From Saprospiraceae bacterium (GTDB lineage: Bacteria; Bacteroidota; Bacteroidia; Chitinophagales; Saprospiraceae), in NCBI GenBank assembly GCA_019187225.1, contig JABAQQ010000026.1, positions 124,001-188,000 of the forward strand: DNA of 64,000 nt. The letters are read 5' to 3'. Numbering within the stretch: the first letter of the stretch is position 1; every line of letters begins with the position of its first letter. Of the stretch, positions 1-64,000 are shown piece by piece. The translations under genes were made by a program, and so were the position numbers. The notes below the pieces were generated by a model. That model was not told the DNA's origin, searched no databases, and saw only the letters and a program-made list of their open reading frames with translations.

Positions 1-605
1 TGGAACAGCACGTATTTGTTCGCCAGAAAGAAAACCAGCGACGAGACGTCTGCTATCACATTGACCACTTTTGAAATAGCCGACGAAGTGAGAAAACTGT
101 ACCCGATAATGCTTACAAAACCGAATACGAGCAAACTGCCCGTGCCGGGGCCAATAAATCCGTTGTAAAAACCCAGCACAGCGCCGATACCTGACGCCCA
201 CCACCGCAGTCGCTCAGGCGCCACGCGAAAATGGTCGTTTTGTCCGAAATCCTTTTTCCGGTATGTATAAACGGCAATGGCGACGATAAGGATGAGAATA
301 ACGGGTTTTAATACCGACGAAGGCAACAGACTCTGCACCGTAGCACCCAGATAGGAAAATACAGCAGCGCTAACGCCGGCATATAACACTGTTTTCCAGG
401 GGATCCGCACGTTGCGGGCGTAATTCCAGGCCGCAATCGAAGTGCCCACCGCCGATGCCAGCCGGTTGGTGCCGATGATGTTGGGCACGGAAAGGGTGGG
501 GTAGAGGACGAAAAATGCCGGCACCTGTACCAGTCCGCCGCCGCCCACAATGCTGTCAATAAAACCGGCGAGAAAAGCGAAAAGACAAAGTAAATATAAC
601 TCCAT
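1..605 (-). CDS. TauE/SafE-family sulfite/anion exporter (3' part cut by window edge)
   Basis: Reading the minus strand from an ATG at 605 gives an open frame that runs off the window start, about 201 residues. It begins MELYLLCLFAFLAGFIDS and continues IVGGGGLVQVPAFF. The N-terminal membrane segment, the Gly-rich SIVGGGG stretch, a second GxGTGS motif after an NGFIGPGTGS turn, and repeated hydrophobic segments are typical of the TauE/SafE (DUF81) membrane permeases, which export sulfite, sulfoacetate or related anions. The substrate cannot be told from sequence. The missing part should be one or two C-terminal membrane helices. The gene to its right runs on the same strand and ends 54 bp upstream of this start, so the two may be co-transcribed. 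Confidence 0.85.
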   Translation of the reverse strand, partial: MELYLLCLFAFLAGFIDSIVGGGGLVQVPAFFVLYPTLSVPNIIGTNRLASAVGTSIAAWNYARNVRIPWKTVLYAGVSAAVFSYLGATVQSLLPSSVLKPVILILIVAIAVYTYRKKDFGQNDHFRVAPERLRWWASGIGAVLGFYNGFIGPGTGSLLVFGFVSIIGYSFLTSSAISKVVNVIADVSSLVFFLANKYVLF

Positions 606-659
606 TTCGTCAAAATTACTTCCATTGATCCTAATGCCCCTAATGACTTCAATTCCGCC

Positions 660-1760
660 CTAATGCCGTTTCGGCATCTTCACATGCCCCGCCAACCATG
701 CCGGCACTACGATCGCCCCCAACAATAAGTACCCGTAGTAGGCCATCCCGCGCCACAGCAGCGCCACCACCAGACCGACGCCTGCCGGCACGTAATCAGA
801 AGTGAATCCCACCAGCGCCATTTCAGCCAGACCCGCCCCGCCCGGCGTGGGGCTGAAAGCCATGATGATGAACATCGCCACCAGCCGGGCGTAGATAAAC
901 GCCTGTGTTGCGCCGTCTATCGGTGTAGCTGGAACGAGGGCGATGATAAGGCAGTTGATCATGACGAACTTGCTCGTCCACGCGCCTACCGTACCGATGA
1001 TGACCTTCAGGTGATAGCGCCAATCCCTTTGGTGAATTTCTTTTGCGGCCAGTTCAAATTCTTCGCCGAGCAGGGCGAGCCGCGCTGACCATTTTTTCAA
1101 AAAAGGCCGCTGGGCCAGCCAGTTCATCGCATTTTTCGCATAGCGGGGGCGTATGAGCAAAAAGAAAACGAGTACCAGCAAATAACTGAACATCAGGCCA
1201 TACGTGACGAAAAACGTACCGCTCGCCAACCCTACGTCGCCGTAACTTTTCATACCGGGATACAACATCGGCGGACCATACAACAGCAGCAAAAAGGGTA
1301 GCGTAAGGATGAAAAACCCCGAATCCAGCACCATCGTATAAAAGACCGCCGCTGCAGTGCGCCCTGCGGCGAGTTTTTCTTTGGTCAGCACAAAAAGCAT
1401 GACGAAAGGACCGCCCTTACTCGTGGGCGTGAGTGCAGCGCTGAACTCCCAAATGACCATCAATTCGAGGCATTTACGCCAGGAAAAAACATCGCCGGTA
1501 ATGGTGCGCAGGCGCAAGGCATAGAAAAAATGCCGTACTACCAGGATCAGTAAGGCCAGTCCTATCCACGCGAATGCCCGGCCCGTCCATTCGATGGAGC
1601 GGAATTGTTCGGCGTCGAACTGGTGGTAAAACAGGTAGCCGACAGCTGCGATGCCCAGCAAAACAGGCAGGATCATCCGGGAAAGCCGGAAGGAACGCAC
1701 GACGCGCTGGCCTTCGGCTTCGATGACGGGTAGTGGAGTTTGTGTTTGCTCGTCTGTCAC
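660..1760 (-). CDS. Flippase-like integral membrane protein (LPG synthase TM domain, UPF0104)
   Basis: A 366-aa protein with about eight hydrophobic segments, a soluble N-terminal tail of about 25 residues, and the family-typical stretch EFSAALTPTSKGGPFVM near residue 105 followed by a late FSPTPGGAGLAEMAL motif. These motifs mark the membrane domain shared with the flippase half of MprF (lysylphosphatidylglycerol synthase TM region). The cytosolic aminoacyl-transfer domain of MprF is absent, so a lipid flippase or transporter role is more likely than synthase activity. This is family inference; the lipid is unknown. The stop lies 54 bp from the start of the TauE-like gene. The upstream side faces a 460-bp AT-rich divergent intergenic region. 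Confidence 0.85.
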   Translation of the reverse strand: MTDEQTQTPLPVIEAEGQRVVRSFRLSRMILPVLLGIAAVGYLFYHQFDAEQFRSIEWTGRAFAWIGLALLILVVRHFFYALRLRTITGDVFSWRKCLELMVIWEFSAALTPTSKGGPFVMLFVLTKEKLAAGRTAAAVFYTMVLDSGFFILTLPFLLLLYGPPMLYPGMKSYGDVGLASGTFFVTYGLMFSYLLVLVFFLLIRPRYAKNAMNWLAQRPFLKKWSARLALLGEEFELAAKEIHQRDWRYHLKVIIGTVGAWTSKFVMINCLIIALVPATPIDGATQAFIYARLVAMFIIMAFSPTPGGAGLAEMALVGFTSDYVPAGVGLVVALLWRGMAYYGYLLLGAIVVPAWLAGHVKMPKRH

Positions 1761-2222
1761 GGGTCAGGGAACGTTTTGAGGGGCACGAAGTTCGGAGATT
1801 GGGCGGGTTTCTGCGCATACTTATTTCCTGAACGGGATATGTGAATGCTTTTTTAGTTATGTAATAGATGGATTCATAGCAAAATTGAATATTAATTTCT
1901 TATTTAATGATAGATATAACATTATTATAATCAATTCATTGAGCCGTTTTTGCTCTGTTTTTTCACAAATTATTTCCTGATTTTCCCCTGAAATTGTCCT
2001 TGCCTGCCCGGGAGCGGCAGGAATACTTTTGAATCGCCGGCAGAAAACAGAATGCCGGGATCATACAAGTCCCTCCGCTTCATTGCTTTTGCATATTCCC
2101 GACAACATCATCAAGTGGTTGAAGCGCCTTCAGATTCCATTTTATGGGGTTCGCCCAGGTTGGTTGCGACTACCCTGTGATCGTTCGCCACATCATTTCA
2201 GCATTTGACAAAGCATCACAAA
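1761..2222. other. Intergenic region, divergent, AT-rich, no gene
   Basis: No credible reading frame was found. The stretch 1840-1970 is very AT-rich and is followed by a 36-bp motif (1971-2006) that recurs at 16651-16685 in another divergent intergenic region. It must hold the promoters for the flippase-like gene (leftward) and the AraC-type gene (rightward), but no clean TAnnTTTG box was identified. Confidence 0.6.
1971..2006 (+). promoter_or_regulatory. Recurring 36-bp intergenic motif, copy 1
   Basis: The stretch starts TATTTCCTGATTTTCCCCTG and continues AAATTGTCCTTGCCTG. It matches 16651-16685 at 31 of 36 positions with one gap. Both copies sit just after an AT-rich block between divergent genes and point toward the rightward gene. 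A shared regulator site or a conserved promoter core is possible. The function is inference only. Confidence 0.35.
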
Positions 2223-2699
2223 ATGAAAACACAGCTCCCGCCCTTTCAAAAGCAATTGCACAAGCCAAACGCCCAATATGATACTTCAACTGTATACACG
2301 GAACCTTCCCCTGTTTCCGTACAACAGATATACATTTCACCAGAGCAATATTTGTGGTTGGCCCGGCAAAAATTTGCTAAGGAGCCATTTCTGAAAAACG
2401 TTATGGCGGTAGTGGAGCAGCGAATGCCGGACAGTCTTAGTGTGGCATGCCTTGCCCAATCGGTCTTTTGCAGCCGTATTCATTTTTTTCGAAGGATAAA
2501 AGGGCTTACCGGGCAATCACCGAGTTGTTTTGTTCGGTCAATAAGGCTGTATAAGGCCCTTGAATTGCTTTGTACTACCGATCTCGGCGTCTCGGAAATT
2601 GCTTATTCTGTGGGCTTTGCCGATCCCAAATATTTCTCACGGGTTTTTGTTTTGGAATTCAAAACAAAACCATCTGAAGTGCGAAAAAAAAATATATGA
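2223..2699 (+). CDS. AraC-family transcriptional regulator (short)
   Basis: A 158-aa protein with one C-terminal AraC-type DNA-binding domain of two helix-turn-helix motifs. The first HTH is around LSVACLAQSVFCSRIHFFRRIK; the second has the family signature VSEIAYSVGFADPKYFSRVFVLEF. The N-terminal 70 residues are not a recognisable sugar-binding cupin or response receiver, so the signal is unknown. An in-frame TTG at 2205 could add six residues; ATG 2223 is preferred. It ends 72 bp before the PatG-type protease gene and runs the same way, so it is the obvious candidate regulator of the cyanobactin-like cluster. That role is inferred from position only. Confidence 0.85.
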   Translation: MKTQLPPFQKQLHKPNAQYDTSTVYTEPSPVSVQQIYISPEQYLWLARQKFAKEPFLKNVMAVVEQRMPDSLSVACLAQSVFCSRIHFFRRIKGLTGQSPSCFVRSIRLYKALELLCTTDLGVSEIAYSVGFADPKYFSRVFVLEFKTKPSEVRKKNI

Positions 2700-2771
2700 A
2701 TAAAGAAACATAAGTCCACCTGAGAAAAAAAAACTGTATGGTCATTTGCACCATAGGTTGTAAGACAGAAT

Positions 2772-4844
2772 ATGTTGAATGGTTGTGAAAATATCTTAAT
2801 GGTATTGCCCGAATTGGCTCTTGTTTGGGAACGAACCAAAGGCATACCTGAGGTAAAGATAGCAGTGCTGGACGGAGTAGTGGACCTCTCCCATTCTTGT
2901 TTTGAGGAAGCCCGATTGGAACGATTATCAGGCGACAATAAATGGGTATCCGGGCATGGAACGCACGTGACCAGTATCGTTTTCGGGCAGCATGGCAGTG
3001 AAGTTTGCGGCATTTCTCCAAACTGTAGCGGATTGTTGATCCCGATTTTTAAAGAGACCCCGAATGGAGAAATTGCCTGTTCACAGTTGGATCTGGCGAG
3101 GGCCATTATGCAAGCTGTGGAAGCGGGTGCACATATTATCAATATCAGTGGGGGGCAAAATTCCAGGAACCCGGAAGCGGAAGATTTTTTAAAGCAGGCA
3201 CTTCAGTTATGTAATGACAGGAGGGTAATGGTAGTGGCTGCTGCGGGTAACGATGGCTGTGCTTGTATTCATATTCCGGCGGCCTCTCCCATTGTACTGG
3301 CTGTCGGTGCAATGGACAACTCGGGAAATCCGCTCGATTTCAGCAATTGGGGCAATGCTTACATGGCCAACGGGATTCTTGCACCCGGATATGGTATTAC
3401 AGGTGCGAAAGTTGGAGGAGGCACCCAGACCAGAAGCGGAACCAGCTATGCTGCGCCCATTATTTCAGGTATTGCAGGGTTGTTTTTAAGCGAACAAATC
3501 CGGCTTGGCCGAACACCCGACCCGATTGCCATAAAGGAGTTGCTGTTGCGAACATCGGAGCCTTGCATGCTTGGCGACGCCAACGCGTGTTTACGGTATC
3601 TGAAAGGTAAAATCAACCTGCCGGCTGCCTTGGAAGCATTCGATCAAAACCAAAATACAACATCTGGCTATAACATTCAAAAATTACAGTATATGGATGA
3701 CGATCAGACCAATAACCTACCAACAAACGAGACCCTCCCTGAAGTCAATGCCGCTGTGGTTCCGTCTGAAGAAGTCTCAACAATGGGATCGCTTTCTCCT
3801 GCAACCATTGCACAAGGTCAGCCTGAAATTATCACTCGGTCGAATCATGCCGTTTCTGGAACGGTGACCGGCGACAGTGGTAAACAAACTTCCACAATTG
3901 GGTCAAATGCTCCGGCTCACGAAAAAACATTCAATATGAATTCTCTACCTAACATAAACATGCGATTCCCGAACAATCCCGGCATTTTGCAGTCGGGCCT
4001 CGTCGAGCCTTCCGAGTGCTCCTGTCAAAAAGAAAAACACGAGCATTCCGATGCTACACCTCAATTGATCTATGCGCTCGGAACTTTGAATTATGAGTTC
4101 ATCAATGAAGCCAGAAGGGACTCTTTCATTCAAAATATGCCCGAACCGCAACCAAATGTCAGGCCTAACCCGGATGACCCGCTTCAGATGCTCAACTACC
4201 TGAACACGCACAAATACGAGGCAGCCAGCCTGATCTGGACACTGAACCTCAACACGACTCCTATTTATTCCATATATCCCACAGGGCCGTACAGCAGTAA
4301 TATATACGACATTTTGATTGATTTTCTTCGCGATCAACATGACGCTGCTACAAATGCAGAGCGGATTTCTATTCCGGGCGTCGTGGTTGGCAAAGTTGCA
4401 TTGATGTCCGGACAGGAAGTCCCGGCCGTTTCGCCAGAACCGAGGGGAATGTACAACTGGAAAAGATCTGACATTGTCAATGCGTTAGGTGGTCCCAGCA
4501 TTGATGTTGACGAACTGACCAATTTCCTCGACCGGATCTATTATGAAATTCGCAACCTCGGCCTGAGTTCGCAAGACCGGGCAATGAATTATTCGGCAAC
4601 GAATGCATTTCAGGCTGCCCAGGCATTCGAACAGGCTTTTAAAAGCGATCTTCAGTTGGACAGCATCGGTGTAGAAAGAAGCCCGGTATGCCGCCCGGGT
4701 TCCGACTGCTGGGATGTCATGCTCACCTTCTTCAACCCGAGGGAACGGCTGACAGTGGCAAGGAGAGTATTTCGGTATACCATAGACGTGAGCGATGTGG
4801 TTCCGGTAACTATCGGCGAAATGCGCAGCTGGTCTGTTTACTAG
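2772..4844 (+). CDS. Subtilisin-like (S8) protease with PatG-type C-terminal domain, cyanobactin maturation protease family
   Basis: 690 aa. Residues 1-300 are a subtilase domain with a complete catalytic set: Asp34 in AVLDG, His62 in GHGTHV, oxyanion Asn160 in AAAGND, and Ser225 in SGTSYAAP. A low-complexity Ser/Thr/Asn linker follows (about 325-410). Residues from about 415 to the end match the PatG/PatA C-terminal domain of cyanobactin proteases as I know it: IYALGTLNYEF with EARRDSF, SLIWTLNLNTTPIYSI, SIPGVVVGKV, GQEVPAVSPEPRGMY, LNFLDR-like NFLDRIYYEIRNLG, ERSPVCRPGSDCWDV, and a terminal TIDVSDVVPVTIGEMRSWSV. In cyanobactin pathways such proteases remove leaders (PatA) or cleave and macrocyclise cores (PatG). 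There is no signal peptide, so it probably acts in the cytoplasm. The genes that follow all carry a cyanobactin-like leader motif and are the likely substrates. No YcaO enzyme is nearby, so the product chemistry is unknown. Confidence 0.92.
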   Translation: MLNGCENILMVLPELALVWERTKGIPEVKIAVLDGVVDLSHSCFEEARLERLSGDNKWVSGHGTHVTSIVFGQHGSEVCGISPNCSGLLIPIFKETPNGEIACSQLDLARAIMQAVEAGAHIINISGGQNSRNPEAEDFLKQALQLCNDRRVMVVAAAGNDGCACIHIPAASPIVLAVGAMDNSGNPLDFSNWGNAYMANGILAPGYGITGAKVGGGTQTRSGTSYAAPIISGIAGLFLSEQIRLGRTPDPIAIKELLLRTSEPCMLGDANACLRYLKGKINLPAALEAFDQNQNTTSGYNIQKLQYMDDDQTNNLPTNETLPEVNAAVVPSEEVSTMGSLSPATIAQGQPEIITRSNHAVSGTVTGDSGKQTSTIGSNAPAHEKTFNMNSLPNINMRFPNNPGILQSGLVEPSECSCQKEKHEHSDATPQLIYALGTLNYEFINEARRDSFIQNMPEPQPNVRPNPDDPLQMLNYLNTHKYEAASLIWTLNLNTTPIYSIYPTGPYSSNIYDILIDFLRDQHDAATNAERISIPGVVVGKVALMSGQEVPAVSPEPRGMYNWKRSDIVNALGGPSIDVDELTNFLDRIYYEIRNLGLSSQDRAMNYSATNAFQAAQAFEQAFKSDLQLDSIGVERSPVCRPGSDCWDVMLTFFNPRERLTVARRVFRYTIDVSDVVPVTIGEMRSWSVY

Positions 4845-4922
4845 GAAATTGTTTGAGGTTTCTCTGCCAGGCCAAAGACCTTGACTTAACATTCATCTTA
4901 GTATCCATCAATATTTCACGAT

Positions 4923-5111
4923 ATGAAAAATCCATTTCAATGCCAACCTTCACCGCGTCAGTTGCGGGTAAAACAAGTGAAACGGGAAAAGACAAACCTG
5001 ATCAATCCTTCCGGCGCTTGCGATTGCTGCCAAACTTGCAGAAGTGCCGAAAGTTATGCAGCCCGGAATTTGTGTCTTGCTAATTGTGAAGCGGCAGGCT
5101 GCACATGCTGA
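4923..5111 (+). CDS. Cys-rich candidate precursor peptide with cyanobactin-like leader
   Basis: 62 aa, beginning MKNPFQCQPSPR. The N-terminus fits the motif shared by the five ORFs of this locus (M1, K/R2, P4, P9, R12 fixed). After a basic stretch (RQVK-type residues 15-23) and NPSG, the last 30 residues hold eight cysteines at 33, 35, 36, 39, 51, 55, 60 and 62, ending in Cys at the C-terminus. This leader-plus-Cys-rich-core layout fits a ribosomally made, modified or disulfide-rich peptide. It lies 78 bp after the PatG-type protease stop, on the same strand. There is no Sec signal peptide. I know no family for the core; the precursor role is inference. Confidence 0.75.
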   Translation: MKNPFQCQPSPRQLRVKQVKREKTNLINPSGACDCCQTCRSAESYAARNLCLANCEAAGCTC

Positions 5112-5225
5112 CCAACCCCGGAGGGGTGTCAGATTGAAAAATTTCTTTCAAATTGTTAATGCGAGCTATTAACAGTATCGCCCGTATTGATTTATATTTC
5201 CAGTGCAACTGTATCTCCAGCACTT

Positions 5226-7448
5226 ATGAAAAATCCACCACTTGCAGAACCGGTTCGACGGGATTTTTTGACCGGTACTGTTTCTCTCAAAAGCATAAAA
5301 TCCGCCGTCCCGATACAACTTCCCGATTCATCGCAGGCTGAATCAGGTGATGTAACCGTCATACCTGTAAACGGAGACGAGACGTGGATCAGTGTTGCTG
5401 CCATCCCCAACGAAACAATTGATCCTATTAAAATATTTATTGAAGAAATTCGATATACGATCGACGATCTTTCCAAAAGAATTGAAAATGAAAAGATTAC
5501 ACCAAGCGGCCCGGAGGCTCATCTGCAAGAACTTGAAAGACAATTAGCCCAGAAACAAACGAGGCTGGACAGATTATATTCCGGAGAGTTGAGTATAGAC
5601 CGGGATATTGTCAGGGAGTATGCAAAATGGAAGACGGGCCCGCGATATTTTACGTCGCCATTTTTCAGATTTGAGGGCGCCACCTTTGCAGCGATTGGCC
5701 CTGGTCCCTTAATCATTGGTAATACCGAAGTATCAAAACTTGCTGTTATCCCGGCTTTTCCCGGGATATCCTATAATCCGCATGAACTGTTAATGCCATT
5801 TTCCGAGAATTATTATGGAGTATGGAAGGGTGAAAATTCAAAAAAGGTATTATCTACAGCGTTTTCAACCGATTTAAATCATTATTTTTCTTTTGCCTTA
5901 CATGTCGGGGAGAATGGAACAACGATGGCGGAGGCCTTTCGCATTGATGACAATAGCAATTATAATTACGGGGTGGCACTCATTCATTCCTGTTTTTCTA
6001 TGGAGATGCACCAGGGGGCTTTGTTTTTCCAAATATTTATATGGGATGGAGATGAATTTAACCTGCGTTTGGCCAGGTTTGACGGAAATGCAACCACAGT
6101 ATTCGAATATGAGTTAGACGATGGCCGATCTTTCTGGAAGCATCCTGTGTTACCTGAACCCATGGAGAACGAAGGCGTTATCGACCCATTGGAACCCGGA
6201 TTTTTTGAAACGACCAATATGAAGTCTTTTGGCGGCAAGTTGTTCCTCATCCTCAATGGAGGTGAAGATGACGGGGCAATGAACAACTTGTTCTATTTTG
6301 ATACGGAAAGTGATGAAGATAGATTTGTAGAAGTCAGAATGCGTCATTATAAAACAGAGCCTGGGAGCGTGTTGAAAGACGTTTTCTTGTGCAGAATAGA
6401 GGTTTTTAAGGAAGGACTTTATTTCGTATATCGGAAGCGAGGCGAGCTCTACTACCGGTTGGGAGTTTGTAATCATCCGTTTGCTACCTCTCCAGATTTC
6501 AGACCTATCCAACTACCTGACGAATGTGTCCTTTCCACCCATCAAATTGCCGTAACCGGATCAGTATTGTATTTGATATTAAAAAACGAAACGGGTACGA
6601 AATACTTTCTTTATTCATTCGATGGAGAAACATTTACGGATCTGACATCAAAATTCAGTAGCATTACCATAGGCAGTTGCTCCAGGGTATGGACAAATAG
6701 TAAAGGCGAGTTGTTGGTCTATGCAAAAGAAAAAGACGATTCGGGTCTGCCATATAAGGTCTATTCTCTCCGGGATGTCGAATCGCGCTCCTCCTCCGAA
6801 TTCAGCAACGGCATTTTACCACCGGCTGCCCCATATCGCCCCATTCTATACATGGGTAAAAATTTTGCCCCTAATAGGACAAGAATGCATAGAACCTATA
6901 TCAACAATTGCACACCGGGATATGCATCCGCCTGTCACGACCAATACGAAATCCGCGCAGGCGGGAGCTACGGTTTCAGTACCCGGACAACCCTGAAACG
7001 CACTTCTGACCTTGCTTTGCGTTCGGCTCAAGGCCCTGCGCCTGCGCCTGCTGCCCCTGTTACCGGACTGGAATTTGTATCTGCAAGCAGAGAGGTGGAA
7101 GGGCCGCCGGAAATGCCTGTGGAAAACAAAGCTCAATGGGTAGCCACATTGTTGTACACTGACAAATTACTTCCGGAAGCGACAAATGAACTGACGTCCA
7201 GGTTGGACAAACTGGCCAGCTCGCTGAAATCGAATTCGCAACAGATCATATTGTCCATTTACGCGGACGACTCAGGGAATACTGAGGACAACCTGCAATT
7301 CTGTGACGCTCTTGCTGCCGCCCTGTTAGCCTTTTTGATTAAAAGTGGGATCAAGAAGAACCGAATCGTTGCGAATTCGTCGGTGGGGTCGGGCGCTTTT
7401 AGCAACAAAGCTTTGAACAACCGACTGGAAATCAGTTTGTTGCCTTGA
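5226..7448 (+). CDS. Large leader-motif protein with coiled coil and OmpA-like C-terminus
   Basis: 740 aa from the ATG at 5226; a TTG at 5187 would add 13 residues, but the ATG restores the locus motif (MKNPPLAEPVRR: P4, P9, R12). Residues about 65-135 are charged and coiled-coil-like (EEIRYTIDDLSKRIENEK, LQELERQLAQKQTRLDRLY). The middle, about 140-600, is rich in beta-forming repeats with aromatic/Gly-Asp turns, plausibly a beta-propeller; this is not certain. A Pro/Ala linker (APAPAAPV) leads into an OmpA-like domain at about 637-740 with IYADDSGNTEDN, then ALLAFLIKSGIKKNRI and the terminal NNRLEI signature. There is no Sec signal peptide. The presence of a precursor-type leader on a protein of this size is unusual; it may be a substrate or tethering partner of the upstream protease. 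Confidence 0.8.
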   Translation: MKNPPLAEPVRRDFLTGTVSLKSIKSAVPIQLPDSSQAESGDVTVIPVNGDETWISVAAIPNETIDPIKIFIEEIRYTIDDLSKRIENEKITPSGPEAHLQELERQLAQKQTRLDRLYSGELSIDRDIVREYAKWKTGPRYFTSPFFRFEGATFAAIGPGPLIIGNTEVSKLAVIPAFPGISYNPHELLMPFSENYYGVWKGENSKKVLSTAFSTDLNHYFSFALHVGENGTTMAEAFRIDDNSNYNYGVALIHSCFSMEMHQGALFFQIFIWDGDEFNLRLARFDGNATTVFEYELDDGRSFWKHPVLPEPMENEGVIDPLEPGFFETTNMKSFGGKLFLILNGGEDDGAMNNLFYFDTESDEDRFVEVRMRHYKTEPGSVLKDVFLCRIEVFKEGLYFVYRKRGELYYRLGVCNHPFATSPDFRPIQLPDECVLSTHQIAVTGSVLYLILKNETGTKYFLYSFDGETFTDLTSKFSSITIGSCSRVWTNSKGELLVYAKEKDDSGLPYKVYSLRDVESRSSSEFSNGILPPAAPYRPILYMGKNFAPNRTRMHRTYINNCTPGYASACHDQYEIRAGGSYGFSTRTTLKRTSDLALRSAQGPAPAPAAPVTGLEFVSASREVEGPPEMPVENKAQWVATLLYTDKLLPEATNELTSRLDKLASSLKSNSQQIILSIYADDSGNTEDNLQFCDALAAALLAFLIKSGIKKNRIVANSSVGSGAFSNKALNNRLEISLLP

Positions 7449-7532
7449 CAATTTTGCAAATCAAATATGAACGCGGTTCAAATGCTTTTCGCACCGGTTC
7501 ATATATTTCTTAACGTTCTAAATTTAAACGAC

Positions 7533-7766
7533 ATGAAAATTCCATCACAGGCTATGCCGGCCAGACGCGCTGCAAGTCGCCGCCCTATGGCAAATATGGT
7601 AAAAACTTCAGGTTTGGGTCAAGCGCTCAGCGGTATCGGGTGTTTGCCTTGCCAATTTTTAAAAGGACGGGACAAGCAGGATTGCATGGCTGCTTGCTCC
7701 AGTATTGTATCCCCGGTCGGCGATATATTGGGCGACATGGCGCCGCTTATGTTGAGCCTCATTTGA
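7533..7766 (+). CDS. Small candidate precursor protein with leader motif (4 Cys)
   Basis: 77 aa beginning MKIPSQAMPARR, so it carries the locus motif (P4, Q6, P9, R12). A basic, Met-rich segment follows (ASRRPMANMVKT), then a Gly-rich stretch (SGLGQALSGIG) and a core with CLPC, CMAAC and a hydrophobic tail (DILGDMAPLMLSLI). The ATG at 7533 is chosen over an upstream in-frame start at 7467 because it lines up with the motif and follows an AT-rich leader (CTAAATTTAAACGAC) like that of the other small genes. Its function is unknown. The gene lies 84 bp after the OmpA-like gene on the same strand. Confidence 0.7.
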   Translation: MKIPSQAMPARRAASRRPMANMVKTSGLGQALSGIGCLPCQFLKGRDKQDCMAACSSIVSPVGDILGDMAPLMLSLI

Positions 7767-7817
7767 TATTTGGCAGGAAAAGATGGCAACGTTTATTCAA
7801 TTTTAAACTTTCTGACC

Positions 7818-8072
7818 ATGCGAGCGCCCGTCCAGTCATTCCCCGTCAAAAGGCAAAACCGCGCAGTCGTCGCGTTTTATCCAGGGTTGACGCCTTCACT
7901 CTATCCATGTTTTGGTGCCAATGGCCATTTTATTTTCTGCAATGATAACGATCTGTGTTTAACGGAAGAAAATGGTCAACCAACGTGTATGCGACCAAAA
8001 CGAACACCAACACCATCGCCACCACGTGGAAATTATGGGGGTAGTATTTATGGGCCTTTACCTCCCCTTTAA
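7818..8072 (+). CDS. Cys/Pro-rich candidate precursor, one 4-Cys module
   Basis: 84 aa beginning MRAPVQSFPVKR, an exact PxQxxPVxR leader, followed by AVVAFYPGLTPS. The core is one 4-Cys module (CFGANGHFIFC, CLTEENGQPTC) and a Pro-rich tail (RTPTPSPPRGNYGG). Its leader and 5' untranslated region are closely similar to those of the gene at 8295, so the two are duplicates with divergent cores. Starts further upstream (7640, 7770) are less likely because the shared upstream sequence TTTATTCA to CTGACC is conserved as DNA but its reading frame is not. There is no signal peptide. Confidence 0.75.
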   Translation: MRAPVQSFPVKRQNRAVVAFYPGLTPSLYPCFGANGHFIFCNDNDLCLTEENGQPTCMRPKRTPTPSPPRGNYGGSIYGPLPPL

Positions 8073-8159
8073 TACTGTACCTCCGCTGTCGAAGCTTTGT
8101 CGCACCTGATGGTAACAATACGACTGCTGTATGGAATGCTCCATAAGATGGCTGTTCTG

Positions 8160-8266
8160 TACTTTGCAATGGTCATTTCCGAAGGAAATCTGTCCACGCA
8201 GGCTTTTTGAGAGCGTTCCGAAAAGCGTAGGTTGGACAGATTCCTTGCGGGAATGGCAAAGTGTAC
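8160..8266. repeat. Imperfect inverted repeat between the two paralogous precursor genes
   Basis: The left arm (about 8160-8199) holds TACTTTGCAATGG, then GGAAATCTGTCCACGC. The right arm (about 8225-8266) holds GCGTAGGTTGGACAGATTCC, then GGAATGGCAAAGTGTA. An inner pair GCTTTTTGAG / GCGTTCCGAAAAGC adds to the stem. The fold would place a long hairpin in the mRNA upstream of the 8295 gene. It may be a terminator/attenuator or a decayed palindromic element. No T-run follows. Confidence 0.6.
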
Positions 8267-8294
8267 TTATTCACTTTTTAAAAACTGTCTGACC

Positions 8295-8702
8295 ATGCGA
8301 ACCCCCATCCAGTCTTTTCCTGTTAAAAGGAAGAACGACAATGCCGTTGCTTTTTATGCCGGGTTGACACCATCGGCTGAATGCAGGGGCGAGAGAGATT
8401 ACAGCCGTGTTGTAATAGATTGCCCACCAGGTTTCAGATGTGTGCGTAATCATAATGGTGAGCCTGCCTGTCTTCCACCGCCTCCTGTGCCGCCGAGGGA
8501 AAATAAGCCTTACACCTTATGCATGGGAGAGAGAGGTTACAGCCATGTTGTACTAAGATGTCCACGGGATCATAGATGTGTTCGTAATTACGATGGTAAA
8601 CCTGACTGCCTTCCACCGGCCCCAGCGCCACCCCGGGCAAACAAGCCCAATAGTTCGCATCAAAAACAATATGATTCTGTGAGCTCACCGTTGGCGAGTT
8701 AG
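8295..8702 (+). CDS. Cys/Pro-rich candidate precursor, two tandem 4-Cys modules
   Basis: 135 aa beginning MRTPIQSFPVKR, followed by AVAFYAGLTPS, near-identical to the leader of the 7818 gene. The core is a tandem repeat of about 44 residues: CRGERDYSRVVIDC with CVRNHNGEPAC and a Pro-rich spacer PPPPVPPRENKP, then CMGERGYSHVVLRC with CVRNYDGKPDC and PPAPAPPRANKP. Each module has four cysteines, like the single module of the neighbour. Ser/Gln-rich residues end the protein. Module duplication inside a conserved leader resembles the cassette organisation of RiPP precursors, although the modules could equally be small disulfide-bonded domains. It is the last gene of the cluster. Confidence 0.8.
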   Translation: MRTPIQSFPVKRKNDNAVAFYAGLTPSAECRGERDYSRVVIDCPPGFRCVRNHNGEPACLPPPPVPPRENKPYTLCMGERGYSHVVLRCPRDHRCVRNYDGKPDCLPPAPAPPRANKPNSSHQKQYDSVSSPLAS

Positions 8703-8716
8703 AAAACTGCCGAAAA

Positions 8717-8740
8717 TTGGTAGTGTTTAACCACTACCAA
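8717..8740 (+). terminator. Hairpin after the last cluster gene
   Basis: A perfect 9-bp stem TTGGTAGTG / CACTACCAA with a 6-base loop, 14 bp after the stop at 8702. No clear U-tract follows, so termination is only plausible. Confidence 0.45.
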
Positions 8741-8821
8741 ATTACAGAAACCAAGAGCAACTCAACAACTTCAAAATCCATCGTAATGATGGTATCCTCC
8801 GAACAGCCAAAAACTTTCCAG

Positions 8822-8904
8822 CATAGAAACAAGAGTCATGCGAATGAGGGGTTAACAGGCGCGTGACCTGTTAGCCCCTCATTCGCATGACTCTTGTTTC
8901 TATG
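8822..8904. repeat. Long hairpin, 38-bp arms, 7-base loop
   Basis: The arms 8822-8859 and 8867-8904 are complementary over 38 bp, with a single position that becomes a G-U pair in RNA. The arm starts CATAGAAACAAGAGTCATGC. It separates the cyanobactin-like cluster from the sigma/CHAT cassette. It could act as a strong bidirectional transcription barrier, or be a palindromic mobile remnant. Confidence 0.85.
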
Positions 8905-9014
8905 ACTTACAGGACACCCTCTTGCGTTGGTTCGCCCAACTGCGATTTTTCGTACGTCTCTCTTCCCTTCTCTGCAAATCGCCCCCCTCTCCGGATGATT
9001 TTACCCATAAATGC

Positions 9015-9041
9015 TTGGTTTCCGTAGTTTTTCTACTTTTA
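9015..9041 (+). promoter_or_regulatory. Bacteroidota-type promoter for the sigma factor gene
   Basis: TTGG at 9015-9018 and TACTTTTA at 9034-9041 (close to TAnnTTTG), 19 bp from start to start, 30 bp upstream of the ATG at 9072. Confidence 0.5.
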
Positions 9042-9071
9042 CCGCCTAATCCGTTAGCCTTTTCTACAAAC

Positions 9072-9680
9072 ATGACATTGAGAAGGGAGCAGTTGTCGCC
9101 ACGTGGAAGTACTTCGGCGTTTGACAACCAATCGTTTTTCGAGGCGCTGGGGCGGGCCGAACCGGCAGCCATCCGGCAGTTGGCAGCCAAAATTGTGACG
9201 GGCGTGCGGCAGATGTCGGCGCGAGCAGGCCTGTCACCGCAGGACGCCGAGGAAATCCTGAACGACGCCGTGGTGATTACGATTTCTAATATCCGGGAAG
9301 GCAAGTTCCGGTTCATGGACTTCAGCCCGGCCACCTACGCCTCCGGCGTTGCGCGGAAACTGATCGCCAATCGCGTCCGCGTCAAAAAACCGGCGGCACA
9401 GGAACTCGACAACTTACCCTTGTTGTCCGATATGAACCCTGAAGCCTATGTGCAGGACAAGGAAAGACAAAAGCTGGTGGGCCAATTATTGCAACAATTG
9501 GAAGAAACCTGCCGCCAACTGATACAACTGAAATATTTTAACACCCTCCGGGACGAGGAGATCATTGACAAGCAATTGACGCCGTTCACATCCGTCAATT
9601 CGCTGAAAAGCAAGCGGAGTCAATGCCTGAAAAAACTGGCTGGACTGGCCCTGGAGGCAGGTATCACAAGTGTCATTTAG
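9072..9680 (+). CDS. Sigma-70 family (ECF-like) RNA polymerase sigma factor
   Basis: 202 aa from ATG 9072. Residues about 45-95 resemble region 2 (AGLSPQDAEEILNDAVV, then FRFMDFSPATYASGVARKLIANRVR), and the C-terminal part resembles region 4 (LEETCRQLIQLKYFNTLRDEEI). The HTH in region 4 is loose, as in the Bacteroidota sigma genes that sit beside TPR-CHAT proteins. It is followed 30 bp later by a single-pass membrane protein with an anti-sigma-like N-terminus, then a TPR-CHAT protease, all in one direction. This order suggests a signalling cassette in which the membrane protein holds the sigma factor inactive. The target genes are unknown. Confidence 0.75.
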   Translation: MTLRREQLSPRGSTSAFDNQSFFEALGRAEPAAIRQLAAKIVTGVRQMSARAGLSPQDAEEILNDAVVITISNIREGKFRFMDFSPATYASGVARKLIANRVRVKKPAAQELDNLPLLSDMNPEAYVQDKERQKLVGQLLQQLEETCRQLIQLKYFNTLRDEEIIDKQLTPFTSVNSLKSKRSQCLKKLAGLALEAGITSVI

Positions 9681-9710
9681 TTATCCCGATATTCCAAAAC
9701 CTCCGGCATT

Positions 9711-10631
9711 ATGGCAAAATTCGACATAGAAGCATATTTAGACGGGGAACTGAACCCGGACGAGCGGGCGGCATTCGAGGCTGAAATGGATCGGGACCCG
9801 GAATTTGCGCAGAAAGTTCGCCTGATGCAGCAACTGACGGGCGACTTGAAGGTGCAATTGCTGCGCGACCACGTGACGCGAACCATCCGGGACGGCAGCG
9901 CCGGGGGAGGGAAAAAGAGCACTCCCTTCTGGTTGGGCGGCCTGGCCCTTGTCCTGCTGTTTTGCGCGGCGGGATATTTTTTTTTGATTTCGGATAGAAC
10001 AACTCCCGCTTCCGGCGAAACCCCGTCGCCACAAACTCCCCCTTCCCACGAATCGCCGCAGCAAACACCCGGCGGACACCCCGAAAATCCCGGTGAGAAT
10101 CCCATCCTGGAGCCATTGAAACCCAAAATTCCCACTGACCGACCGGTCGCCGGCATCAAACGGCTTCCCGACCCCCGCTATCCCGCTCCGAACATTCGCG
10201 GGGGCGGACCGCAGGATACCGTCCTTGCGACCTTGCTCGACCAAATTTGGTACATGGACTTTCCTCCAGCCGGCGCGCGCTTTGCGCCGCCTTTCGACGA
10301 AGCGGGACAGCTGTTGCAGCAGCGGGATTTCTCCAAAGCCTACCTCCGGCTGGAATTGCTAGAAAGAACGAAGACAGACAACGACACCCTGCGATTTCTG
10401 AAAGGGTATTGTCTCCTGGAAATGGGGCAGGGGGGACAGGCCGTGGATTATCTTGAACAAACTGCAGACGACAAGCCCACCTGGAGCGAATACAGGCAGT
10501 GGTACCGTGCTCTGGGTCTGTTGTTGTCCGGCGACGGGGATGAGGCGAAAAAGGTTTTGGAAATGATCCGCAATGCCCCTAAACATCATTTTCAGCGGCA
10601 GAGTGCGAAGGCGCTGGAATTGCTGAAATGA
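9711..10631 (+). CDS. Membrane anti-sigma-like protein with TPR-like periplasmic domain
   Basis: 306 aa. The N-terminal 60 residues (IEAYLDGELNPDERAAFEAE, then DRDPEFAQKVRLMQQL) look like the helical anti-sigma domain of zinc-less membrane anti-sigma factors. One membrane helix lies at about 73-93 (WLGGLALVLLFCAAGYFF). It is followed by a Pro-rich spacer (about 97-140) and a helical C-terminal domain (about 190-306) with a TPR-like pattern (DFSKAYLRLELL, LRFLKGYCLLEMGQGGQAVDYLE). It probably holds the upstream sigma factor at the membrane and senses a periplasmic partner, perhaps the downstream TPR-CHAT protein. That link is inference from gene order. Confidence 0.75.
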   Translation: MAKFDIEAYLDGELNPDERAAFEAEMDRDPEFAQKVRLMQQLTGDLKVQLLRDHVTRTIRDGSAGGGKKSTPFWLGGLALVLLFCAAGYFFLISDRTTPASGETPSPQTPPSHESPQQTPGGHPENPGENPILEPLKPKIPTDRPVAGIKRLPDPRYPAPNIRGGGPQDTVLATLLDQIWYMDFPPAGARFAPPFDEAGQLLQQRDFSKAYLRLELLERTKTDNDTLRFLKGYCLLEMGQGGQAVDYLEQTADDKPTWSEYRQWYRALGLLLSGDGDEAKKVLEMIRNAPKHHFQRQSAKALELLK

Positions 10632-10661
10632 TTTTTTCACTATCCTTCGTATCAACGCACC

Positions 10662-13529
10662 ATGAAAACATTCCTCTTTTCCCTGTTTTTCTGCGCTCCC
10701 CTGTGGGTTGCAGCGCAAACGCTGGATTCAGTTGTCCTTAAACACATGGACAGTACCCGGAATGTGGCCTTTTCCCATGCAAGAAACGGCGATTTTGCCC
10801 GCGCTCTGGAGGTAAGCGATGCCGCCATAAAATTTACCACAGAAAAAACGGGGCGCCAGTCAGTGATCTATGGGGATTGCTGCCACACCCGGGGGGTGTT
10901 GTTGTATTTAAAAGGCGATTATACCGAATCTGAAAAATGGTTCATTGAAGCTGTTTCCGTTCTGGAACAGACATTGGGAAAGGAAAGCCTCGGATATACG
11001 AAAAGCCTGAACATGCTGGCGAATCTGAATTGCGAAACAGGTAAATACGAACAAGCGGAAATACTTTATATAGAAATTAAAAATATCCGGGAAAAAATAC
11101 TGGGAAAGAACAATGCAAACTATGCTTTGGTCACCAACAACCTGGCACTTTTGTATTATGATATGGGAAAATATGAGCAGGCGGAACCACTTTATATCGA
11201 AGCGGAAAGTATCTGGAGCAAAACGATCGGAATGGCGCATCCCGACTACGCGGCAAATCGGATCAACCTTGCTTTGTTGTACAAGACTATGTGCGAATAT
11301 GAAAAAGCCGAACAACTTTACCTCGAAGCCAAAGATATTTTTGAAGTTCGTTTAAACGATCGCAAGCATCCTTTTTATATGAACTGCCTGAACAACCTGG
11401 CAGCTTTGTACAATGAAGTAAATCAGGATGAAAAAGCCGAATCGCTTTACCTCGAGGCTAAAAACATTCGCGCCGATCTCCTGGGCAAAGAACATCCCCA
11501 CTATGTTGGAAGCCTGATCAATCTGGCGAGTCTGTACGCAAAAGCGAGGCAAGATGAAAAAGCCGAACTGCTGTTTTTGGAAGGAAAAGAAATTTTTGAA
11601 GAGCGCATCCATAACCGCGAACATCCCTATTACATAACCTGCCTCGCTAACCTGGGAATCTTGTATATGGATACCGGTCAACTTGAAAAAGCGGGACCCT
11701 TACTTCTTCAAGCCAAAGACATTCAGGAAAAAGTAATGGGAACGCAACACCCTGAATATGCTAAAAAACTGTATGACCTGGCCGGATTTTATTTGAAGTC
11801 CGGTATGGATGAAAAAGCGGGACAATTCCTGATTGAACTCGCCGGTTTGAACCGGTTTTTGATGACAAGGGCAACACACCATCTTTCAGAGCGCGAATTG
11901 TATAATTATTTGAGCAAATTTTCAAACGCCCAAAACCTGACATTGTCATATGCCCAACTGACCGGCGGCAAAGATCTGACTCCAGCGTGCTACGACAACA
12001 ACCTTTTTTACAAAGGCTTCCTGCTCAATGCCGCTTCCCGGCTGAATGTTCTCGCCGAATCCTCTCCCGAAGCGCGCCATATCAACAATCAACTCAAAAG
12101 CTATCAGAGACGGCTCGCCGCTCAATACGCAATACCAATCACCGAACGAAAGAATGTGGCCGAATTGGAGGAACAAGCCAATGTCGCGGAAAAAGAACTC
12201 GCCCGCACGGTAGCCGGTTACGCCGAAGCGGTTCGGCAAGTCAGTTGGAAGGATGTGCAGGCTGCACTGGAACCCGGCGAAGCCGCTATAGAATTTGTGC
12301 GTTTCAACTATAGCAACCCTGTCCCAACGGACAGCGTTCTGTATGCTGCATTCGTGCTGCGCCCCGGTCTTTCGGCTCCGTTATATATTTCTTTGTTTGG
12401 AGAAAAAGGACTGGCTGCCCTGCTTCAGCAAGGCGCAGAAAAACAAGCAGAACACATTAATGCACTATACCGAAATCCCGCCCTTTATGCAATGTTGTGG
12501 CAGCCTCTGGAACAAGCGCTGTCCGGCGCAAAAACTGTCTATCTCTCACCCGACGGCCTGCTCCACCGCCTCAATCTCCGGGCCGTCGCCACTCCCGACG
12601 GCCATATCCTCGCCGACCGCTACCGGCTCATCCGCCTGAACAGCACCCGCCAATTGGTCATTCCTCCTTCCGCCCAAGCAGCGGCCAACGACGCCCTTGT
12701 TTATGGCGGCATCCGGTACGACATGGATGCCGGGGCCATCCAAAAAGCCAATGCTTCGCTCCAACAATTTAACTCCGGCGGCACGCGCGGCGAACTGGAT
12801 TTTCACAACGCCGACAGCACGCTGCGCCTCGGCTATCGCGGTCCCGGCGAAGGCGGCGCCTGGAACTATCTGCCCTTCACGGAAGTGGAAGCCGGACTTT
12901 TACAACACGACCTGCAGGAAGCCGGTACTTCGGTGCGAATGTTGAGCGGCTATGTCGCCACGGAGGAATCCTTCAAGTCTGTCGGCCATCCCTCACCGCG
13001 CATCCTCCACTTCGCCACGCATGGGTTTTTCTTTCCCGATCCGAAAAATACGGTGGACGGTAGACGGTTGACGATGGACGAACAAGAGACAGTGTTTAAA
13101 ATCAGTGAACACCCGATGATCCGCTCGGGCCTGCTGCTGGCGGGCGCCAACCACGCCTGGAAAAGCGGCAAACCTGCGCAACCCGGCATGGAAGACGGCA
13201 TCCTCACCGCCTACGAGATCAGCCAGATGGACCTCTCCAACACCGAACTGGCGGTGCTCTCGGCCTGTGAAACGGGACTGGGCGACATCGCGGGCAGCGA
13301 AGGGGTGTACGGCCTGCAACGGGCCTTCAAGATCGCCGGAACGCATTATTTGCTCATGTCGCTGTGGAAAATCCCCGACTTAGAGACGCAACAGTTGATG
13401 ACCACTTTTTACCGCCACTGGTTGAAGGACGGGCAGTCGGTGCCGGATGCCTTTCAGGCGACCCAAAAGGAAATGCGCGGGAAGTACAAGGACCCGTTTT
13501 TGTGGGCGGGGTTCATTCTCGTGGAGTGA
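10662..13529 (+). CDS. Secreted TPR-repeat CHAT-domain protein (caspase-like protease)
   Basis: 955 aa with a signal peptide (MKTFLFSLFFCAPLWVAAQ). Residues about 40-400 contain eight or more tetratricopeptide (kinesin-light-chain type) repeats of about 42 residues, with YxQAExLYxEAKxI and HPxYAxxLxNLAxLY motifs. A helical linker leads to a CHAT domain from about 640 to the end. The catalytic pair is visible: His787 in HFATHG and Cys869 in SACETG, followed by GVYGLQRAFKIAG and ending DPFLWAGFILVE. CHAT domains are caspase/separase-like cysteine peptidases, often in proteolytic signalling or defence. The signal peptide points to the periplasm or outside. It forms a cassette with the sigma and anti-sigma genes, 30 bp after the latter. 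Confidence 0.9.
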   Translation: MKTFLFSLFFCAPLWVAAQTLDSVVLKHMDSTRNVAFSHARNGDFARALEVSDAAIKFTTEKTGRQSVIYGDCCHTRGVLLYLKGDYTESEKWFIEAVSVLEQTLGKESLGYTKSLNMLANLNCETGKYEQAEILYIEIKNIREKILGKNNANYALVTNNLALLYYDMGKYEQAEPLYIEAESIWSKTIGMAHPDYAANRINLALLYKTMCEYEKAEQLYLEAKDIFEVRLNDRKHPFYMNCLNNLAALYNEVNQDEKAESLYLEAKNIRADLLGKEHPHYVGSLINLASLYAKARQDEKAELLFLEGKEIFEERIHNREHPYYITCLANLGILYMDTGQLEKAGPLLLQAKDIQEKVMGTQHPEYAKKLYDLAGFYLKSGMDEKAGQFLIELAGLNRFLMTRATHHLSERELYNYLSKFSNAQNLTLSYAQLTGGKDLTPACYDNNLFYKGFLLNAASRLNVLAESSPEARHINNQLKSYQRRLAAQYAIPITERKNVAELEEQANVAEKELARTVAGYAEAVRQVSWKDVQAALEPGEAAIEFVRFNYSNPVPTDSVLYAAFVLRPGLSAPLYISLFGEKGLAALLQQGAEKQAEHINALYRNPALYAMLWQPLEQALSGAKTVYLSPDGLLHRLNLRAVATPDGHILADRYRLIRLNSTRQLVIPPSAQAAANDALVYGGIRYDMDAGAIQKANASLQQFNSGGTRGELDFHNADSTLRLGYRGPGEGGAWNYLPFTEVEAGLLQHDLQEAGTSVRMLSGYVATEESFKSVGHPSPRILHFATHGFFFPDPKNTVDGRRLTMDEQETVFKISEHPMIRSGLLLAGANHAWKSGKPAQPGMEDGILTAYEISQMDLSNTELAVLSACETGLGDIAGSEGVYGLQRAFKIAGTHYLLMSLWKIPDLETQQLMTTFYRHWLKDGQSVPDAFQATQKEMRGKYKDPFLWAGFILVE

Positions 13530-13578
13530 CTGCTATGTCTGCACGTCTTCACGTGCTGCTCATGTGTCGCGTTCATCG

Positions 13579-13683
13579 GTAGCGCGGCGTTTACGCCGCC
13601 CGGTTCAAGGGCGTTTACGCCCGAGTTTTATTCGGGGACGGCCTTAAATGGCCTTAAACGGGGCGGCGTAAACGCCGCGTCAC
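13579..13683. repeat. Palindromic dispersed element, family A, copy 1
   Basis: About 105 bp with 25-bp inverted ends: GGTAGCGCGGCGTTTACGCC at the left, GGCGTAAACGCCGCGTCACC at the right. The inner part holds GGTTCAAGGGCGTTTACGCC. A second copy in inverted orientation lies at 48035-48141. Confidence 0.75.
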
Positions 13684-13720
13684 CAATTATAGAACACCCT
13701 CGATGCGCCAAAGATTTTAA

Positions 13721-13757
13721 AAAATGGGTCGCCGACACCGGCGACCCATTTTTTTTT
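13721..13757 (+). terminator. Intrinsic terminator
   Basis: A perfect 10-bp stem TGGGTCGCCG / CGGCGACCCA with loop ACAC, then a run of nine to ten T. An A-tract on the left would make it work in both directions. It is the first strong terminator after the CHAT gene. Confidence 0.85.
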
Positions 13758-13850
13758 GCCCCAGCCATTAACCTTTTTTTCGAGCCTACATAATATGGAT
13801 TATACGACCGAAAACAAACAGGAAACCAAATGAAACAAACCACTTGCTTG

Positions 13851-13958
13851 CCCGCCGAAGCCTTGCGCGAAGGCGGGCGCACCCCAAGCCCCAACGAATC
13901 CATACCCGCCGAAGCCTTTCGCGAAGGCGGACACACCCCAAGCCCCAATAAACCTAAT
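13851..13958. repeat. 54-bp tandem repeat (x2) containing REP-like palindrome, family B
   Basis: Each unit is the palindrome CCCGCCGAAGCCTTNCGCGA plus AGGCGG, followed by CACCCCAAGCCCCAA. The same palindrome occurs at 22762-22791 and inside the LytTR regulator gene (46431-46458). Confidence 0.8.
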
Positions 13959-14225
13959 CCATCCCATTACCCCAAAGTCGCCTGACAACCAGTATCCCCA
14001 AGGCGGCTCAACCAAATTCCAGGTACAAATGCACCGGCTCCGGTAGAATCTCTTCGCCCGCGCACAGCGGCGCCGAAGCCTGCCCTTATCCTCCCGGTTT
14101 CACAACGCTTCACATTGAAAAAACTGCCTGAATCCGCCCCCGCGCGGAGTGGGACAGGTCTGCCCCGACAACTGCCCCAACAACTTGATTCACTTGAATT
14201 TATCACCTTTTTAAATCTAAATACC

Positions 14226-14564
14226 ATGAGAAAGCACCTTTTTTTCTTCGCCCTCCTCCTCCCTATTTCTTTCGCCTTCACGACTCCGGCAAACGACCGC
14301 TCCGAAACCGGATGCCCGCCCCCCGCCAACGTGGTACTGACCAATCAATACGGCGGCGCTGCCAGCTTCGACTGGGACGACTGCGGCTGCGGCGGAGAAT
14401 ACCACGTGTATTACATCTCTAATGGCCAGACAGGCCCCGAGTATGTGACCGGCAACTCAGAAATTACGATTTCCAGCCTGACGACGGGGATATATCAGTT
14501 TCACTTCTATACGACGTGCCGGGGAGAATCGAGCTCTATTATCGTGGTAGAGGTGATTATGTGA
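14226..14564 (+). CDS. Small secreted protein, fibronectin-III-like fold (hypothetical)
   Basis: 112 aa with a clear signal peptide (MRKHLFFFALLLPISFAF). The mature part has the motifs CPPPANVVLTNQ, AASFDWDDCGCGGEYHVYY and ITISSLTTGIYQFHFYTTC, the strand-turn pattern of an FnIII-like beta sandwich with five cysteines. The ATG at 14226 is chosen over the longer open frame from 14115 because the signal peptide begins there. A tandem, 5'-truncated copy follows at 14620. Function unknown. Confidence 0.7.
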   Translation: MRKHLFFFALLLPISFAFTTPANDRSETGCPPPANVVLTNQYGGAASFDWDDCGCGGEYHVYYISNGQTGPEYVTGNSEITISSLTTGIYQFHFYTTCRGESSSIIVVEVIM

Positions 14565-14619
14565 AAATAACCATATTTGAGACAGGTCGGAAAACCTGTA
14601 TTGGAAATTGAGGCCACTC

Positions 14620-14929
14620 CCTCCCTATTTCTTTCGCCTTCACGACTCCGGCAAACGACCGCTCCGAAACCGGATGTCCGCCCCCTACCAACGTAGTATT
14701 GACCAACCAATCCGGCGGCGCTGCCAGCTTCGACTGGGATGACTGCGGCTGCGGCGGAGAATACCACGTGTATTATACCGTCAACGGCCAGACAGGCCCC
14801 GAGTATGTGACCGGCAACTCAGAAATTACGATTTCCGGCCTGACGACAGGAATATATCAGTTTTACTTCTATACGACATGCAGGGGAGAATCGAGCTCGA
14901 TCATCGTGGAAGAAGTAATAATGGGATAA
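14620..14929 (+). pseudogene. 5'-truncated tandem copy of the preceding secreted protein gene
   Basis: The DNA from about 14620 is near-identical to 14260-14560. It keeps the frame from LPISFAFTTPANDRSETGC to EEVIMG but lacks the start codon and most of the signal peptide; a TGA sits in frame just upstream (in ATTGAGG). Only a doubtful TTG at 14699 could start translation. Few substitutions have accumulated, so the duplication looks recent. Confidence 0.75.
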
Positions 14930-14968
14930 TATGAGATCAGAACATGGGATGCTTACAAGTAATATTTT

Positions 14969-15047
14969 TTGACAGGATTGACAAGATTTACAGGATTTAC
15001 GTCCTTTTTCGGAGAAAAAATCCTGTAAATCTTGTCAATCCTGTCAA
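14969..15047. repeat. Perfect hairpin, 30-bp arms, 19-base loop
   Basis: The arms 14969-14998 and 15018-15047 are perfect reverse complements; the left arm begins TTGACAGGATTGACAAGATT. The arm itself is made of ACAGGATT-like subunits. It lies between convergent genes and may block read-through. Confidence 0.85.
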
Positions 15048-15125
15048 CATTTAAACTTGCGGGACGGCCTCTTATCTTTTTTTCAGGTATCAGCTACAGG
15101 CGATTCTGATTTCAAAAGCTTCCAT

Positions 15126-16520
15126 CTATTTTGAAAGAAGCCAGTTCTTAAACGCTACGTTGGATTCCTTCATGATTTCAGTTTTAAGGCTTGTAGCGTA
15201 TTTACCGTCCCATTTCAGCAGGGCCAGTTTTCGGGTGTAACCTGTAAATTTTAACATGCCTTCCGATAGTCTTGGCGCGACGTTGCGGTTGCGGCGCAGG
15301 TATTTATCGAAGGCATCCAATTGAGCGAGCAACAAGTCGAAATAACTGTCATCCTTCCAATACAACTCGCACCAGGCTCTGATTGTCAAACCTTTGGATT
15401 TGTAAATATCCTGAGGCTCGCTAAATGTATGGTTCAGTATTTCTATCGCTTTGGTATATTCCTGTTGTTCAAAATACCATTGACCCATAGCCAACGCCAG
15501 CGCGTTTTCGCGTACAGAAGCATCGAGCGCATATTGGTAGTTTTCCATAAAATGCCGCGTCCAATCGAATTCCCGACAGCGCGTACCCGCAGTGACAATG
15601 TTGTGAAAAATCTGCTCATTGAGTTTCCCATTTACGAGGAAGCAATCATACTCCAAGCCGGTTTTGTGCAATTCAAAACTGGTAGAAACAAATTCCGTCT
15701 TGCCCTTATTGATGAGGCGGTTGCAATAATTCAATAGTATTTTCAGAACGTTGGACTGGTCGTCGGGGCGGAATGTCCGGATATGCGTGATGAACAGACC
15801 AACGAGTTCCCCCAAATCTGCCGTTGAATCGTGCGTATCTTGGAGTACAGCCAGTTTTTTATAGAGAATGAGTAAGGGATTGCTCGTATCAACGCCGTTT
15901 GAAGCATTTGCCACCGTTTTCGCGGCGCCCACCGCGTTTTCCCAAGCATTCAGGCTGCATTGCAACTTTGCCGCCGTCAATGTTTTGAACGCTTCAAAGT
16001 TTTTTAACGCATTGATCAGCGCCTCCCGGCCGTTGGTCACCATATCTGTACCCGGGTGCCCGAAATACAACAGGTTCAGATCCTTTTTTTCCCGGAAATA
16101 CAACTCGTCGCGGTAAGGCATGGCGTCCAGGGTCTTGTCCAACTCCCACACTTTTTTTTCAAATACGTCATAACAGTCGGGCCGTTCAGAATAAGCCTGC
16201 ACTAACAGTTTTTTTTGCTTTATTTCCTCCTTCTCCAATTGCAGCGCGACCAGGTACTGCTCCAGCAGGGCGGTGAAGTCCGACATCAGGTTGAGCAGTT
16301 TCTGGTGGTCATAAGCCCGCCCCGGAAATATCTTTCTGAATACCTTTTCCTTGGCGAGCGCAGGTGATGCGAATTCCGGGTGATGCTCCCGAAGCAGGAG
16401 ATACAGTTTTACGATGGCCGGGTTGGCGTTGTAAAACGGCGATTTCAGGAACTGAAGCAGGCGCTTGAGTTCCGGCGCAGTGAGGATGCGGAGCTGGCGG
16501 ACGAGTTTGCTGTGGTGCAT
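15126..16520 (-). CDS. Hypothetical helical-repeat protein, Bacteroidota-type
   Basis: 464 aa from ATG 16520 (a TTG at 16547 would add nine residues). All-helical, charged sequence: an N-terminal block (LRILTAPELKRLLQFLKSPF) followed by TPR-like helices, e.g. VRENALALAMGQWYFEQQEY then TKAIEILNHTF. No signal peptide, membrane helix or catalytic motif. It resembles the protein at 40477-41952 in length, helix spacing and N-terminal layout (ALLPAHKQKLLDFFSSKF against the block above), so both probably belong to one family of unknown function. No operon partner: both neighbours are far or divergent. Confidence 0.7.
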   Translation of the reverse strand: MHHSKLVRQLRILTAPELKRLLQFLKSPFYNANPAIVKLYLLLREHHPEFASPALAKEKVFRKIFPGRAYDHQKLLNLMSDFTALLEQYLVALQLEKEEIKQKKLLVQAYSERPDCYDVFEKKVWELDKTLDAMPYRDELYFREKKDLNLLYFGHPGTDMVTNGREALINALKNFEAFKTLTAAKLQCSLNAWENAVGAAKTVANASNGVDTSNPLLILYKKLAVLQDTHDSTADLGELVGLFITHIRTFRPDDQSNVLKILLNYCNRLINKGKTEFVSTSFELHKTGLEYDCFLVNGKLNEQIFHNIVTAGTRCREFDWTRHFMENYQYALDASVRENALALAMGQWYFEQQEYTKAIEILNHTFSEPQDIYKSKGLTIRAWCELYWKDDSYFDLLLAQLDAFDKYLRRNRNVAPRLSEGMLKFTGYTRKLALLKWDGKYATSLKTEIMKESNVAFKNWLLSK

Positions 16521-16650
16521 GTGTGCGGGTATGCCTGTTTCAGGCAAATTCGGCGCGCAAAATAAACATTTAATTCCTTATTGGATGTTTATATCAAGAA
16601 AATGATTATCAATATTTTAGCTCTTAAATTTAAAATTACAAGTGAAGATT

Positions 16651-16685
16651 TATTCCTGATTTCGCGCTGAAATTGTCTTTGCCTG
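16651..16685 (+). promoter_or_regulatory. Recurring 36-bp intergenic motif, copy 2
   Basis: Begins TATTCCTGATTTCGCGCTGA and continues AATTGTCTTTGCCTG; it matches 1971-2006. It lies after an AT-rich block between divergent genes, about 120 bp before the start at 16806. Confidence 0.35.
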
Positions 16686-16805
16686 AGAAAAGTCGTGGGT
16701 ACATTTTTGTTCTGTCAACGATAAAAGACGCAGTGCTTTTCTTATTCAGCCGGAAAACCATCCTGAAAAGCACGTTCACTTCGAACGAAATAGCATCCTT
16801 GATCA

Positions 16806-17567
16806 ATGAAAACCCAGGTTGTCATCCTCAGGCAACAATGCCTGACCTATGCCCAAAAAACCGAAATGTGGGCCGTCTATCGCGGATTCTACCACTACAC
16901 GGAGCAATCTTTTATGGAGCGCATCCACCGGAACACACACTTTTCGCTGTATCTGCACGGAGGGAAAATCGTCGGTTTCACCGGCTTGAGAATAGACAAA
17001 ACCGAAGTGAACGGACGCCGCCGGTTGTTGATTTACCTTGGCCAAACGGTCGTCACCCGGCAGTATCGCGGGCAGTCGCTGCTCCCTGCGACCGTCCTCT
17101 TATTGGCGATGAAATATTGGAAAGAATCGCTGACTTCCGATGTGTGGTGCTGGTACGATGCGTTGAGTTACAAGGCTTATCTGGCCTGCGCCAAATGCGG
17201 AACTGACTATTATCCTTCTCGCCGCACAGAAACGCCGATGCACGTCCGGGAGATGCGCGATTTTGTGGGGAAAGCCCGGTACGGCGATGCCTACTGCCCT
17301 CAGATGGGAACGGTCGCAAAAGAAGTCAACTACCTGAACGACCCAACGGTGAATATTTTTGAAGAAGACCTGCAAGACCCCGATGTGGCGTTTTTCGCTC
17401 AAGCCAATCCGCGTCATTCCGAAGGTCACGGGCTGCTCGTTTTTGCACCGCTCAACCGGAAAAATGTGTTCAATTTGGTGCGCCGGTACTTTAGCCGCCC
17501 GTTTGGTGGCCGCAAAAAGGCTTCGGGAACAGCTGCGCCTTCCGGTAAGCCCCGGGTGGCGTTTTAA
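16806..17567 (+). CDS. Hypothetical protein, possibly GNAT-like acyltransferase
   Basis: 253 aa, soluble. The N-terminal 150 residues have the order seen in acetyltransferase folds: AQKTEMWAVYRGFY, then strands LYLHGGKIVGFTGLRI and LLIYLGQTVVTRQYRGQSLLP, where the last resembles a short V-x-x-x-x-R-G-Q acyl-CoA-loop. I cannot confirm it. The C-terminus is basic (YFSRPFGGRKKASGTAAPSGK). It ends 10 bp before the epimerase-like gene and is probably in one operon with it. Confidence 0.65.
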   Translation: MKTQVVILRQQCLTYAQKTEMWAVYRGFYHYTEQSFMERIHRNTHFSLYLHGGKIVGFTGLRIDKTEVNGRRRLLIYLGQTVVTRQYRGQSLLPATVLLLAMKYWKESLTSDVWCWYDALSYKAYLACAKCGTDYYPSRRTETPMHVREMRDFVGKARYGDAYCPQMGTVAKEVNYLNDPTVNIFEEDLQDPDVAFFAQANPRHSEGHGLLVFAPLNRKNVFNLVRRYFSRPFGGRKKASGTAAPSGKPRVAF

Positions 17568-17577
17568 ACTTCAACCG

Positions 17578-18696
17578 ATGAAAATCAAGCACATTACCGT
17601 ACATCGGCTCCGCATCCCCTTGCGACTGCGTTTCGAACAGTCGAACAACAGCACCGCCATTTCGGACAGCACTGTTGTCGAAATGACGACCACAGGCGGC
17701 CATGTCGGCTACGGCGAAAGTTGTCCCCGGCCCTATGTGACCGGCGAAGACTTCAACTCTGTGGAGCGCGACATCCAAAGCATGATCGCTTGGTTGAAAA
17801 ATGCCGAATTCCAGACGATTGACGACATCCGCGAATTGGCGACTCAAGAATTGCCCCGACGCATTGGCCTGTCGGCTGTTTGCGCCCTCGAACTGGCCTT
17901 GCTCGACGCTTTATGCAAAGAAAACAACACGACTCTTGCAGCGGCATTGGAGATAAAATTGCCCGAACGGGTCGAATATTCCGGCGTGTTGCCTTTGCGC
18001 AGCCCGGCAGGTTTGGAGCAGCTGATGTCGCTCGTCGGGCGATTCGGTTTTAGGAATTTAAAACTGAAAGTTGACAGCGATTTGGCTGCCAATCTTGCCC
18101 GTATCGAAGCGGTTAGAGCAACATTCCCGGTAGAAATCCCCATTCGGGTGGATGCGAACTGCGCTTGGTCACGGGAGGACGCTTTGCGACAAATTCCCGC
18201 TTTGTCAGCGCTGGGGATCCAGGTGTTTGAACAGGTTTTTCCAAAAAATGCCGACGAGGAGATGGCGCGCTTGCAACAGCATTTGGGTGAGCAGATATTT
18301 TTGATGGCTGATGAATCCATGACTACGAAAACCAGTGCCGAACGACTCATCCGACAAAGTGCCTGCAGGCGTTTTAATTTGAAAGTCTCCAAAAACGGTG
18401 GCCTGTTCAATACGCTGGACTTGTATGGTTTGGCGCGACAAAACGGCATCGAGTGTCAATTAGGCGCGCATTTCGGTGAAACCTGCATCCTCACCGCCGC
18501 AGGGATCGTGCTGACCGCGATGGCCGGGCCGCTGACGGCCGTGGAAGGGGGATTGGGCACACATCTGCTGGAGTATGATCTCTGTTTGCCTTCGATGCAA
18601 TTCGACGAACAAGCCAGAATTTCCCGACCGTCAGGACTGCTTTCCAGTCCGGGCTTGAACGTTCATATACAGTCACAACTGCTGGTCGAGCGTTGA
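17578..18696 (+). CDS. Enolase-superfamily dipeptide epimerase (L-Ala-D/L-Glu epimerase-like)
   Basis: 372 aa. All residues expected for the muconate-lactonising/dipeptide-epimerase group are in place: the K-x-K pair Lys162/Lys164 (LKLKVD), metal ligands Asp192 (RVDAN), Glu218 (FEQVF) and Asp245 (ADES), and the opposite-face base Lys269 (FNLKVSKNGG). These positions nearly coincide with those of Bacillus AEE, as I recall them. Such enzymes recycle murein Ala-Glu dipeptides; the exact substrate needs assay. ATG 17578 is chosen because the N-terminal capping domain starts MKIKHITVHRLRIPL; the longer frame from 17359 overlaps the upstream gene. Confidence 0.88.
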   Translation: MKIKHITVHRLRIPLRLRFEQSNNSTAISDSTVVEMTTTGGHVGYGESCPRPYVTGEDFNSVERDIQSMIAWLKNAEFQTIDDIRELATQELPRRIGLSAVCALELALLDALCKENNTTLAAALEIKLPERVEYSGVLPLRSPAGLEQLMSLVGRFGFRNLKLKVDSDLAANLARIEAVRATFPVEIPIRVDANCAWSREDALRQIPALSALGIQVFEQVFPKNADEEMARLQQHLGEQIFLMADESMTTKTSAERLIRQSACRRFNLKVSKNGGLFNTLDLYGLARQNGIECQLGAHFGETCILTAAGIVLTAMAGPLTAVEGGLGTHLLEYDLCLPSMQFDEQARISRPSGLLSSPGLNVHIQSQLLVER

Positions 18697-18895
18697 TAGT
18701 GTCAAAATGACCCGTAACCTTGTAATCGCACAATCTCTGCTGCTGCGCTTCCACTCATCCTATCCCGCTTCTCATTGAGATATGCTCCGTTTGGCACGAC
18801 TAACCGATAGTCGTTTGCCCAATCCCTCCACACCCGCTTTCCGACGGCTAATGCCCTCATAACCAATCACTCAGTTTACATAAATCTTTTCAACA

Positions 18896-19711
18896 ATGAG
18901 AAAAATTAAAATCATCTTCTGCTGTCTTGCTTTTTTGGCATTCGGCCTACACCTCTCAGCCCAAACTGCACCCACCCCAACCACTTACTATTTTGTGGAC
19001 TACATGAAATCCACACCCGGCCATGCGGGCGACTACGTCCGGCTCGAAAAAACCGTGTGGAAAGACCTCCACAAGGCCCGCATCAAAAAAGGCGGCTCCG
19101 AGATCGGCTGGTGGCTGCTCGAAGTGCGGATGCCCAGCGGCGCGAGCACGGAATACGACTACGTGACCGTGACCGCCGTGTCGGGTTGGAACGGTATCGA
19201 CAGCCTTTACAACAGCTGGCCGGGCGTTTTCAGCGGTATGACCAAAGAGCAGGCCAAGCACGTGGACTCGACCGGGATGTTCCGCACCCTCGTCCGCACG
19301 GAGATTTCCAGCCTGATGGATCTGATAGTAAAAAATCCTTCTGACGCCAATGCGCCTCCTCCCAAATACTGGTTTGTCAATTTTATGGACGTACCTGCCG
19401 GCAAGTGGGATGATTATGTAAAAATGGAAAAAGAACTTGTCAAGCCGGTACATCAGGAGCAAATCAACAATGGCCACCGGGCAGGCTGGGGCTTGTACAG
19501 CATCGAGTTTCCTTACGGCGCAGAAACGAAATATAACGCCGTCACGGTGGATTATTTCAATAAATGGAGCGATGTCACCGCCGACAATGTAGGAGCCATG
19601 TGGCAAAAAGTGCATCCCGGCAAAAAGATGGAAGACATCGGCAAAACCATCGAAGCCGCACGCACATTGGCACGCAATGAAGTGTGGGTGCTGCTGGATT
19701 ATGCGCAATGA
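18896..19711 (+). CDS. Secreted protein with two repeated ferredoxin-like domains (hypothetical)
   Basis: 271 aa with a signal peptide (KIIFCCLAFLAFGLHLSAQ). It holds two homologous halves of about 120 residues: the first starts YYFVDYMKSTPGHAGDYVRL with EKTVWKDLHKARI, the second starts YWFVNFMDVPAGKWDDYVKM with EKELVKPVHQEQI. The YxxVDYM...DYVxLExxxWKxxH pattern and strand/helix order suggest a dimeric alpha-beta barrel (ABM/DABB-like) fold. Function unknown. A related gene follows at 19784, and a decayed copy of the second half lies at 21490. Confidence 0.75.
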   Translation: MRKIKIIFCCLAFLAFGLHLSAQTAPTPTTYYFVDYMKSTPGHAGDYVRLEKTVWKDLHKARIKKGGSEIGWWLLEVRMPSGASTEYDYVTVTAVSGWNGIDSLYNSWPGVFSGMTKEQAKHVDSTGMFRTLVRTEISSLMDLIVKNPSDANAPPPKYWFVNFMDVPAGKWDDYVKMEKELVKPVHQEQINNGHRAGWGLYSIEFPYGAETKYNAVTVDYFNKWSDVTADNVGAMWQKVHPGKKMEDIGKTIEAARTLARNEVWVLLDYAQ

Positions 19712-19783
19712 TTTCTTCATAACATTCGAGGCCCGGCATTCAAGTTGAGCCTCCAATTTTCTCAACTTTGAAATTTTCAGACA

Positions 19784-20620
19784 ATGAAAAAATTTATCAA
19801 TTCTCTCATTTTGGCAGCCCTTTTCTGCCTATCCAGCAACTTTCTTACCGCGCAAGGCGGAGACTCCCAGGGTTACTACTCCTTCGACTACATGAAAGTG
19901 AAACCCGGTATGCACGACGAATACCTGAAATTAGAAAAGGCGTGGAAAAAAATCCATCAGGCAAACATCAAGGCGGGCAAGTACAATTTCTGGGAGCTCA
20001 CGCAGGTCGCCTATCCATCCGGCGACAACGAAGAATACAATTATGTGACCCGCATCAACTTCAAAGGTGAAAAACAACTCGCCGGCTACCTCGAAAACTG
20101 GACGATGCCCGACCTGGCCACCATACTCACGCCGGAAGAACGGGCGCTCGTGGACCGCACCACTGAAATCAGGACGTGGGTGAAATCCGAAATCTGGTCG
20201 CACGCAGACATGGCACTGGGCAAAGACATAGACAAAGAAAAGATTGTGGTTTTCAACTATTTTGATTTCCCCGAAACGGGCAGCCGGACTGCCCACCAGC
20301 GGGTGGAACGGGAGATTTGGAAGCCCGTGCACGAGGCCCGCATCAAGGACGGGAAAATGACAGGCTGGATAATGGTCTCCAAGCAGTTGCCTTGGGGCTC
20401 TGCCGATGCCTACCACGATGCCACCGTGGATTTGTACGCTGATTGGGAACAGTTTCTCACACAAGGCAGCCCCATCCCGTATTTTGAAAAAGTACACGCC
20501 GGAAAAGATGCGGACAAGTTGTTCGCTGAGACCAATGCCGCCTGTGACCTGATACGGCAGGAGGTGCGGATGGTGGTGAACAGTTCGAATGCTCCCAACG
20601 ATGCCCCTGCGAAGAAGTAA
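19784..20620 (+). CDS. Secreted protein, paralogue of the preceding gene
   Basis: 278 aa with a signal peptide (NSLILAALFCLSSNFLTAQ). Two halves of the same type as its neighbour: YYSFDYMKVKPGMHDEYLKL with EKAWKKIHQANIKAGK, and VVFNYFDFPETGSR with VEREIWKPVHEARIKDGKMTGW. Divergent from its neighbour at sequence level, so an older duplication. The C-terminal tail ends in NAPNDAPAKK. Spacing of 72 bp and the same direction suggest co-expression with the 18896 gene and the following lipoprotein. Confidence 0.75.
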   Translation: MKKFINSLILAALFCLSSNFLTAQGGDSQGYYSFDYMKVKPGMHDEYLKLEKAWKKIHQANIKAGKYNFWELTQVAYPSGDNEEYNYVTRINFKGEKQLAGYLENWTMPDLATILTPEERALVDRTTEIRTWVKSEIWSHADMALGKDIDKEKIVVFNYFDFPETGSRTAHQRVEREIWKPVHEARIKDGKMTGWIMVSKQLPWGSADAYHDATVDLYADWEQFLTQGSPIPYFEKVHAGKDADKLFAETNAACDLIRQEVRMVVNSSNAPNDAPAKK

Positions 20621-20705
20621 TGGCCGGATAGAAATATTTGAAGTTGCTAAGGCTTAACAGTGCCGCCGAAAAACGATCATTTTTCAATCTTTAAATCTTC
20701 AGACA

Positions 20706-21182
20706 ATGAAATCAACCAACCTTTTGCTCGCCGTTGCAGTGAGCGTATTTTCGTTCACCTCCTGCCAACAGGCTCCGCCGCCTCCAGCTGCACCTGACCT
20801 CGCTAAAATCCGCACAGAAATACAAGCGATGGAAAATGCCTACGCCGAAGCGTGGAACGCCAGAAACGCCGCGGCGGTCATGGCTTATTATGCCGACGAC
20901 GCGGTGAGTCTGGCCAACAATTCGCCTATTCTTACCGGCAAAGAAGCGATTATGAACGACTTAAAGAAACAATTCGAAAGTGATACCACCAAAATGACTG
21001 CTTCTTTTGAAGTGCTGGACATTTTTGCGGCTGGGGATCTGGTAGTCGAGACTGGGAAATCCACATTCAAAGTTGCATCCGGGTCGGTGGCTTTGACTGG
21101 CAAGTATATGTCCTTGTTTGAAAAACGGGACGGGAAATACGTCTGCATTCGGGACTGCTACAACAACGACAAAAAGGAGTAG
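20706..21182 (+). CDS. Lipoprotein with DUF4440 / NTF2-like domain
   Basis: 158 aa. A lipobox FSFTSC places the lipidated Cys at 20, followed by a Pro-rich spacer (QQAPPPPAAP). The remainder is an NTF2-like (SnoaL/DUF4440) fold: IQAMENAYAEAWNARNAAAVMAYYADDAV, then a central LTGKEAIMNDLKKQF and the final strands YMSLFEKRDGKYVCIRDCYNND. Such domains bind small ligands or act as isomerases; no catalytic assignment is possible. It is the third gene of a secreted-protein run starting at 18896. Confidence 0.8.
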   Translation: MKSTNLLLAVAVSVFSFTSCQQAPPPPAAPDLAKIRTEIQAMENAYAEAWNARNAAAVMAYYADDAVSLANNSPILTGKEAIMNDLKKQFESDTTKMTASFEVLDIFAAGDLVVETGKSTFKVASGSVALTGKYMSLFEKRDGKYVCIRDCYNNDKKE

Positions 21183-21489
21183 TGCGACTTGATTTTCAAA
21201 CAAAAAAGAGCCGCGCGGCAAGTGATGCGCGGCATACTACTGGACATATTTAAATTCACCGCAAAGACGCAGAGGCGCGGAGGAGGTATTTTGTATTGAA
21301 AATCAATTATTTGAAAGTTCTCTGCGCCTCTGCGTCGCCGCGGAAGGGGTGTGTCCAAAGTCTGATTGATTGGAATTTTTATAATTTTGAAAATAGGCCG
21401 CTCGACTGGCCGACGGAGGCAAATAGTTGGACCATAGATTATTTTAAGTCGTTCAACTAAACCCGATTTCATCCCCCGTTGGGGCGACC
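21183..21489. other. Intergenic, one hairpin, no gene
   Basis: Contains a G+C-rich mini-hairpin (GCCGCGC / GCGCGGC, 21212-21235), which could terminate the preceding gene, and the inverted repeat at 21257-21343. Confidence 0.5.
21257..21343. repeat. Inverted repeat of the 'ACGCAGAGGCGC' type
   Basis: The arms CCGCAAAGACGCAGAGGCGC (from 21259) and CTCTGCGCCTCTGCGTCGCC (to about 21340) are nearly complementary around a 36-base AT-rich loop. Likely a dispersed REP-like element. Confidence 0.7.
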
Positions 21490-21782
21490 TGTTCGGTAGC
21501 ATGACCAAAGAGCAGGCAAAGCATGTAGATTCGACTGAGCTGTTCCGCACCCTCGTGCGCACGGAGATTTCCAGCCTGATGGATTATGGCGCAGAAACGA
21601 AATATAACGCCGCCACGGTAGATTATTTCAACAAATGGAGCGATGTCACCGCCGACAACGTGGGCGCTATGTGGAGAAAAGTGCACCCCGGCAAAAAAAT
21701 GGAAAACATCGGCAAAACCATCGAATCCGCATGCACATTGGTGCGCAATGAAGTGTGGGTGTTGCTGGATTACGCGCAGTGA
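21490..21782 (+). pseudogene. Decayed copy of the 18896 secreted protein gene
   Basis: The reading frame from MTKEQAKHVDSTELFRTLVR to EVWVLLDYAQ matches residues about 114-271 of the 18896 product. It lacks the signal peptide and first domain, and about 59 residues are missing in frame at ISSLMD/YGAETK, which removes the start of the second domain. DNA similarity to the parent is still high. Confidence 0.8.
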
Positions 21783-21797
21783 GTTTTTGAGCCTCCT

Positions 21798-22507
21798 TCA
21801 TAGCGGAATCTCATGCAGGTTTTTCCAACTCAGCACGTTCGCCAAACTGCGTTTTTGCACCTCGTCGCCGCCATAGACCAAAAAACTTTCGGTCGGCAAC
21901 GCGCCCGACAGGGATTGAAAGTAAACCAAGCTGTCGAAAAAATGAGCGTTGATGGTTCTGCCCGATTTGATTTCGATGGGCATTCCACATATGTTTTGAT
22001 GTAGTCGAGCAGCCAGTTGGTCGGGTTGAGGTCGAGGTCGTAGATGCGCGGGTAGAAGCCCTTGAGGACGTAATCTTCGTAAGCGGGCATGGCAAAAGCG
22101 GTGTCTCTAATCTCCTCCAGTGCAAAAGGGAGCAGGTTGAAAATGGCGACCCGCCCGGCGAGGCTCTGTGCGACACTTTCCATGAGCAGCAGGTTTTGAG
22201 AGCCGGAAATAACAAACTGACCCGGCACTTTTTCGCGGTCAACCGCCACCTGAATGTAGGAAAGCAAGTCGGGCGCATATTGCACCTCGTCCAAAATGGC
22301 CTTGCCGCCGAGGTTTTGCAGAAAGCCCTTGGGGTCGCTCAGGGCAAATTTCCGATGCTCGATGTCCTCCAAATTGAGATAGACATGCGTCGGAAAGATT
22401 TGCTGAACGAGGGTGGACTTGCCGCTCTGCCGCGGTCCTGTGACCGCGACAACCGGCATTTTTTCAGCTGCCGCGCTGATGTGCTGCCCCAAAATCCGAA
22501 GAATCAT
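21798..22507 (-). pseudogene. Broken AAA_14/DUF4143-type ATPase gene
   Basis: The first 175 or so residues are an intact P-loop domain of the AAA_14 family: Walker A in TGPRQSGKSTLVQQIFP, Walker B in AILDEVQ, sensor in FVISGSQN, then GRVAIFNLLPFALEEI. After LLDYIKTYVEC the frame is lost. The true C-terminal end (IEIKSGRTINAHFFDSLVYF to LANVL) reads in another frame at 21798-21983. About 130-150 residues, including most of DUF4143, are missing between the two parts, so an internal deletion with frameshift inactivated the gene. Confidence 0.85.
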
Positions 22508-22643
22508 TTTTTTGCAAATTAGAAACCAAACTTCTAATCTGCAAAACTAATTGCATTTTCCAAATGTGTTCAATTTCTTTTTTGCCCTTAAAGAGAAAGT
22601 TTGGAGGGTTTAGAACACTTGACTTTCAGGTTATTGCGATCCG

Positions 22644-22674
22644 TTACTGTTCAAAACCACTTTGCGCTGGCTAT
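22644..22674 (+). repeat. 31-bp repeat, inverted partner at 26052-26086
   Basis: Contains GTTCAAAACCACTTTGCGC followed by TGGCTAT. The reverse complement at 26052-26086 has the same 19-bp core followed by CAGCTAT. The pair encloses the LpxH-like and sigma factor genes. Confidence 0.65.
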
Positions 22675-22761
22675 AAAAAGTCTACCTATATGAAGCTGCC
22701 TTATGTAAAAAATTCAAAACAAACCGGAGCGCATTTTTCCAAACCTGTCCACTCCGGTTCA

Positions 22762-22791
22762 CCCGCCGAAGCCCTTCAGGGCGAAGGCGGG
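22762..22791. repeat. REP-like palindrome, family B
   Basis: CCCGCCGAAGCCCTTCAGGG continuing CGAAGGCGGG; same family as 13851-13958 and 46431-46458. Confidence 0.75.
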
Positions 22792-22936
22792 TATTTCGTT
22801 GTTGGTTGTTGGTAATTCGTTGTTGGTTCTTAGGTGTTCGTTCCCAAAGCAAAACGCAGATCGGACAGTTCCTTCCAGGATGACAAACAGATTGAGGTAA
22901 AAAAGAGAGTCAACTCTACGAACCAAGAACTAAGAA

Positions 22937-23797
22937 CTAAATAGCATCGAACGCCGCCACCCCGTTCAATTCCGGTACCACCTCATCGCGGCGCAGCGTA
23001 TGAATCTTCGGCTCGCGCTCCGGCACTTGCAAGCGCGGGTTCACCACTTCGAATTCCGTTTCGTCGTACTTGTAAAGTGACCATTGTCCGCCTGAAAATT
23101 CGAGTGCCGTCAGGTGTTCCACCCAGTCGCCGCTGTTCAGATACATGATCTTTTTGCCGTTTTCCGCTTCTAATTCACGCATTTGCGGTTGGTGGATGTG
23201 GCCGCAGATCACGCAATCGTAGTCGTTTTCCGAGGCGATCTGAATGGCGGTTTCCTCGAAGTCGCTGATGTATTTTACCGCACCTTTTACGCTTTTTTTG
23301 ATCTTGGCTGCGAAGGACACCGGTGCGAAGCCGAACAGGCGCCGCATCCAGTTGATCGTCCGGTTGATGCGGATCAGCAGGTCATAACCCTGGCCGCCGA
23401 GTTTGGCGAGCCAGCGGGCGCGCTGGACGCTCGCGTCGAACACATCACCGTGAAAGACCCAGTGCGTTTTGCCGTCCACCTGGAAAACGAGTTTGTTGCG
23501 CAGGTGGAACAGCCCGAACGACAATTCGCCGAATTTGCGCAGCAGATCGTCGTGGTTGCCGGTGAGGTAATACACCTTGGTGCCGTTCACCGCCATTTTC
23601 ATGATGCGGCGCACCACTTCAAGGTGGTCTTTGGGGAAATAACTTTTTTTGAAATACCAGATGTCGAATATGTCACCGTTGAGCACCAGCGTGCGCGGCT
23701 GAATGCTCTTGAGGTAGTTGTGCAACTCGCGGGCATGACAGCCGTAGGTGCCGAGGTGGATGTCCGAGAGTACTACTATGTCGGGTTTGCGTTTCAT
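22937..23797 (-). CDS. UDP-2,3-diacylglucosamine pyrophosphatase-like metallophosphoesterase (LpxH-like)
   Basis: 286 aa. The metallophosphoesterase motifs are complete: VLSDIHLG near the N-terminus, LNGDIFDIW, LTGNHDDLLRKFG, VFHGDVFD, and CGHIHQP followed by LNSGDWVEH. Length and the GNHDxxLR motif fit the LpxH/LpxH2-like group that cleaves UDP-diacylglucosamine in lipid A synthesis, although many Bacteroidota carry several such paralogues of unproved substrate. The C-terminal 40 residues after KYDETEFEVVN are an extra charged tail. No operon partner: more than 600 bp separates it from the next gene. Confidence 0.82.
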   Translation of the reverse strand: MKRKPDIVVLSDIHLGTYGCHARELHNYLKSIQPRTLVLNGDIFDIWYFKKSYFPKDHLEVVRRIMKMAVNGTKVYYLTGNHDDLLRKFGELSFGLFHLRNKLVFQVDGKTHWVFHGDVFDASVQRARWLAKLGGQGYDLLIRINRTINWMRRLFGFAPVSFAAKIKKSVKGAVKYISDFEETAIQIASENDYDCVICGHIHQPQMRELEAENGKKIMYLNSGDWVEHLTALEFSGGQWSLYKYDETEFEVVNPRLQVPEREPKIHTLRRDEVVPELNGVAAFDAI

Positions 23798-24181
23798 GTT
23801 TTGATGCAGGGTTCAGTTTTGGGAAATCGCATTTTTTATATATCTTTTGACTGTTTTTTATCCCGGGAAGTCACTTGAACCCGGTTTTTTGAGGTTTGAT
23901 GCTAATTCTGATCTTCAGCCTTTTTGGAGTCGGCTGTATATTTTCAAAATACCGTTTTTTAAATCCCGCGCCGAGAGAAAACGATCCCTTCCGGGAAAAG
24001 CCTGAAGCATAGAGAGTGGAGAGTGCCGAAGCGGCAAAAAGAGCGACCGGGCAGGAAAGGGTGTGTGAATCGTTCAGGCGCGGGTTGAATTTCATGTTTT
24101 TTTGACCATTTGACGGTACAAAATTACCCTGAACAAGACCCAAAGAGCGTTAAGCCAATGTGAAGTTTGAATTAATTAACT

Positions 24182-24229
24182 CAAGTTGTGACCTATGGCA
24201 ACTCCGGGGGCGTAGCCGGTCACAACTTG
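24182..24229. repeat. Hairpin, 12-bp arms
   Basis: CAAGTTGTGACC at 24182-24193 pairs perfectly with GGTCACAACTTG at 24218-24229; the loop is G-rich. No T-run. Confidence 0.6.
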
Positions 24230-24276
24230 CATTAATGTTTTGTTTCCGTCCAGTTACTTAACCCCACCAATTTTGT

Positions 24277-24356
24277 AACTGCAAACGCGGGGGAGGAGCG
24301 GATAAAAAATTTTTCACGAAAATTTTTTTATCCGCTCCTCCCCCGCGTTTGCAGTT
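24277..24356. repeat. Long hairpin with about 33-bp arms
   Basis: AACTGCAAACGCGGGGGAGG AGCGGATAAAAAA on the left pairs with the matching right arm ending CCCGCGTTTGCAGTT; the loop is AT-rich. Comparable in size to the hairpins at 8822 and 14969 but unrelated in sequence. Confidence 0.8.
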
Positions 24357-24362
24357 CCCGCT

Positions 24363-24403
24363 AAAAAAAATCGCCGGAGCGATTGCATCGAATCTTCCGG
24401 CGA
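24363..24403 (-). terminator. Intrinsic terminator (leftward)
   Basis: On the minus strand, TCGCCGGA / TCCGGCGA form an 8-bp stem followed by eight T. It lies about 50 bp after the stop at 24452 and supports real leftward transcription of that small gene. Confidence 0.8.
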
Positions 24404-24451
24404 ATGTTTGAGGAAAAAAGAAATTGAAAGGAAGGGAAAGTGCAGGCAGTG

Positions 24452-24718
24452 TTACAAAATCTCGTTTTTCTCGATCGCACTTCGCACTTTGTCGCGTAAG
24501 GCCTGAGAAGCCTTATGTTTGGGGAGCCTGCTGCTGAGGAAGGCACGGAAGGATTCTTCTTCTGATATGGGCATTTCTTTGGGTGATGGACTTTCGGAAG
24601 GAAGTTGTTCGGGAAAACGGGGAAGGGCGTCGTCATTGCCAAGATCGGCGGCAAATGGTATCCCGGTTCTGACCGTTCCTACAGTGTTGCCATTGTTCTG
24701 ATTGCGAGGACTTTTCAT
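24452..24718 (-). CDS. Small hypothetical protein, possible anti-sigma remnant
   Basis: 88 aa from ATG 24718; a longer frame extends to 24868. The N-terminal part is Asn/Thr/Pro-rich and poorly conserved-looking. The last 35 residues (SFRAFLSSRLPKHKASQALR then DKVRSAIEKNEIL) resemble the C-terminal helix of Bacteroidota zinc-finger anti-sigma factors, but the HxxxCxxC site is absent. It sits downstream of an ECF sigma gene on the same strand, where an anti-sigma gene is usual, and a good terminator follows. Either a diverged anti-sigma partner or a chance frame. Confidence 0.45.
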   Translation of the reverse strand: MKSPRNQNNGNTVGTVRTGIPFAADLGNDDALPRFPEQLPSESPSPKEMPISEEESFRAFLSSRLPKHKASQALRDKVRSAIEKNEIL

Positions 24719-25158
24719 TGTACAGTTTGTTTGCGCCAACGTCTTGCCGCCGGTATTGCTGCCGCCTTCGCTGTCCGCCATGAAGCCGCGCAATCCGCAC
24801 AGTTCTGGCCGGTTGCCGCCCGGCGAGAGCCAACTTACTGATTGCCAATTTGAACTGACGACTTGCATAACGGATCAGGTGTGGGCGGGAACACGTTTGA
24901 AAAAGCCGTGTTGAACCGCGAAAAAACGTTGACCTGTGAAAGACTTTGTTTTAAAAATTGAGTGATGAAAACATAGGAAAAGATTGTTTGCAAAAGCATT
25001 GGTTTGGATTTTTGGATTTTTGGACGTTGAATTGTTTGACGTTGGATATTTGATCTGTTGAATTCTAATTTGTCCAACGTCTAATGTCAAATAGTCCAAT
25101 GTCAAATTCAAAGGGTTTATCACGGGCGGCAAGCCGTACCCCGGATAAACCCTTTGCG
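24719..25158. other. Intergenic, AT-rich with short 'TTGGACGTTG' repeats
   Basis: 25000-25110 holds degenerate copies of TTGGA(C/T)(G/A)TT and TCCAATGTC words on both strands, like the array upstream of mscL (38005-38098). No gene is supported. Confidence 0.5.
25109..25156 (-). terminator. Hairpin directly after the sigma factor gene
   Basis: CAAAGGGTTTATC (25109-25121) pairs perfectly with GATAAACCCTTTG (25144-25156), 13 bp, just 3' of the sigma factor stop. There is no long U-tract, so it is a probable rather than certain terminator. Confidence 0.6.
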
Positions 25159-25779
25159 CTATGCAGCGCCTTCTGCCTGGTCGCTGGCGTCGTCCTGCAC
25201 ATTGTACCCTTGCGCTTCGGCGTATTCCCGGAGTTTCTCTGCCAGTACGTTGCGGGCGCGGTGCAGGCGCGAACGAACGGTACCGATCGGAATTTCCAGG
25301 ATGGCTGCGATTTCCTCGTAGGTAAAATCTTCGAGATCGAGCAACACCACCGAGCGGAAGGAAGGCGACAGGGCATTGATCGCCAGTGTCACCTCGTCGC
25401 CCATGAGTTTGTTGCCCATTTCTTCGTGCAAGCCGAAGTAACGCGGCGCTACCGGATCGTCTTCGTTGTGGTAGACGACAATGTCTTCGTAATCAACTTT
25501 GTACGGGCGGCTTTTTTTGCTGCGGTACTCGTTGATGAAGGCGTTGCGGCAAATCCTGAACAGCCATGCTTTGGCGTTGGTGCCTTCTTCATAGCGGTTC
25601 ACGAAGCGCCATGCTTTCAGGTACACCTCCTGTACGAGGTCGTCGGCATGCGTTGCATCGCCCGTCAGTCGGTAGGCGAACGTAAAGACGGCATCCATGA
25701 GCGGGAAAAATTCCCGCTCGAAGATGCGGTCGTAACGCGCGCGCACCGTTTCGTTGGCCATAATTGTTAATGTTGCCAT
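25159..25779 (-). CDS. ECF RNA polymerase sigma factor (SigR/RpoE-like)
   Basis: 206 aa. Region 2 is clear: FFPLMDAVFTFAYRLTGDA, then HADDLVQEVYLKAWRFV and AKAWLFRICRNAFINEYR. Region 4 is clear: LSPSFRSVVLLDLEDFTYEEIA, then ILEIPIGTVRSRLHRARNVL. A 50-residue insert with Asp/Glu-rich sequence joins them, as is usual in the Bacteroidota SigR-type subgroup. Start ATG 25779, or Met7 (25761). A regular zinc-finger anti-sigma gene is not found downstream; only the small frame at 24452 is in the expected place. Confidence 0.93.
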   Translation of the reverse strand: MATLTIMANETVRARYDRIFEREFFPLMDAVFTFAYRLTGDATHADDLVQEVYLKAWRFVNRYEEGTNAKAWLFRICRNAFINEYRSKKSRPYKVDYEDIVVYHNEDDPVAPRYFGLHEEMGNKLMGDEVTLAINALSPSFRSVVLLDLEDFTYEEIAAILEIPIGTVRSRLHRARNVLAEKLREYAEAQGYNVQDDASDQAEGAA

Positions 25780-26130
25780 TGCTGGTGGTATGGTTTAGTG
25801 AGTCGGAGCTGCAAAGTTCACCGACATTTCGCGTGAACGCAAGGGGGGATTTTAAAAGTTCCGGCGAGGAGGGAAGTTTTTTCGATAAACGACCATTTTT
25901 AAGTAACCGGACATTGGATATCTGACTAAATGATTGGTTTCCAGGGTCTAAAAGTCCAAGGTCCAATGTCAATTTATTTCGTCCGCATACGTATAACTTT
26001 TTGAAATGGAAAATCTTGCCAACTTTGCCACACATCTTTTCTACCCAACATAATAGCTGGCGCAAAGTGGTTTTGAACGTAATCTGCGATCTTAGGTCAG
26101 AATAGCCAAAAACTTAAATAACAATGTATT
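25780..26130. other. Intergenic, divergent, no gene
   Basis: Contains TCCAAGGTCCAATGTC-type words (25907-25975) and the second copy of the 31-bp repeat (26052-26086). Promoters of the flanking divergent genes must be here; none is clear. Confidence 0.5.
26052..26086 (-). repeat. 31-bp repeat, inverted partner of 22644-22674
   Basis: On the minus strand it reads GTTCAAAACCACTTTGCGC followed by CAGCTATT, matching the core of 22644-22674. Confidence 0.65.
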
Positions 26131-27968
26131 ATGCCGGATTTTCTTCGTTTTATACTGTTTGCTTTCATCTTTTTATTCCTTAGTTCCAATCTTTCCGGGC
26201 AGCCTCTTTTTCAAATAAAATCTTCCGATCCATACACCAGCCGTCTGTTGCCGAGGTCGCTGGGCATCTCTTCCACCGGCTTGATCGCCGTGACCGGCGG
26301 GGCCGACAACCGCCGCGCGTTCGCGCAAATGCTGGACGGAAATGGCGCAGGCAGATGGTCGAAAGCCTACGGCCCTACGGATCATACGCATTTTGACGAT
26401 TTTGTCTTCACTCCTTCGGGCAATATCATCGCCCTGATGAATCACCCTTCCGGCGGAGCCGAACGCATCAATATTTATTCGCTGGATACCAACGGCGTTG
26501 TGCTCTGGGAAAAACATGGACAGTGCCCGACATAGAGTACCAGCGATTGGAGGCCATCGAGGCGGTTCCCGGCGGCTATATTGCGGTAGGTTATGCCAAT
26601 GATACCGAATCCAGCGACGGGAAAGGTATTATTCTTAAAATAGACGAATCGGGCACCTTGCTGTGGCACCGGATTATTGAAACAGGCGTGACGCTTTACA
26701 TGTATGATTTTTGTACCGACGAAGCAGGGAATTCGTATCTGCCCGCTCAGGTGTACAACTCGCACAATGTCACGGTATTCAAATTTTCGCCGGACGGAGA
26801 TTTGATATGGGTACGATATTTTGATGCTCCTGACGATGATAATGGGATTCTGCTATTCCCTTCTATAGGTACCAATGGCGACGTCTTGCTGGCTGGCCAG
26901 TATGTCGCTTATGCTGGCTCTACTGCTGAATATTTCGGCTGGGCCGTCAACATTGACCGCGAAACCGGAAATATTCGCTGGTCAAAAAAATACCAGTCCG
27001 TGAACGAATCGGCTCGTTTTAATAAAATAATTCCGCTAAAAAACGGTCATTGGCTGGTGAGTATGTCTAACCCGGGACCCGATTCCACCTGTGTTTTTAA
27101 AGCGCATTTGCTTGAATTGGATGCCACCGGGCAAGTATTGTGGGCAAAAAAATATGCTGCCCGAACGATATTTGATTTTGTGGATTTGCCGGGCGGGCAA
27201 CTTCTGTTGCTGGCAAGTTGGCCCGACAACGACCGCACGGCAATGGCCATCATGAAAACCGACGCGCAGGGTTTTTTCCCTGGCTGTTGTTCGCCGGACT
27301 CGGTGGAGGTTTCCGTTGCGGATGCCAATGTGCTGCAAAGCAATGGAACCATTGACATCAGCCAATCCCTGCAACTATGGGCACAGGGTATTTATGAATA
27401 CGATTACAACCTGGAGATCAGCCCGCTTTGCGATAAAAAGGCTGAGTTTGAATTGCCTGCTCCATCCATTTGCGCAGGTGCTTATCTCGCCGGTTTGAAC
27501 GTAAAAAAACACATAGAATGTGCGGATTATCGGTGGACCATTGAAGGGGGCATTCCCGCGGAGAGCCATTTTTTATACCTCGATTCCGTTCAGTTTTGCG
27601 TTCCCGGCTCTTACAACATCACCCTTCAGATAGACCCTGAAAAGTGCAACGAAAGCCAAACGGAAGTCCTGGAAGTTAAAAATTGCGGTTTTTTCGAACC
27701 CAACGCTTTTACGCCCAATGGCGACGACGTCAACGATTTGTTCCGGCTGCCCGTTTGCTCCGATGTGGAAGACTATTCTTTTTATGTGTACAACCGCTGG
27801 GGTGAACCGGTTTTTCACTCCACTATACCCAATGCTGCCTGGGACGGCACCCACAACGGACAACCCCTTGCGTCGGATGTGTATGTCTGGCGGATGCAAT
27901 ACCGGGCGGTTGAAAACGGGCAGGAGGCACCGGTGAAACGGAAAGGGGAGGTGGCGTTGTTGCGGTGA
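26131..27968 (+). pseudogene. Secreted type IX (type B sorting domain) protein gene, split by a frameshift
   Basis: 26131-26535 starts with a signal peptide (FILFAFIFLFLSSNLSGQ) and runs to NGVVLWEKHGQCPT. The continuation is in the next frame from 26523 (PDIEYQRLEAIEAVPGGYIAVG) to 27968. Repeats such as GGYIAVGYAND, ILLAGQ and GHWLVSMSN are beta-propeller-like (Kelch/PQQ-type). The last about 85 residues are a gliding-motility-associated C-terminal domain: FEPNAFTPNGDDVNDLF, FYVYNRWGEPVF, WDGTHNGQPL. That domain is a type B signal for type IX secretion. One missing base in the run GGGAAAAACATGG (26505-26517) would restore a single frame, so it is a true indel, a sequencing error, or a slippage site. 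Apart from the shift the gene looks intact. Confidence 0.85.
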
Positions 27969-27999
27969 AGATACTAAATGAAGTGAAGTGCCTCATTGC

Positions 28000-28989
28000 T
28001 TAGGAGTGCGTAACCTTCGGCTCTAGTTGACCTGCTTGCTCGATCCAACTTTCTACTTCATTCAAATGCGGCGCTCGACCAGCGTAATTGTCTTGAGCGT
28101 TGATTTCAATGAGTCTGGCGTGGAGACTTGCTGCATTCCGGGTGCGAAGTTCTTTCATCGTGTTTACGCCGGCTTTTTCAAGCAGATCGGAGAATTCTGC
28201 CTCGATGCCCTTAATACGGAATAGATCGGCCATATTGACCCAGCGGAGGATGTGTGCCTCGCTAATTCCGGTTTTGACGGCAATCTCTTGGCGACCTTTT
28301 TTAGATGCGCCTAGTTCAAGTAGTTCTTCTACACTACTGATTCCAAGTTTGTCTTGAAGTATCGTAGCATAGGAAGGTCCGATACCTTCGATGTCTATCA
28401 ATTTTGTGGATTTCTTTGTGTACTGGGCAACATTTGTGTCGCTATCAGCTACCTGGCTTGATAGTTCAGGGGTGTGCGGATAAACGTGAATCTTTTTTTG
28501 AGCAGCGGATTTTTCCAAAAAGTGTTGAATTTTGGGTAGATTCAAACAGAGTTCTGCTTCAAAAAAACTCTCTGCAGTTGGAAGATATTCTTTTGATAAT
28601 TCAGCCACCTTTTTGCTTTCTACCTTGTTGAGTTTCATATCACCATTCATGTTCACGATTCGAACAGTGGCCGGGTTGTTCAACCAAAGCAGGTCTTCGT
28701 TGGTCAGTTTTCCTTCCAAATAAAGTTGCAAAGCACGATGCGAAACGGGATACAGCAACCAGCGATGAAAACCCTCTTGGACATCCACCCAATGCAGTAA
28801 AAAAAGGTCGCCGGAGGTTTTTTCTTCGAACAAAGAAATCAACGCGCCTTCGAACCATTCGAGGTCGCCGATGCGTTCGAAGATTTCATTGCCAATTTTA
28901 AAAGTGCCGATGGAGCGTTCCATATCATTGCTTGATAATGGGTTCGATGTTTTCGATTTTTTGCTGAAAATCGCATCCAATATACTCAT
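28000..28989 (-). CDS. DUF4332 protein with an extra N-terminal domain
   Basis: 329 aa. Residues from about 194 to the end form a DUF4332 helix-hairpin-helix-type domain: LIDIEGIGPSYATILQDKLG, then VEELLELGASKKGRQEIA, ILRWVNMADLFRIKGIE, LRTRNAASLHARL and EVESWIEQAGQLEPKVTH. It is about 75-80% identical by eye to the stand-alone DUF4332 protein at 61986. The N-terminal 190 residues (IGTFKIGNEIFERIGDLEWF, LLHWVDVQEGFHRWLLYPVS) form a separate domain that I do not recognise. Its start lies within the 3' end of the next gene (65-bp overlap), so the two are translated from one message. Confidence 0.8.
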   Translation of the reverse strand: MSILDAIFSKKSKTSNPLSSNDMERSIGTFKIGNEIFERIGDLEWFEGALISLFEEKTSGDLFLLHWVDVQEGFHRWLLYPVSHRALQLYLEGKLTNEDLLWLNNPATVRIVNMNGDMKLNKVESKKVAELSKEYLPTAESFFEAELCLNLPKIQHFLEKSAAQKKIHVYPHTPELSSQVADSDTNVAQYTKKSTKLIDIEGIGPSYATILQDKLGISSVEELLELGASKKGRQEIAVKTGISEAHILRWVNMADLFRIKGIEAEFSDLLEKAGVNTMKELRTRNAASLHARLIEINAQDNYAGRAPHLNEVESWIEQAGQLEPKVTHS

Positions 28990-29356
28990 GAAATGTGAAA
29001 TGCCCGGAATTAGTTTCTTTAGGCACTATAAATGCTCCATCTTCCGGTGAAATGGAGATAGTCGCAATATGTTCCCCTACAGTTTTTGCGAAAGAAGGTG
29101 ACTTGGCAGATATTTTCTGGAAAGTTAGTCTCGCTTTATTCTTTTCTGTGAAGAACGAAAGTCCCAGCGCTTTACATCGGGTATCATCATCTTCAAATTT
29201 TCGGGAGGGATATATTAACTGAACTGGTTTAAAATTGTCAGGGTGATTTTGGGCATGAACAAACCGGAACGCTGTTACTGAAATTTCACGGTAACCAGAA
29301 GGAGGGCAGTTTGGAACCAGGTCGAGCAAAGATTGATATTTGAAAACAGGTTTCAT
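28925..29356 (-). CDS. Hypothetical protein, operon partner of the DUF4332 fusion
   Basis: 143 aa, soluble, no recognised domain. Begins MKPVFKYQSLLDLVPNCPPS; contains VTAFRFVHAQNHPDNFKPVQ, CKALGLSFFTEKNKARLTFQ and a repeated aromatic/Gly pattern near HFTFHEYIGCDFQQKIE. It overlaps the start of the DUF4332 gene by 65 bp and has a TATCTTTG box on the minus strand 29 bp upstream. The two-gene unit with tight overlap suggests the products act together (a toxin/immunity or effector pair cannot be excluded). Confidence 0.65.
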   Translation of the reverse strand: MKPVFKYQSLLDLVPNCPPSGYREISVTAFRFVHAQNHPDNFKPVQLIYPSRKFEDDDTRCKALGLSFFTEKNKARLTFQKISAKSPSFAKTVGEHIATISISPEDGAFIVPKETNSGHFTFHEYIGCDFQQKIENIEPIIKQ

Positions 29357-29384
29357 CCAGTTTATTAAAGTCTAAAAATTTTTA

Positions 29385-29392
29385 CAAAGATA
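29385..29392 (-). promoter_or_regulatory. Bacteroidota -7 box for the leftward operon
   Basis: TATCTTTG on the minus strand, 29 bp upstream of the ATG at 29356. It is only 17 bp from the divergent box for fumC, so the two promoters overlap. Confidence 0.6.
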
Positions 29393-29409
29393 AGGGATTC
29401 GACAAATTT

Positions 29410-29417
29410 TACCTTTG
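29410..29417 (+). promoter_or_regulatory. Bacteroidota -7 box for fumC
   Basis: TACCTTTG, exact TAnnTTTG, 44 bp upstream of the fumC ATG at 29462. Confidence 0.65.
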
Positions 29418-29461
29418 CCCCATCCGCATCACCAAATCCACAACTCAACAAATCCACATCA

Positions 29462-30856
29462 ATGGACTATCGCATCGAAAAAGACACCATGGGCAAAGTG
29501 CAGGTGCCTGCCCACGTCTATTGGGGCGCGCAGACGCAGCGCTCCATCGAGAATTTTAAAATCGCCCGCGACACCAACCGCATGCCCATCGAGATCATCC
29601 GGGCGTTCGCTTACCTGAAAAAAGCCGCCGCGCTCACCAACCTCGAAGCGGGGGTGTTGCCGAAAGAAAAATGCGATCTCATCGGCCGTGTATGCGACGA
29701 GATTCTGGAGGGGAAATTAGACGACCAGTTCCCGCTCGTGGTGTGGCAAACCGGCTCCGGCACCCAAAGCAACATGAACGCCAACGAGGTGATCGCTTAC
29801 CGCGCCCACGTGCTCAACGGCGGCCAACTCACCGACGAACAAAAATTTGTGCACCCCAACGACGACGTGAACAAGTCGCAATCCTCGAACGACACCTTTC
29901 CTACGGCCATGCACATCGCGGCCTATAAAATGCTCGTGGAAGTGACGATCCCGGGTATCGAAAAACTGCGCGACACGCTGAAAGCCAAATCCGAAGCTTT
30001 TATGGACGTGGTGAAAATCGGTCGCACGCACTTCATGGACGCCACGCCGCTCACGCTGGGACAGGAGTTTTCGGGCTACGTGGCCCAACTCGACCACGGC
30101 CTGCGGGCCATCCGCAATACGCTGCCACATCTGAGCGAGCTCGCGCTCGGCGGAACGGCAGTCGGCACAGGCATCAACACCCCGAAAGGATATTCCGAAA
30201 ATGTTGCCCGGCACATCGCAGCGTTGACGGGTTTGCCCTTTGTGACCGCTCCCAACAAATTCGAAGCCCTCGCCGCGCACGACGGCATTGTGGAGGCCCA
30301 CGGCGCCCTGAAAACCATCGCCGTCAGCCTGATGAAAATCGCCAACGACGTGCGGATGTTGTCTTCAGGCCCGCGTTCGGGTATCGGGGAGATATTTATC
30401 CCCGACAACGAACCCGGCTCCAGTATCATGCCGGGCAAAGTGAACCCGACCCAATGCGAGGCACTGACGATGGTGGCCGCCCAGGTCATGGGCAACGACG
30501 TAGCCATCAGCATCGGCGGTTCCAACGGCCACTTCGAACTCAACGTATTCAAGCCGGTGATGATCTACAACTTCCTGCACTCTGCGCGGCTCATCGGCGA
30601 AGCCTGCGTGTCGTTCAACGACAAATGCGCGGGCGGTATCGAGCCAATACGCGAGAATATCGCGAAACACGTGAACAACTCGCTGATGCTGGTGACGGCA
30701 TTGAACACGAAAATCGGATATTACAAAGCCGCTGAAATCGCGCAAAAAGCGCATAAAGAAGGCCTTACCCTAAAAGAATCGGCGCTGGCGCTGGGCTATC
30801 TCACGGCCGAAGAGTTCGATCAATGGGTAAAGCCTGAGGATATGGTGGGAAGGTGA
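29462..30856 (+). CDS. fumC: Fumarate hydratase, class II
   Basis: 464 aa, the usual length. Catalyses the reversible hydration of fumarate to malate in the TCA cycle, as a cytoplasmic tetramer. The superfamily signature is [15 protein letters not shown] (about residues 319-333); other fumarase C motifs are [55 protein letters not shown] and the [15 protein letters not shown] loop. It is a single-gene unit with its own promoter box at 29410. No loss of catalytic residues was noted. Confidence 0.97.
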
Positions 30857-30906
30857 AGTGACACGAGAGGCGAAAATATCTCATGCTTAGAATTAACACC
30901 GTTCCT

Positions 30907-31122
30907 ATGAAGTATTTCCTCCACTTACTTCTTGTTTGCTTGTTTTACACAAACAATCTGAAAGGCCAGTACCCACACCAATTATCGTTTGACTCGTTGG
31001 AGCCAACCGTTCTCTTAAAATCGCTTTTCACTTCGTCGGTAGTGATAAAGAATAAGTCTGGCAGGTTGATGGCGCAGTGGAAACCGAGCTTTGCGGGAAT
31101 CTTTGTTGAAGAGAAAAAATGA
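30907..31122 (+). CDS. Short secreted peptide (hypothetical)
   Basis: 71 aa from ATG 30907 (an upstream ATG at 30883 would add eight residues). A good signal peptide opens it (KYFLHLLLVCLFYTNNLKGQ). The mature 50 residues (YPHQLSFDSLEPTVLLKSLF to FAGIFVEEKK) match nothing I know. It could be the remaining start of a longer, decayed gene. Low confidence. Confidence 0.4.
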   Translation: MKYFLHLLLVCLFYTNNLKGQYPHQLSFDSLEPTVLLKSLFTSSVVIKNKSGRLMAQWKPSFAGIFVEEKK

Positions 31123-31169
31123 GTGTTTGGGGTGACACCTCATCTACTGCTTAATTACTCCCGTCAATC

Positions 31170-32087
31170 GTGCAAATTGAAAAAATCCACACCTGTACCG
31201 GCCATCGCGCGGCCGTTTATGCCCTCGCCACCGGCAAAGATGAACGGCATTTCCTCTCTGCCGGCGGCGACGGTTGGGTGGTGGAGTGGAACCTCGACGA
31301 CCCGGAAACGGGGCAACTGGTAGCATCGGTCGAGACGCAGGTTTTTTCGCTTTGTGCCCTCGATGCCAATCGTTTGGTGGCGGGCAACATGAACGGCGGC
31401 GTGCATTGGATTGACAGGAACGATCCGGAGAAGACACGCAATATCCGGCATCACAATAAGGGTGTTTACCATATATTGGACACGGGTAAGTGGGTATTCA
31501 CTGCTGGCGGCGACGGCATCCTTACCCGCTGGAACCGCGAGTCTGGCAGCAGCGTGGAGAGTTTTCAATTGTCCAACCAGGCGTTGCGGGCGATTGCTTT
31601 TTCCTATAAAAGAAAAGAACTGGCCGTCGGCGCAAGCGACAATTCGATTTACTTCCTCGATGTGGAAACACTTGAACTGAAAGGCATTTTGAAAGACGCG
31701 CATGCCAATTCCATTTTCACAGTTGTTTATTCCCCTGACAGCCAATACCTTTTGAGTGGGGGACGCGATGCCCTGCTGAAAGTATGGGAGTTGGAAAATC
31801 CGCAATCCGAGATCCCTTATCTTTCTCCGCTTTCTCCCGAACATCCCGCGCATTTATTCACTGTCAACCACATCGTTTTTTCCTCCGACGGCCGGCTCTT
31901 CGCCACCGCCAGCCGCGACAAAACGCTGAAGATATGGGATGCACACACCTTCCGACTGCTAAAAGTGATAGATACGATCCGCTACGGCGGGCATATCAAT
32001 TCGGTGAACCGGTTGCTGTGGCTGCCCGGTTGCTTAGTGTCGTGCAGTGATGACCGGACGATGATGTTGTGGCGTGTGGTTAATTGA
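31170..32087 (+). CDS. WD40-repeat protein
   Basis: 305 aa starting at GTG 31170. Seven WD40-type repeats cover the whole protein, e.g. GHRAAVYALATGKDERHFLS with GGDGWVVEWNLDD, then HANSIFTVVYSPDSQYLLSG with GRDALLKVWELEN, FSSDGRLFATASRDKTLKIW and VSCSDDRTMMLWRVV. No signal peptide or membrane segment, so probably a cytoplasmic scaffold. The stop overlaps the end of the gpmI remnant on the other strand by 8 bp. Confidence 0.88.
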   Translation: MQIEKIHTCTGHRAAVYALATGKDERHFLSAGGDGWVVEWNLDDPETGQLVASVETQVFSLCALDANRLVAGNMNGGVHWIDRNDPEKTRNIRHHNKGVYHILDTGKWVFTAGGDGILTRWNRESGSSVESFQLSNQALRAIAFSYKRKELAVGASDNSIYFLDVETLELKGILKDAHANSIFTVVYSPDSQYLLSGGRDALLKVWELENPQSEIPYLSPLSPEHPAHLFTVNHIVFSSDGRLFATASRDKTLKIWDAHTFRLLKVIDTIRYGGHINSVNRLLWLPGCLVSCSDDRTMMLWRVVN

Positions 32088-32340
32088 TCAAACTCCCCCC
32101 CGTCATCTCCTTACCCTTTTCCATCCCCATCAGCGCCAGCAAAGTCGGCGCGACATCTGCCAGTCGCCCATTCTTAAGTTTTTCATTTTCAGTGAGGCGG
32201 CGGCTGACGAGAATGCAAGGCACGGGATTTTTCGTGTGTGCGGTGTTGGGCGTCCAGTCTTCGTTGATCATGTAGCCCGAATTGTCGTGGTTGGCAATGA
32301 TGAAGCAGGAATAATCGTGCTTGAGCGCGAGTGGGATGAT
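32080..32340 (-). pseudogene. Duplicated 3' end of gpmI (fragment)
   Basis: About 87 codons that match the last part of gpmI: PLALKHDYSCFIIANHDNSG then YMINEDWTPNTAHTKNPVPC, then LKNGRLADVAPTLLALMGME. The parent (33076-33340) reads PLALEHDYSCLIIADHGNSD in the first part. Several substitutions, including loss of the conserved ADHG motif, show it is not selected as a phosphomutase. It abuts the antitoxin stop, so the toxin-antitoxin pair is bracketed by direct copies of the gpmI tail. Confidence 0.85.
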
Positions 32341-32342
32341 TT

Positions 32343-32678
32343 TTACGCCATTTCCAAGTCAGTATCAAGCATTTGCACCTGAAAATGTACTTTTGCCTGA
32401 AGCGCATTGAACACGCGCAGGACGGTTTCAATCGTCACGTTGCTGGCGTTGCGTTCCAATTTTGAGATTTGGGCTTTTTGCACGCCTATCAATTGTCCTA
32501 ATTGCTCCTGCGTCAGGTTGCGTTCCTGTCGGGCGGTTTTTATCATCTCGCCCAAGAGTTCCAGGTTGAGTTCAAACTCATAATTATCTCTTTGGGGAGT
32601 GCCTTTTGCACCAATCATCTCATCTTTGATCTGATCGAGGGTATAAACTTTCAAGGGTTGTTTTTCCATAAATGTCAT
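32343..32678 (-). CDS. XRE-family antitoxin (HigA-like)
   Basis: 111 aa from ATG 32678. A helix-turn-helix of the Cro/C1 type lies in the centre: LLGEMIKTARQERNLTQEQL with GQLIGVQKAQISKLERNASN, followed by VTIETVLRVFNALQAKVHF. The N-terminal part has ELNLELL. Its start is one base after the toxin stop, the toxin-first order typical of HigBA. It should bind DNA and autoregulate the pair. Upstream in-frame starts exist (32693) but would overlap the toxin. Confidence 0.85.
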   Translation of the reverse strand: MTFMEKQPLKVYTLDQIKDEMIGAKGTPQRDNYEFELNLELLGEMIKTARQERNLTQEQLGQLIGVQKAQISKLERNASNVTIETVLRVFNALQAKVHFQVQMLDTDLEMA

Positions 32679-32679
32679 T

Positions 32680-33015
32680 TTATTTTTGCTCAAAATATTG
32701 CCGGCGAAGCTGCTCGGCCTTCAACACTTCTTTTTCAGGCACTTTGTCCGTTTTTTTGGCAAATCCGTGCGTTGCCACCACGAGCGTCCGTTGCTTATCG
32801 GTCTTGTCCCAAAAAGCGAGCAACCGATGTTGCAAGCCATTATACAGCGTCCGGAATTCCCAAATTTCTCCGGCGAGCTTTTTAAACAACTTGGGGTCAT
32901 TCAAAACTTTTGCCTTGTCAATGTTGAAGATGATTTTCTCTCTTGTTTTTTGGTTAAGTCCCAAGAGATATTCCCGTGCTTCACCCAGAAAAAGAACTTC
33001 AAATTTTTCATTCAT
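32680..33015 (-). CDS. RelE/ParE-type toxin (HigB-like, Gp49 family)
   Basis: 111 aa from ATG 33015. Motifs of the phage-derived Gp49/HigB group: VLFLGEAREYLLGLNQKTREKI, LAGEIWEFRTLYNGLQHRLL, then AFWDKTDKQRTLVVATHGFAKK and the terminal DKVPEKEVLKAEQLR. These mRNA-cleaving toxins act on ribosome-bound message and are neutralised by the neighbouring HTH antitoxin. Start chosen as MNEKFEVLF; an ATG at 33069 would add a run with no family similarity. Confidence 0.85.
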   Translation of the reverse strand: MNEKFEVLFLGEAREYLLGLNQKTREKIIFNIDKAKVLNDPKLFKKLAGEIWEFRTLYNGLQHRLLAFWDKTDKQRTLVVATHGFAKKTDKVPEKEVLKAEQLRRQYFEQK

Positions 33016-33075
33016 CAGGTGGGATTTTGCAATGGCAAAGATAAAGAAAGTTTCGTTATATGGAAACAAAAAAAA

Positions 33076-34623
33076 TTACGATACCAAATTCTCCCCCGTC
33101 ATCTCCTTCCCCTTCTCCATCCCCATCATTGCCAGCAAGGTTGGCGCCACATCGGCCAAACGTCCATTCTTCAGTCTTTCATTCCCAGAGAGATGGCGGC
33201 TGACGAGGATACACGGTACCGGGTTTTTCGTATGCGCCGTGTTCGGCGTTCCGTCCTCGTTGATCATATAGTCCGAATTGCCATGATCGGCAATGATAAG
33301 ACAGGAATAATCGTGTTCGAGCGCGAGCGGTATGATCTGGCTCAGGCACTGATCCACCGTTTCGGCCGCTTTCATGGCGGCTTTGAATACGCCTGTGTGG
33401 CCTACCATATCGGTATTGGCGAAGTTGAGACAGATAAAATCCGGCTCGTTTTCCCGGATATCTTTCATAATGGCGTCGCGGATGTCGGGCGCGCTCATTT
33501 CAGGTTGCAGGTCGTAGGTCGCCACTTTGGGCGAAGGGCATAAGAGGCGGCGCTCCCCTTTGAACGGCTCCTCGCGCCCGCCCGAAAAAAAGAAGGTGAC
33601 GTGCGGGTATTTCTCCGTTTCGGCGATGCGCACCTGGGTTTTGCCTGCTTTTTCCAGTATCTCGCCCATCGTCATGCTCACGTCGTCTTTTTCAAACATC
33701 ACCTGCACGTTGCGGTACTTATCGTCGTAGCGCGTCATGGTGACGTAGTGCAGCGGGAGGGTGTGCATGTTGTACTCGTGCATGTCCTCCTGTGTAAGCG
33801 CCATAGTGATCTCGCGGCAGCGGTCGGTGCGGAAATTGAAGCAGATGACAGCGTCGTCGGGTTGAATGGTTGATTGCGGATTGCGGATTGCAGATTGCGG
33901 ATTGGGGGCGACGAACATGGGCTTCAAAAACTCGTCGGTCACGCCGGCATCGTAACTCTTTCGGATGGCCGAGGGAATATCGGTGACCGCTTCTCCGATC
34001 CCGTTCACGAGCAGATCGTAGGCGAGTTTGACGCGTTCCCAGCGTTTGTCGCGGTCCATGGCGTAGTAGCGCCCGATGACGGAGGCTACTTTTACGGGTT
34101 GATTCTCAATGTGTTTCAATAAGTCCTCCAGAAAACCCGCTCCGCTTTTGGGATCGCAGTCGCGTCCGTCGGTGAAGGCATGGACGAACACTTTCCGGTT
34201 GCCGTTTTCGGTGGCGATATCGCACAAGGCCTTGAGGTGTTCGATGTGCGAATGCACGCCGCCGTCGCTCACCAGTCCGATAAAATGCACGGCTTTGCCG
34301 TTGGTTTTGGCGTAATCGAGGGCGTCGAGCAGCACTTTGTTGTCGTGCAATTCGCGTTCTCGGACGGCTTTGTTGATGCGCGCCAGTTCCTGCCATACAA
34401 TGCGTCCGGCGCCGATGTTGAGGTGGCCGACTTCGGAGTTGCCCATTTGTCCTTCGGGTAGGCCCACATCTTCGCCGTGCGTGACGAGCGTGCTGTGCGG
34501 GTATGTTGACCAAAGATGGTCGAAGAAGGGCGTATTGGCTTGCCGGATGGCGTCGGCTTCGGGTTTCTGGCCGAGGCCCCAGCCGTCGAGGATGAGGAGG
34601 AAGGCGCGGTGTATATTTCCCAT
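33076..34623 (-). CDS. gpmI: 2,3-bisphosphoglycerate-independent phosphoglycerate mutase
   Basis: 515 aa, usual length. Interconverts 3- and 2-phosphoglycerate in glycolysis with two Mn(II) ions. Conserved sites: Asp13 (ILDGWG), catalytic Ser63 in GNSEVGH, VHAFTDGRDCDPKSG, GRYYAMDRDKRW, CFNFRTDRCRE, LNFANTDMVGHTG and IIADHGNSDYM. Between VAP and DDAVICFNF there is an in-frame repeat stretch, NPQSAIRNPQST, coded by the tandem DNA repeat at 33871-33907. The start lies 10 bp after the stop of the KGGVGR gene, so gpmI may be transcribed together with the TIR/KGGVGR genes. It is followed by the toxin-antitoxin pair. Confidence 0.96.
   Translation of the reverse strand: MGNIHRAFLLILDGWGLGQKPEADAIRQANTPFFDHLWSTYPHSTLVTHGEDVGLPEGQMGNSEVGHLNIGAGRIVWQELARINKAVRERELHDNKVLLDALDYAKTNGKAVHFIGLVSDGGVHSHIEHLKALCDIATENGNRKVFVHAFTDGRDCDPKSGAGFLEDLLKHIENQPVKVASVIGRYYAMDRDKRWERVKLAYDLLVNGIGEAVTDIPSAIRKSYDAGVTDEFLKPMFVAPNPQSAIRNPQSTIQPDDAVICFNFRTDRCREITMALTQEDMHEYNMHTLPLHYVTMTRYDDKYRNVQVMFEKDDVSMTMGEILEKAGKTQVRIAETEKYPHVTFFFSGGREEPFKGERRLLCPSPKVATYDLQPEMSAPDIRDAIMKDIRENEPDFICLNFANTDMVGHTGVFKAAMKAAETVDQCLSQIIPLALEHDYSCLIIADHGNSDYMINEDGTPNTAHTKNPVPCILVSRHLSGNERLKNGRLADVAPTLLAMMGMEKGKEMTGENLVS
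33871..33907. repeat. Tandem 'GATTGCG' repeat inside gpmI, in frame
   Basis: Five copies of GATTGCG(G)-type units within the gpmI coding region, read on the minus strand as PQSAIRNPQS. The same repeat is intergenic at 61843-61877 and 53241-53283. Confidence 0.85.
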
Positions 34624-34633
34624 TGATATGCTC

Positions 34634-35923
34634 TTAAGTATTTTTAATTTTTGGTTTTATGGCTTGGGATAATGTCCGACCTGTATTTAAAAATAAATCA
34701 TCCAATGTATCAGCTCTATTTAGAACCTCCAACATAATTTTATCTAGTTCGAGATAGAACTCATCTCTATGCATTCTGGCAGTATAAAAGTCTTCCAAAA
34801 GGCGCTTGTAACGGGCCTTTAGCATGATTAAGATATTCAAGTCTTGTCTAGAGTCAATTGATTTAAAATAGACTTCTAAAGCTTCTATTGCAGGAATTAT
34901 CTCTTGATTCCCAATATGCTTTTTGACTTGTTTTATCAGATCGGTACTCTTTTGCGGACTACTACCAATATAAATTTCCCTTTTTTCCACAAACTCCTCC
35001 ACCCGCTCTAATTTGTTGGCAATCAGTGAAGCAATGCCTTCATAGGCATATCCCATACTGCTGGGATCGAAAGTGCCATCTTTGATCACAGCGAGTTTTT
35101 CCCCAAACGTGTAATATGGCACATGTGGAATTTTGGTCATTTTCAAAAATTCGTCGGGCGTCACGCGGCTATTCAATGTAGGCAGCCAGTATTTGTATAT
35201 CTCGGTCAGATTTTCAGCAAAATGGTTGACCCAGGTGTTGGTCAATTCCAATTCCGTTGTGGATTCCAGTCTTGAAAGAATAGGCAGAAAAAGCAGCTTA
35301 CCCCGGTCATAGGGTAGTTTTTGTTGAGCGGCTGTGGACCGGTAAGCGATATCGAGAGCCCCCTCAAAACTTTGATTGGTGGCGGTAAACAGCAACACGA
35401 TCAAGTTGGGCATTTGGATGGTGGATATGCCGTTGATCTCGGAGACGCCGGTTCGACTATCAATTAAGATGAAGTCGTAAGCGTTCCACCAAGACTGCCG
35501 AAGGTTTTCGATGTATTGTCCGCCTTTCTTTTTGGAATAAAAGGTTTCTACGTTGAAATCACGGACACGTTTAAAATAGTCATCGTCGCGCCGACCGGCA
35601 GAGATGAAGTGGAGAGGTTCCCGGGCATCCGGAATGGGTATTGAGATAAGAGCTTCTTTCCAACCGTCTTTCTTACGCTCTGTCAGCAAGTCGATCAAGC
35701 CTGATTTTTCCTTCACTATTTTCAAATCTATCCCTGTTGTTGTGTTTTGCCCTTTACCATTGAAATTTTCTGCAACGAAATACCGCTCCAACCCCGGCGC
35801 TTCCAGGTCCCAATCCACCATAAGTATTTTATGCCCCCATTTGGCGAGCAATACGGCAATGTTCGCTAAGCACATAGTACGGCCAACTCCGCCTTTATAT
35901 GAGTAAAAAGTAATAATTTTCAT
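34634..35923 (-). CDS. KGGVGR-type MinD/ParA-like ATPase with effector-associated-like C-terminus
   Basis: 429 aa. Residues 1-250 form a MinD/ParA-like P-loop domain with deviant Walker A YSYKGGVGRT (Lys10, Arg15), the Walker A' MVDWDLEAPG, and ILIDSRTGVSEI; it resembles the KGGVGR ATPase group of predicted conflict systems. The C-terminus, about 340-410, has the helical pattern of effector-associated domains (EAD11-like): IIPAIEALEVYFKS, ILIMLKARYKRLLEDFY, then FYLELDKIMLEVLNRAD. The preceding gene encodes a TIR protein and overlaps it by four bases (ATGA). In such systems the EAD recruits or gates the effector; here the TIR protein is the probable effector. The next gene, 10 bp on, is gpmI. 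Confidence 0.85.
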   Translation of the reverse strand: MKIITFYSYKGGVGRTMCLANIAVLLAKWGHKILMVDWDLEAPGLERYFVAENFNGKGQNTTTGIDLKIVKEKSGLIDLLTERKKDGWKEALISIPIPDAREPLHFISAGRRDDDYFKRVRDFNVETFYSKKKGGQYIENLRQSWWNAYDFILIDSRTGVSEINGISTIQMPNLIVLLFTATNQSFEGALDIAYRSTAAQQKLPYDRGKLLFLPILSRLESTTELELTNTWVNHFAENLTEIYKYWLPTLNSRVTPDEFLKMTKIPHVPYYTFGEKLAVIKDGTFDPSSMGYAYEGIASLIANKLERVEEFVEKREIYIGSSPQKSTDLIKQVKKHIGNQEIIPAIEALEVYFKSIDSRQDLNILIMLKARYKRLLEDFYTARMHRDEFYLELDKIMLEVLNRADTLDDLFLNTGRTLSQAIKPKIKNT

Positions 35924-36567
35924 CTCAAAATGCCTTTTTCGTTTTCGATGGAAGGGGGAGTATTCATCACTGGGGGAGGAAGGCGGTTTTTAAGCAGGTT
36001 TTGATAGGGGGTGTCGCACCAGGCAGCACGGTTATTTGCCCAGTCGGGGTTCCAGGCAGGTGTTTTGCTCAATCCATCGAACACATCTTTGGCAAAACGC
36101 TCAACTGCTTTTCTGAATGGTTTGTTCTCTGGCGAGTCTTTCCTGATTTCTCCGTAATTATACTCACTGAAGTCAGCGAGTTGGATGCGTTCGGTCACGT
36201 GGGCAGGCAAATCCCCCACTTTTGTAAAAAGAACTGGGAAGATGAGTCCGTCGTCACCCATATTGGCTTGTTGTTCGCGGTGGTAGAAAACGGCATACTC
36301 ACGCAAACACCATTCGCGATGGAAGTAAGATGGGATCAGAATTGGCACCAATATCTTGGAGTGGGCCAACCCTTTGTGGATAGTGCCTGGCCACTTCTTG
36401 CCTGTACGTATATCGTGACGGTCATAAAAGATGCGTACTCCATTTGGTTGAAGCATTTCATTGAGCAGCCCTCGAAAAACCCCAATAAATGATCGCTCAA
36501 GAAAGGTCTGTACGGGTGGTTCGTCGGTTCGCCTGTAACTAATGAAAACCTCGTATTCGTAGGCCAT
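35920..36567 (-). CDS. TIR-domain protein, predicted NAD-cleaving effector
   Basis: 215 aa. The N-terminal TIR domain (about 4-140) starts YEVFISYRRTDEPPVQTFLE and has YDRHDIRTGKKW, SKILVPILIPSYF, and the catalytic-type HREWCLREYAVF, in which Glu90 is the expected NADase residue. The last 70 residues are a basic/Pro-rich tail with no clear domain. TIR effectors deplete NAD+ after phage sensing in Thoeris and other systems. Here it forms a two-gene operon with the KGGVGR ATPase (4-bp overlap). No signal peptide; cytoplasmic. Defence function is inferred from family and context. Confidence 0.87.
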   Translation of the reverse strand: MAYEYEVFISYRRTDEPPVQTFLERSFIGVFRGLLNEMLQPNGVRIFYDRHDIRTGKKWPGTIHKGLAHSKILVPILIPSYFHREWCLREYAVFYHREQQANMGDDGLIFPVLFTKVGDLPAHVTERIQLADFSEYNYGEIRKDSPENKPFRKAVERFAKDVFDGLSKTPAWNPDWANNRAAWCDTPYQNLLKNRLPPPVMNTPPSIENEKGILR

Positions 36568-36617
36568 TTTGGTAATTGTTTGCCGCTCAAAGGTAATTTT
36601 ACTTGATCAAAACCCAA

Positions 36618-36653
36618 ATAAAAAAGCCCGGCAGACTTCACGTCAACCGGGCC
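36618..36653 (-). terminator. Intrinsic terminator (leftward)
   Basis: On the minus strand GCCCGG and CCGGGC form the stem, followed by six to seven T (36619-36625). It closes the gene at 36693-37277 and separates it from the TIR operon. Confidence 0.75.
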
Positions 36654-36692
36654 TGATTTGTTTGTTCCGTCTGTTTTGTCCTTGTCTGTGAA

Positions 36693-37277
36693 TTACTTGC
36701 GTACGGTCTTTTTCGCAGCCGGCTTTTTTTCAGCCGCAGGTGCGGCGGCTTTCTTGTCTGCCGTTTTCTTAGCGGCGACGGGTTCAGCCGATTTTTTGGC
36801 AGCCGGCTTTTTATCAGCTACCGGTTCGGCGGCTTTTTTGGCAGCCGGTTTTTTGTCGGCTACCGGCTCCGCTTTTTTCGCAGCAGTGGCTTTTTTCGCG
36901 GCGGCAGCGGGCTTTTCGTTTTGCAGGGTTGCGCCCATGAAGTACTGCTCTTCCACAATTTTGTCGCCTTTCCAGGTGCGGCGGATCACTTCATTGTACA
37001 CCATTTGATTGCCGGATCTGTCGGTAAAGTCGAACACAAACTGGGAGTCTGTGGTGTTTTTGCCCACTTGCGAAGCGAGGCGTTCGATGCGGTTGACGGA
37101 AGCGACATTGTTGAAAAACCAACGCAATGCTTCCATTTTCTGGGCTTTGGAGGTGGTTTTATCTTCGGGGGTGCTGAGTGTGACGCAGTTGTCGGCGGCG
37201 AATTGGTCGAAAGCGGTGATGATGTCCCCTTTCACGACCAGCGCGTCGAGTGCATCCACGAGTTGATTCAAAGTCAT
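36693..37277 (-). CDS. NTF2-like protein with Lys/Ala-rich (histone H1-like) tail
   Basis: 194 aa from ATG 37277 (a TTG two codons upstream is the frame's first start). Residues 1-115 look like an NTF2/SnoaL-type fold: LVVKGDIITAFDQFAADNCV, ALRWFFNNVAS, VVYNEVIRRTWKGDKIVEEQ. The last 75 residues are repeats of AEPVADKKPAAKKA type, about ten copies of KK pairs separated by A/P/V/E. The tail is similar to bacterial histone-H1-like tails and may bind nucleic acid. An exact TACCTTTG promoter box lies 35 bp upstream (37312-37319, minus). A terminator follows. Confidence 0.8.
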   Translation of the reverse strand: MTLNQLVDALDALVVKGDIITAFDQFAADNCVTLSTPEDKTTSKAQKMEALRWFFNNVASVNRIERLASQVGKNTTDSQFVFDFTDRSGNQMVYNEVIRRTWKGDKIVEEQYFMGATLQNEKPAAAAKKATAAKKAEPVADKKPAAKKAAEPVADKKPAAKKSAEPVAAKKTADKKAAAPAAEKKPAAKKTVRK

Positions 37278-37311
37278 TTTCAAACTATGGTTTGGTGAAC
37301 AAATAACGGTG

Positions 37312-37319
37312 CAAAGGTA
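37312..37319 (-). promoter_or_regulatory. Bacteroidota -7 box for the NTF2/H1-like gene
   Basis: TACCTTTG on the minus strand with TTTGGTTAG about 21 bp upstream, 35 bp before the ATG at 37277. Confidence 0.7.
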
Positions 37320-37525
37320 CTATAACTTTTGCTAACCAAATAATAGTTGGCAACGCGCTATTTTGTTAAGTTATTGTAAAATTAAAATTTGCGACGAATA
37401 TTTTTCTCGCGAATACGATGTTGTAAAAAATCAAATTGCTTCGGTTTTCAACTTTTTGCCCATTTTGCCAGAATTTAATTTTTAAAAACGGCGCCATTTC
37501 AGAGGATTGCCGCTAAAACTGGAAA

Positions 37526-37654
37526 GAGGCTGTCTTATAAGTCGGCTATCTGTTTAATTGTGGATTTGTTTATTTGAAAACAACCCTGGTTATGAGGGTG
37601 TAACGAATAACCAAATCCACAATTAAACAGATAGCCGACTTACGAGACAGCCTC
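37526..37654. repeat. Palindromic dispersed element, family C, copy 1
   Basis: 129 bp with about 42-bp nearly perfect arms starting GAGGCTGTCTTATAAGTCGG. The loop region has TTATTTGAAAACAACCCTGG and GGGTGTAACG. The ends and core recur, in inverted orientation, at 51251-51383, while the stem sequence differs. Confidence 0.8.
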
Positions 37655-37688
37655 CTTCAAATGTGCTGAAAAGAAGCGATTCATCAAT

Positions 37689-37976
37689 TTATTTCACTTC
37701 TTCTCCTTTTTTACCAGCCGCTTTTATGAGGAAAAACAGCACCGTGCCGACGATCAGAAAATTGACGACGGCGTTCAAAAATTTGCCCACCATGATGCTT
37801 TCGCCGATCTTGATGGAAGAAAAATCGGGCGTGCCGATGATCATTCCGATGATGGGCATGATCACGTCTTCAACCAGTGACGTAACGATTGAGTTAAATG
37901 CGCCGCCAATGATGAACGCTACGGCCAATGTGACGACATCGCCGCGCAGGAGGAAGTTTTTAAGTTCTGACCACAT
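37689..37976 (-). CDS. mscL: Large-conductance mechanosensitive channel
   Basis: 95 aa from ATG 37976 (MWSELKNFLLRGDVVTLAVA). The N-terminal FLLRGDVVTLAVAFIIGGAF motif and second helix VGTVLFFLIKAAGKK are typical of MscL. The periplasmic loop is shorter than the usual one, so the protein lies at the small end of the family (most are about 120-150 aa). It opens under membrane stretch to release solutes. A longer frame to 38177 runs through a 15-bp tandem repeat and is rejected. A TACTTTTA box (minus) at 38214-38221 may be its promoter. Confidence 0.93.
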   Translation of the reverse strand: MWSELKNFLLRGDVVTLAVAFIIGGAFNSIVTSLVEDVIMPIIGMIIGTPDFSSIKIGESIMVGKFLNAVVNFLIVGTVLFFLIKAAGKKGEEVK

Positions 37977-38319
37977 ACGTTTTTCGTTTTGATTGTTGAA
38001 AATTTGGACGTTGGACAATTGGACGTTGGACAATTGGACGTTGGATAATTGGACGTTGGACAATTGGACGTTGGATAATTGGACGTTGGATAATTGGACA
38101 ATTAGACGTTTGACTTTGAACTGTTTTGTGGTAAGTAAAAGCAGTTTTATTGCCATTTCACATTTCAAACAATCCAATGTCCATTGTCTAACTCTCCAAA
38201 GTCATTGTTGCGGTAAAAGTATCTAAGTCGTTGATATTTACACCTTTTTGGCAAGAAAAATTTTAAACGCCGCTGCCATCGCAGGCTGAATTACTGGACT
38301 GAAATGACTTGTTGAAATT
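37977..38319. other. Intergenic, tandem repeat and mscL upstream region
   Basis: Contains the 15-bp tandem array (38005-38098) and the probable minus-strand promoter box at 38214-38221; no gene. Confidence 0.6.
38005..38098. repeat. 15-bp tandem array upstream of mscL
   Basis: About 6.3 copies of TTGGACGTTGGA(C/T)AA. The array keeps an open frame of (VQLSN)n on the minus strand, joined to the mscL frame, but this reflects the 15-bp period. Degenerate copies occur at 25010-25110. Confidence 0.9.
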
Positions 38320-39456
38320 TTATTTTTCCGAATCCGGCCAAAACAATTCGGCGGCAATGCCGTCGGCCAGAAATTTGCCGGCAGGGGTCAGCCGGTATTT
38401 ATCCCCCGTTCGTTCCATCGTGCCCTGATCCAAAAACGGCTGCGCTGCACGCTCGAAATATGCGGCGAACTGCCCGCCCCATTGCTGTATTTTCTCTATG
38501 TCTGTTCCCCACATCGTTCGCAGCGAGGTCATCACGTACTCATTATAGCGCTGGGCAGCCGTCAGGATTTCCATTTCGAAAGGGATTCGATTTTCAGCCA
38601 ACGCCTTGATATAGAGTGCATTATTGGCAACGTTCCACTGCCGGCTCCGGCCGTCGAACGAGTGCGCCGAAGGGCCGACACCGAGATAAGGTTCGCCGGA
38701 CCAGTAACTGCTGTTGTGGCGGGCGTAGCGACCCGGCAGGGCGAAATTGGAGATTTCATAATGTTCGTAGCCGCGTTCGGCGGCGGCAGCCATCAGGTAT
38801 TCGAACTGGCGGGCGGCCTTTTCTTCATCCACCGGTGGTTGCTGTCCCTTTCGTACCCAGGCGCCGAGCGCCGTGCCTTCTTCCACCGTGAGGCAATAGC
38901 AGGAGAGGTGCGGAATACCGTAGTCGAAGGCAATGCGCAGGTTTTCAGCCCATTGCGCGTCGGAAGTGACCGGCGCGCCGTAGATCAGATCAATCGTGAG
39001 ATCATCGAAACCGGTAGCCAGGGCTTTGTCGAGACAGGCGTGCGCATGAGCAGCGTTGTGGGCGCGGTTCATCCATAGAAGGTCTTCGTCGCCGAACGAC
39101 TGAATGCCGATGCTCAGCCGGTTCACGGGCGTATAGTTTTTAAGGTCGCGGAGTTTTTCAGGGGAGAGGTCGTCCGGATTGGCTTCCAGGGTGATCTCGG
39201 CCTCGGGGGAAATGCGGTGAAGGGCGTTTATTGTTTCAAAAATATGTTCCAACTCCCTCATTTCCAGCAAAGAAGGTGTGCCTCCACCGAAATAAACGGA
39301 ATTTAGTTCAGCTCCATCGAGGTAGTCGCGCTGCAATTCCAGTTCTTTCACAATTGCCGCCACCATATCGCCTTTGCTTCGCAGCGATGTGGAAAAATGA
39401 AAGTTGCAATAGTGGCAAGCCTGTTTGCAGAAAGGGATATGTAGGTAAAGGCCCAA
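38320..39456 (-). CDS. hemW: Radical SAM heme chaperone HemW
   Basis: 378 aa starting at TTG 39456: MGLYLHIPFCKQAC. The radical SAM cluster is Cys10-x3-Cys14-x2-Cys17 (CKQACHYCNF). Further HemW motifs: VYFGGGTPSLLEMREL, LEANPDDLSPEKL, RLSIGIQSFGDEDLLWMNRAH, and a C-terminal HemN_C domain (NEYVMTSLRTMWGTDI). HemW binds heme and hands it to proteins; it is not the coproporphyrinogen oxidase itself. A TTG start is accepted because the family begins at this position. The ung gene is 111 bp upstream on the same strand. Confidence 0.9.
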   Translation of the reverse strand: MGLYLHIPFCKQACHYCNFHFSTSLRSKGDMVAAIVKELELQRDYLDGAELNSVYFGGGTPSLLEMRELEHIFETINALHRISPEAEITLEANPDDLSPEKLRDLKNYTPVNRLSIGIQSFGDEDLLWMNRAHNAAHAHACLDKALATGFDDLTIDLIYGAPVTSDAQWAENLRIAFDYGIPHLSCYCLTVEEGTALGAWVRKGQQPPVDEEKAARQFEYLMAAAAERGYEHYEISNFALPGRYARHNSSYWSGEPYLGVGPSAHSFDGRSRQWNVANNALYIKALAENRIPFEMEILTAAQRYNEYVMTSLRTMWGTDIEKIQQWGGQFAAYFERAAQPFLDQGTMERTGDKYRLTPAGKFLADGIAAELFWPDSEK

Positions 39457-39567
39457 GTGTGAGAGGTGTGAGGGTGTAAGCGTATCTGCGGTAATCTGCG
39501 GGCTAAATCTGCGGTAATCTGCGGGAAATAATTAAGATTTGCACACCGGACATCTGCGGGAAACGAC
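39457..39567. repeat. Short direct repeats of 'ATCTGCGG(T/G)'
   Basis: Several copies of GCGGTAATCTGCGGG within 39480-39530 and ATCTGCGGGAAA at 39550. Related in style to the GATTGCG arrays. Confidence 0.5.
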
Positions 39568-40263
39568 TCAAGGATCAACGCGCCAGTTGACAGGCGTTTT
39601 TCCCTGTTTTTCCAGAATTTCATTGGTGTGTGCAAAATGCCCGCAGCCCATAAAAGCGTCGCCGGCGAGCGGCGAAGGATGTGCGGCTTCGAGCACGTAG
39701 TGTTTCGTCTGGTCAATGAGCGCCTTTTTGCTTTTGGCGAAGTTGCCCCACAGTAAAAACACCACACCTTCCTTTTCGTTCGAGATGTGGCGGATCACGG
39801 CATCAGTAAAGGTTTGCCAGCCGATCTTCTGGTGCGAGGCGGGTTGGCGGGCTTCCACGGTGAGGATGGCGTTGAGCAGGAGCACGCCCTGCTCCGCCCA
39901 GTACGTCAAATCGCCGTGATTCGGCACGGGCAGGCCGAGTTCCGCATTGATCTCTTTATAAATATTGACCAGCGAGGGTGGTATTTTGACGCCTTTGGGC
40001 ACGGAGAAACACAGTCCCATGGCTTCGCCGGGGTTGTGATAGGGGTCCTGTCCGAGGATAACGACCTTCACCGCGTCGAACGGCGTTTTGTTGAACGCAT
40101 TGAAGATCAGCGGTCCCGGCGGATAAATCGTTTTGCCGGCCTTTTTTTCATTCACCAGAAAAGTCTTGATGGCGGCGAAATACGGCTGGTTGAATTCGTC
40201 GGCGAGTACTTTTTTCCAGGATTCTTCGATCTGGACGTTGGAAGGGGGCGGAGTGGATTCCAT
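39568..40263 (-). CDS. ung: Uracil-DNA glycosylase, family 1
   Basis: 231 aa, normal size. Excises uracil from DNA in base-excision repair. All motifs are present: VVILGQDPYHNPGEAMGLCFS (water-activating Asp), LLLNAILTVEARQPASH, VVFLLWGNFAKSKKALI, and the minor-groove AAHPSPLAG loop with the catalytic His region, followed by GCGHFAHTN. ATG 40263. Clean single-gene unit on the minus strand, divergent from the tRNA. Confidence 0.96.
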   Translation of the reverse strand: MESTPPPSNVQIEESWKKVLADEFNQPYFAAIKTFLVNEKKAGKTIYPPGPLIFNAFNKTPFDAVKVVILGQDPYHNPGEAMGLCFSVPKGVKIPPSLVNIYKEINAELGLPVPNHGDLTYWAEQGVLLLNAILTVEARQPASHQKIGWQTFTDAVIRHISNEKEGVVFLLWGNFAKSKKALIDQTKHYVLEAAHPSPLAGDAFMGCGHFAHTNEILEKQGKTPVNWRVDP

Positions 40264-40343
40264 GACGCGTATCTTTTGCCCGCAAGTTAGTTTGCCGGCG
40301 GAACTTTGCCAAAAGCGGTGCAGTTGAGTTGGTTAAAAGTTTT

Positions 40344-40351
40344 TATTTTTG
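40344..40351 (+). promoter_or_regulatory. Bacteroidota -7 box for tRNA-Arg
   Basis: TATTTTTG, exact TAnnTTTG, 18 bp before the mature tRNA start; TTG at 40324-40326 could be the -33 element. Confidence 0.6.
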
Positions 40352-40369
40352 CACCGTCCAAAAAAGTTT

Positions 40370-40442
40370 GGTCCCGTAGCTCAACGGATAGAGCAACTGC
40401 CTTCTAAGCAGTAGGTTACAGGTTCGAGCCCTGTCGGGATCA
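40370..40442 (+). tRNA. tRNA-Arg (anticodon TCT)
   Basis: 73 nt without CCA. Acceptor GGTCCCG / CGGGATC with one G-U pair, D-arm GCTC...GAGC, anticodon arm ACTGC CTTCTAA GCAGT with TCT at 40403-40405, T-arm ACAGG TTCGAGC CCTGT and discriminator A. CCA is not encoded. Decodes AGA/AGG. Confidence 0.95.
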
Positions 40443-40444
40443 CG

Positions 40445-40477
40445 AGCCCGGTTGCCGAGACGGCATCCGGGCTTTTT
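40445..40477 (+). terminator. Terminator after tRNA-Arg
   Basis: AGCCCGG TTGCCG aga CGGCAT CCGGGCT stem with one mismatch, then TTTTT. It also abuts the stop of the leftward gene at 40477. Confidence 0.85.
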
Positions 40478-41952
40478 CATGCGGCACGGTGGGTTTTCCG
40501 CGCTTTTTTCAGCATTTCCTCCAGTTTTTCAGTAAGCCAATAGCGTTCTGCGATGTAGGGTGTCGTTTTGACTTTCTGCAGGATGCGTTTTATCCTTTTT
40601 TCGTTGCCCAGCGTATTCGAGCTGACCATCTGTTTGAGCACGTCTACGAAGGTGTTAAAAAGAGTCTTCTTTTCGTCAGGCAGCAACTCGTCGCGGTGGA
40701 AAAACATCTTCGCTGCGCTCAATTTGGACGCTACGATTTCCGGTATGGTTTCATAGTACACTTTTAGTTCGAGAATTCGCGCCCATACCTTGTAGTGATG
40801 GTCTTCATAATGCCCTTCCTGTAAATGATCAAGGCATTTTTCATAGTCTTTGTTATAAAACAAATAATTGGCAATGTTGTATTTGTAGGGCTCCAAAGAC
40901 TGCTCGTAGCCTAAAATCCTGAGTTTATTTTCCTCGATGAATTGTAAGGTCCAATCCATTTCTCCCAACCGCAACCCTGCTACGGTAATACTTTGGTATT
41001 CACTGGGAGATAACATGCCGTCGGTGTATATGCGTCCCGATTCCACTCTTTCTTTTTGTAGTTCGAAAAGGTCGGGGAGAAAATCCCACTCATTGGCGTT
41101 GACACGGGCGATACATAAATTACATATGAACATTTCCAGTGCAGTGAGTAACCCGGGGTCGAGCCTGAAGGAAACAGCCCTTATTTTAAGGCGCAGGGCG
41201 CTGAGTTCTTCGCGGGTAAATAATGTTGGCGCGGATAAAAAGGACGCGATTTGCTCCAGAATGCCGATGAGCGGATCTTCAAAGGAGTAATTTAGATGTA
41301 AGATTGTTTGGTAATCCCGGAAAATATTGTACAAGGAAGTATCAATTTTTACCAGGCGGCTTTGACTTAGAAGCAAACAGCAGAGATAAAGTCTTTCCGC
41401 AATGTAGTAGGTATCGAATGCGCGAATAGCATGGGGTAAGTCCAGATCATCGCGGCGAAGGTGAAGATAACTTTTCAGACTAACGGTTGCTTTCCATAAA
41501 AGATAGTGGTCGTAGTATTGATTGAGGCTTAATTCGCCCGGATTGTGGAGCAATTTTTGGGCGCGGTGGAGCGCCGAAAATCCTTTTTCCACCAGATCAT
41601 TTTCCTGGTAATAGCCGGCCAGGTAAACCAGTTCGCGTGCGGTACCGGTCTCCTTTTCAAATTTTTGCCAGGCGATCATTTTTCTGACCAATTCCAGCAC
41701 CTCATTCATCAGGCTGTCCAATTTTGCAGTGTCCGGTTCGGACAAACCAAACACGGCCTGGCAGACGGTGAGTTTTTCAAGAAGGGAATTTTTCCCTTTG
41801 GCGATATGTTCGACCAAATACCGCAGCAATTTTTCCCGGACAGGTGCATTCTTGCCCCGGTTGAGGAACTTCGAAGAAAAAAAATCGAGCAATTTCTGTT
41901 TGTGTGCAGGTAAAAGCGCCCGAAGTGTAACGACGAGTACGCTATCGTCCAT
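40477..41952 (-). CDS. Hypothetical helical-repeat protein, paralogue-like to 15126-16520
   Basis: 491 aa from ATG 41952 (MDDSVLVVTLRALLPAHKQK). The longer frame to 42084 is not used: its first 43 codons are AT-rich with no similarity pattern. All-helical: a globular N-terminus (LDFFSSKFLNRGKNAPVREK) followed by TPR-like helices ending with KTTPYIAERYWLTEKLEEML. No catalytic or membrane feature. Size, helix density and layout match the 15126 gene product. Function unknown. Confidence 0.7.
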   Translation of the reverse strand: MDDSVLVVTLRALLPAHKQKLLDFFSSKFLNRGKNAPVREKLLRYLVEHIAKGKNSLLEKLTVCQAVFGLSEPDTAKLDSLMNEVLELVRKMIAWQKFEKETGTARELVYLAGYYQENDLVEKGFSALHRAQKLLHNPGELSLNQYYDHYLLWKATVSLKSYLHLRRDDLDLPHAIRAFDTYYIAERLYLCCLLLSQSRLVKIDTSLYNIFRDYQTILHLNYSFEDPLIGILEQIASFLSAPTLFTREELSALRLKIRAVSFRLDPGLLTALEMFICNLCIARVNANEWDFLPDLFELQKERVESGRIYTDGMLSPSEYQSITVAGLRLGEMDWTLQFIEENKLRILGYEQSLEPYKYNIANYLFYNKDYEKCLDHLQEGHYEDHHYKVWARILELKVYYETIPEIVASKLSAAKMFFHRDELLPDEKKTLFNTFVDVLKQMVSSNTLGNEKRIKRILQKVKTTPYIAERYWLTEKLEEMLKKARKTHRAA

Positions 41953-42047
41953 AGGGTGAAAATGCCGGTAAAAAGTGAAGAATCCGCAAAAAATGTTATC
42001 AGATGTAAAAATGCAAACTCTTACGTTTGTAGCAAAAAAATAGTTAT

Positions 42048-42896
42048 ATGGCCAGCTTCGCAAAATTTTCCATTTTTCTTGCACTCATCGCCGCAACATC
42101 TTTTTTGTCGTGCAAAAAATCCGATGCGGTTCCGCCTCGTGTGCCGGAGATAAAGGTCGGGCGGGATTTCGGTTTGTCGGTGAGTTGGGCAGAGTCAGAC
42201 GGCGAAGCGAAAACGAAAGTGATTCTGCAAAAAACCAAAAAGAAAATCGTTGATTGGGACACCACTTTTATTATTGATGCGCCGAGTTTTACCATCCCCG
42301 ATGTATTCAAATCTAAGGTCGAAGTCAGATTGATCCCTGTCGGGAAAGACGGAAAAGAAGGGCCTGCGACGTCCTTTCTCATCGCCGGCCCCGCTTACCT
42401 CGATACTACTATTATTGTCGCCTCGGACGTCATTGCAGGGCGCACCACTGTAGGAGACCCGGCTGAGAATCCTTGCCAGGGCCAAACCTATGTTGCGGCC
42501 ACCTTGCTTGCCGAAACAACGATTGGAGATATCAAAACCTCAGAATACGACGCGAGCAACAGTGTTGATAAAGTGTTCAAAGTCACAGTAACCAGAGGTT
42601 CGACCAATGTTGTTTTTCTCGTCTCGCCTACGTCCGACCAGGAAACCTCTTCCCCCAACCGGTTTAAGTCCTCCTATGCAGAGTTTATCAGCGGCAGCAA
42701 CAACTACACTTGCCTTACCGCCGGAGGTTTTAGCATGGAGAATGATACGACGCTCAAATACGACGCCAATGGGTTACTATTCAGGACTTATGTAAAATGC
42801 GATCATCTGAATAACAGTTGCTCGTCGAGGGTTATCCGCATCAAACGGCATAAAGATATCGGGGTTGCCGTTGAAAAATGCACCACCTGCAATTGA
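42048..42896 (+). CDS. Lipoprotein, hypothetical
   Basis: 282 aa. Lipobox TSFLSC puts the lipidated Cys at 22, followed by Lys/Ser (KKSD). Mature part: beta-rich first half (LSVSWAESDGEAKTKVILQK) with a FnIII-like repeat pattern (IIDAPSFTIPDVFKSKVEVR, LIPVGKDGKEGPATSFLIAG), second half with seven cysteines (NPCQGQ, YTCLTAGGF, VKCDHLNNSC, KCTTC). No recognised family. It ends 10 bp before the protease/propeller gene, so the two are probably co-transcribed. Confidence 0.75.
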   Translation: MASFAKFSIFLALIAATSFLSCKKSDAVPPRVPEIKVGRDFGLSVSWAESDGEAKTKVILQKTKKKIVDWDTTFIIDAPSFTIPDVFKSKVEVRLIPVGKDGKEGPATSFLIAGPAYLDTTIIVASDVIAGRTTVGDPAENPCQGQTYVAATLLAETTIGDIKTSEYDASNSVDKVFKVTVTRGSTNVVFLVSPTSDQETSSPNRFKSSYAEFISGSNNYTCLTAGGFSMENDTTLKYDANGLLFRTYVKCDHLNNSCSSRVIRIKRHKDIGVAVEKCTTCN

Positions 42897-42906
42897 TCTT
42901 GAGATC

Positions 42907-44748
42907 ATGGTAAAATATGCCTCCATTTTTGTTCATTATTGGTCACTCCAAATACCGTTAAAAATTGGGGCGATCGCTGCTATGACCTGCACTTCCTTGT
43001 ACGGGCAACCCTATTTAAACGGTTTGGACCCCGATGCCCTCTCGCTCGATCTTCGGGATATTTATGGCGAATCGTCATTTGAATTCGAATCGGAACCAAA
43101 TTCATGCTGGGCGCATGCTGTGGTCGCGGCTTATGAATCCAACTACATGCTATTGACCCATTATCCCGGTTGGGTATTGAATTTGTCTGAAAGCGGGGTG
43201 CTCTGTTGTGTGGGCAATCCGACCGACGGTTTTTTTCACGAGGTCGCATTACAAAAATTTAAAGACCGTTCTCACGGTTTTAAAGATGAAGGAAGCGACA
43301 TAATATGCGGAGGCAATATGTGTAATTGCGAAGGAGCACAAGAATGGTTGGTGAACAATACCAATACGGTATCTCTGATGTTTATACCTCCTGTCCGCAA
43401 TATAAAAGAAGCCATTTGTACCCATGGCGCAATAGCGGTTTCAGTAAAACCGGATAACTCTTTTTTATCCATAAAGCAGCATGAAGCGCCGCAAAAACTT
43501 ACGCCCGGAACCGGTCATGCAGTGGTAATTATGGGGTGGGATGACGGCAAGAGAGCCTGGCTGATTCGAAATTCATCCGGTAGCGCCACTTGGGGCAACA
43601 GGGGCTATGCCTGGATAGAATACGGTACAATCGGTCTCTTTGCGGCATGGGTTGAGGCGAAAGACAATCGCAATTATTTACAAAGAGCAAATGGTTCGCT
43701 TGTCGCTTGTGTTCGGAATTATGGGGAAGACCCGGATGAGTTAGCGCTTTTTGGTTCAAATCTCGACTGTAATGTGTGGAGCGGATATTGGAAAAGCGGA
43801 TTCTGCTGGAAATCGAATGCGGTGGCCGTGCCGGATGCAGAAGTTTCGATGGAATCGAACATCGCCGCCGTATGGCGCAACGGCAAATACTACTTTTTCT
43901 GGATATCCGGCAATGGAGCCGTGAATGTGGCCGAAAGGAATGAAAACGTATCCGACTGGTCGGGGTCTTCCGGTTTCTCCCAAATTGCGCCGCCGCGTTC
44001 GGCTTCCTTGTCGGGGAGTATCGCTGCCATTTCGCGCAAAGAAGGCCATATTGACGTTTTTTGGCTCGACCCCGAAGGACGATTGTATACTGCAAGTCTT
44101 GAAAATAACGCGCCCGATTGGACAGAGCCTTCCCGCTTGCCGGTAGTCGTGCGCGGAATTCCCAATGGGTCTATAGCTCTCACCACCCGCTCGCCCGCCA
44201 CAATGGACGTGTTCTGGACTACTTCCGATGGTAACATCCGCGCAGTTTATTTTGATGAAAACGGACGGACAAATAAAAAGTGGAAAGACGAAATGGTATT
44301 GCCGGCCGGCAACCTGCCTCTCCGGCAAAAAAACTCATTGAGTGCCGTCGTTTCCAAAAATGGTAAAATTCATCTTTCTTTTATTACCAAAGAAGGAGTC
44401 ATTGCGCAACTAACCTGGAGGGGCGCCCGATGGGAAGTGAAAAAGTTTGTAAACGCCCGGGTGGGCAACAATGGCAATATTGCATCGGTCATTGGGCAGG
44501 ACGACGGCGTGGTGCGGGTTTTCGGCGTGAATGAAGAAGGCGCCGTTTTTACCTTATCCGATGAAAATGGCAGATCCACTGCGCCAACTATTATTTCTGC
44601 CGGCCAGCCCGCTGATCCAGCCAGAGGCATAAGCGCCGTCGCCCGCGCCAATGGCATCATTGATGTTTTTTGGACCAACAGCCGGGGCGAATTGTTTGCC
44701 TGCTGGAAACCGCAAGGCAAAGACTGGGCGCTTCCGTACAAAATTTAA
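42907..44748 (+). CDS. Secreted papain-like (C1A-type) protease fused to a beta-propeller
   Basis: 613 aa from ATG 42907 with a probable signal peptide (IFVHYWSLQIPLKIGAIAAM up to SLYGQ). Residues 60-250 are a papain-like domain: Cys67 in NSCWAHAV, His204 in GTGHAVVIMGWDD, and Asn222 in WLIRNSSGSATWGNRGYAWI. Residues 280-613 contain about six repeats of IAAISRKEGHIDVFWLDPEG / ISAVARANGIIDVFWTNSRG type, which matches the fucose-lectin-like (PLL) beta-propeller pattern. A lectin-like propeller attached to a secreted protease suggests binding to cell-surface sugars. Possible target: prey or host glycans; this is inference. The neighbouring lipoprotein gene is 10 bp upstream. Confidence 0.87.
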   Translation: MVKYASIFVHYWSLQIPLKIGAIAAMTCTSLYGQPYLNGLDPDALSLDLRDIYGESSFEFESEPNSCWAHAVVAAYESNYMLLTHYPGWVLNLSESGVLCCVGNPTDGFFHEVALQKFKDRSHGFKDEGSDIICGGNMCNCEGAQEWLVNNTNTVSLMFIPPVRNIKEAICTHGAIAVSVKPDNSFLSIKQHEAPQKLTPGTGHAVVIMGWDDGKRAWLIRNSSGSATWGNRGYAWIEYGTIGLFAAWVEAKDNRNYLQRANGSLVACVRNYGEDPDELALFGSNLDCNVWSGYWKSGFCWKSNAVAVPDAEVSMESNIAAVWRNGKYYFFWISGNGAVNVAERNENVSDWSGSSGFSQIAPPRSASLSGSIAAISRKEGHIDVFWLDPEGRLYTASLENNAPDWTEPSRLPVVVRGIPNGSIALTTRSPATMDVFWTTSDGNIRAVYFDENGRTNKKWKDEMVLPAGNLPLRQKNSLSAVVSKNGKIHLSFITKEGVIAQLTWRGARWEVKKFVNARVGNNGNIASVIGQDDGVVRVFGVNEEGAVFTLSDENGRSTAPTIISAGQPADPARGISAVARANGIIDVFWTNSRGELFACWKPQGKDWALPYKI

Positions 44749-44923
44749 AGCGAGCAGGTCCTCCTGAAAACGCAAGATTGGCCAAAAAATGTGATTGAAA
44801 CCGGAGGGGACACAAGGGCATCTTTGTACAGCCAATGAAAACAAACACCCTGTTCTCCTCGAATACCATAACCCCAAAAAACGTTGACCCTGGTAGCGCG
44901 ATGTAAAGTCGTCGCTACCCATT

Positions 44924-46078
44924 TTACTTTGACAAGATAACCTCCACCAAATTCTCCCACGAGAAGCGCTCCTTCTCTTTCCGCACTCCCGCCTGCATCC
45001 CTTCTGCCTGCCCGTTTTCAAAAAAATCGCGCATCGCCCCTGCAATGGCTCCCGGTTCCGGCGCCACGACATAGCCCGACACCCCGTCCGCCACGATTTC
45101 CGGCAGACCGCCCACATTCGTGACGATCATCGGTATTTCAAAATGGAAAGCGATCTGTGAAATACCGCTCTGTGTGGCCGTCCGGTAAGGTTGCACCAGC
45201 AGGTCGGCTGCCGAAAAATAGAGCCGCACCTGATCCGCAGGGATGAATTTGAGGTGGAGATGCGCCCGGTCTGCCAGTCCCTTGTCGTCTATTATTTTTT
45301 GGTAAACTTCCCATCCGTCGTAGCATTCGCCCGCCACAATCACGTGAATACCAGGCGCTTGCCCCAGTGCTTCGAGCAGGAGGTCGAGTCCCTTGTATTT
45401 TCGGATAAGGCCGAAAAACAGCACAACGGGCGCGTTTTCCGGCAAGCCAAGCTGTTGGCGGGCGGCGGCTTTTTCGAGTGGTTCGCCGTAGATGTCGTAA
45501 ATGGGGTGAGGTGCGAAACGGATCAATTTCGCTTCCCTGCCCCCGGCTGCGATCTGCCTTTCAGGCAAAAACTGCCCGATCTCTTCTCCCACCGATTTCG
45601 ACATCACCACAAAATCATCGCAGGCGCGGACAAAATAACGTGCAAATGTCCGGTCGCCGAAGCGCTTTTCATGGGGGATGATGTTGTCCACCAACGCGGT
45701 GACGCGGAACACTGTTTTGGCAAAAAAACGCACAACCCGCAGCACCGTTCCGAGGCAAGGCCCCATGAAAGGCAGCCAGAAACGGACGATGATCCGTCCG
45801 GGTTTTTCCCGCGCGATCTCGCGCCCCACGAACAGCCAGTTGAAAGGATTGACCGAATTGATCCGGGTTTTAATTTTCAGATTTGACGGCGGCGCGTCGT
45901 CGGTGTATTGCGTTTTCCCGGGAAAAAGAAAAGCAGGGTATTGCAATGAGAACGAGTATATTACAACTTCGTGTCCGGCTTGTTGCAGGGCTTGGGCGAG
46001 TCGTTCGGAAGATGCTGCAATGCCGCCGCGCAGGGGATGGGCGGGAGAAATGAGGACGATTTTTTTGTGTTGGGCCAA
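44924..46078 (-). CDS. Glycosyltransferase, family 4 type
   Basis: 384 aa starting at TTG 46078 (MAQHKKIVLISPAHPLRGGI). GT4-type motifs: N-terminal Rossmann domain with ISPAHPLRGGIAASSERL, and C-terminal domain VLFFGLIRKYKGLDLLLEAL, then EVYQKI, ADLLVQPYRTATQSGISQIA, and ATQSG plus NVGGLPEIVADGVSGYVV (the nucleotide-sugar binding E-x7-E region). Cytoplasmic. The target glycan is unknown. It lies 28 bp after the LytTR gene stop on the same strand, but there is no further glycan cluster here. Confidence 0.87.
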   Translation of the reverse strand: MAQHKKIVLISPAHPLRGGIAASSERLAQALQQAGHEVVIYSFSLQYPAFLFPGKTQYTDDAPPSNLKIKTRINSVNPFNWLFVGREIAREKPGRIIVRFWLPFMGPCLGTVLRVVRFFAKTVFRVTALVDNIIPHEKRFGDRTFARYFVRACDDFVVMSKSVGEEIGQFLPERQIAAGGREAKLIRFAPHPIYDIYGEPLEKAAARQQLGLPENAPVVLFFGLIRKYKGLDLLLEALGQAPGIHVIVAGECYDGWEVYQKIIDDKGLADRAHLHLKFIPADQVRLYFSAADLLVQPYRTATQSGISQIAFHFEIPMIVTNVGGLPEIVADGVSGYVVAPEPGAIAGAMRDFFENGQAEGMQAGVRKEKERFSWENLVEVILSK

Positions 46079-46106
46079 AACGAATTTTTCCGCAAAAGTA
46101 GCAAAA

Positions 46107-46817
46107 TCACCCCCCGGATAAATTTTCCAATGCCCGCGCTACTTCTTCCTTGTATTGCCGTCCAACCGGAATTTCTGTCCCGCCTGCTGTTACCTCCGTC
46201 GCCGTGAACGCCTCGATGTGTCGCAAGGCTACGATAAAAGAACGGTGGACGCGCAAAAAGCCGAAGCCTTCCAGGGAGCGCTCCAATTCGCCCAACTGCA
46301 TTTTGGTCACGATGGATCTTCCGCCCGGTAGAAAGATCCGCACGTATTCTTTCAGGCTTTCCACATGCTGAATTTCGTCGAGCCACACACGCACCATTTT
46401 TTTGTTGACGTTGAAAAACTGGAAAGGGCGGCCCGCCTTCGCCAAAGCTTCGGCGGGCGAGCCGGGGCGCTTCAGTTTTTGAACAGCCTTAATAAATCGC
46501 TCGAAATCAATGGGTTTTAGCAGGTAGTCAACGACGCCGAGGTCATAACTTTCTAATGCGTATTCGTGATAGGCCGTCGTCAGGATGACTTGAGGCGGAT
46601 ACTGGAGTGAGCGCAAAAAATCAAGTCCTTTCAACCCCGGCAGGTTAATGTCGAGGAACAGCACATCCACCGGCGCTTCGCGCAGGGCTTCGAGGGCCTG
46701 AAGCGCGTCGGCACAGCGGCCGGTGAGGCGCAGGTAGGGTATCTGTCGCACGTAGTCTTCGAGTATGGTAGCGGCCAGCGGTTCGTCCTCGACAATGAGG
46801 CAGTTGAGGGAGGTCAT
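46107..46817 (-). CDS. LytTR-family response regulator
   Basis: 236 aa. Receiver domain 1-115 with acidic pocket EDE (10-12), phosphoacceptor Asp56 in VLFLDINLPG, and Lys near residue 106 (VVDYLLKP). LytTR DNA-binding domain at the C-terminus (VNKKMVRVWLDEIQHVESLK, EYVRIFLPG, FLRVHRSFIVALRHIEAF). The linker contains RPGSPAEALAKAGRPF, coded by a copy of the REP-like palindrome (46431-46458) in frame. It pairs with the LytS-type kinase upstream (31 bp gap). Confidence 0.93.
   Translation of the reverse strand: MTSLNCLIVEDEPLAATILEDYVRQIPYLRLTGRCADALQALEALREAPVDVLFLDINLPGLKGLDFLRSLQYPPQVILTTAYHEYALESYDLGVVDYLLKPIDFERFIKAVQKLKRPGSPAEALAKAGRPFQFFNVNKKMVRVWLDEIQHVESLKEYVRIFLPGGRSIVTKMQLGELERSLEGFGFLRVHRSFIVALRHIEAFTATEVTAGGTEIPVGRQYKEEVARALENLSGG
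46431..46458. repeat. REP-like palindrome (family B) inside the LytTR gene
   Basis: GCCCGCCTTCGCCAAAGCTT then CGGCGGGC; same palindrome as 13851-13958 and 22762-22791, in frame, encoding PAEALAKAGR. Confidence 0.85.
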
Positions 46818-46848
46818 TTTGATTTTTAAGTCATTGTTGAAATTTCAG

Positions 46849-47886
46849 TCATTTTGTCATTGAAGTCATTTCGTCATTGAGGTCAATGCGCAGTTCGGAG
46901 GAGAAGGCATCCATTGTTTGGGAGATACTGAATTTGTGACGGTGGGGATACAACAATTCCAATTGCCGCCGCACATTTTGCAAACCGATCCCTTGTGGGT
47001 TGGCAGCCTGACCGGCACCGGCGGAGTTTTCGATTTTGGCTTCTAAAACCTTGTTTTTCAATGAGATGGAAATATTGACCCATGCATGATCACGTTGCTC
47101 GCTCACACCGTGTTTGAAAGCGTTTTCCACTAAGGGCAACAGTAGCAGTGGGGTAATCGTGCAGCCTGGATCATCGAGTTTTACGTCCATTTTTACCGAA
47201 AGGCGGTCGTCGTCGAAGCGGATTTTTTCCAGCTCCACGTAGTCACGCAGGTTCTGAACCTCCTTTTCCAAAGGCATTCCGGATTTGGCCGATTCGTAGA
47301 GAACGTAGCGGAGCAGGTGCGCGAGTTTCAACGCTACCGGTGCGGTTTTGGGCGATTTCATGCGCGCCAAGGCGTAGAGGTTGTTGATGGTATTGAACAA
47401 AAAATGCGGCTGGATCTGGCCTTTCAGGGCGCGCAGTTCGGCTTCCGATTTTTCTGCCCGGAGTTGGGCTTCGCGGCGTTGCAAAGCCTGTTGCCTGAAA
47501 TACATTCGCGCCGACAACGCCGTGCAACTTGCCAGCACACAGTCGAAAATGTCGTACACCATGCGATAACTCCAGAACGAATAGGTGGCATCAGGGAAAT
47601 AAACGGGTACGATATAAGCGCCTTTCAGCGCCCGGTTGAGCAGGCCGCCGAGCAGATTGGCCGCCGCCGCGCCGCCGAAAGCCAGCCAGGTCTTTTGCTC
47701 GCCCCCGCCTGAAAACCGTTCGAAAAACCAAAAACACAGATAGGTCGCCAGCATCCGCGCAGGCATTTGCAGCCCTTCGGTCAGGGCATATTTCCCTAAA
47801 TTCCCGTCGTAGCGGCTATACGTATAGGCATAAATAAACCAGAAGGCCAGCCAGAAAGCGAGGTGGTACCAGACGCGGCGTTTCAT
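46849..47886 (-). CDS. LytS-type membrane histidine kinase
   Basis: 345 aa from ATG 47886; a longer frame continues upstream to 48177 through the palindromic element and is not used. The N-terminal 150 residues carry four membrane helices (LAFWLAFWFIYAYTYSRYDG, LATYLCFWFFERFSG, WLAFGGAAAANLLGGLLNRA). The His_kinase domain has the phospho-acceptor motif LKGQIQPHFLFNTINNLYAL, and an ATPase with LLPLVENAFKHGV and GIGLQNVRRQLELLY. Cognate of the LytTR regulator, 31 bp downstream. The kinase end and gap contain GTCATT repeats (46850-46885). Confidence 0.92.
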   Translation of the reverse strand: MKRRVWYHLAFWLAFWFIYAYTYSRYDGNLGKYALTEGLQMPARMLATYLCFWFFERFSGGGEQKTWLAFGGAAAANLLGGLLNRALKGAYIVPVYFPDATYSFWSYRMVYDIFDCVLASCTALSARMYFRQQALQRREAQLRAEKSEAELRALKGQIQPHFLFNTINNLYALARMKSPKTAPVALKLAHLLRYVLYESAKSGMPLEKEVQNLRDYVELEKIRFDDDRLSVKMDVKLDDPGCTITPLLLLPLVENAFKHGVSEQRDHAWVNISISLKNKVLEAKIENSAGAGQAANPQGIGLQNVRRQLELLYPHRHKFSISQTMDAFSSELRIDLNDEMTSMTK

Positions 47887-48205
47887 GGCGCAAACATCGG
47901 GAAAAACCCGGCGTCGAAAACCGCTTTCCGTAGGGAGCAAGCCGTTGTTCGTTGACGATCGTGGGGCAGGGCAGGGCATTCGGTGCACATTTGGGCCTTC
48001 AACGGGGGCGTTTCGTAAGTGGCGTCGGGCAGTTGGTAGCGCGGCGTTCACACCGCCCGGTACATGGCCATTTATGGCCGCTTTTATGCAGGACTCAGGC
48101 GTAAACGCCCTTGAACCGGGCGGCGCGAACGCCATACTACCCATGAACACGACCAATACCCCCTCATTGACATACACAAAAACGCAACATTTCTAACACT
48201 TCGCT
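47887..48205. other. Intergenic, divergent, with a palindromic element
   Basis: Holds the family A element (48035-48141). No clear promoter box was picked for either flanking gene. Confidence 0.5.
48035..48141. repeat. Palindromic dispersed element, family A, copy 2 (inverted)
   Basis: Starts GGTAGCGCGGCGTTCACACC; its right end read on the minus strand is GGTAGTATGGCGTTCGCGCC then GCCCGGTTCAAGGGCGTTTA, matching the left part of 13579-13683. Orientation is inverted relative to that copy. Confidence 0.75.
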
Positions 48206-51139
48206 ATGAAAACAGTACATTCCCGCCTTTTTCTTTTTTCCTTGCCCGCCAAAGTTTCGACGAAGGCGTGGCTGCCCGCCATAGTTTTAACGACGGCAGG
48301 TCTTCTTTTCCCCTTTCTCCTTTTTTCCCAAACCACCCGTCACGTCCCTGCCGACTTTCCCACGATTCAGGCAGCGGTAAATGCGGCACAGGAAGGCGAT
48401 ACGGTGCTCGTCAGTCCCGGTATTTACTATGAAAATGTGCAGTTGCAGGGGCGCAACATCGTGCTGACCAGCCGTTATTTTCTGGAAAGCGATCCGGCAA
48501 AGGTGATCCGCCAAACGGTCATTGATGGCAGTCAACCCGTGCATCCCGATACGGCAAGTTGTATCCTCATCTGGAAAGGCGAATCGGCCGCCACAGTGAT
48601 CCAGGGTTTCACGCTGCGCGGCGGCAAGGGCACGCGTTGGTACGACCACTATGTGCCGGGTTATTTCCGCGAAGGCGGCGGCATTCTTTCCGAATTTTCC
48701 TCGCCGGTCATTCGCCACAACATCATCCGCGACAACACGGTGCCCAAGGAAGGCGCCAGCCTCATCAGTCATGGAGGAGGAGGCATCCGTTGCGGCGACG
48801 GCGCGCCGCGCATTGCGAACAATTGCATTGTCCGCAACCGGGCCGACGGCTACGGCGGCGGTATCGTCCTGAACTACTGCCCTGGCGCTATCGTCGAGAA
48901 CAACCTCATCGCGTTTAATACCGGCGGTAAGGATTTTTCGGGTGGCGGTTTTTGGGCTACCGGACTTGACCAACTCACGGTCAATATTTTCCGAAACAAT
49001 ACCGTCGCGTACAACCATTCGCCGTCAGGATCGGGCCAATGGAGCGGTAAGGCAGGCGGCGTGTGGATATTTTCCATTAAACTGGAAATGGAAAACAACA
49101 TCGTTTGGGGCAATACCCAGGTCAGCGGCAAACAAATTGCCAAATCGGGTGGCGCGCTGGTACTCGAATACAATTGTGTGGAAACGGGTTTTTCCGGAAC
49201 GGCCACCACCGCCGCCGACCCGGTATTTCGCGATACCCTGAGTTTCGTCCTCGAAGCGGGTTCTCCTGCCATTGATGCCGGTAATCCCGACCCCGCGTAC
49301 CAGGATTGGTCGAAAAACAACCGCAGCGCGGCGTTCCCGGCAAGGGGCAAACTGACTGCCGACCTCGGCGTCTATGGCGGCACCGATCCGACGAACCCGG
49401 CTTGTCCGGAGTCGTTTCAGGTTCCGGGCAATTTTTCAAAAGTCCTTCAATCGCCGGTAGTCACGGCACCCGGCGATTCGCGCTCGGTGAATTGGATAGA
49501 TGTAGATGGCGACGCGGACCTCGACCTGTTTATCAGCAATGGTCCGCAGCAGGGGGAAAATAATTTCCTCTACCTCAACAATGGTACGGGCGGTTTCACA
49601 CCGCTGACCGGCGATCCCATCGTTCAGGACGCCAAACCCTCCGACGGCGCCACATGGGCCGACGCGGACAACGACGGCGACAACGACTGTTTCGTCGTTA
49701 ACTGGTACAATGTCAATAACTTGTTTTACAGAAACAACGGCAATGGTGCGTTTGAACAAGTGACAACCGGCCAGCTTGTAAATGATGGCGGCTACTCCGA
49801 AACGGCATCCTGGGGCGACTACGACAACGATGGCAAACTCGACCTCTATGTGACCAACAGCGAGGGCAACAAAAAGAATTTTCTTTACAAAGGAAACGGC
49901 GACGCTACCTTCACGAAGGTGACAACAGGCGCGCCGGTAACAGATGCCTTTACTTCCCGTTCTGTGAACTGGACAGACTTTGACAATGACGGCGATGTAG
50001 ATATGTTCGTGACCAGCGAAGGCAACCAAAATGAGAATTTGTACCGCAACAACAACGACGGCACCTTTACGAAACTGACATCGGGCGCCTTGGTAACCGA
50101 CGGCGGCAGTACCATGAGCAGCAGTTGGGGCGATTACGACAACGACGGCGATCCCGACGTGTTCCTCGCCAACGACCAGGGCAACGACGCTTTGTTTCGT
50201 AACGACGGCAACGAGACCTTTACGAAGGTGGTAAATGACCCGGTAGTCATGAGCGGCGGCAATTCCTTCGGAAGTCAGTGGGCCGACGTGGACAACGACG
50301 GCGACCTCGATCTCTTCGTAACCAATTCATTTGGTGGTGGCCCCTGGAAAAATTTCCTTTTTTGGAACAACGGCGACGGTTCTTTCAGCCGCGATACGGC
50401 AGAAGTTTGCTCGAAGGACGAAGGCTGGTCGTACGGCTGCGCGTTCGGCGATTTCGACCGCGACGGCGATCTCGACCTGGGCGTGGCCAACTGTTACAAC
50501 GCCGCACAACCGGATTACCTGTACGAAAACCACGCCGCCGAATCCCCGAATAACTGGCTGGTGATCCATTGTGTAGGCACGACGAGCAACCGCAGCGCCA
50601 TCGGCGCGAAGGTGCGCGTGACGGCTACCATTGGCGGGCAGGAAGTGACGCAATTGCGCGAGATCAGCGCCCAGTCGGGCTATTGCGGACAAAACCAACT
50701 GGCCGCGCACTTCGGTTTGGCGGACGCCGCAAGTTTCACCGTAACCATCCAGTGGCCATCGGGCCTGGAGGAGACTTTCGGCAACCTCGCTCCCAACCAG
50801 TATGTTGCGATTGTGGAAGGACAGGGCGTTACAGGAGTGCTGTCGCCCCGTCCGGGCGGAAAAGGACTGCGCTTATTACCGGCTGCACCCAACCCATTCC
50901 GCGATTCTGTCGTAATCAGATGGGAGCAGGACAAAGCGGCTCCGGTGTTGATTGAAATCACTGATATGCAGGGAAAGATCATCTATTCCGAAAAAATGCA
51001 ATCCCCGGCAGGCAAACGGGAATGGCGCTGGAATGGTCTGGATGCCGGGGGCTCCAGAGTGGCCGACGGCGTTTATGCCGTGACGTTGAAAGGGCAAGGA
51101 GGGCAGGCTACCCAACAGGTCATAAAAATGGGCGACTGA
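48206..51139 (+). CDS. Secreted beta-helix / VCBS-repeat / ASPIC-UnbV protein with type IX sorting domain
   Basis: 977 aa. A signal peptide is interrupted by two degenerate REP-like palindromes (residues 14-33, LPAKVSTKAWLPAIVLTTAG) before LLFPFLLFSQ. Domain order: right-handed beta-helix with pectate-lyase-like repeats (FPTIQAAVNAAQEGDTVLVS, about 50-380), VCBS/FG-GAP-type repeats with DxDxDGDxD calcium motifs (WADADNDGDNDCFVVNWYN, WGDYDNDGKLDLYVTN), an ASPIC/UnbV domain (SNRSAIGAKVRVTATIGGQE, WPSGLEETFGNL), and a type A T9SS sorting domain (AAPNPFRDSVVIRWEQ, GKIIYSEKMQ, WNGLDAGG). Exported and probably attached to the cell surface. The ligand or substrate is unknown. Confidence 0.9.
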   Translation: MKTVHSRLFLFSLPAKVSTKAWLPAIVLTTAGLLFPFLLFSQTTRHVPADFPTIQAAVNAAQEGDTVLVSPGIYYENVQLQGRNIVLTSRYFLESDPAKVIRQTVIDGSQPVHPDTASCILIWKGESAATVIQGFTLRGGKGTRWYDHYVPGYFREGGGILSEFSSPVIRHNIIRDNTVPKEGASLISHGGGGIRCGDGAPRIANNCIVRNRADGYGGGIVLNYCPGAIVENNLIAFNTGGKDFSGGGFWATGLDQLTVNIFRNNTVAYNHSPSGSGQWSGKAGGVWIFSIKLEMENNIVWGNTQVSGKQIAKSGGALVLEYNCVETGFSGTATTAADPVFRDTLSFVLEAGSPAIDAGNPDPAYQDWSKNNRSAAFPARGKLTADLGVYGGTDPTNPACPESFQVPGNFSKVLQSPVVTAPGDSRSVNWIDVDGDADLDLFISNGPQQGENNFLYLNNGTGGFTPLTGDPIVQDAKPSDGATWADADNDGDNDCFVVNWYNVNNLFYRNNGNGAFEQVTTGQLVNDGGYSETASWGDYDNDGKLDLYVTNSEGNKKNFLYKGNGDATFTKVTTGAPVTDAFTSRSVNWTDFDNDGDVDMFVTSEGNQNENLYRNNNDGTFTKLTSGALVTDGGSTMSSSWGDYDNDGDPDVFLANDQGNDALFRNDGNETFTKVVNDPVVMSGGNSFGSQWADVDNDGDLDLFVTNSFGGGPWKNFLFWNNGDGSFSRDTAEVCSKDEGWSYGCAFGDFDRDGDLDLGVANCYNAAQPDYLYENHAAESPNNWLVIHCVGTTSNRSAIGAKVRVTATIGGQEVTQLREISAQSGYCGQNQLAAHFGLADAASFTVTIQWPSGLEETFGNLAPNQYVAIVEGQGVTGVLSPRPGGKGLRLLPAAPNPFRDSVVIRWEQDKAAPVLIEITDMQGKIIYSEKMQSPAGKREWRWNGLDAGGSRVADGVYAVTLKGQGGQATQQVIKMGD

Positions 51140-51664
51140 CTGCAGACGACTTGGGTCTGGTCGGTAACGAATAGTACAAAATGCAGTATATCAATGCGTT
51201 AAGAAAGTTTGATCTGCTCTTTTTTGAAATAACAATTGCTGTCAATTTTCGGAGGCTGTCTCATAAGTCTGTTTATTCGTTTATTTGGTGATTTGATTAT
51301 TGCGTTACACCCACATAGGCAGGGTTGTTTTCAAATAAACAAATCACCCAATGAACAAATCACCGACTTGAGAGACAGCCTCTTATTTTTAACTCGCCGG
51401 GGCGCTGCCCCTCCAAGGGCGATATCGGGCATAAACGACTACAAATATAACGGAGCGCCGCCCCTACCTAAAGAGTTACTTTAAAACATACTCCATCTGC
51501 ACGCTCCCAAATGCTTAGGTTGCAAGTCGTAAGTCTTATGCCATTTTCCAACAAATCCGTACATTCGCCCGCTCCAATAAAAAACCTTTGCCCCTGTTTT
51601 CAGAATTTTGCCCGCCTCCGCTTCGTTCATCTGTCTCGTTCACCACCAAACAGATTCCTCTTTG
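51140..51664. other. Intergenic with family C palindromic element
   Basis: Carries the element at 51251-51383. A weak box AACCTTTG near 51587-51594 (TAnnTTTG with one change) could serve the gene at 51665. No gene in between. Confidence 0.5.
51251..51383. repeat. Palindromic dispersed element, family C, copy 2 (inverted)
   Basis: 133 bp; ends GGAGGCTGTCTCATAAGTC and GACTTGAGAGACAGCCTC. Its reverse complement contains TTATTTGAAAACAACCCTG and GGGTGTAACG like the core of 37526-37654. Arms here are imperfect. Confidence 0.8.
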
Positions 51665-53236
51665 ATGCATTACAAACAACTGCTGCGTCTTTTTGTGCCA
51701 GCCCTATTTGTGGCGTTTCTGACATGGCCGGCTTGTAAAAAAGCCGATTTCGACGACCCCGAATTGGCCGACCACACTGCCGAATTCGCCTTTCCGCTTT
51801 TTTCCACCACGCTGAACCTGAAAGACCTGATGTTCAAGGTTCTCAACGACACGCTTTCCGGCGACACCATCCTGGTCAACCCGGACAACACAATGACGCT
51901 GTTTTACACGGGCGACGTGGCGCAAAAACCCGCCACTGATATTTTTGCCAGTTTCACCGGCGGACTCTTTCCACTGACCGATACCCTCTCTTACGGCCCC
52001 CTCGACAGTTTGCCGGGCGTGACTATTTACCAGGCAGATCTGAAAAAAGGCAAAATCGGTTTTACGATTTACAACATACTGGCAGATACACTGACCGGTA
52101 CCTTGCGTATTCCCCAGATGTCAAAAAACGGAACCGTTTTTACCTGGCAATTTGTTGCGCCGACCGGTTTCTCCGGATCCCCACAGATTGACCTGACAGG
52201 CTACGTGCTCGAATCCGACAACAATACACTCGAGTTCAGATACAATGCTTATAAACCCAATGGTGAACAGGTCGTAATCGAGCCTGTTTTTGGCATCCCC
52301 AGTTTTATCGTTCAATTCGACAGCCTGGAATTCAGTTACTTAGAAGGCTATTGGGCCAACCAGCGCTACTCCCTTATCCGCGATACCATCGAGATTGACA
52401 TCAACCAGACCGACCTCGTCGGCGACGTGAAAATCGTCAATCCCAAAGTCACCATGCGCATCGCCAATTCGTGGGGTTTCCCGACGCGGGGCGTGGTGAA
52501 ATACCTGAGTTTTATCGGGCAAAATGGCGAAGAGATTCCGCTGGAAAGCACCGTTTTTGTGGACAGCGCAGTGGATTTCAATTATCCTTCCTTCGCGCTC
52601 GGCGAAGTAGGCCAAACGAAATACACCGATATCACGCTGGATTCATCCAATTCCAATATCGCGGAAATATTCAACTCGCAACCGACCCGCCTGATTTATG
52701 AAGTAGATGGCATTTCGAACGCCCAAAACGATCCAAGCATCATTGGATTCCTGACCGACAGCAGTGTCATCAGTTTGTCCATGCGGGTCGAACTGCTGCT
52801 CGAAGGGTCAGCCAAAAATTTCGGCGCGGAACAGACCATTGACCTCGACTTCGGCGACCTGACCGACCTGGATACCAGCAACATCGAGTCGGTCGAGTTC
52901 AAATTAGTGAGCGAAAACGGCACGCCCATTTCTTCCAGCCTTCAGTTGTATTTCCTCGACGAAGCGGGCACGGCAGTGGATTCTCTTTTCAGCGACGGCG
53001 CGCAATTTGTCATAGAAGCCGCACCCGTCAACAGCGAAGGAGTGGTTACCGGCATTAAAAGAACGGAACATTTTATTCCGATGTCGGCGGCGCGATTCGA
53101 AGGGGTCCGGCAGGCCAAAAAAGCTTTTCTGAAAACGGCATTCACCACTGCCCAGGGCGGCACGACACCGGTAAAGTTGCTTTCGACCAACGACGTCACG
53201 GTGAAAATGGGCATAAAGGCGAAGACGAAATACTGA
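51665..53236 (+). CDS. Lipoprotein, hypothetical beta-rich
   Basis: 523 aa from ATG 51665. Lipobox TWPAC, lipidated Cys at 24. The mature part is rich in beta-type patterns: repeated D-x-L/T strands (LTDTLSYGPLDSLPGVTIY, VDSLFSDGAQFVIEAAPV), with no cysteines to speak of. It has the look of the large surface lipoproteins encoded beside DUF5723-type proteins in Bacteroidota. Its neighbour 122 bp on is a DUF5723 protein, separated by a GATTGCG/GATTTCG repeat. Function unknown. Confidence 0.75.
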   Translation: MHYKQLLRLFVPALFVAFLTWPACKKADFDDPELADHTAEFAFPLFSTTLNLKDLMFKVLNDTLSGDTILVNPDNTMTLFYTGDVAQKPATDIFASFTGGLFPLTDTLSYGPLDSLPGVTIYQADLKKGKIGFTIYNILADTLTGTLRIPQMSKNGTVFTWQFVAPTGFSGSPQIDLTGYVLESDNNTLEFRYNAYKPNGEQVVIEPVFGIPSFIVQFDSLEFSYLEGYWANQRYSLIRDTIEIDINQTDLVGDVKIVNPKVTMRIANSWGFPTRGVVKYLSFIGQNGEEIPLESTVFVDSAVDFNYPSFALGEVGQTKYTDITLDSSNSNIAEIFNSQPTRLIYEVDGISNAQNDPSIIGFLTDSSVISLSMRVELLLEGSAKNFGAEQTIDLDFGDLTDLDTSNIESVEFKLVSENGTPISSSLQLYFLDEAGTAVDSLFSDGAQFVIEAAPVNSEGVVTGIKRTEHFIPMSAARFEGVRQAKKAFLKTAFTTAQGGTTPVKLLSTNDVTVKMGIKAKTKY

Positions 53237-53240
53237 TTGG

Positions 53241-53283
53241 CGATTTCGGATTTCGGATTGCGGATTTCGGATTTCGGATTGGC
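53241..53283. repeat. Tandem 'GATTTCG/GATTGCG' repeat between two genes
   Basis: About six degenerate units of 7 bp, the same family as 61843-61877 and the in-frame gpmI copy. Confidence 0.75.
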
Positions 53284-53358
53284 GTTCCTTGCCCAAAATC
53301 CCCAGCATGCGCTAAACCCTCTTTAACCCTCTAAACCTTCTAAACTTGTTCAATAACA

Positions 53359-54705
53359 ATGCTTTTCAAATATAAAACAGCCCTTTTTTGTCTCTTTTTG
53401 ACCGCTGAAATGGCGGCGCAGCAGGAACTGATGCTTTCTTCGATGCCCGATATGTGGCACAGCAACAGCGTGAATCCGGCTTTTTATACCAAAGGCAAGC
53501 GGTTTTTCATCGGTCTGCCTGCCTATGCGCTCGATGTGGCTCATTCGGGCGACATCGCCTACGACGATATTTTCAGGGAAGAAGGCGACCGGACGGTCAT
53601 TGACCTGGACAATGCGATCGGGCGACTGGAGCCTGAAAACGATATTTTTTATGACCAGCGCATCGAAACGGTGTCGCTGGGGTTCCGGACGCGCAACGAC
53701 CGCTGGGGATTGCAGCTCGGCCACGCCATCGTCACGAGCGGCTGGAGCAAGTACCCCAAAGCGCTCGCAGAGGTCCTCTGGTACGGCAACGCCCCCTACG
53801 TGGGTCAAACGCTGGAGATCGGCCCGCAGGCGGATATTTTTGACTGGCACGAATGGAATGTCGGCGTGTCGCGGCGTTTCGGCAAGATCAATTTAGGCGC
53901 CCGCTTCAAGTATCTGACAGGCGTAAGCGCGCTCCGGACGGATGAAAACCGATCCCAAATGAGCATTTATACCGACCCGGATATTTACCAGTTGACCTTG
54001 AAGACCAATTACACTTTTTATTCGTCGCACATCGTCGAAGCGATTGATACCTCCGGATTGGGCTATGATTTCAATACCAATTCGTTCGGCGGCAGCCCTT
54101 CCACACAAAATGCGGGCTATGCCTTCGACCTCGGCTTCGATGCGCAACTTTCTGAAAACTTGTCCGTCAACGCATCGGTGCTGAACCTCGGCGGTTCCAT
54201 CAACTGGAAAAAAGAAACGGCTTCCTTTACCAGCAACAACGAATACCTGTATGAGGGTGCAGAGATTCCGGGCATAGACATCATCAATGGCTCTGACAGC
54301 CTCGATTTCGATGCCAAAATTGATACGCTGAACGATATTTTTCGTTTCGTGAAAAGCACCGATAACGTCGAATTGACAACCGACCTGCCCTTGCGCATTT
54401 TCGGCGGCGCTTCTTTCCGGCTTTCTCCGAGATGGCTGTTGGGTGTCAGCGCCATGTATCAAACGCGGGACAACCGCACCAATACCGCCTTCGGCGTGAG
54501 CGCGCGCTGGCAGATGTTCGACTGGCTCTCGCTGGGCGGCATGTACAGCGCCAACAACCGCAGCGCTGCCAATATCGGCTTCCACCTGCTTTTCCAGCCG
54601 GGACCGTTCCAGGTGTATGTCCTGTCCGACAATTTGCTCAACGGATTTTCGGCGAGAAATTCACCGGCAGTGAATCTCCGCATGGGAGCGTCGCTGGTGT
54701 TTTGA
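53359..54705 (+). CDS. DUF5723 family secreted/outer-membrane protein
   Basis: 448 aa, N-terminal signal peptide (YKTALFCLFLTAEMAAQQ). Long beta-barrel-like sequence with alternating hydrophobic/aromatic strands: FFIGLPAYALDVAHSGDIAY, LGFRTRNDRWGLQLGHAI, LNLGGSINWKKETASF, FGGASFRLSPRWLLGVSAMY; ends ARNSPAVNLRMGASLVF. This matches the DUF5723 (PorV/outer-membrane-like) group common in Bacteroidota. It probably sits in the outer membrane. It follows the lipoprotein on the same strand, so the two may be a pair. Confidence 0.8.
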   Translation: MLFKYKTALFCLFLTAEMAAQQELMLSSMPDMWHSNSVNPAFYTKGKRFFIGLPAYALDVAHSGDIAYDDIFREEGDRTVIDLDNAIGRLEPENDIFYDQRIETVSLGFRTRNDRWGLQLGHAIVTSGWSKYPKALAEVLWYGNAPYVGQTLEIGPQADIFDWHEWNVGVSRRFGKINLGARFKYLTGVSALRTDENRSQMSIYTDPDIYQLTLKTNYTFYSSHIVEAIDTSGLGYDFNTNSFGGSPSTQNAGYAFDLGFDAQLSENLSVNASVLNLGGSINWKKETASFTSNNEYLYEGAEIPGIDIINGSDSLDFDAKIDTLNDIFRFVKSTDNVELTTDLPLRIFGGASFRLSPRWLLGVSAMYQTRDNRTNTAFGVSARWQMFDWLSLGGMYSANNRSAANIGFHLLFQPGPFQVYVLSDNLLNGFSARNSPAVNLRMGASLVF

Positions 54706-54781
54706 TGCTTAATGGTTGTTGGTGGATTGGTTAAATTACATATAAAAAACTGTTTTTCAGGCGCTTATGAGTTATTAAACT

Positions 54782-54895
54782 GGGCTGTTCAAAACATTGT
54801 GTTTTTGTTCGTTGATTCATTGTTTAAAGAATTGGTTATAAACTACTTGAATATTTTAATTTTATAAACTTTACACATATTTTTGAACACCCTCG
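54782..54895. repeat. Dispersed element family D, copy 1
   Basis: About 114 bp from GGCTGTTCAAAACATTGTG to GAACACCCTC. It aligns along its length with 63321-63433, including the shared TATAAA(C/T)TACTTGAATAT and ATTTTATAAA words. Confidence 0.8.
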
Positions 54896-54935
54896 AGCAG
54901 TCGCAGTCCCGCGCTTATTGGCTATTAAAATTTTG

Positions 54936-54995
54936 ATCACCAATCACCAATCACCAACAACCAATCACGAACAACCAATCACGAACAACCAATAA
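54936..54995. repeat. Tandem 'CAACCAATCAC(G/C)AA' array
   Basis: Several degenerate direct repeats of 7-14 bp: ATCACCAATCACCAAC, then AACCAATCACGAAC twice. Confidence 0.7.
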
Positions 54996-55012
54996 CCTAC
55001 AACTAAAAACGT

Positions 55013-55020
55013 TATCTTTG
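55013..55020 (+). promoter_or_regulatory. Bacteroidota -7 box for the lytic transglycosylase gene
   Basis: TATCTTTG, exact TAnnTTTG, 28 bp before the ATG at 55049. Confidence 0.65.
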
Positions 55021-55048
55021 TACATCGTTTCTCTAAACACCTTCGGCT

Positions 55049-55969
55049 ATGGATGCAGCAAAAAATGTTCGTATTCTTTTGGTTGTCAATGTTTTTCTGA
55101 TCGCCGCGCTGGCGCCCTTTTTCATTACTTCCTTTAAAGGCGACGGCGATAAAGCCGGAGGCACCCGGTCGCCCGAGCAAACGGTGCGTTCCGTCAACCT
55201 CGACAAAGAATTCGATTTTTGCGGCGAAAAATTCCCGATGGACAACTGGGATGTGCGGCAGCGCCTCGATGCCGAGTTGTTGCGCAACGTTTATTTTCAT
55301 TCTCAAACCATCCTTGCCGTCAAACGGGCGAATGCCATTTTTCCCGTGATCGAACCGATCCTGAAAGAAGAAGGGGTGCCGAATGATCTGAAATACTTAG
55401 CTGTCGCAGAAAGTGCGCTTTCCAACGCCGTCTCACCTGCGGGTGCGCGCGGCGTGTGGCAGTTTATGAAAGATGCCGCTAACGGTTACGGCCTCGAAGT
55501 CAACGGAGAAGTAGATGAGCGTTATCACTTAGAAAAAGCCACCCATGCTGCCTGTAAATACCTGAAAAAGGAAAAAGAGCGGCTCGGCTCGTGGACGCTC
55601 GCCGCCGCCGCTTACAACGGAGGCCCCGGACGTATTGCCGACGAAATGGAAAAACAGCGCGCCAAATCCTTCTTCGAACTCAATCTCGCCGCCGACGAAA
55701 CCATGCGCTATCCTTTCCGGATCGTGGCCATCAAGGAGGTCATGGAAAATCCGGAAGAGTACGAATATGCCATTGAAAAAGACCACCTCTATTCCCCACT
55801 GACCGAGTACCGCACTGTGGAGGTAAGCCGCCCGGTAGCCAATTGGGGCGATTTCGCGCGGGAAAACGGCACCAACTACCGGATGCTCAAATTGTACAAC
55901 CCCTGGCTTGTGGACAGCAAACTGACCAACAAAACGGGTAAAACATACAAAATACGGCTGCCGAAATAA
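55049..55969 (+). CDS. Lytic transglycosylase (SLT domain), MltD-like
   Basis: 306 aa. An N-terminal membrane segment or signal anchor (LLVVNVFLIAALAPFFITSF) is followed by an SLT domain: LRNVYFHSQTILAVKRANAI, LKEEGVPNDLKYLAVAESAL (catalytic Glu), SPAGARGVWQFM, AAAYNGGPGRI and YPFRIVAIKEV. It cleaves the MurNAc-GlcNAc bond of peptidoglycan with anhydro-ring formation. The C-terminal part (YRMLKLYNPWLVDSKL, KTYKIRLPK) is LysM-like. A terminator follows at once, and the thioester protein gene lies downstream on the same strand. Confidence 0.9.
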   Translation: MDAAKNVRILLVVNVFLIAALAPFFITSFKGDGDKAGGTRSPEQTVRSVNLDKEFDFCGEKFPMDNWDVRQRLDAELLRNVYFHSQTILAVKRANAIFPVIEPILKEEGVPNDLKYLAVAESALSNAVSPAGARGVWQFMKDAANGYGLEVNGEVDERYHLEKATHAACKYLKKEKERLGSWTLAAAAYNGGPGRIADEMEKQRAKSFFELNLAADETMRYPFRIVAIKEVMENPEEYEYAIEKDHLYSPLTEYRTVEVSRPVANWGDFARENGTNYRMLKLYNPWLVDSKLTNKTGKTYKIRLPK

Positions 55970-55989
55970 GATTTGCCGGCACAAAAGAG

Positions 55990-56024
55990 AAAGCCACTCC
56001 GGGAAAAACGGCGTGGCTTTTTTT
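55990..56024 (+). terminator. Intrinsic terminator after the transglycosylase gene
   Basis: Stem AAAGCCAC / GTGGCTTT with a loop of 15, then TTTT; 20 bp after the stop. Confidence 0.8.
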
Positions 56025-56175
56025 GTCCCTTCCGACGATCGCTCGTTTAAGCGATGCGCTTGATAGAAAACCGCTGCCACACTTCCCATTTCAACCTGAA
56101 AACCACCTACATTTATCCCACCAAATTCCGATTCCCGAACCGTTTTCCATTCACACTTTCACCTCTCTCCAACCC

Positions 56176-59100
56176 ATGCGGAAGCGCGCTCTTATCCTTG
56201 CACTTTGCTCTTTTGCCCTTTTGCTCTTCGATTCCTGTCGCAAACTTGCCAAAAACGAGGCCTACTACCTCGCCGTCTCGAAGTACGTATACGCTTACAC
56301 AAGCGGCGCGATCGGACGTAGCGACGCCATCCGCGTCCGGTTCATCAACCCCGCCGTCGGCAACGACCAGGTGGGGCAAAAAGTGCCGGCCAATCTCTTT
56401 TCCGTGTCGCCTTCCATACCCGGCGACGCGGTGTGGGAGGACGACCGCACCATCCTGCTGCAGCCGGTCGAACCGCTGCCTTATGGGGAAAAATTTACCG
56501 GGACGGTGGCGCTCGGCAAGATTTTCAGCAATGTGCCGAAAGAGGCCAGAGTGTTTGAATTCGAATTCAGTGTGCGCGAACTCTCCTTCGAGGTGCTTGC
56601 TTTCGGTTTGCGCACACAGGATGCTTCCAACCTGAGCATCCAGCAACTGACCGGGCATATCTTAACCAGCGACCCTGTGGACAACGCGGCGGTGGAAAAA
56701 ATGATGCTGGCCAAACAGGGCAACAAAACCCTCAGCATCGGCTGGGTACACAAAGAAAATGTACACGAATTTTACGTGAATGAGGTGGAACGCGCCAACG
56801 TCCGTTCATCAGTGCAACTCTCCTGGTCGGGCGAACCCATCGGGGTGGACAAAGAGGGCAGCCTGGAACAAATGGTGCCGGCATTGGACGAATTCGTCGT
56901 GCTCAGCGCTGTGGTTTCCCAAAAAGAAAGCCAGCACATCCTGCTCAATTTTTCCGATCCCATCACGCCTTCGCAGGATTTGAATGGCCTCATTCGCCTC
57001 GAAGGGTACGATGGCAACCTGACTTTCGCCATAGATGGCAATTTTGTACGGGTTTATCCCGGCGGCCGTATCACCGGTGAAAAGAACCTGCGGGTGGAAG
57101 CGGGTATCAAAAATGTGGCAGGCGCTTCGATGAAGGAGCGCAGCGACTGGCCGTTGGTGTTCGAAGACCTCAAGCCGGCTGTGCGGCTCGTGGGGCGCGG
57201 CGCCGTCATTCCGCAAAACGCCGACGGTGGCGTTATTTTCCCCTTCGAAGCGGTGGGCCTCCGCGCGGTAGATGTCGAAGTGTTCAAAATTTATAACTCT
57301 AACATCCTCCAGTATTTACAGGTCAACGAACTCGAAGGCGAGTACGAACTGGAACGCGTCGGTAAAATTATTTTGCAGAAAAAGATCACGCTCCGCGACC
57401 TCAATCCCGAAGCCAGCGCCAGCGCCTGGCAACGCTATGCCCTCGACCTCAAGGACATTGTGCGGCAAGACCCCGGAGCGATCTACCAGATCCGCCTCGC
57501 ATTCCGGCGCGGCTATGCCAGCTATGCCTGCACGACATCCGAAAGCGATGGAACGGGCAACGGGCGACAAACACCGGATACGGAAGAGGATGGCATGGCC
57601 CATTTGGGCAGTACCGACGACAATGGCAATCTCCGCAGCATCATGGGCGGCTATCGCGGCATCTACTACGGAGAAGATTGGTACGACGATGACGGCGAAG
57701 GTTACAACTGGAGTAACCGGGACAATCCGTGTGCGCAGGAATATTACAATTACGAACACTTCGTCAAACGCAACGTCTTCGTCAGCGACCTGGGCATCAC
57801 CGCCAAACGCGGCAAGGACAATTCCCTTTTCGTCGCCGTCACCGACCTCCATACGACCGATCCTGTGAGCGGTGTAGATGTGGAATTGTACAGTTACCAG
57901 TTGCAATCCATCGCAAAAGCCACAACCGACGGCTCCGGCACAGCGATGATAGAAGGACTGCGGGAGGTGCCGTTCGTAACGGTGGCGAGCAGCGGTGAGC
58001 GCCGCGGCTATTTGCGCATGGCCGATGGCAACACCTTGTCACTCAGCCGTTTCGATGTGGCCGGTGTGGAAGCGCAGCGGGGTTTGAAGGGATATCTCTA
58101 CGGCGAGCGCGGCGTGTGGCGCCCGGGCGATTCACTCTATTTGAATTTTGTCCTGGAAGACAAAACGGGTAATCTGCCGGAGGGCCACCCCGTCACGCTC
58201 GAACTCACCGATCCGCGCGGGGCGCTGCAAATCCGCACGGTGACGACTCGAGGCACCGGCGGCGTGTACGCCCTGCACTGCGCTACCCGTCCCAATGCGC
58301 CCACGGGCGACTGGACAGCCAAAGTGCAGGTGGGCGGCGCGACTTTTACCAAACAGCTGAAGATCGAAACGGTCAAACCCAACCGCCTGAAACTCGACCT
58401 GGATTTCGGGAAAAAAGAACTCGGCAAAAACGACGAAAATCTGAATGGCAAACTCTCGGTCAAATGGCTGCACGGCGCCATCGCCAAAGACCTGAAAGCC
58501 AAAGTGGAATTGCAAATGCGGTCGGTGAAAACCGAATTCAAAGACTACAAAGATTTTGCCTTTGACGATCCGGCCAGGAGTTTTTACAGCGATCCGCAGG
58601 TGTTGTTCGACGCCAGCGTGGACGACAACGGCCAGGCTACCGTGCCGCTCCAACTCGGCGACAACGACCAGGCGCCCGGCAAACTCATCGCCAATTTCCG
58701 CGTCCGCGCCTTTGAAAAAAGCGGCGATTTCAGCACCGACAACTTTGCGCTCGATTATTTTCCCTACGACCACTTTGCAGGCGTGTTCGTACCGACCAAC
58801 CGCTGGGGCTCCAAGGAAATTGACCGCAACGGCGGTGAGGTACAGTTCATTGTGGTGGATAAAAACAGCCGCCCGCAACCCAGTAAAAAAATAGAAGTCG
58901 GACTGTACCGCTGCGACTGGCGCTGGTGGTGGGACGAAGACCGCGCTTCCAACGTCGCCCAATTCAATTCCGCCAATCACGTCAATGCTTTGGACAAAGC
59001 CACTTTGACCACCGACGGTCGCGGCCTGGCGAAATGGAAAGTTCGTCCCGGCAACTGGGGCCGCTTCCTTGTGCGCGCTGTGGACCCCGAGGGCGGCCAC

Positions 59101-61842
59101 GCGGGCGGCGACTTTTTCTGGAGCGGCTACCCCGACCAACTCGACGACATTAAGAGCCGCAACGCCGCCGCGATGCTTCCGTTTTCCGTTGAAAAAGAAA
59201 AATATGCCGTCGGTGAAGAGGTGACTCTGAAAGTGCCGGCGAGCGAAAACGGCCGAATTTTGCTCACTTTGGAGAACGGCACGCGAGTGGCCCAGCACAT
59301 TTGGTTCGACGCCAAAACGGGCGATAACCTGCTGAAATTCAAGACAACCGAGGAAATGGCGCCAACCGTGTATGCCCACGTCAGCCTGCTACAACCCCAT
59401 GCCCAGACAAAAAATGACCTCCCCATCCGCATGTATGGCGTGATGCCGGTGAGCGTCGAAAACCCGCAGACGCACCTGCAGCCGAAACTCGACATGCCCG
59501 ACGTGCTCAAGCCGGGCGAACCCTTCACCGTCAGCGTCAGCGAAAGCAGCGGCAACGCCTGCGCCTACACGCTTGCCATCGTGGACGAAGGCTTGCTCGA
59601 CCTCACCCGCTTCAAAACGCCCAATCCCTGGGATGCTTTTTACGCCCGCGAGGCACTCGGCGTCAAAACCTGGGACATGTACGACTACGTGCTCGGCGCT
59701 TACGGCGCCGAACTCGAGCGCATCCTCGCGGTTGGCGGCGACGGCATCAACCGGAAAGCGAAAAACGCCGCGCAAGTCAACCGCTTCAAAGCTGCCGTCG
59801 TCCACGTCGGGCCGTTTTATTTGGAAAAAGGCAAAACGGCTAAACACACCCTGAAACTCGACAACTACGTCGGGTCGGTGCGCGCCATGCTCGTTTGTTC
59901 CGCACCCGCGCCCGGCAGCAAAGGCGCGTATGGCATGGCCGAAAAAACCTGCCCCGTTCGCAAACCGCTGATGATCCTGCCCACCTTGCCCCGCGTGCTC
60001 GGTCCCGGCGAGACGTTGCGCCTGCCGGTGGACGTGTTCGCCATGGAAAACAAGGTCAAAAACGCCACCGTGCGGGTACAGGAAAAATCCGGCCTTGTCA
60101 GCGTGCAGGGCGACGGTTCCAATGCGCTGAGTTTCAGCCAACCCGGCGAGCAAATGACTTATTTCGACCTGAAAGTCGGCAACAAAACGGGCGTCGCCAG
60201 ATTCAGCATCACAGCGCAGGGTGGGGGAGAAACCACTTCACAGGACATAGAACTGCTGGTGCGCAATCCCAACCCGCTGGTATCCAACGTATGGGAAGGC
60301 GTCGTCGAAGCAGGCCAGGAGTGGTCGGGCAATTTTGACCCCGGCCAGTATACCGACATCGCTTCAGCAGTACTGGAAGTCAGCGCCCTGCCTCCCATTA
60401 ATCTGAGCCGCCATTTGGAATATTTGATCCAGTATCCGCACGGCTGCGTAGAACAAACGACATCGGGCGCCTTTCCGCAACTCTATGTGGAGCTGCTGAC
60501 GCCGCTTTCGGAAAAACAAAAAGCCGACATCACGAAAAACGTGACCGCTGCCATCGAAAAACTCCGCAACTTCCAGCAACCAGGCGGCGGTTTTTCCTAT
60601 TGGCCGGGCGGCTCGGAAGTGAATGACTGGAGCAGTACCTACGCGGGGCATTTTTTGCTGGAGGCCAAAAACAAAGGTTACTCGATCCCCGCCAATGTGC
60701 TGGAAAAATGGGTGGGTTATCAAACGATCATGAGCCGCCAATGGAACAGCGGCGGCGGTCAGTACTACTTCGATAACGATCTTACCCAGGCATATCGGCT
60801 CTACACGCTGGCGCTGGCCGGCAAACCCGATCTGGCGGGCATGAACCGCCTCCGGGAGAAGAAGGACATGTACTCATCGAGCGCTTATATGCTGGCTTCC
60901 GCTTACGCTCAGGCAGGTAAACCCGAAGCCGCCAAAGAGGTCATCGCTGCCAAATGGCGCGAAGACTGGCGTTACGACTGGTGCGGCTATACCTACGGAA
61001 GCGACCTGCGCGACCGGGCGCTGATCCTCGAAACCTACACCGCCATCGGCGATGTGAACCGCGCGCAGGCAATGGCCAATTTCGTCTGTACCGAACTCGG
61101 CAAAGAACAGGGCTGGTACTGGAACACCCAAAGTCTCGCCACCTCGCTGCGGGCTTTGTCGAAATACGTGATCAAAAACTTCGGCGGCGGCGCAGTTTTT
61201 GCCTATAAGATAAACGGCGCAGCCTTCGGCAAGCCTTCGGCGACCGCGGCCGGCTGGAAAAACGGCGACAGCAGCAAACCCATCAGCACAGTGCATTTCA
61301 CCGGCGAAGGCTCGAAGGTGGCGGTGAAAAACAACGGCTCCGCACGGATGTACGCCCGCCTCATCGTCAACGCCCGCCCGGTTGTGGGCGACCAGAACGC
61401 TGCGGCGAGCAACATCGCCATGAACATCCGCTACACCGATGCCAAAGGCAACCCGGTAGACATCAGCCGTCTGGCGCAGGGCACTGATTTTGTGGCGGAA
61501 GTGACAGTAAAGCGCAGTTCGTCGTTCGAATTTCCCTTCAACGAACTGGCGCTATCGCAGACCTTCCCCTCCGGCTGGGAAATTCTCAACGCCCGCATGA
61601 ACGGCGTGTCCGGCGTGGTCAACAGCCCCTCCGATTACCAGGATGTGCGCGACGACCGGGTGTATACTTACTTCGACCTGCCATACTCTTACCGGCAAAA
61701 CCAACCCGATACCCGCGTCTACCGCATCCAACTCAATGCCGCCTACGCCGGGCGCTACTACCTCCCGACGGTAGCCTGCGAAGCGATGTATGACAACCGG
61801 ATACGGGCGACGGTGCCGGGGAGATGGGTGGAGGTGATTTGA
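56176..61842 (+). CDS. Alpha-2-macroglobulin-type lipoprotein with thioester
   Basis: 1888 aa from ATG 56176. Lipobox LLFDSC (Cys21). Bacterial A2M-like proteins are periplasmic traps for foreign proteases. Recognisable: repeated MG-type beta domains, then a macroglobulin bait-like stretch and MG domains (ERGVWRPGDSLYLNFVLEDK at about 640; LEKGKTAKHTLKLDNYVGSV at about 1215), and the thioester motif CVEQ (Cys1424-Gln1427) in YPHGCVEQTTSGAFPQLYVE, followed by alpha-helical complement-like repeats (GGGFSYWPGGSEVNDWSSTY, GGGQYYFDNDLTQAYRLYTL, GWYWNTQSLATSLRAL). The thioester would bind proteases covalently. Such genes are often beside a penicillin-binding protein 1C gene; here the neighbours are a transglycosylase and a DUF4332 protein, with no pbpC in view. 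Start by the lipobox; the longer frame to 56023 overlaps the preceding terminator. Confidence 0.92.
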   Translation: MRKRALILALCSFALLLFDSCRKLAKNEAYYLAVSKYVYAYTSGAIGRSDAIRVRFINPAVGNDQVGQKVPANLFSVSPSIPGDAVWEDDRTILLQPVEPLPYGEKFTGTVALGKIFSNVPKEARVFEFEFSVRELSFEVLAFGLRTQDASNLSIQQLTGHILTSDPVDNAAVEKMMLAKQGNKTLSIGWVHKENVHEFYVNEVERANVRSSVQLSWSGEPIGVDKEGSLEQMVPALDEFVVLSAVVSQKESQHILLNFSDPITPSQDLNGLIRLEGYDGNLTFAIDGNFVRVYPGGRITGEKNLRVEAGIKNVAGASMKERSDWPLVFEDLKPAVRLVGRGAVIPQNADGGVIFPFEAVGLRAVDVEVFKIYNSNILQYLQVNELEGEYELERVGKIILQKKITLRDLNPEASASAWQRYALDLKDIVRQDPGAIYQIRLAFRRGYASYACTTSESDGTGNGRQTPDTEEDGMAHLGSTDDNGNLRSIMGGYRGIYYGEDWYDDDGEGYNWSNRDNPCAQEYYNYEHFVKRNVFVSDLGITAKRGKDNSLFVAVTDLHTTDPVSGVDVELYSYQLQSIAKATTDGSGTAMIEGLREVPFVTVASSGERRGYLRMADGNTLSLSRFDVAGVEAQRGLKGYLYGERGVWRPGDSLYLNFVLEDKTGNLPEGHPVTLELTDPRGALQIRTVTTRGTGGVYALHCATRPNAPTGDWTAKVQVGGATFTKQLKIETVKPNRLKLDLDFGKKELGKNDENLNGKLSVKWLHGAIAKDLKAKVELQMRSVKTEFKDYKDFAFDDPARSFYSDPQVLFDASVDDNGQATVPLQLGDNDQAPGKLIANFRVRAFEKSGDFSTDNFALDYFPYDHFAGVFVPTNRWGSKEIDRNGGEVQFIVVDKNSRPQPSKKIEVGLYRCDWRWWWDEDRASNVAQFNSANHVNALDKATLTTDGRGLAKWKVRPGNWGRFLVRAVDPEGGHAGGDFFWSGYPDQLDDIKSRNAAAMLPFSVEKEKYAVGEEVTLKVPASENGRILLTLENGTRVAQHIWFDAKTGDNLLKFKTTEEMAPTVYAHVSLLQPHAQTKNDLPIRMYGVMPVSVENPQTHLQPKLDMPDVLKPGEPFTVSVSESSGNACAYTLAIVDEGLLDLTRFKTPNPWDAFYAREALGVKTWDMYDYVLGAYGAELERILAVGGDGINRKAKNAAQVNRFKAAVVHVGPFYLEKGKTAKHTLKLDNYVGSVRAMLVCSAPAPGSKGAYGMAEKTCPVRKPLMILPTLPRVLGPGETLRLPVDVFAMENKVKNATVRVQEKSGLVSVQGDGSNALSFSQPGEQMTYFDLKVGNKTGVARFSITAQGGGETTSQDIELLVRNPNPLVSNVWEGVVEAGQEWSGNFDPGQYTDIASAVLEVSALPPINLSRHLEYLIQYPHGCVEQTTSGAFPQLYVELLTPLSEKQKADITKNVTAAIEKLRNFQQPGGGFSYWPGGSEVNDWSSTYAGHFLLEAKNKGYSIPANVLEKWVGYQTIMSRQWNSGGGQYYFDNDLTQAYRLYTLALAGKPDLAGMNRLREKKDMYSSSAYMLASAYAQAGKPEAAKEVIAAKWREDWRYDWCGYTYGSDLRDRALILETYTAIGDVNRAQAMANFVCTELGKEQGWYWNTQSLATSLRALSKYVIKNFGGGAVFAYKINGAAFGKPSATAAGWKNGDSSKPISTVHFTGEGSKVAVKNNGSARMYARLIVNARPVVGDQNAAASNIAMNIRYTDAKGNPVDISRLAQGTDFVAEVTVKRSSSFEFPFNELALSQTFPSGWEILNARMNGVSGVVNSPSDYQDVRDDRVYTYFDLPYSYRQNQPDTRVYRIQLNAAYAGRYYLPTVACEAMYDNRIRATVPGRWVEVI

Positions 61843-61877
61843 TTGCGGATTGCGGATTGCGGATTGCGGATTGCGGA
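61843..61877. repeat. Tandem 'GATTGCG' array
   Basis: Five perfect 7-bp units directly after the stop of the macroglobulin gene. Same unit as inside gpmI. Confidence 0.9.
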
Positions 61878-61915
61878 CTTTTCTCCCTTTTCCTTCCTTT
61901 TTTCGTGCCCTTTCG

Positions 61916-61923
61916 TATGTTTG
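61916..61923 (+). promoter_or_regulatory. Bacteroidota -7 box for the DUF4332 gene
   Basis: TATGTTTG (TAnnTTTG), 62 bp before the ATG at 61986. Confidence 0.5.
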
Positions 61924-61985
61924 CCGCACAAACACCATAAAAACGACCACAAATCTTTCTCAATAACAATTCAAAACCAGACACA

Positions 61986-62393
61986 ATGGCTAAACTGATC
62001 GACATCGAAGGCATCGGCCCAACGTATGCCGCCACGCTCAAAGACAAACTCGGCATTTCTACCGTGGAACAACTGCTCGAAATGGGCGCTTCCAAAAAAG
62101 GGCGCGACGAAATCGCCTCCAAAACCGGAATCGGCGACGGCCATATCCTGCGCTGGGTCAACATGGCCGACCTGTTCCGCATCAAAGGCATCGGCGAAGA
62201 ATTCTCCGACCTGCTCGAAAAAGCCGGTGTGGACACGGTGAAAGAACTGCGCACCCGCAACGCCGCCAACCTGCACGCCAAACTCTCCGAAGTCGCTGCA
62301 CAAACCCAAAGAACGCGCCGCGCGCCGCGCATGGACGAAGTGGAAAGTTGGATCGAACAGGCCGGCAAACTGGAACCAAAAGTGACGCACTGA
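61986..62393 (+). CDS. DUF4332 protein
   Basis: 135 aa, soluble. DUF4332 motifs: LIDIEGIGPTYAATLKDKLG, VEQLLEMGASKKGRDEIASK, GHILRWVNMADLFRIKGIGE and LRTRNAANLHAKLSEVA. Two HhH-like helical repeats, as found in DNA- or protein-binding helix-hairpin-helix domains. It is a close paralogue of the C-terminal domain of the 28000-28989 protein. Its role is unknown. Good hairpins follow. Confidence 0.88.
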   Translation: MAKLIDIEGIGPTYAATLKDKLGISTVEQLLEMGASKKGRDEIASKTGIGDGHILRWVNMADLFRIKGIGEEFSDLLEKAGVDTVKELRTRNAANLHAKLSEVAAQTQRTRRAPRMDEVESWIEQAGKLEPKVTH

Positions 62394-62404
62394 TTCCGTT
62401 CGAT

Positions 62405-62437
62405 ACTCACCGGGTGACTCGAAGTCAGCCGGTGAGT
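62405..62437 (+). terminator. Hairpin after the DUF4332 gene
   Basis: ACTCACCGG / CCGGTGAGT, 9-bp perfect stem, then TATTCCCTTTT; a weak T-run. Confidence 0.55.
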
Positions 62438-62458
62438 TATTCCCTTTTGAGGTTAAAT

Positions 62459-62528
62459 ACATAGGCACATAGTGCACATAGTATTGAAATTCAACAATCT
62501 ATGTGAACTATGTGCCTATGTGTTTTTT
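62459..62528 (+). terminator. Long hairpin with T-run
   Basis: ACATAGGCACATAGTGCACATAG pairs with CTATGTGAACTATGTGCCTATGTG (one or two mismatches) and is followed by TTTTTT. Likely a terminator or a palindromic element read as one. Confidence 0.65.
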
Positions 62529-62648
62529 AACACCCACCTGAACAGGCCATATTGAAATTGAGTTGTGCTTTGCAACCTTGCCGGGTCCGGGCTGTCTTTG
62601 GGGGCAAACGATTCCAACAGAAAGACATTCACACCAACTCACATTTCT

Positions 62649-63281
62649 ATGAAATTACGTTTGTTCTTCCCGGCCCTTACAACCCTTTTCCTGTTCAGCT
62701 TCAGCAGCTTCGCTCAAAACACCGTCACACGCAGCCTTTCTTCTTTCGACAAGATCGCCGTTTCCGGCGGATTCGACAAGGTCATCCTGAAAGAAGGCAG
62801 CACGGAAAGCGTCACCCTCGAAGTCAGCGGCATTGACCCCGACAACATCAAAACCGAAGTGAAAGGCAGTACCCTTGAAATCGGCATGAAAAAGGGACGC
62901 TGGTCCAACTTCAAAGCCCAAATCACAGTCACTTACAAAAGTATCCGCGAACTCGCCAGCAGCGGTTCCACCGACATCGTGGCCGAATCGGTCATCAAAG
63001 GCGACGAATTCGAACTCGCCACCAGCGGCTCAGGCGACTTCACCGGCACGCTCGACGTGCGCGAACTCGAGATCGCCATCTCCGGCAGCAGCGATATGCA
63101 CCTCAAAGGCCGCGCCGACGAGCAGGAGATCGCCATCAGCGGCTCCGGCGACGTGAATGCCTCTGAACTGAAGGGCAAACAGGCCGAAGTTGCCATCTCC
63201 GGCTCCGGCGATGTCAAACTCGCTGTGAGCGGCCCGGTCAAAACAGCCGTGTCGGGATCAGGAAGCGTGACGAATCATTAA
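62649..63281 (+). CDS. DUF2807 (head GIN-type) secreted protein
   Basis: 210 aa from ATG 62649 with a signal peptide (LRLFFPALTTLFLFSFSSFAQ). The mature part begins TVTRSLSSFDKIAVSGGFDK, followed by repeated SGSGD/SGSSD turns spaced about 20 residues apart (ATSGSGDFTG, AISGSSDMH, AISGSGDVNA, AISGSGDVKL), the hallmark of the DUF2807 beta-solenoid fold. Probably a surface or periplasmic protein of unknown function. A longer frame from 62565 is rejected, as the signal peptide begins at 62649. Confidence 0.9.
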   Translation: MKLRLFFPALTTLFLFSFSSFAQNTVTRSLSSFDKIAVSGGFDKVILKEGSTESVTLEVSGIDPDNIKTEVKGSTLEIGMKKGRWSNFKAQITVTYKSIRELASSGSTDIVAESVIKGDEFELATSGSGDFTGTLDVRELEIAISGSSDMHLKGRADEQEIAISGSGDVNASELKGKQAEVAISGSGDVKLAVSGPVKTAVSGSGSVTNH

Positions 63282-63320
63282 CGGTGGACGGTGGAGAGTT
63301 AATAAAAAACTCCCAATCAG

Positions 63321-63433
63321 AGGCTGTTCAAAATAGTGTGTTTTTGTTAGTTGTTTCTTTGTTTAAGAAATGATTATAAATTACTTGAATATATCAATTT
63401 TATAAATTTAAAATATATTATTGAATACCCTCT
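63321..63433. repeat. Dispersed element family D, copy 2
   Basis: From AGGCTGTTCAAAATAGTGTG to ATACCCTC; matches 54782-54895 along its length in the same orientation. Flanked by short inverted repeats of GGACGGTGGA. Confidence 0.8.
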
Positions 63434-63603
63434 TCAGGGAATTTTCTGTTAACTCTCCACCGTCCACCGTCCACCCCAAATAAAGAAGCGTTTGTAGTCC
63501 AATTTCGTGGGGCGCGGCCGTATGGTTGCGCCTCATTTTTTTCGTACCGGCTGCTTTATCTGCAGAATGTTGCGTTGGTCGGCAGCTAAAGCAGCCGGCA
63601 CCC

Positions 63604-63611
63604 TATCTTTG
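63604..63611 (+). promoter_or_regulatory. Bacteroidota -7 box for mnmH
   Basis: TATCTTTG, only 8 bp before the ATG at 63619, so transcription would begin at or within a few bases of the start codon. Confidence 0.6.
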
Positions 63612-63618
63612 CCCCGCA

Positions 63619-64000
63619 ATGGAAAACCGCCTGTCCGCTCCCGAATTTCTCGCCGAACGCGCCCGCCGCGTTGTGCTCGATGTGCGTTCGCCCGGCGAAT
63701 ACGCGCAGGGGCACATTCCCGGCGCGGTGAGTTTTCCCTTGTTCACCGACGAAGAGCGGGCACGGGTGGGAACATGGTACAAACAAAACGGAAAGGAGTC
63801 GGCGCTGGAACTGGGCCTCGGGATTGTGGGACCGAAAATGGCGGATTTTGTGCAAAAAGCCAGGGCGCTGGCGCCTGAAAAACGACTGGCTGTCCATTGC
63901 TGGCGCGGTGGTCAACGCAGCCAGAGCATGGCCTGGCTCCTGCGGCAAGCCGGTTTCGATGTGGTGACCCTGGAAGGAGGGTACAAAGCCTATCGCCAGT
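63619..64000 (+). CDS. mnmH: tRNA 2-selenouridine synthase, N-terminal part (cut by window edge)
   Basis: The first 127 codons: MENRLSAPEFLAERARRVVL, DVRSPGEYAQGHIPGAVSFP, LGLGIVGPKM, and the rhodanese catalytic-loop HCWRGGQRSQSMAWLL (Cys94) with VVTLEGGYKAYRQ. This is the rhodanese domain of MnmH (SelU), which replaces S by Se in the wobble 2-thiouridine of tRNA and removes geranyl groups. The P-loop domain should lie beyond the window. If the promoter box is right, the message is leaderless. Confidence 0.93.
   Translation, partial: MENRLSAPEFLAERARRVVLDVRSPGEYAQGHIPGAVSFPLFTDEERARVGTWYKQNGKESALELGLGIVGPKMADFVQKARALAPEKRLAVHCWRGGQRSQSMAWLLRQAGFDVVTLEGGYKAYRQ

Follow-up and report, generated by a model that had tools for sequence, protein, structure and literature searches.

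What does a cyanobactin-type protease do in a locus without the enzymes that otherwise accompany it? The window, i.e., the whole 64-kb stretch of DNA analyzed here, carries such a protease in a Saprospiraceae genome. The initial annotation described it as a leader-cleaving protease that acts alone and proposed a new variant of the cyanobactin pathway. This remains the best reading of the locus, but its novelty lies elsewhere than in the missing YcaO cyclodehydratase.

The protease and the tagged genes of the window

The gene at positions 2772 to 4844 (plus strand, as are all features described here) encodes a PatA-type lone protease of 690 amino acids, made up of a subtilase and PatG_D and PatG_C domains (the DUF). 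Its Peptidase_S8 domain (Pfam match, 2853 to 3557) contains the complete Asp34/His62/Ser225 triad noted initially, and none of the three residues varies across alignments of 6 and 51 sequences, the window protease among them. The PatG-type C-terminal domain and the cyanobactin-protease architecture were likewise recovered, with PatG_D (4068 to 4388; 58.2 bits, cut-off 27), PatG_C (4512 to 4832; 130 bits, cut-off 25.9; the two Pfam models are PF18047 and PF18065) and the PatA/PatG-family model TIGR03895 (680.5 bits, cut-off 421.05) all exceeding their thresholds. The match to type VII mycosins (TIGR03921, 128.7 bits) fell below its cut-off of 278.75. PDB comparisons sided with PatA, scoring 298.6 bits for 4h6w (N-terminal cyanobactin protease) versus 155.7 bits for the PatG macrocyclase 4aks, and the PatG DUF structure 4uvq matched at 220 bits. 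Since only 28 residues separate Asp from His, the window protease lacks the long PatG-type insert; this spacing is 96 residues in the second protease of locus L059, the sole PatG-type second protease whose distance our script could measure (the regular expression failed on 26 of 27), and about 71, counted by eye, in the PatG-type enzyme of L079. The 2772 to 4844 product is a true PatA/PatG-family protease, with PatA rather than the PatG macrocyclase as its closer match. The gene just upstream (2223 to 2699) was rejected as a precursor because it matches PF12833 (68.2 bits for the ORF at 2205 to 2699, cut-off 33.6), and is likely an AraC-type HTH regulator adjoining the protease. An AraC-type gene also lies upstream of the protease in genomes G006 (PF12833), G248 and G272 (both by eye).

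A search for M[KR]xPxxxxPxxR at every ATG in all six frames of the window returned exactly five matches (4923, 5226, 7533, 7818, and 8295), all in the five same-strand genes downstream of the protease and none elsewhere in the window, against 0.17 expected per window from block shuffles; the common N-terminal motif claimed for these genes is thus borne out. A precursor position matrix trained on other genomes, with the window left out (the duplicate loci L071, L073, and L084 contributed), ranked the ORFs 8232 to 8702 and 7770 to 8072 first and second of 704 window ORFs, and the remaining three tagged genes fifth, fourteenth, and outside the best 15. Precursor 1 (4923 to 5111; 62 amino acids) starts with the tag and combines a leader (residues 1 to 30) ending in LINPS with a predicted Cys-rich core (GACDCC...CTC); its own genome holds no convincing further copy, the one match (E 0.05) having an internal stop. 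Precursors 4 (7818 to 8072; 84 amino acids) and 5 (8295 to 8702; 135 amino acids; matrix score 21.2) both have leaders of residues 1 to 27 ending in GLTPS, at nucleotides 7898 and 8375, respectively. The core of the former contains four Cys, and that of the latter two repeated four-Cys units (8381 to 8509 and 8519 to 8647). Their leaders form a repeat pair (7805 to 7897 with 8282 to 8374), and this ungapped homology (repeat D2) starts 13 nt before the ATG and ends 1 nt short of the end of the GLTPS Ser codon. Precursor 3 (7533 to 7766; 77 amino acids; motif MKIPSQAMPARR; matrix score 4.0) ranked fifth. Overall, a cleavage-like [IL]xPS site was seen by eye in three of the five tagged genes, those at 5226 and 7533 having no clear site, and no RSIII macrocyclization signal was seen by eye in the window peptides.

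The second tagged gene (5226 to 7448; motif MKNPPLAEPVRR) encodes a 740-amino-acid tagged protein with an OmpA-like C-terminus (OmpA Pfam score 21.8 bits, under the cut-off of 27.2) rather than a small precursor. Its relatives, found in 31 of 198 genomes (its own included), cover the OmpA-like end alone (listed matches at residues 583 to 739), so that we rejected it as a component common to these systems.

Lone loci and missing enzymes across genomes

A lone PatA leader-tag system is marked here by a PatA-type protease with its DUF, tagged genes nearby, and no YcaO, PatG, or PatF in the locus, all of which we found in the window. Elsewhere we counted 36 lone loci with full-length proteases, the split protease of G290 and the window being left out of the count. 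Seven loci in whose visible stretch neither YcaO nor PatF nor a second protease occurs (L077, L081, L087, L099, L100, L103, and L120) were rejected as lone and removed before counting, as they fall inside the cyanobactin block of the tree; L071, L073, and L084, copies of L046, L044, and L045, were dropped from the 36-locus and 125-precursor counts and from the tree. A tagged precursor scoring above 10 bits accompanies 33 of the 36 proteases, although some counted precursors look like chance matches (that of L049, at 11.0 bits, and that of L128); of the other three loci, L044 and L046 carry degenerate copies (by eye) and L114 one precursor at 6.3 bits. As a control, a single ORF out of 959 around 32 other subtilases scored above 8 bits. 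Relatives thus keep the tagged genes beside the protease, a pairing also present on Streptomyces plasmids. Neither of the outcomes that the initial annotation had named as refuting it (no match to the PatG-type domain, or relatives with the protease but without tagged genes) was observed. The system is not peculiar to the Saprospiraceae genome, and its occurrence in other phyla suggests a more general peptide-maturation system.

The 78 lone precursors, 7 of them PatB-type, split into 45 with and 33 without a [VILM]x[PA]S site, and none carries an RSI (heterocyclase) signal or an RSIII-like (macrocyclization) tail. For contrast, RSI occurs in 26 and an RSIII-like tail in 38 of the 94 precursors (one of them spanning masked letters) from 37 cyanobactin-type loci, a set that omits L058 and L112, which lie outside the cyanobactin block. 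A G[VILMA]x[PA][SQTL] site is present in 57 of 125 precursors from loci without YcaO in view (shuffles: mean 6.9, maximum 15). Of the 22 loci that provided two or more usable precursors, 21 showed higher identity in the leaders than in the cores, a comparison that favors the leader because the tag was the selection criterion. Scans of ten peptides each against NCBIfam and Pfam yielded one family above cut-off, Kunitz_BPTI, in one peptide.

Between 2223 and 8702 we saw no YcaO-, PatF-, oxidase-, or transporter-type gene, in agreement with the initial annotation. YcaO (PF02624) was also absent from all seven Bacteroidota genomes carrying the protease or its DUF, the window's own included, in a search that gave a match in 5 of 14 control genomes. 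The own genome holds one TIGR03895 match over cut-off and one PatG_C gene, with no second of either. By contrast, YcaO occurs somewhere in 18 of the 31 other lone genomes (outside Bacteroidota), in some on the contig of the PatG_C gene, and may there modify products in trans; 25 of these 31 have no second PatG_C match, and 13 have neither. Because cyanobactins without D are already known (available text of PMC4603692) and 18 of 31 lone genomes contain YcaO, the lack of this enzyme is not the novelty. The actual gap with respect to cyanobactins is the second, macrocyclizing protease and its C-terminal signal. The top neighbor clusters of 37 lone loci (named by eye, with L120 still included) held no exporter or tailoring enzyme common to these loci across phyla. 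The widest of them, spanning eight loci, resembles signaling ATPases or kinases (by eye), and six cyanobacterial lone loci have in common a leucine-carboxyl-methyltransferase-like gene (PF04072 for the L050 copy).

A probable leader-tag system and a built-in cleavage-like site

The locus is probably a PatG-independent leader-tag maturation system rather than a cyanobactin cluster, with no heterocyclase, prenyltransferase, or macrocyclase taking part. A cytoplasmic PatA-type subtilase would recognize tandem precursors through the N-terminal tag MKxPxQxxPVxR and cleave at the end of [VIL]x[PA]S, a second motif located up to about 45 residues from the tag. The cores so released would often be Cys-rich, most likely disulfide bonded after export, or otherwise unmodified. 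We infer that the window protease cleaves the window precursors at these sites. This reading builds on features legible in the sequences, namely the protease family, the tag on five genes, the cleavage-like motif, the leader/core divergence, the recurrence across phyla, and the lack of YcaO and of a further PatG_C gene in the window's genome. Consistently with it, the available text of PMC10885120 reports that PatA cleaves after G(L/V)E(A/P)S.

Alternatively, the N-terminal motif might be an export or localization tag for an unlinked transporter, the protease being a leader remover that acts later. PatB-type (TIGR04220) proteins and the OmpA-like protein of the window bear the motif without a clear cleavage site, so that the tag may have functions beyond marking a cleavage site. 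However, motif and protease co-occur locally, no transporter-like cluster is common to the 37 lone loci (by eye), and neither the protease nor the precursors have a signal peptide visible by eye, all of which render this explanation unlikely.

Under the leader-tag reading, where nothing but a protease and its tagged precursors is left, the tag has just three candidate readers: the protease itself, its DUF, or an unlinked factor. In the linker that precedes the DUF, codons 4002 to 4013 specify V411-E412-P413-S414, a look-alike of the cleavage site; P413 and S414 are invariant in the 6-sequence alignment, and S414 is conserved in at least 90% of the 51 sequences. The linker site is present in 28 of 36 lone proteases, in 46 of 46 others, and in the window protease (shuffles, 4.3 and 5.7), with the DUF start set by alignment because an earlier regular expression had missed it in 24 of 83 proteases. 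The 46 others comprise 23 proteases with YcaO, 16 with a second protease or PatF, and the 7 reassigned loci; "second protease" was assigned by match length alone, and the further matches of L106 start like methyltransferases (by eye). Eight of the 36 lone proteases have no such site within 35 residues, and none is clear in Streptomyces L139. This cleavage-site look-alike within the protease's own linker is new here.

More speculatively, the PatG_D/PatG_C domain would be the tag receptor, and the protease would free it by cutting itself after VEPS. The available text of PMC4259220 describes a solved structure for the PatA/PatG DUF, whose role it gives as not known, and finds no precursor binding by the isolated PatG DUF in NMR, a result that, for PatG at least, argues against a receptor role. 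The site could instead be an uncut pseudosubstrate that inhibits the protease as long as the DUF stays in place. Its position is fairly constant, 10 to 15 residues ahead of the DUF in 60 of 80 proteins, and would fit such a brake, but all four DUF proteins that lack a subtilase domain, and so have no protease in cis to inhibit, keep the site; this favors DUF release and makes the pseudosubstrate quite improbable.

The protease score over the TIGR03895 cut-off, a leader motif shared with cyanobactin precursors and PatB, and YcaO elsewhere in 18 of 31 other lone genomes could also point to a decayed or partial cyanobactin cluster whose YcaO, PatG, and PatF genes were lost or misplaced, but we consider this very unlikely, given no YcaO in seven Bacteroidota genomes, a single PatG_C match in the window's genome as well as in 25 of 31 lone genomes outside Bacteroidota, the retention of the same minimal set by 36 lone loci, the lack of RSI or RSIII remnants from their 78 precursors, and the outermost placement of lone systems in the outgroup-rooted tree (moderate support). 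True cyanobactins nest among lone enzymes in the trees, again with moderate deep support, which suggests that they arose inside such lone systems rather than the locus being a stripped-down cyanobactin cluster. If this rooting holds, cyanobactins would have their origin in the lone systems, which would also supply a portable pair of tag and protease with which disulfide-rich peptides could be freed at a defined N-terminus. Tentatively, and with less conviction than for the locus itself, one may envisage a general protein-maturation system spread over six phyla or more, where PatG_D/PatG_C would read LPxQxxPVxR and cargo, ranging from bacteriocin-like peptides to a Kunitz inhibitor domain, would be set free at [VIL]x[PA]S. 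The protease would moreover release its own receptor domain at the built-in site, and cyanobactins would be a derived branch, with YcaO, prenylation, and a duplicated, macrocyclizing protease as later additions.

Comparison with known systems

The lanthipeptide serine proteases NisP, ElxP, and AmyP differ from the lone PatA system in leader and protease families, and no lanthionine enzyme was seen at the locus. They likewise remove the leader after a short motif, as the available text of PMC10885120 describes. No description of a lone PatA system was recognized in the accessible parts of the open-licence literature searched.

PatB/AcyB/McaB proteins (TIGR04220) are conserved small proteins with the same tag at their start (131.4 bits for the L079 copy), and none is among the seven window proteins scanned. 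PatB and PatC are given as proteins of unidentified function in the excerpts available from PMC4663559; a system reduced to protease and tagged precursors makes the DUF, PatB, and PatC questions directly testable. The YcaO-free prenylated cyanobactins (anacyclamide/piricyclamide, TIGR04446) share with the locus the leader motif, a PatA, and the lack of a heterocyclase but, as L064 and L108 illustrate, also possess a second protease of the PatG type and FAGDDAE-like tails.

The window has the leader and an RSII-like signal of a cyanobactin cluster, without two proteases, RSIII, or (among the seven proteins scanned) PatB, and without the YcaO of the azoline type (TOMM). Like patellamide-type cyanobactins (PatA to PatG), it combines a PatA-type protease with DUF, the LPxQxxPVxR leader motif, and a PatA-like cleavage motif, and lone systems likewise have precursors in tandem, whose leaders are more constant and whose cores vary. 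The cyanobactin cluster has two proteases, A and G (available text of PMC4663559), whereas the lone system has a single one and lacks D (YcaO), F, G, RSI, and RSIII; its cores are longer and often Cys-rich, and it extends over several phyla.

The window protease and its tagged neighbours

The 690-aa product of 2772-4844 combines a subtilase domain with both PatG domains (PatG_D and PatG_C, here termed DUF), all over the Pfam cut-offs. It scores 680.5 bits against TIGR03895, the PatA/PatG protease family model (curated cut-off, 421.05), so both profile checks bear out the PatG-type subtilase read here in the initial annotation. The triad residues Asp34, His62, and Ser225 are invariant across alignments of 6 and 51 sequences, each including the window protein. 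Among solved structures, the PatA-type entries 4h6w (298.6 bits) and 3zxx (284.3 bits) ranked ahead of the PatG DUF (4uvq; 220 bits) and the PatG macrocyclase (4aks; 155.7 bits). The genome holds a single PatG_C match and a single TIGR03895 match above the cut-off. An AraC-type regulator is encoded at 2223-2699 (Pfam).

When all ATG starts of the 64 kb were searched in the six frames for the leader tag M[KR]xPxxxxPxxR, only five sites emerged (4923, 5226, 7533, 7818, and 8295; 0.17 expected from 100 block shuffles), and these are exactly the five downstream genes for which a common N-terminal motif had been proposed. The looser M..P....P..R occurred seven times (0.85 expected), the two additional sites, 43301 (with an internal stop) and 54281, being on the minus strand. 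The second tagged gene (5226) encodes a 740-aa protein with a weak OmpA-like C-terminus as its sole recognisable part; among 198 genomes of the order, its own counted, 31 have a match to it at E 0.001 or better, and the matches listed outside its own gene are confined to residues 583-739. The other four encode the precursors 1, 3, 4, and 5. Precursors 4 and 5 have unlike cores and share a 93-nt repeat of 76% identity (ungapped extension by the tool), which begins 13 nt 5′ of each ATG and stops inside the serine codon of GLTPS, and the core of precursor 5 consists of two 129-nt repeats that are 75% identical. The gap between these two genes (8174-8255) contains a 23-nt inverted repeat (83%). 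Another, of 38 nt with 97% complementarity and a 7-nt loop, lies directly 3′ of the last precursor gene (8822-8904) and is likely a terminator-like hairpin or a mobile-repeat remnant. Farther downstream (9072-13529), a gene resembling one for a sigma factor (by eye) is accompanied by those for a TPR protein and a 955-aa TPR-CHAT protease-type protein (CHAT, 194 bits).

Recurrence of lone protease loci

Counting the window's own genome each time, TIGR03895 matches above the cut-off occurred in 2 of 60 closely related genomes; at order level, 5 of 298 genomes have PatG_C, and at phylum level, 2 of 395. Flanks were inspected in six other Bacteroidota genomes (G006, G248, G272, G278, G290, and G521). 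All six have small same-strand downstream genes starting with a recognisable, at times degenerate, tag (by eye), and thus the occurrence of the protease without tagged genes, which the initial annotation regarded as refuting, was not encountered in these relatives. One such ORF in G248, starting MNLPIQAK, carries a Kunitz/BPTI domain after the leader tag (PF00014, E 2.6e-15). Protease and DUF are separate genes in G290, and DUF proteins without a subtilase domain occur once in G272 and twice in G290.

A contig scan with the six-protease alignment, biased to near relatives, provided the best 80 of 313 encoding stretches; these relatives are known by sequence match, several are metagenome assemblies, and their small ORFs are putative genes. 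Loci span at most ∼9 kb on each side, and some stop at contig ends. With a strict regular expression, 51 of the best 80 loci yielded 87 tagged ORFs. A tag position matrix trained on L050-L129 and applied to L044-L129 found 201 ORFs above 8 bits versus 5 of 13,396 shuffled ORFs, and 171 versus 1 above 14 bits; only 1 of 959 ORFs around 32 other subtilases exceeded 8 bits. After removal of three duplicate loci, 183 unique precursors above 10 bits were retained in 71 of 83 loci.

A PatD-like YcaO (>100 bits in a protein search) was present in 23 loci. RSI, the heterocyclase signal, occurred in 26 of 58 precursors of YcaO loci and in none of the 125 with no YcaO in view, 57 of which contain G[VILMA]x[PA][SQTL] (shuffles: mean, 6.9; maximum, 15). 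Because this set takes in true prenylated cyanobactins, which have FAGDDAE tails and a second protease, we split off 36 lone loci, which encode a PatA-type protease with no YcaO, second protease, or PatF in view. They distribute among Cyanobacteriota (17), Pseudomonadota (10), Bacteroidota (5), Planctomycetota (2), Acidobacteriota (1), and Gemmatimonadota (1), the Planctomycetota evidence being thin (L114 scores 6.3 bits, and the L128 match is possibly due to chance). At least one precursor above 10 bits was found in 33 of the 36. Neither RSI nor tails resembling RSIII, the macrocyclisation signal, were found in their 78 precursors; the 94 precursors of 37 cyanobactin-type loci contain 26 and 38, respectively. 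Downstream of a recognised site, 27 of 45 lone cores have at least four cysteines. Leaders were more conserved than cores in 21 of the 22 loci compared (44 of 46 pairs), a comparison tilted to the leader because the tag was the selection criterion; this set, from which YcaO loci were left out, draws on three of the five window genes and on a few prenylated-cyanobactin loci.

By eye, a core of the type PSGxxCxxCxxxC...LC..AC...C is common to L057, L060, L113, L117, L118, and L045 (Pseudomonadota and Bacteroidota), and window precursor 1 is similar. Six cyanobacterial lone loci (L050, L055, L056, L075, L096, and L109) share a methyltransferase-like gene of 285 to 311 aa (PF04072, LCM, in L050), which raises the possibility that products are modified in some lone systems. 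Two L106 proteins matching a PatA query (14342-16033 and 16222-17898) have methyltransferase-like starts (by eye), possibly representing a DUF-methyltransferase fusion.

Ten records of the plasmid collection matched at E 1e-60, five of them from Streptomyces. In the four Streptomyces loci inspected (L138, L139, L140, and L143), a gene annotated as "S8 family serine peptidase" encodes S8, PatG_D, and PatG_C domains over the cut-off; the small "hypothetical proteins" encoded 3′ of it bear PxQxPPVxR-like tags and, mostly, GVEA-like sites (by eye).

Possible YcaO action in trans and the likely placement of lone enzymes

The initial annotation had noted that YcaO is missing from the cluster; this absence extends to all seven Bacteroidota genomes searched, the window's own included, the same search being positive in 5 of 14 control genomes. 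Whole-genome searches also covered the hosts, of unstated completeness, of the 31 lone loci outside Bacteroidota. Since 18 of the 31 encode YcaO somewhere, this enzyme could act in trans in over half of them, but no lone precursor carries RSI and the window's genome is YcaO-free. In the cyanobacterial hosts, YcaO is mostly a frame of ∼750 to 790 codons. PatG_C matched once in 25 of the 31 genomes and two to five times in the other six (one extra match is a fragment); 13 lack both YcaO and a second PatG_C match. In the genomes of L080 and L088 (G714 C30 and G717 C216), YcaO lies ∼13 to 15 kb from the single PatG_C match, on the same contig and opposite strand.

In a tree of 83 proteases, the canonical cyanobactin enzymes (23 with YcaO; 14 accompanied by just a second protease or PatF) group with seven further ones in one block of 44 rows (SH-aLRT, 100). 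The window protein and other lone enzymes, several on long branches, lie outside it. A rooted tree restricted to the subtilase domain (from 75 of the 83 proteases and 4 PatG, with seven other subtilases as outgroup) placed cyanobactin PatA and PatG jointly among lone enzymes, the decisive forks having 82 to 91% bootstrap and none being starred. Cyanobactin enzymes are thus likely nested within lone enzymes, albeit not proven to be. The window protein paired with that of G272 (94/82), a join of two long branches flagged by the program as possibly false.

Linker site, proposed leader recognition, and comparison with cyanobactins

Of the 36 lone proteases, 28 have [VI]x[AP]S within the 35 linker residues preceding the DUF, as do all 46 others (shuffled linkers: 4.3 and 5.7, respectively) and the window protein (VEPS414, followed by ECSC). 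The motif ends 10 to 15 residues ahead of the DUF in 60 of 80 proteases with it within 60 residues. All four DUF proteins that have no subtilase domain keep the version [VI]xP[SQ], and G[VL]RPS is present in three of the four Streptomyces enzymes. G(L/V)E(A/P)S is described as the PatA cleavage site (PMC10885120). Read most simply, these patterns point to cutting of the linker at this look-alike, by the protease itself or a sister molecule, which would free the DUF; in the literature searched, as far as it was accessible, we recognised no earlier account of the site. By eye, CxC right behind it is frequent in lone enzymes (ECSC at window residues 415-418; DCGC) and missing in most cyanobactin enzymes.

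The protease family, the tag, the cleavage-like site, the leader/core divergence, and the recurrence of the system are established at sequence level. We infer that the protease would bind the tagged proteins and cut them after [VIL]x[PA]S, and that this would happen in the cytoplasm because neither the protease nor the tagged proteins have a signal peptide (by eye); the cores would afterwards be exported by an unlinked route and then oxidised. More speculatively, the DUF might read the tag: the two travel together, even with tagged proteins lacking a clear cleavage site (PatB-type and 740-aa), although the isolated PatG DUF, a domain detached from its protease, is reported not to bind PatE′ by NMR (PMC4259220). 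PatB/AcyB/McaB proteins (TIGR04220) start with the precursors' tag (e.g., L079 5471-5713), which suggests that PatB is recruited through it.

In a review, active cyanobactin clusters are said always to encode A and G, and clusters to have been known from cyanobacteria only (PMC4663559); D-less cyanobactins have already been described (PMC4603692). What the window system has in common with cyanobactins is the protease, the N-terminal cleavage signal, and the leader motif; it has no second protease, no RSIII, no YcaO, and no PatB match. We therefore do not class it as a cyanobactin cluster; as judged from its genes, it appears to resemble the first half of cyanobactin maturation.
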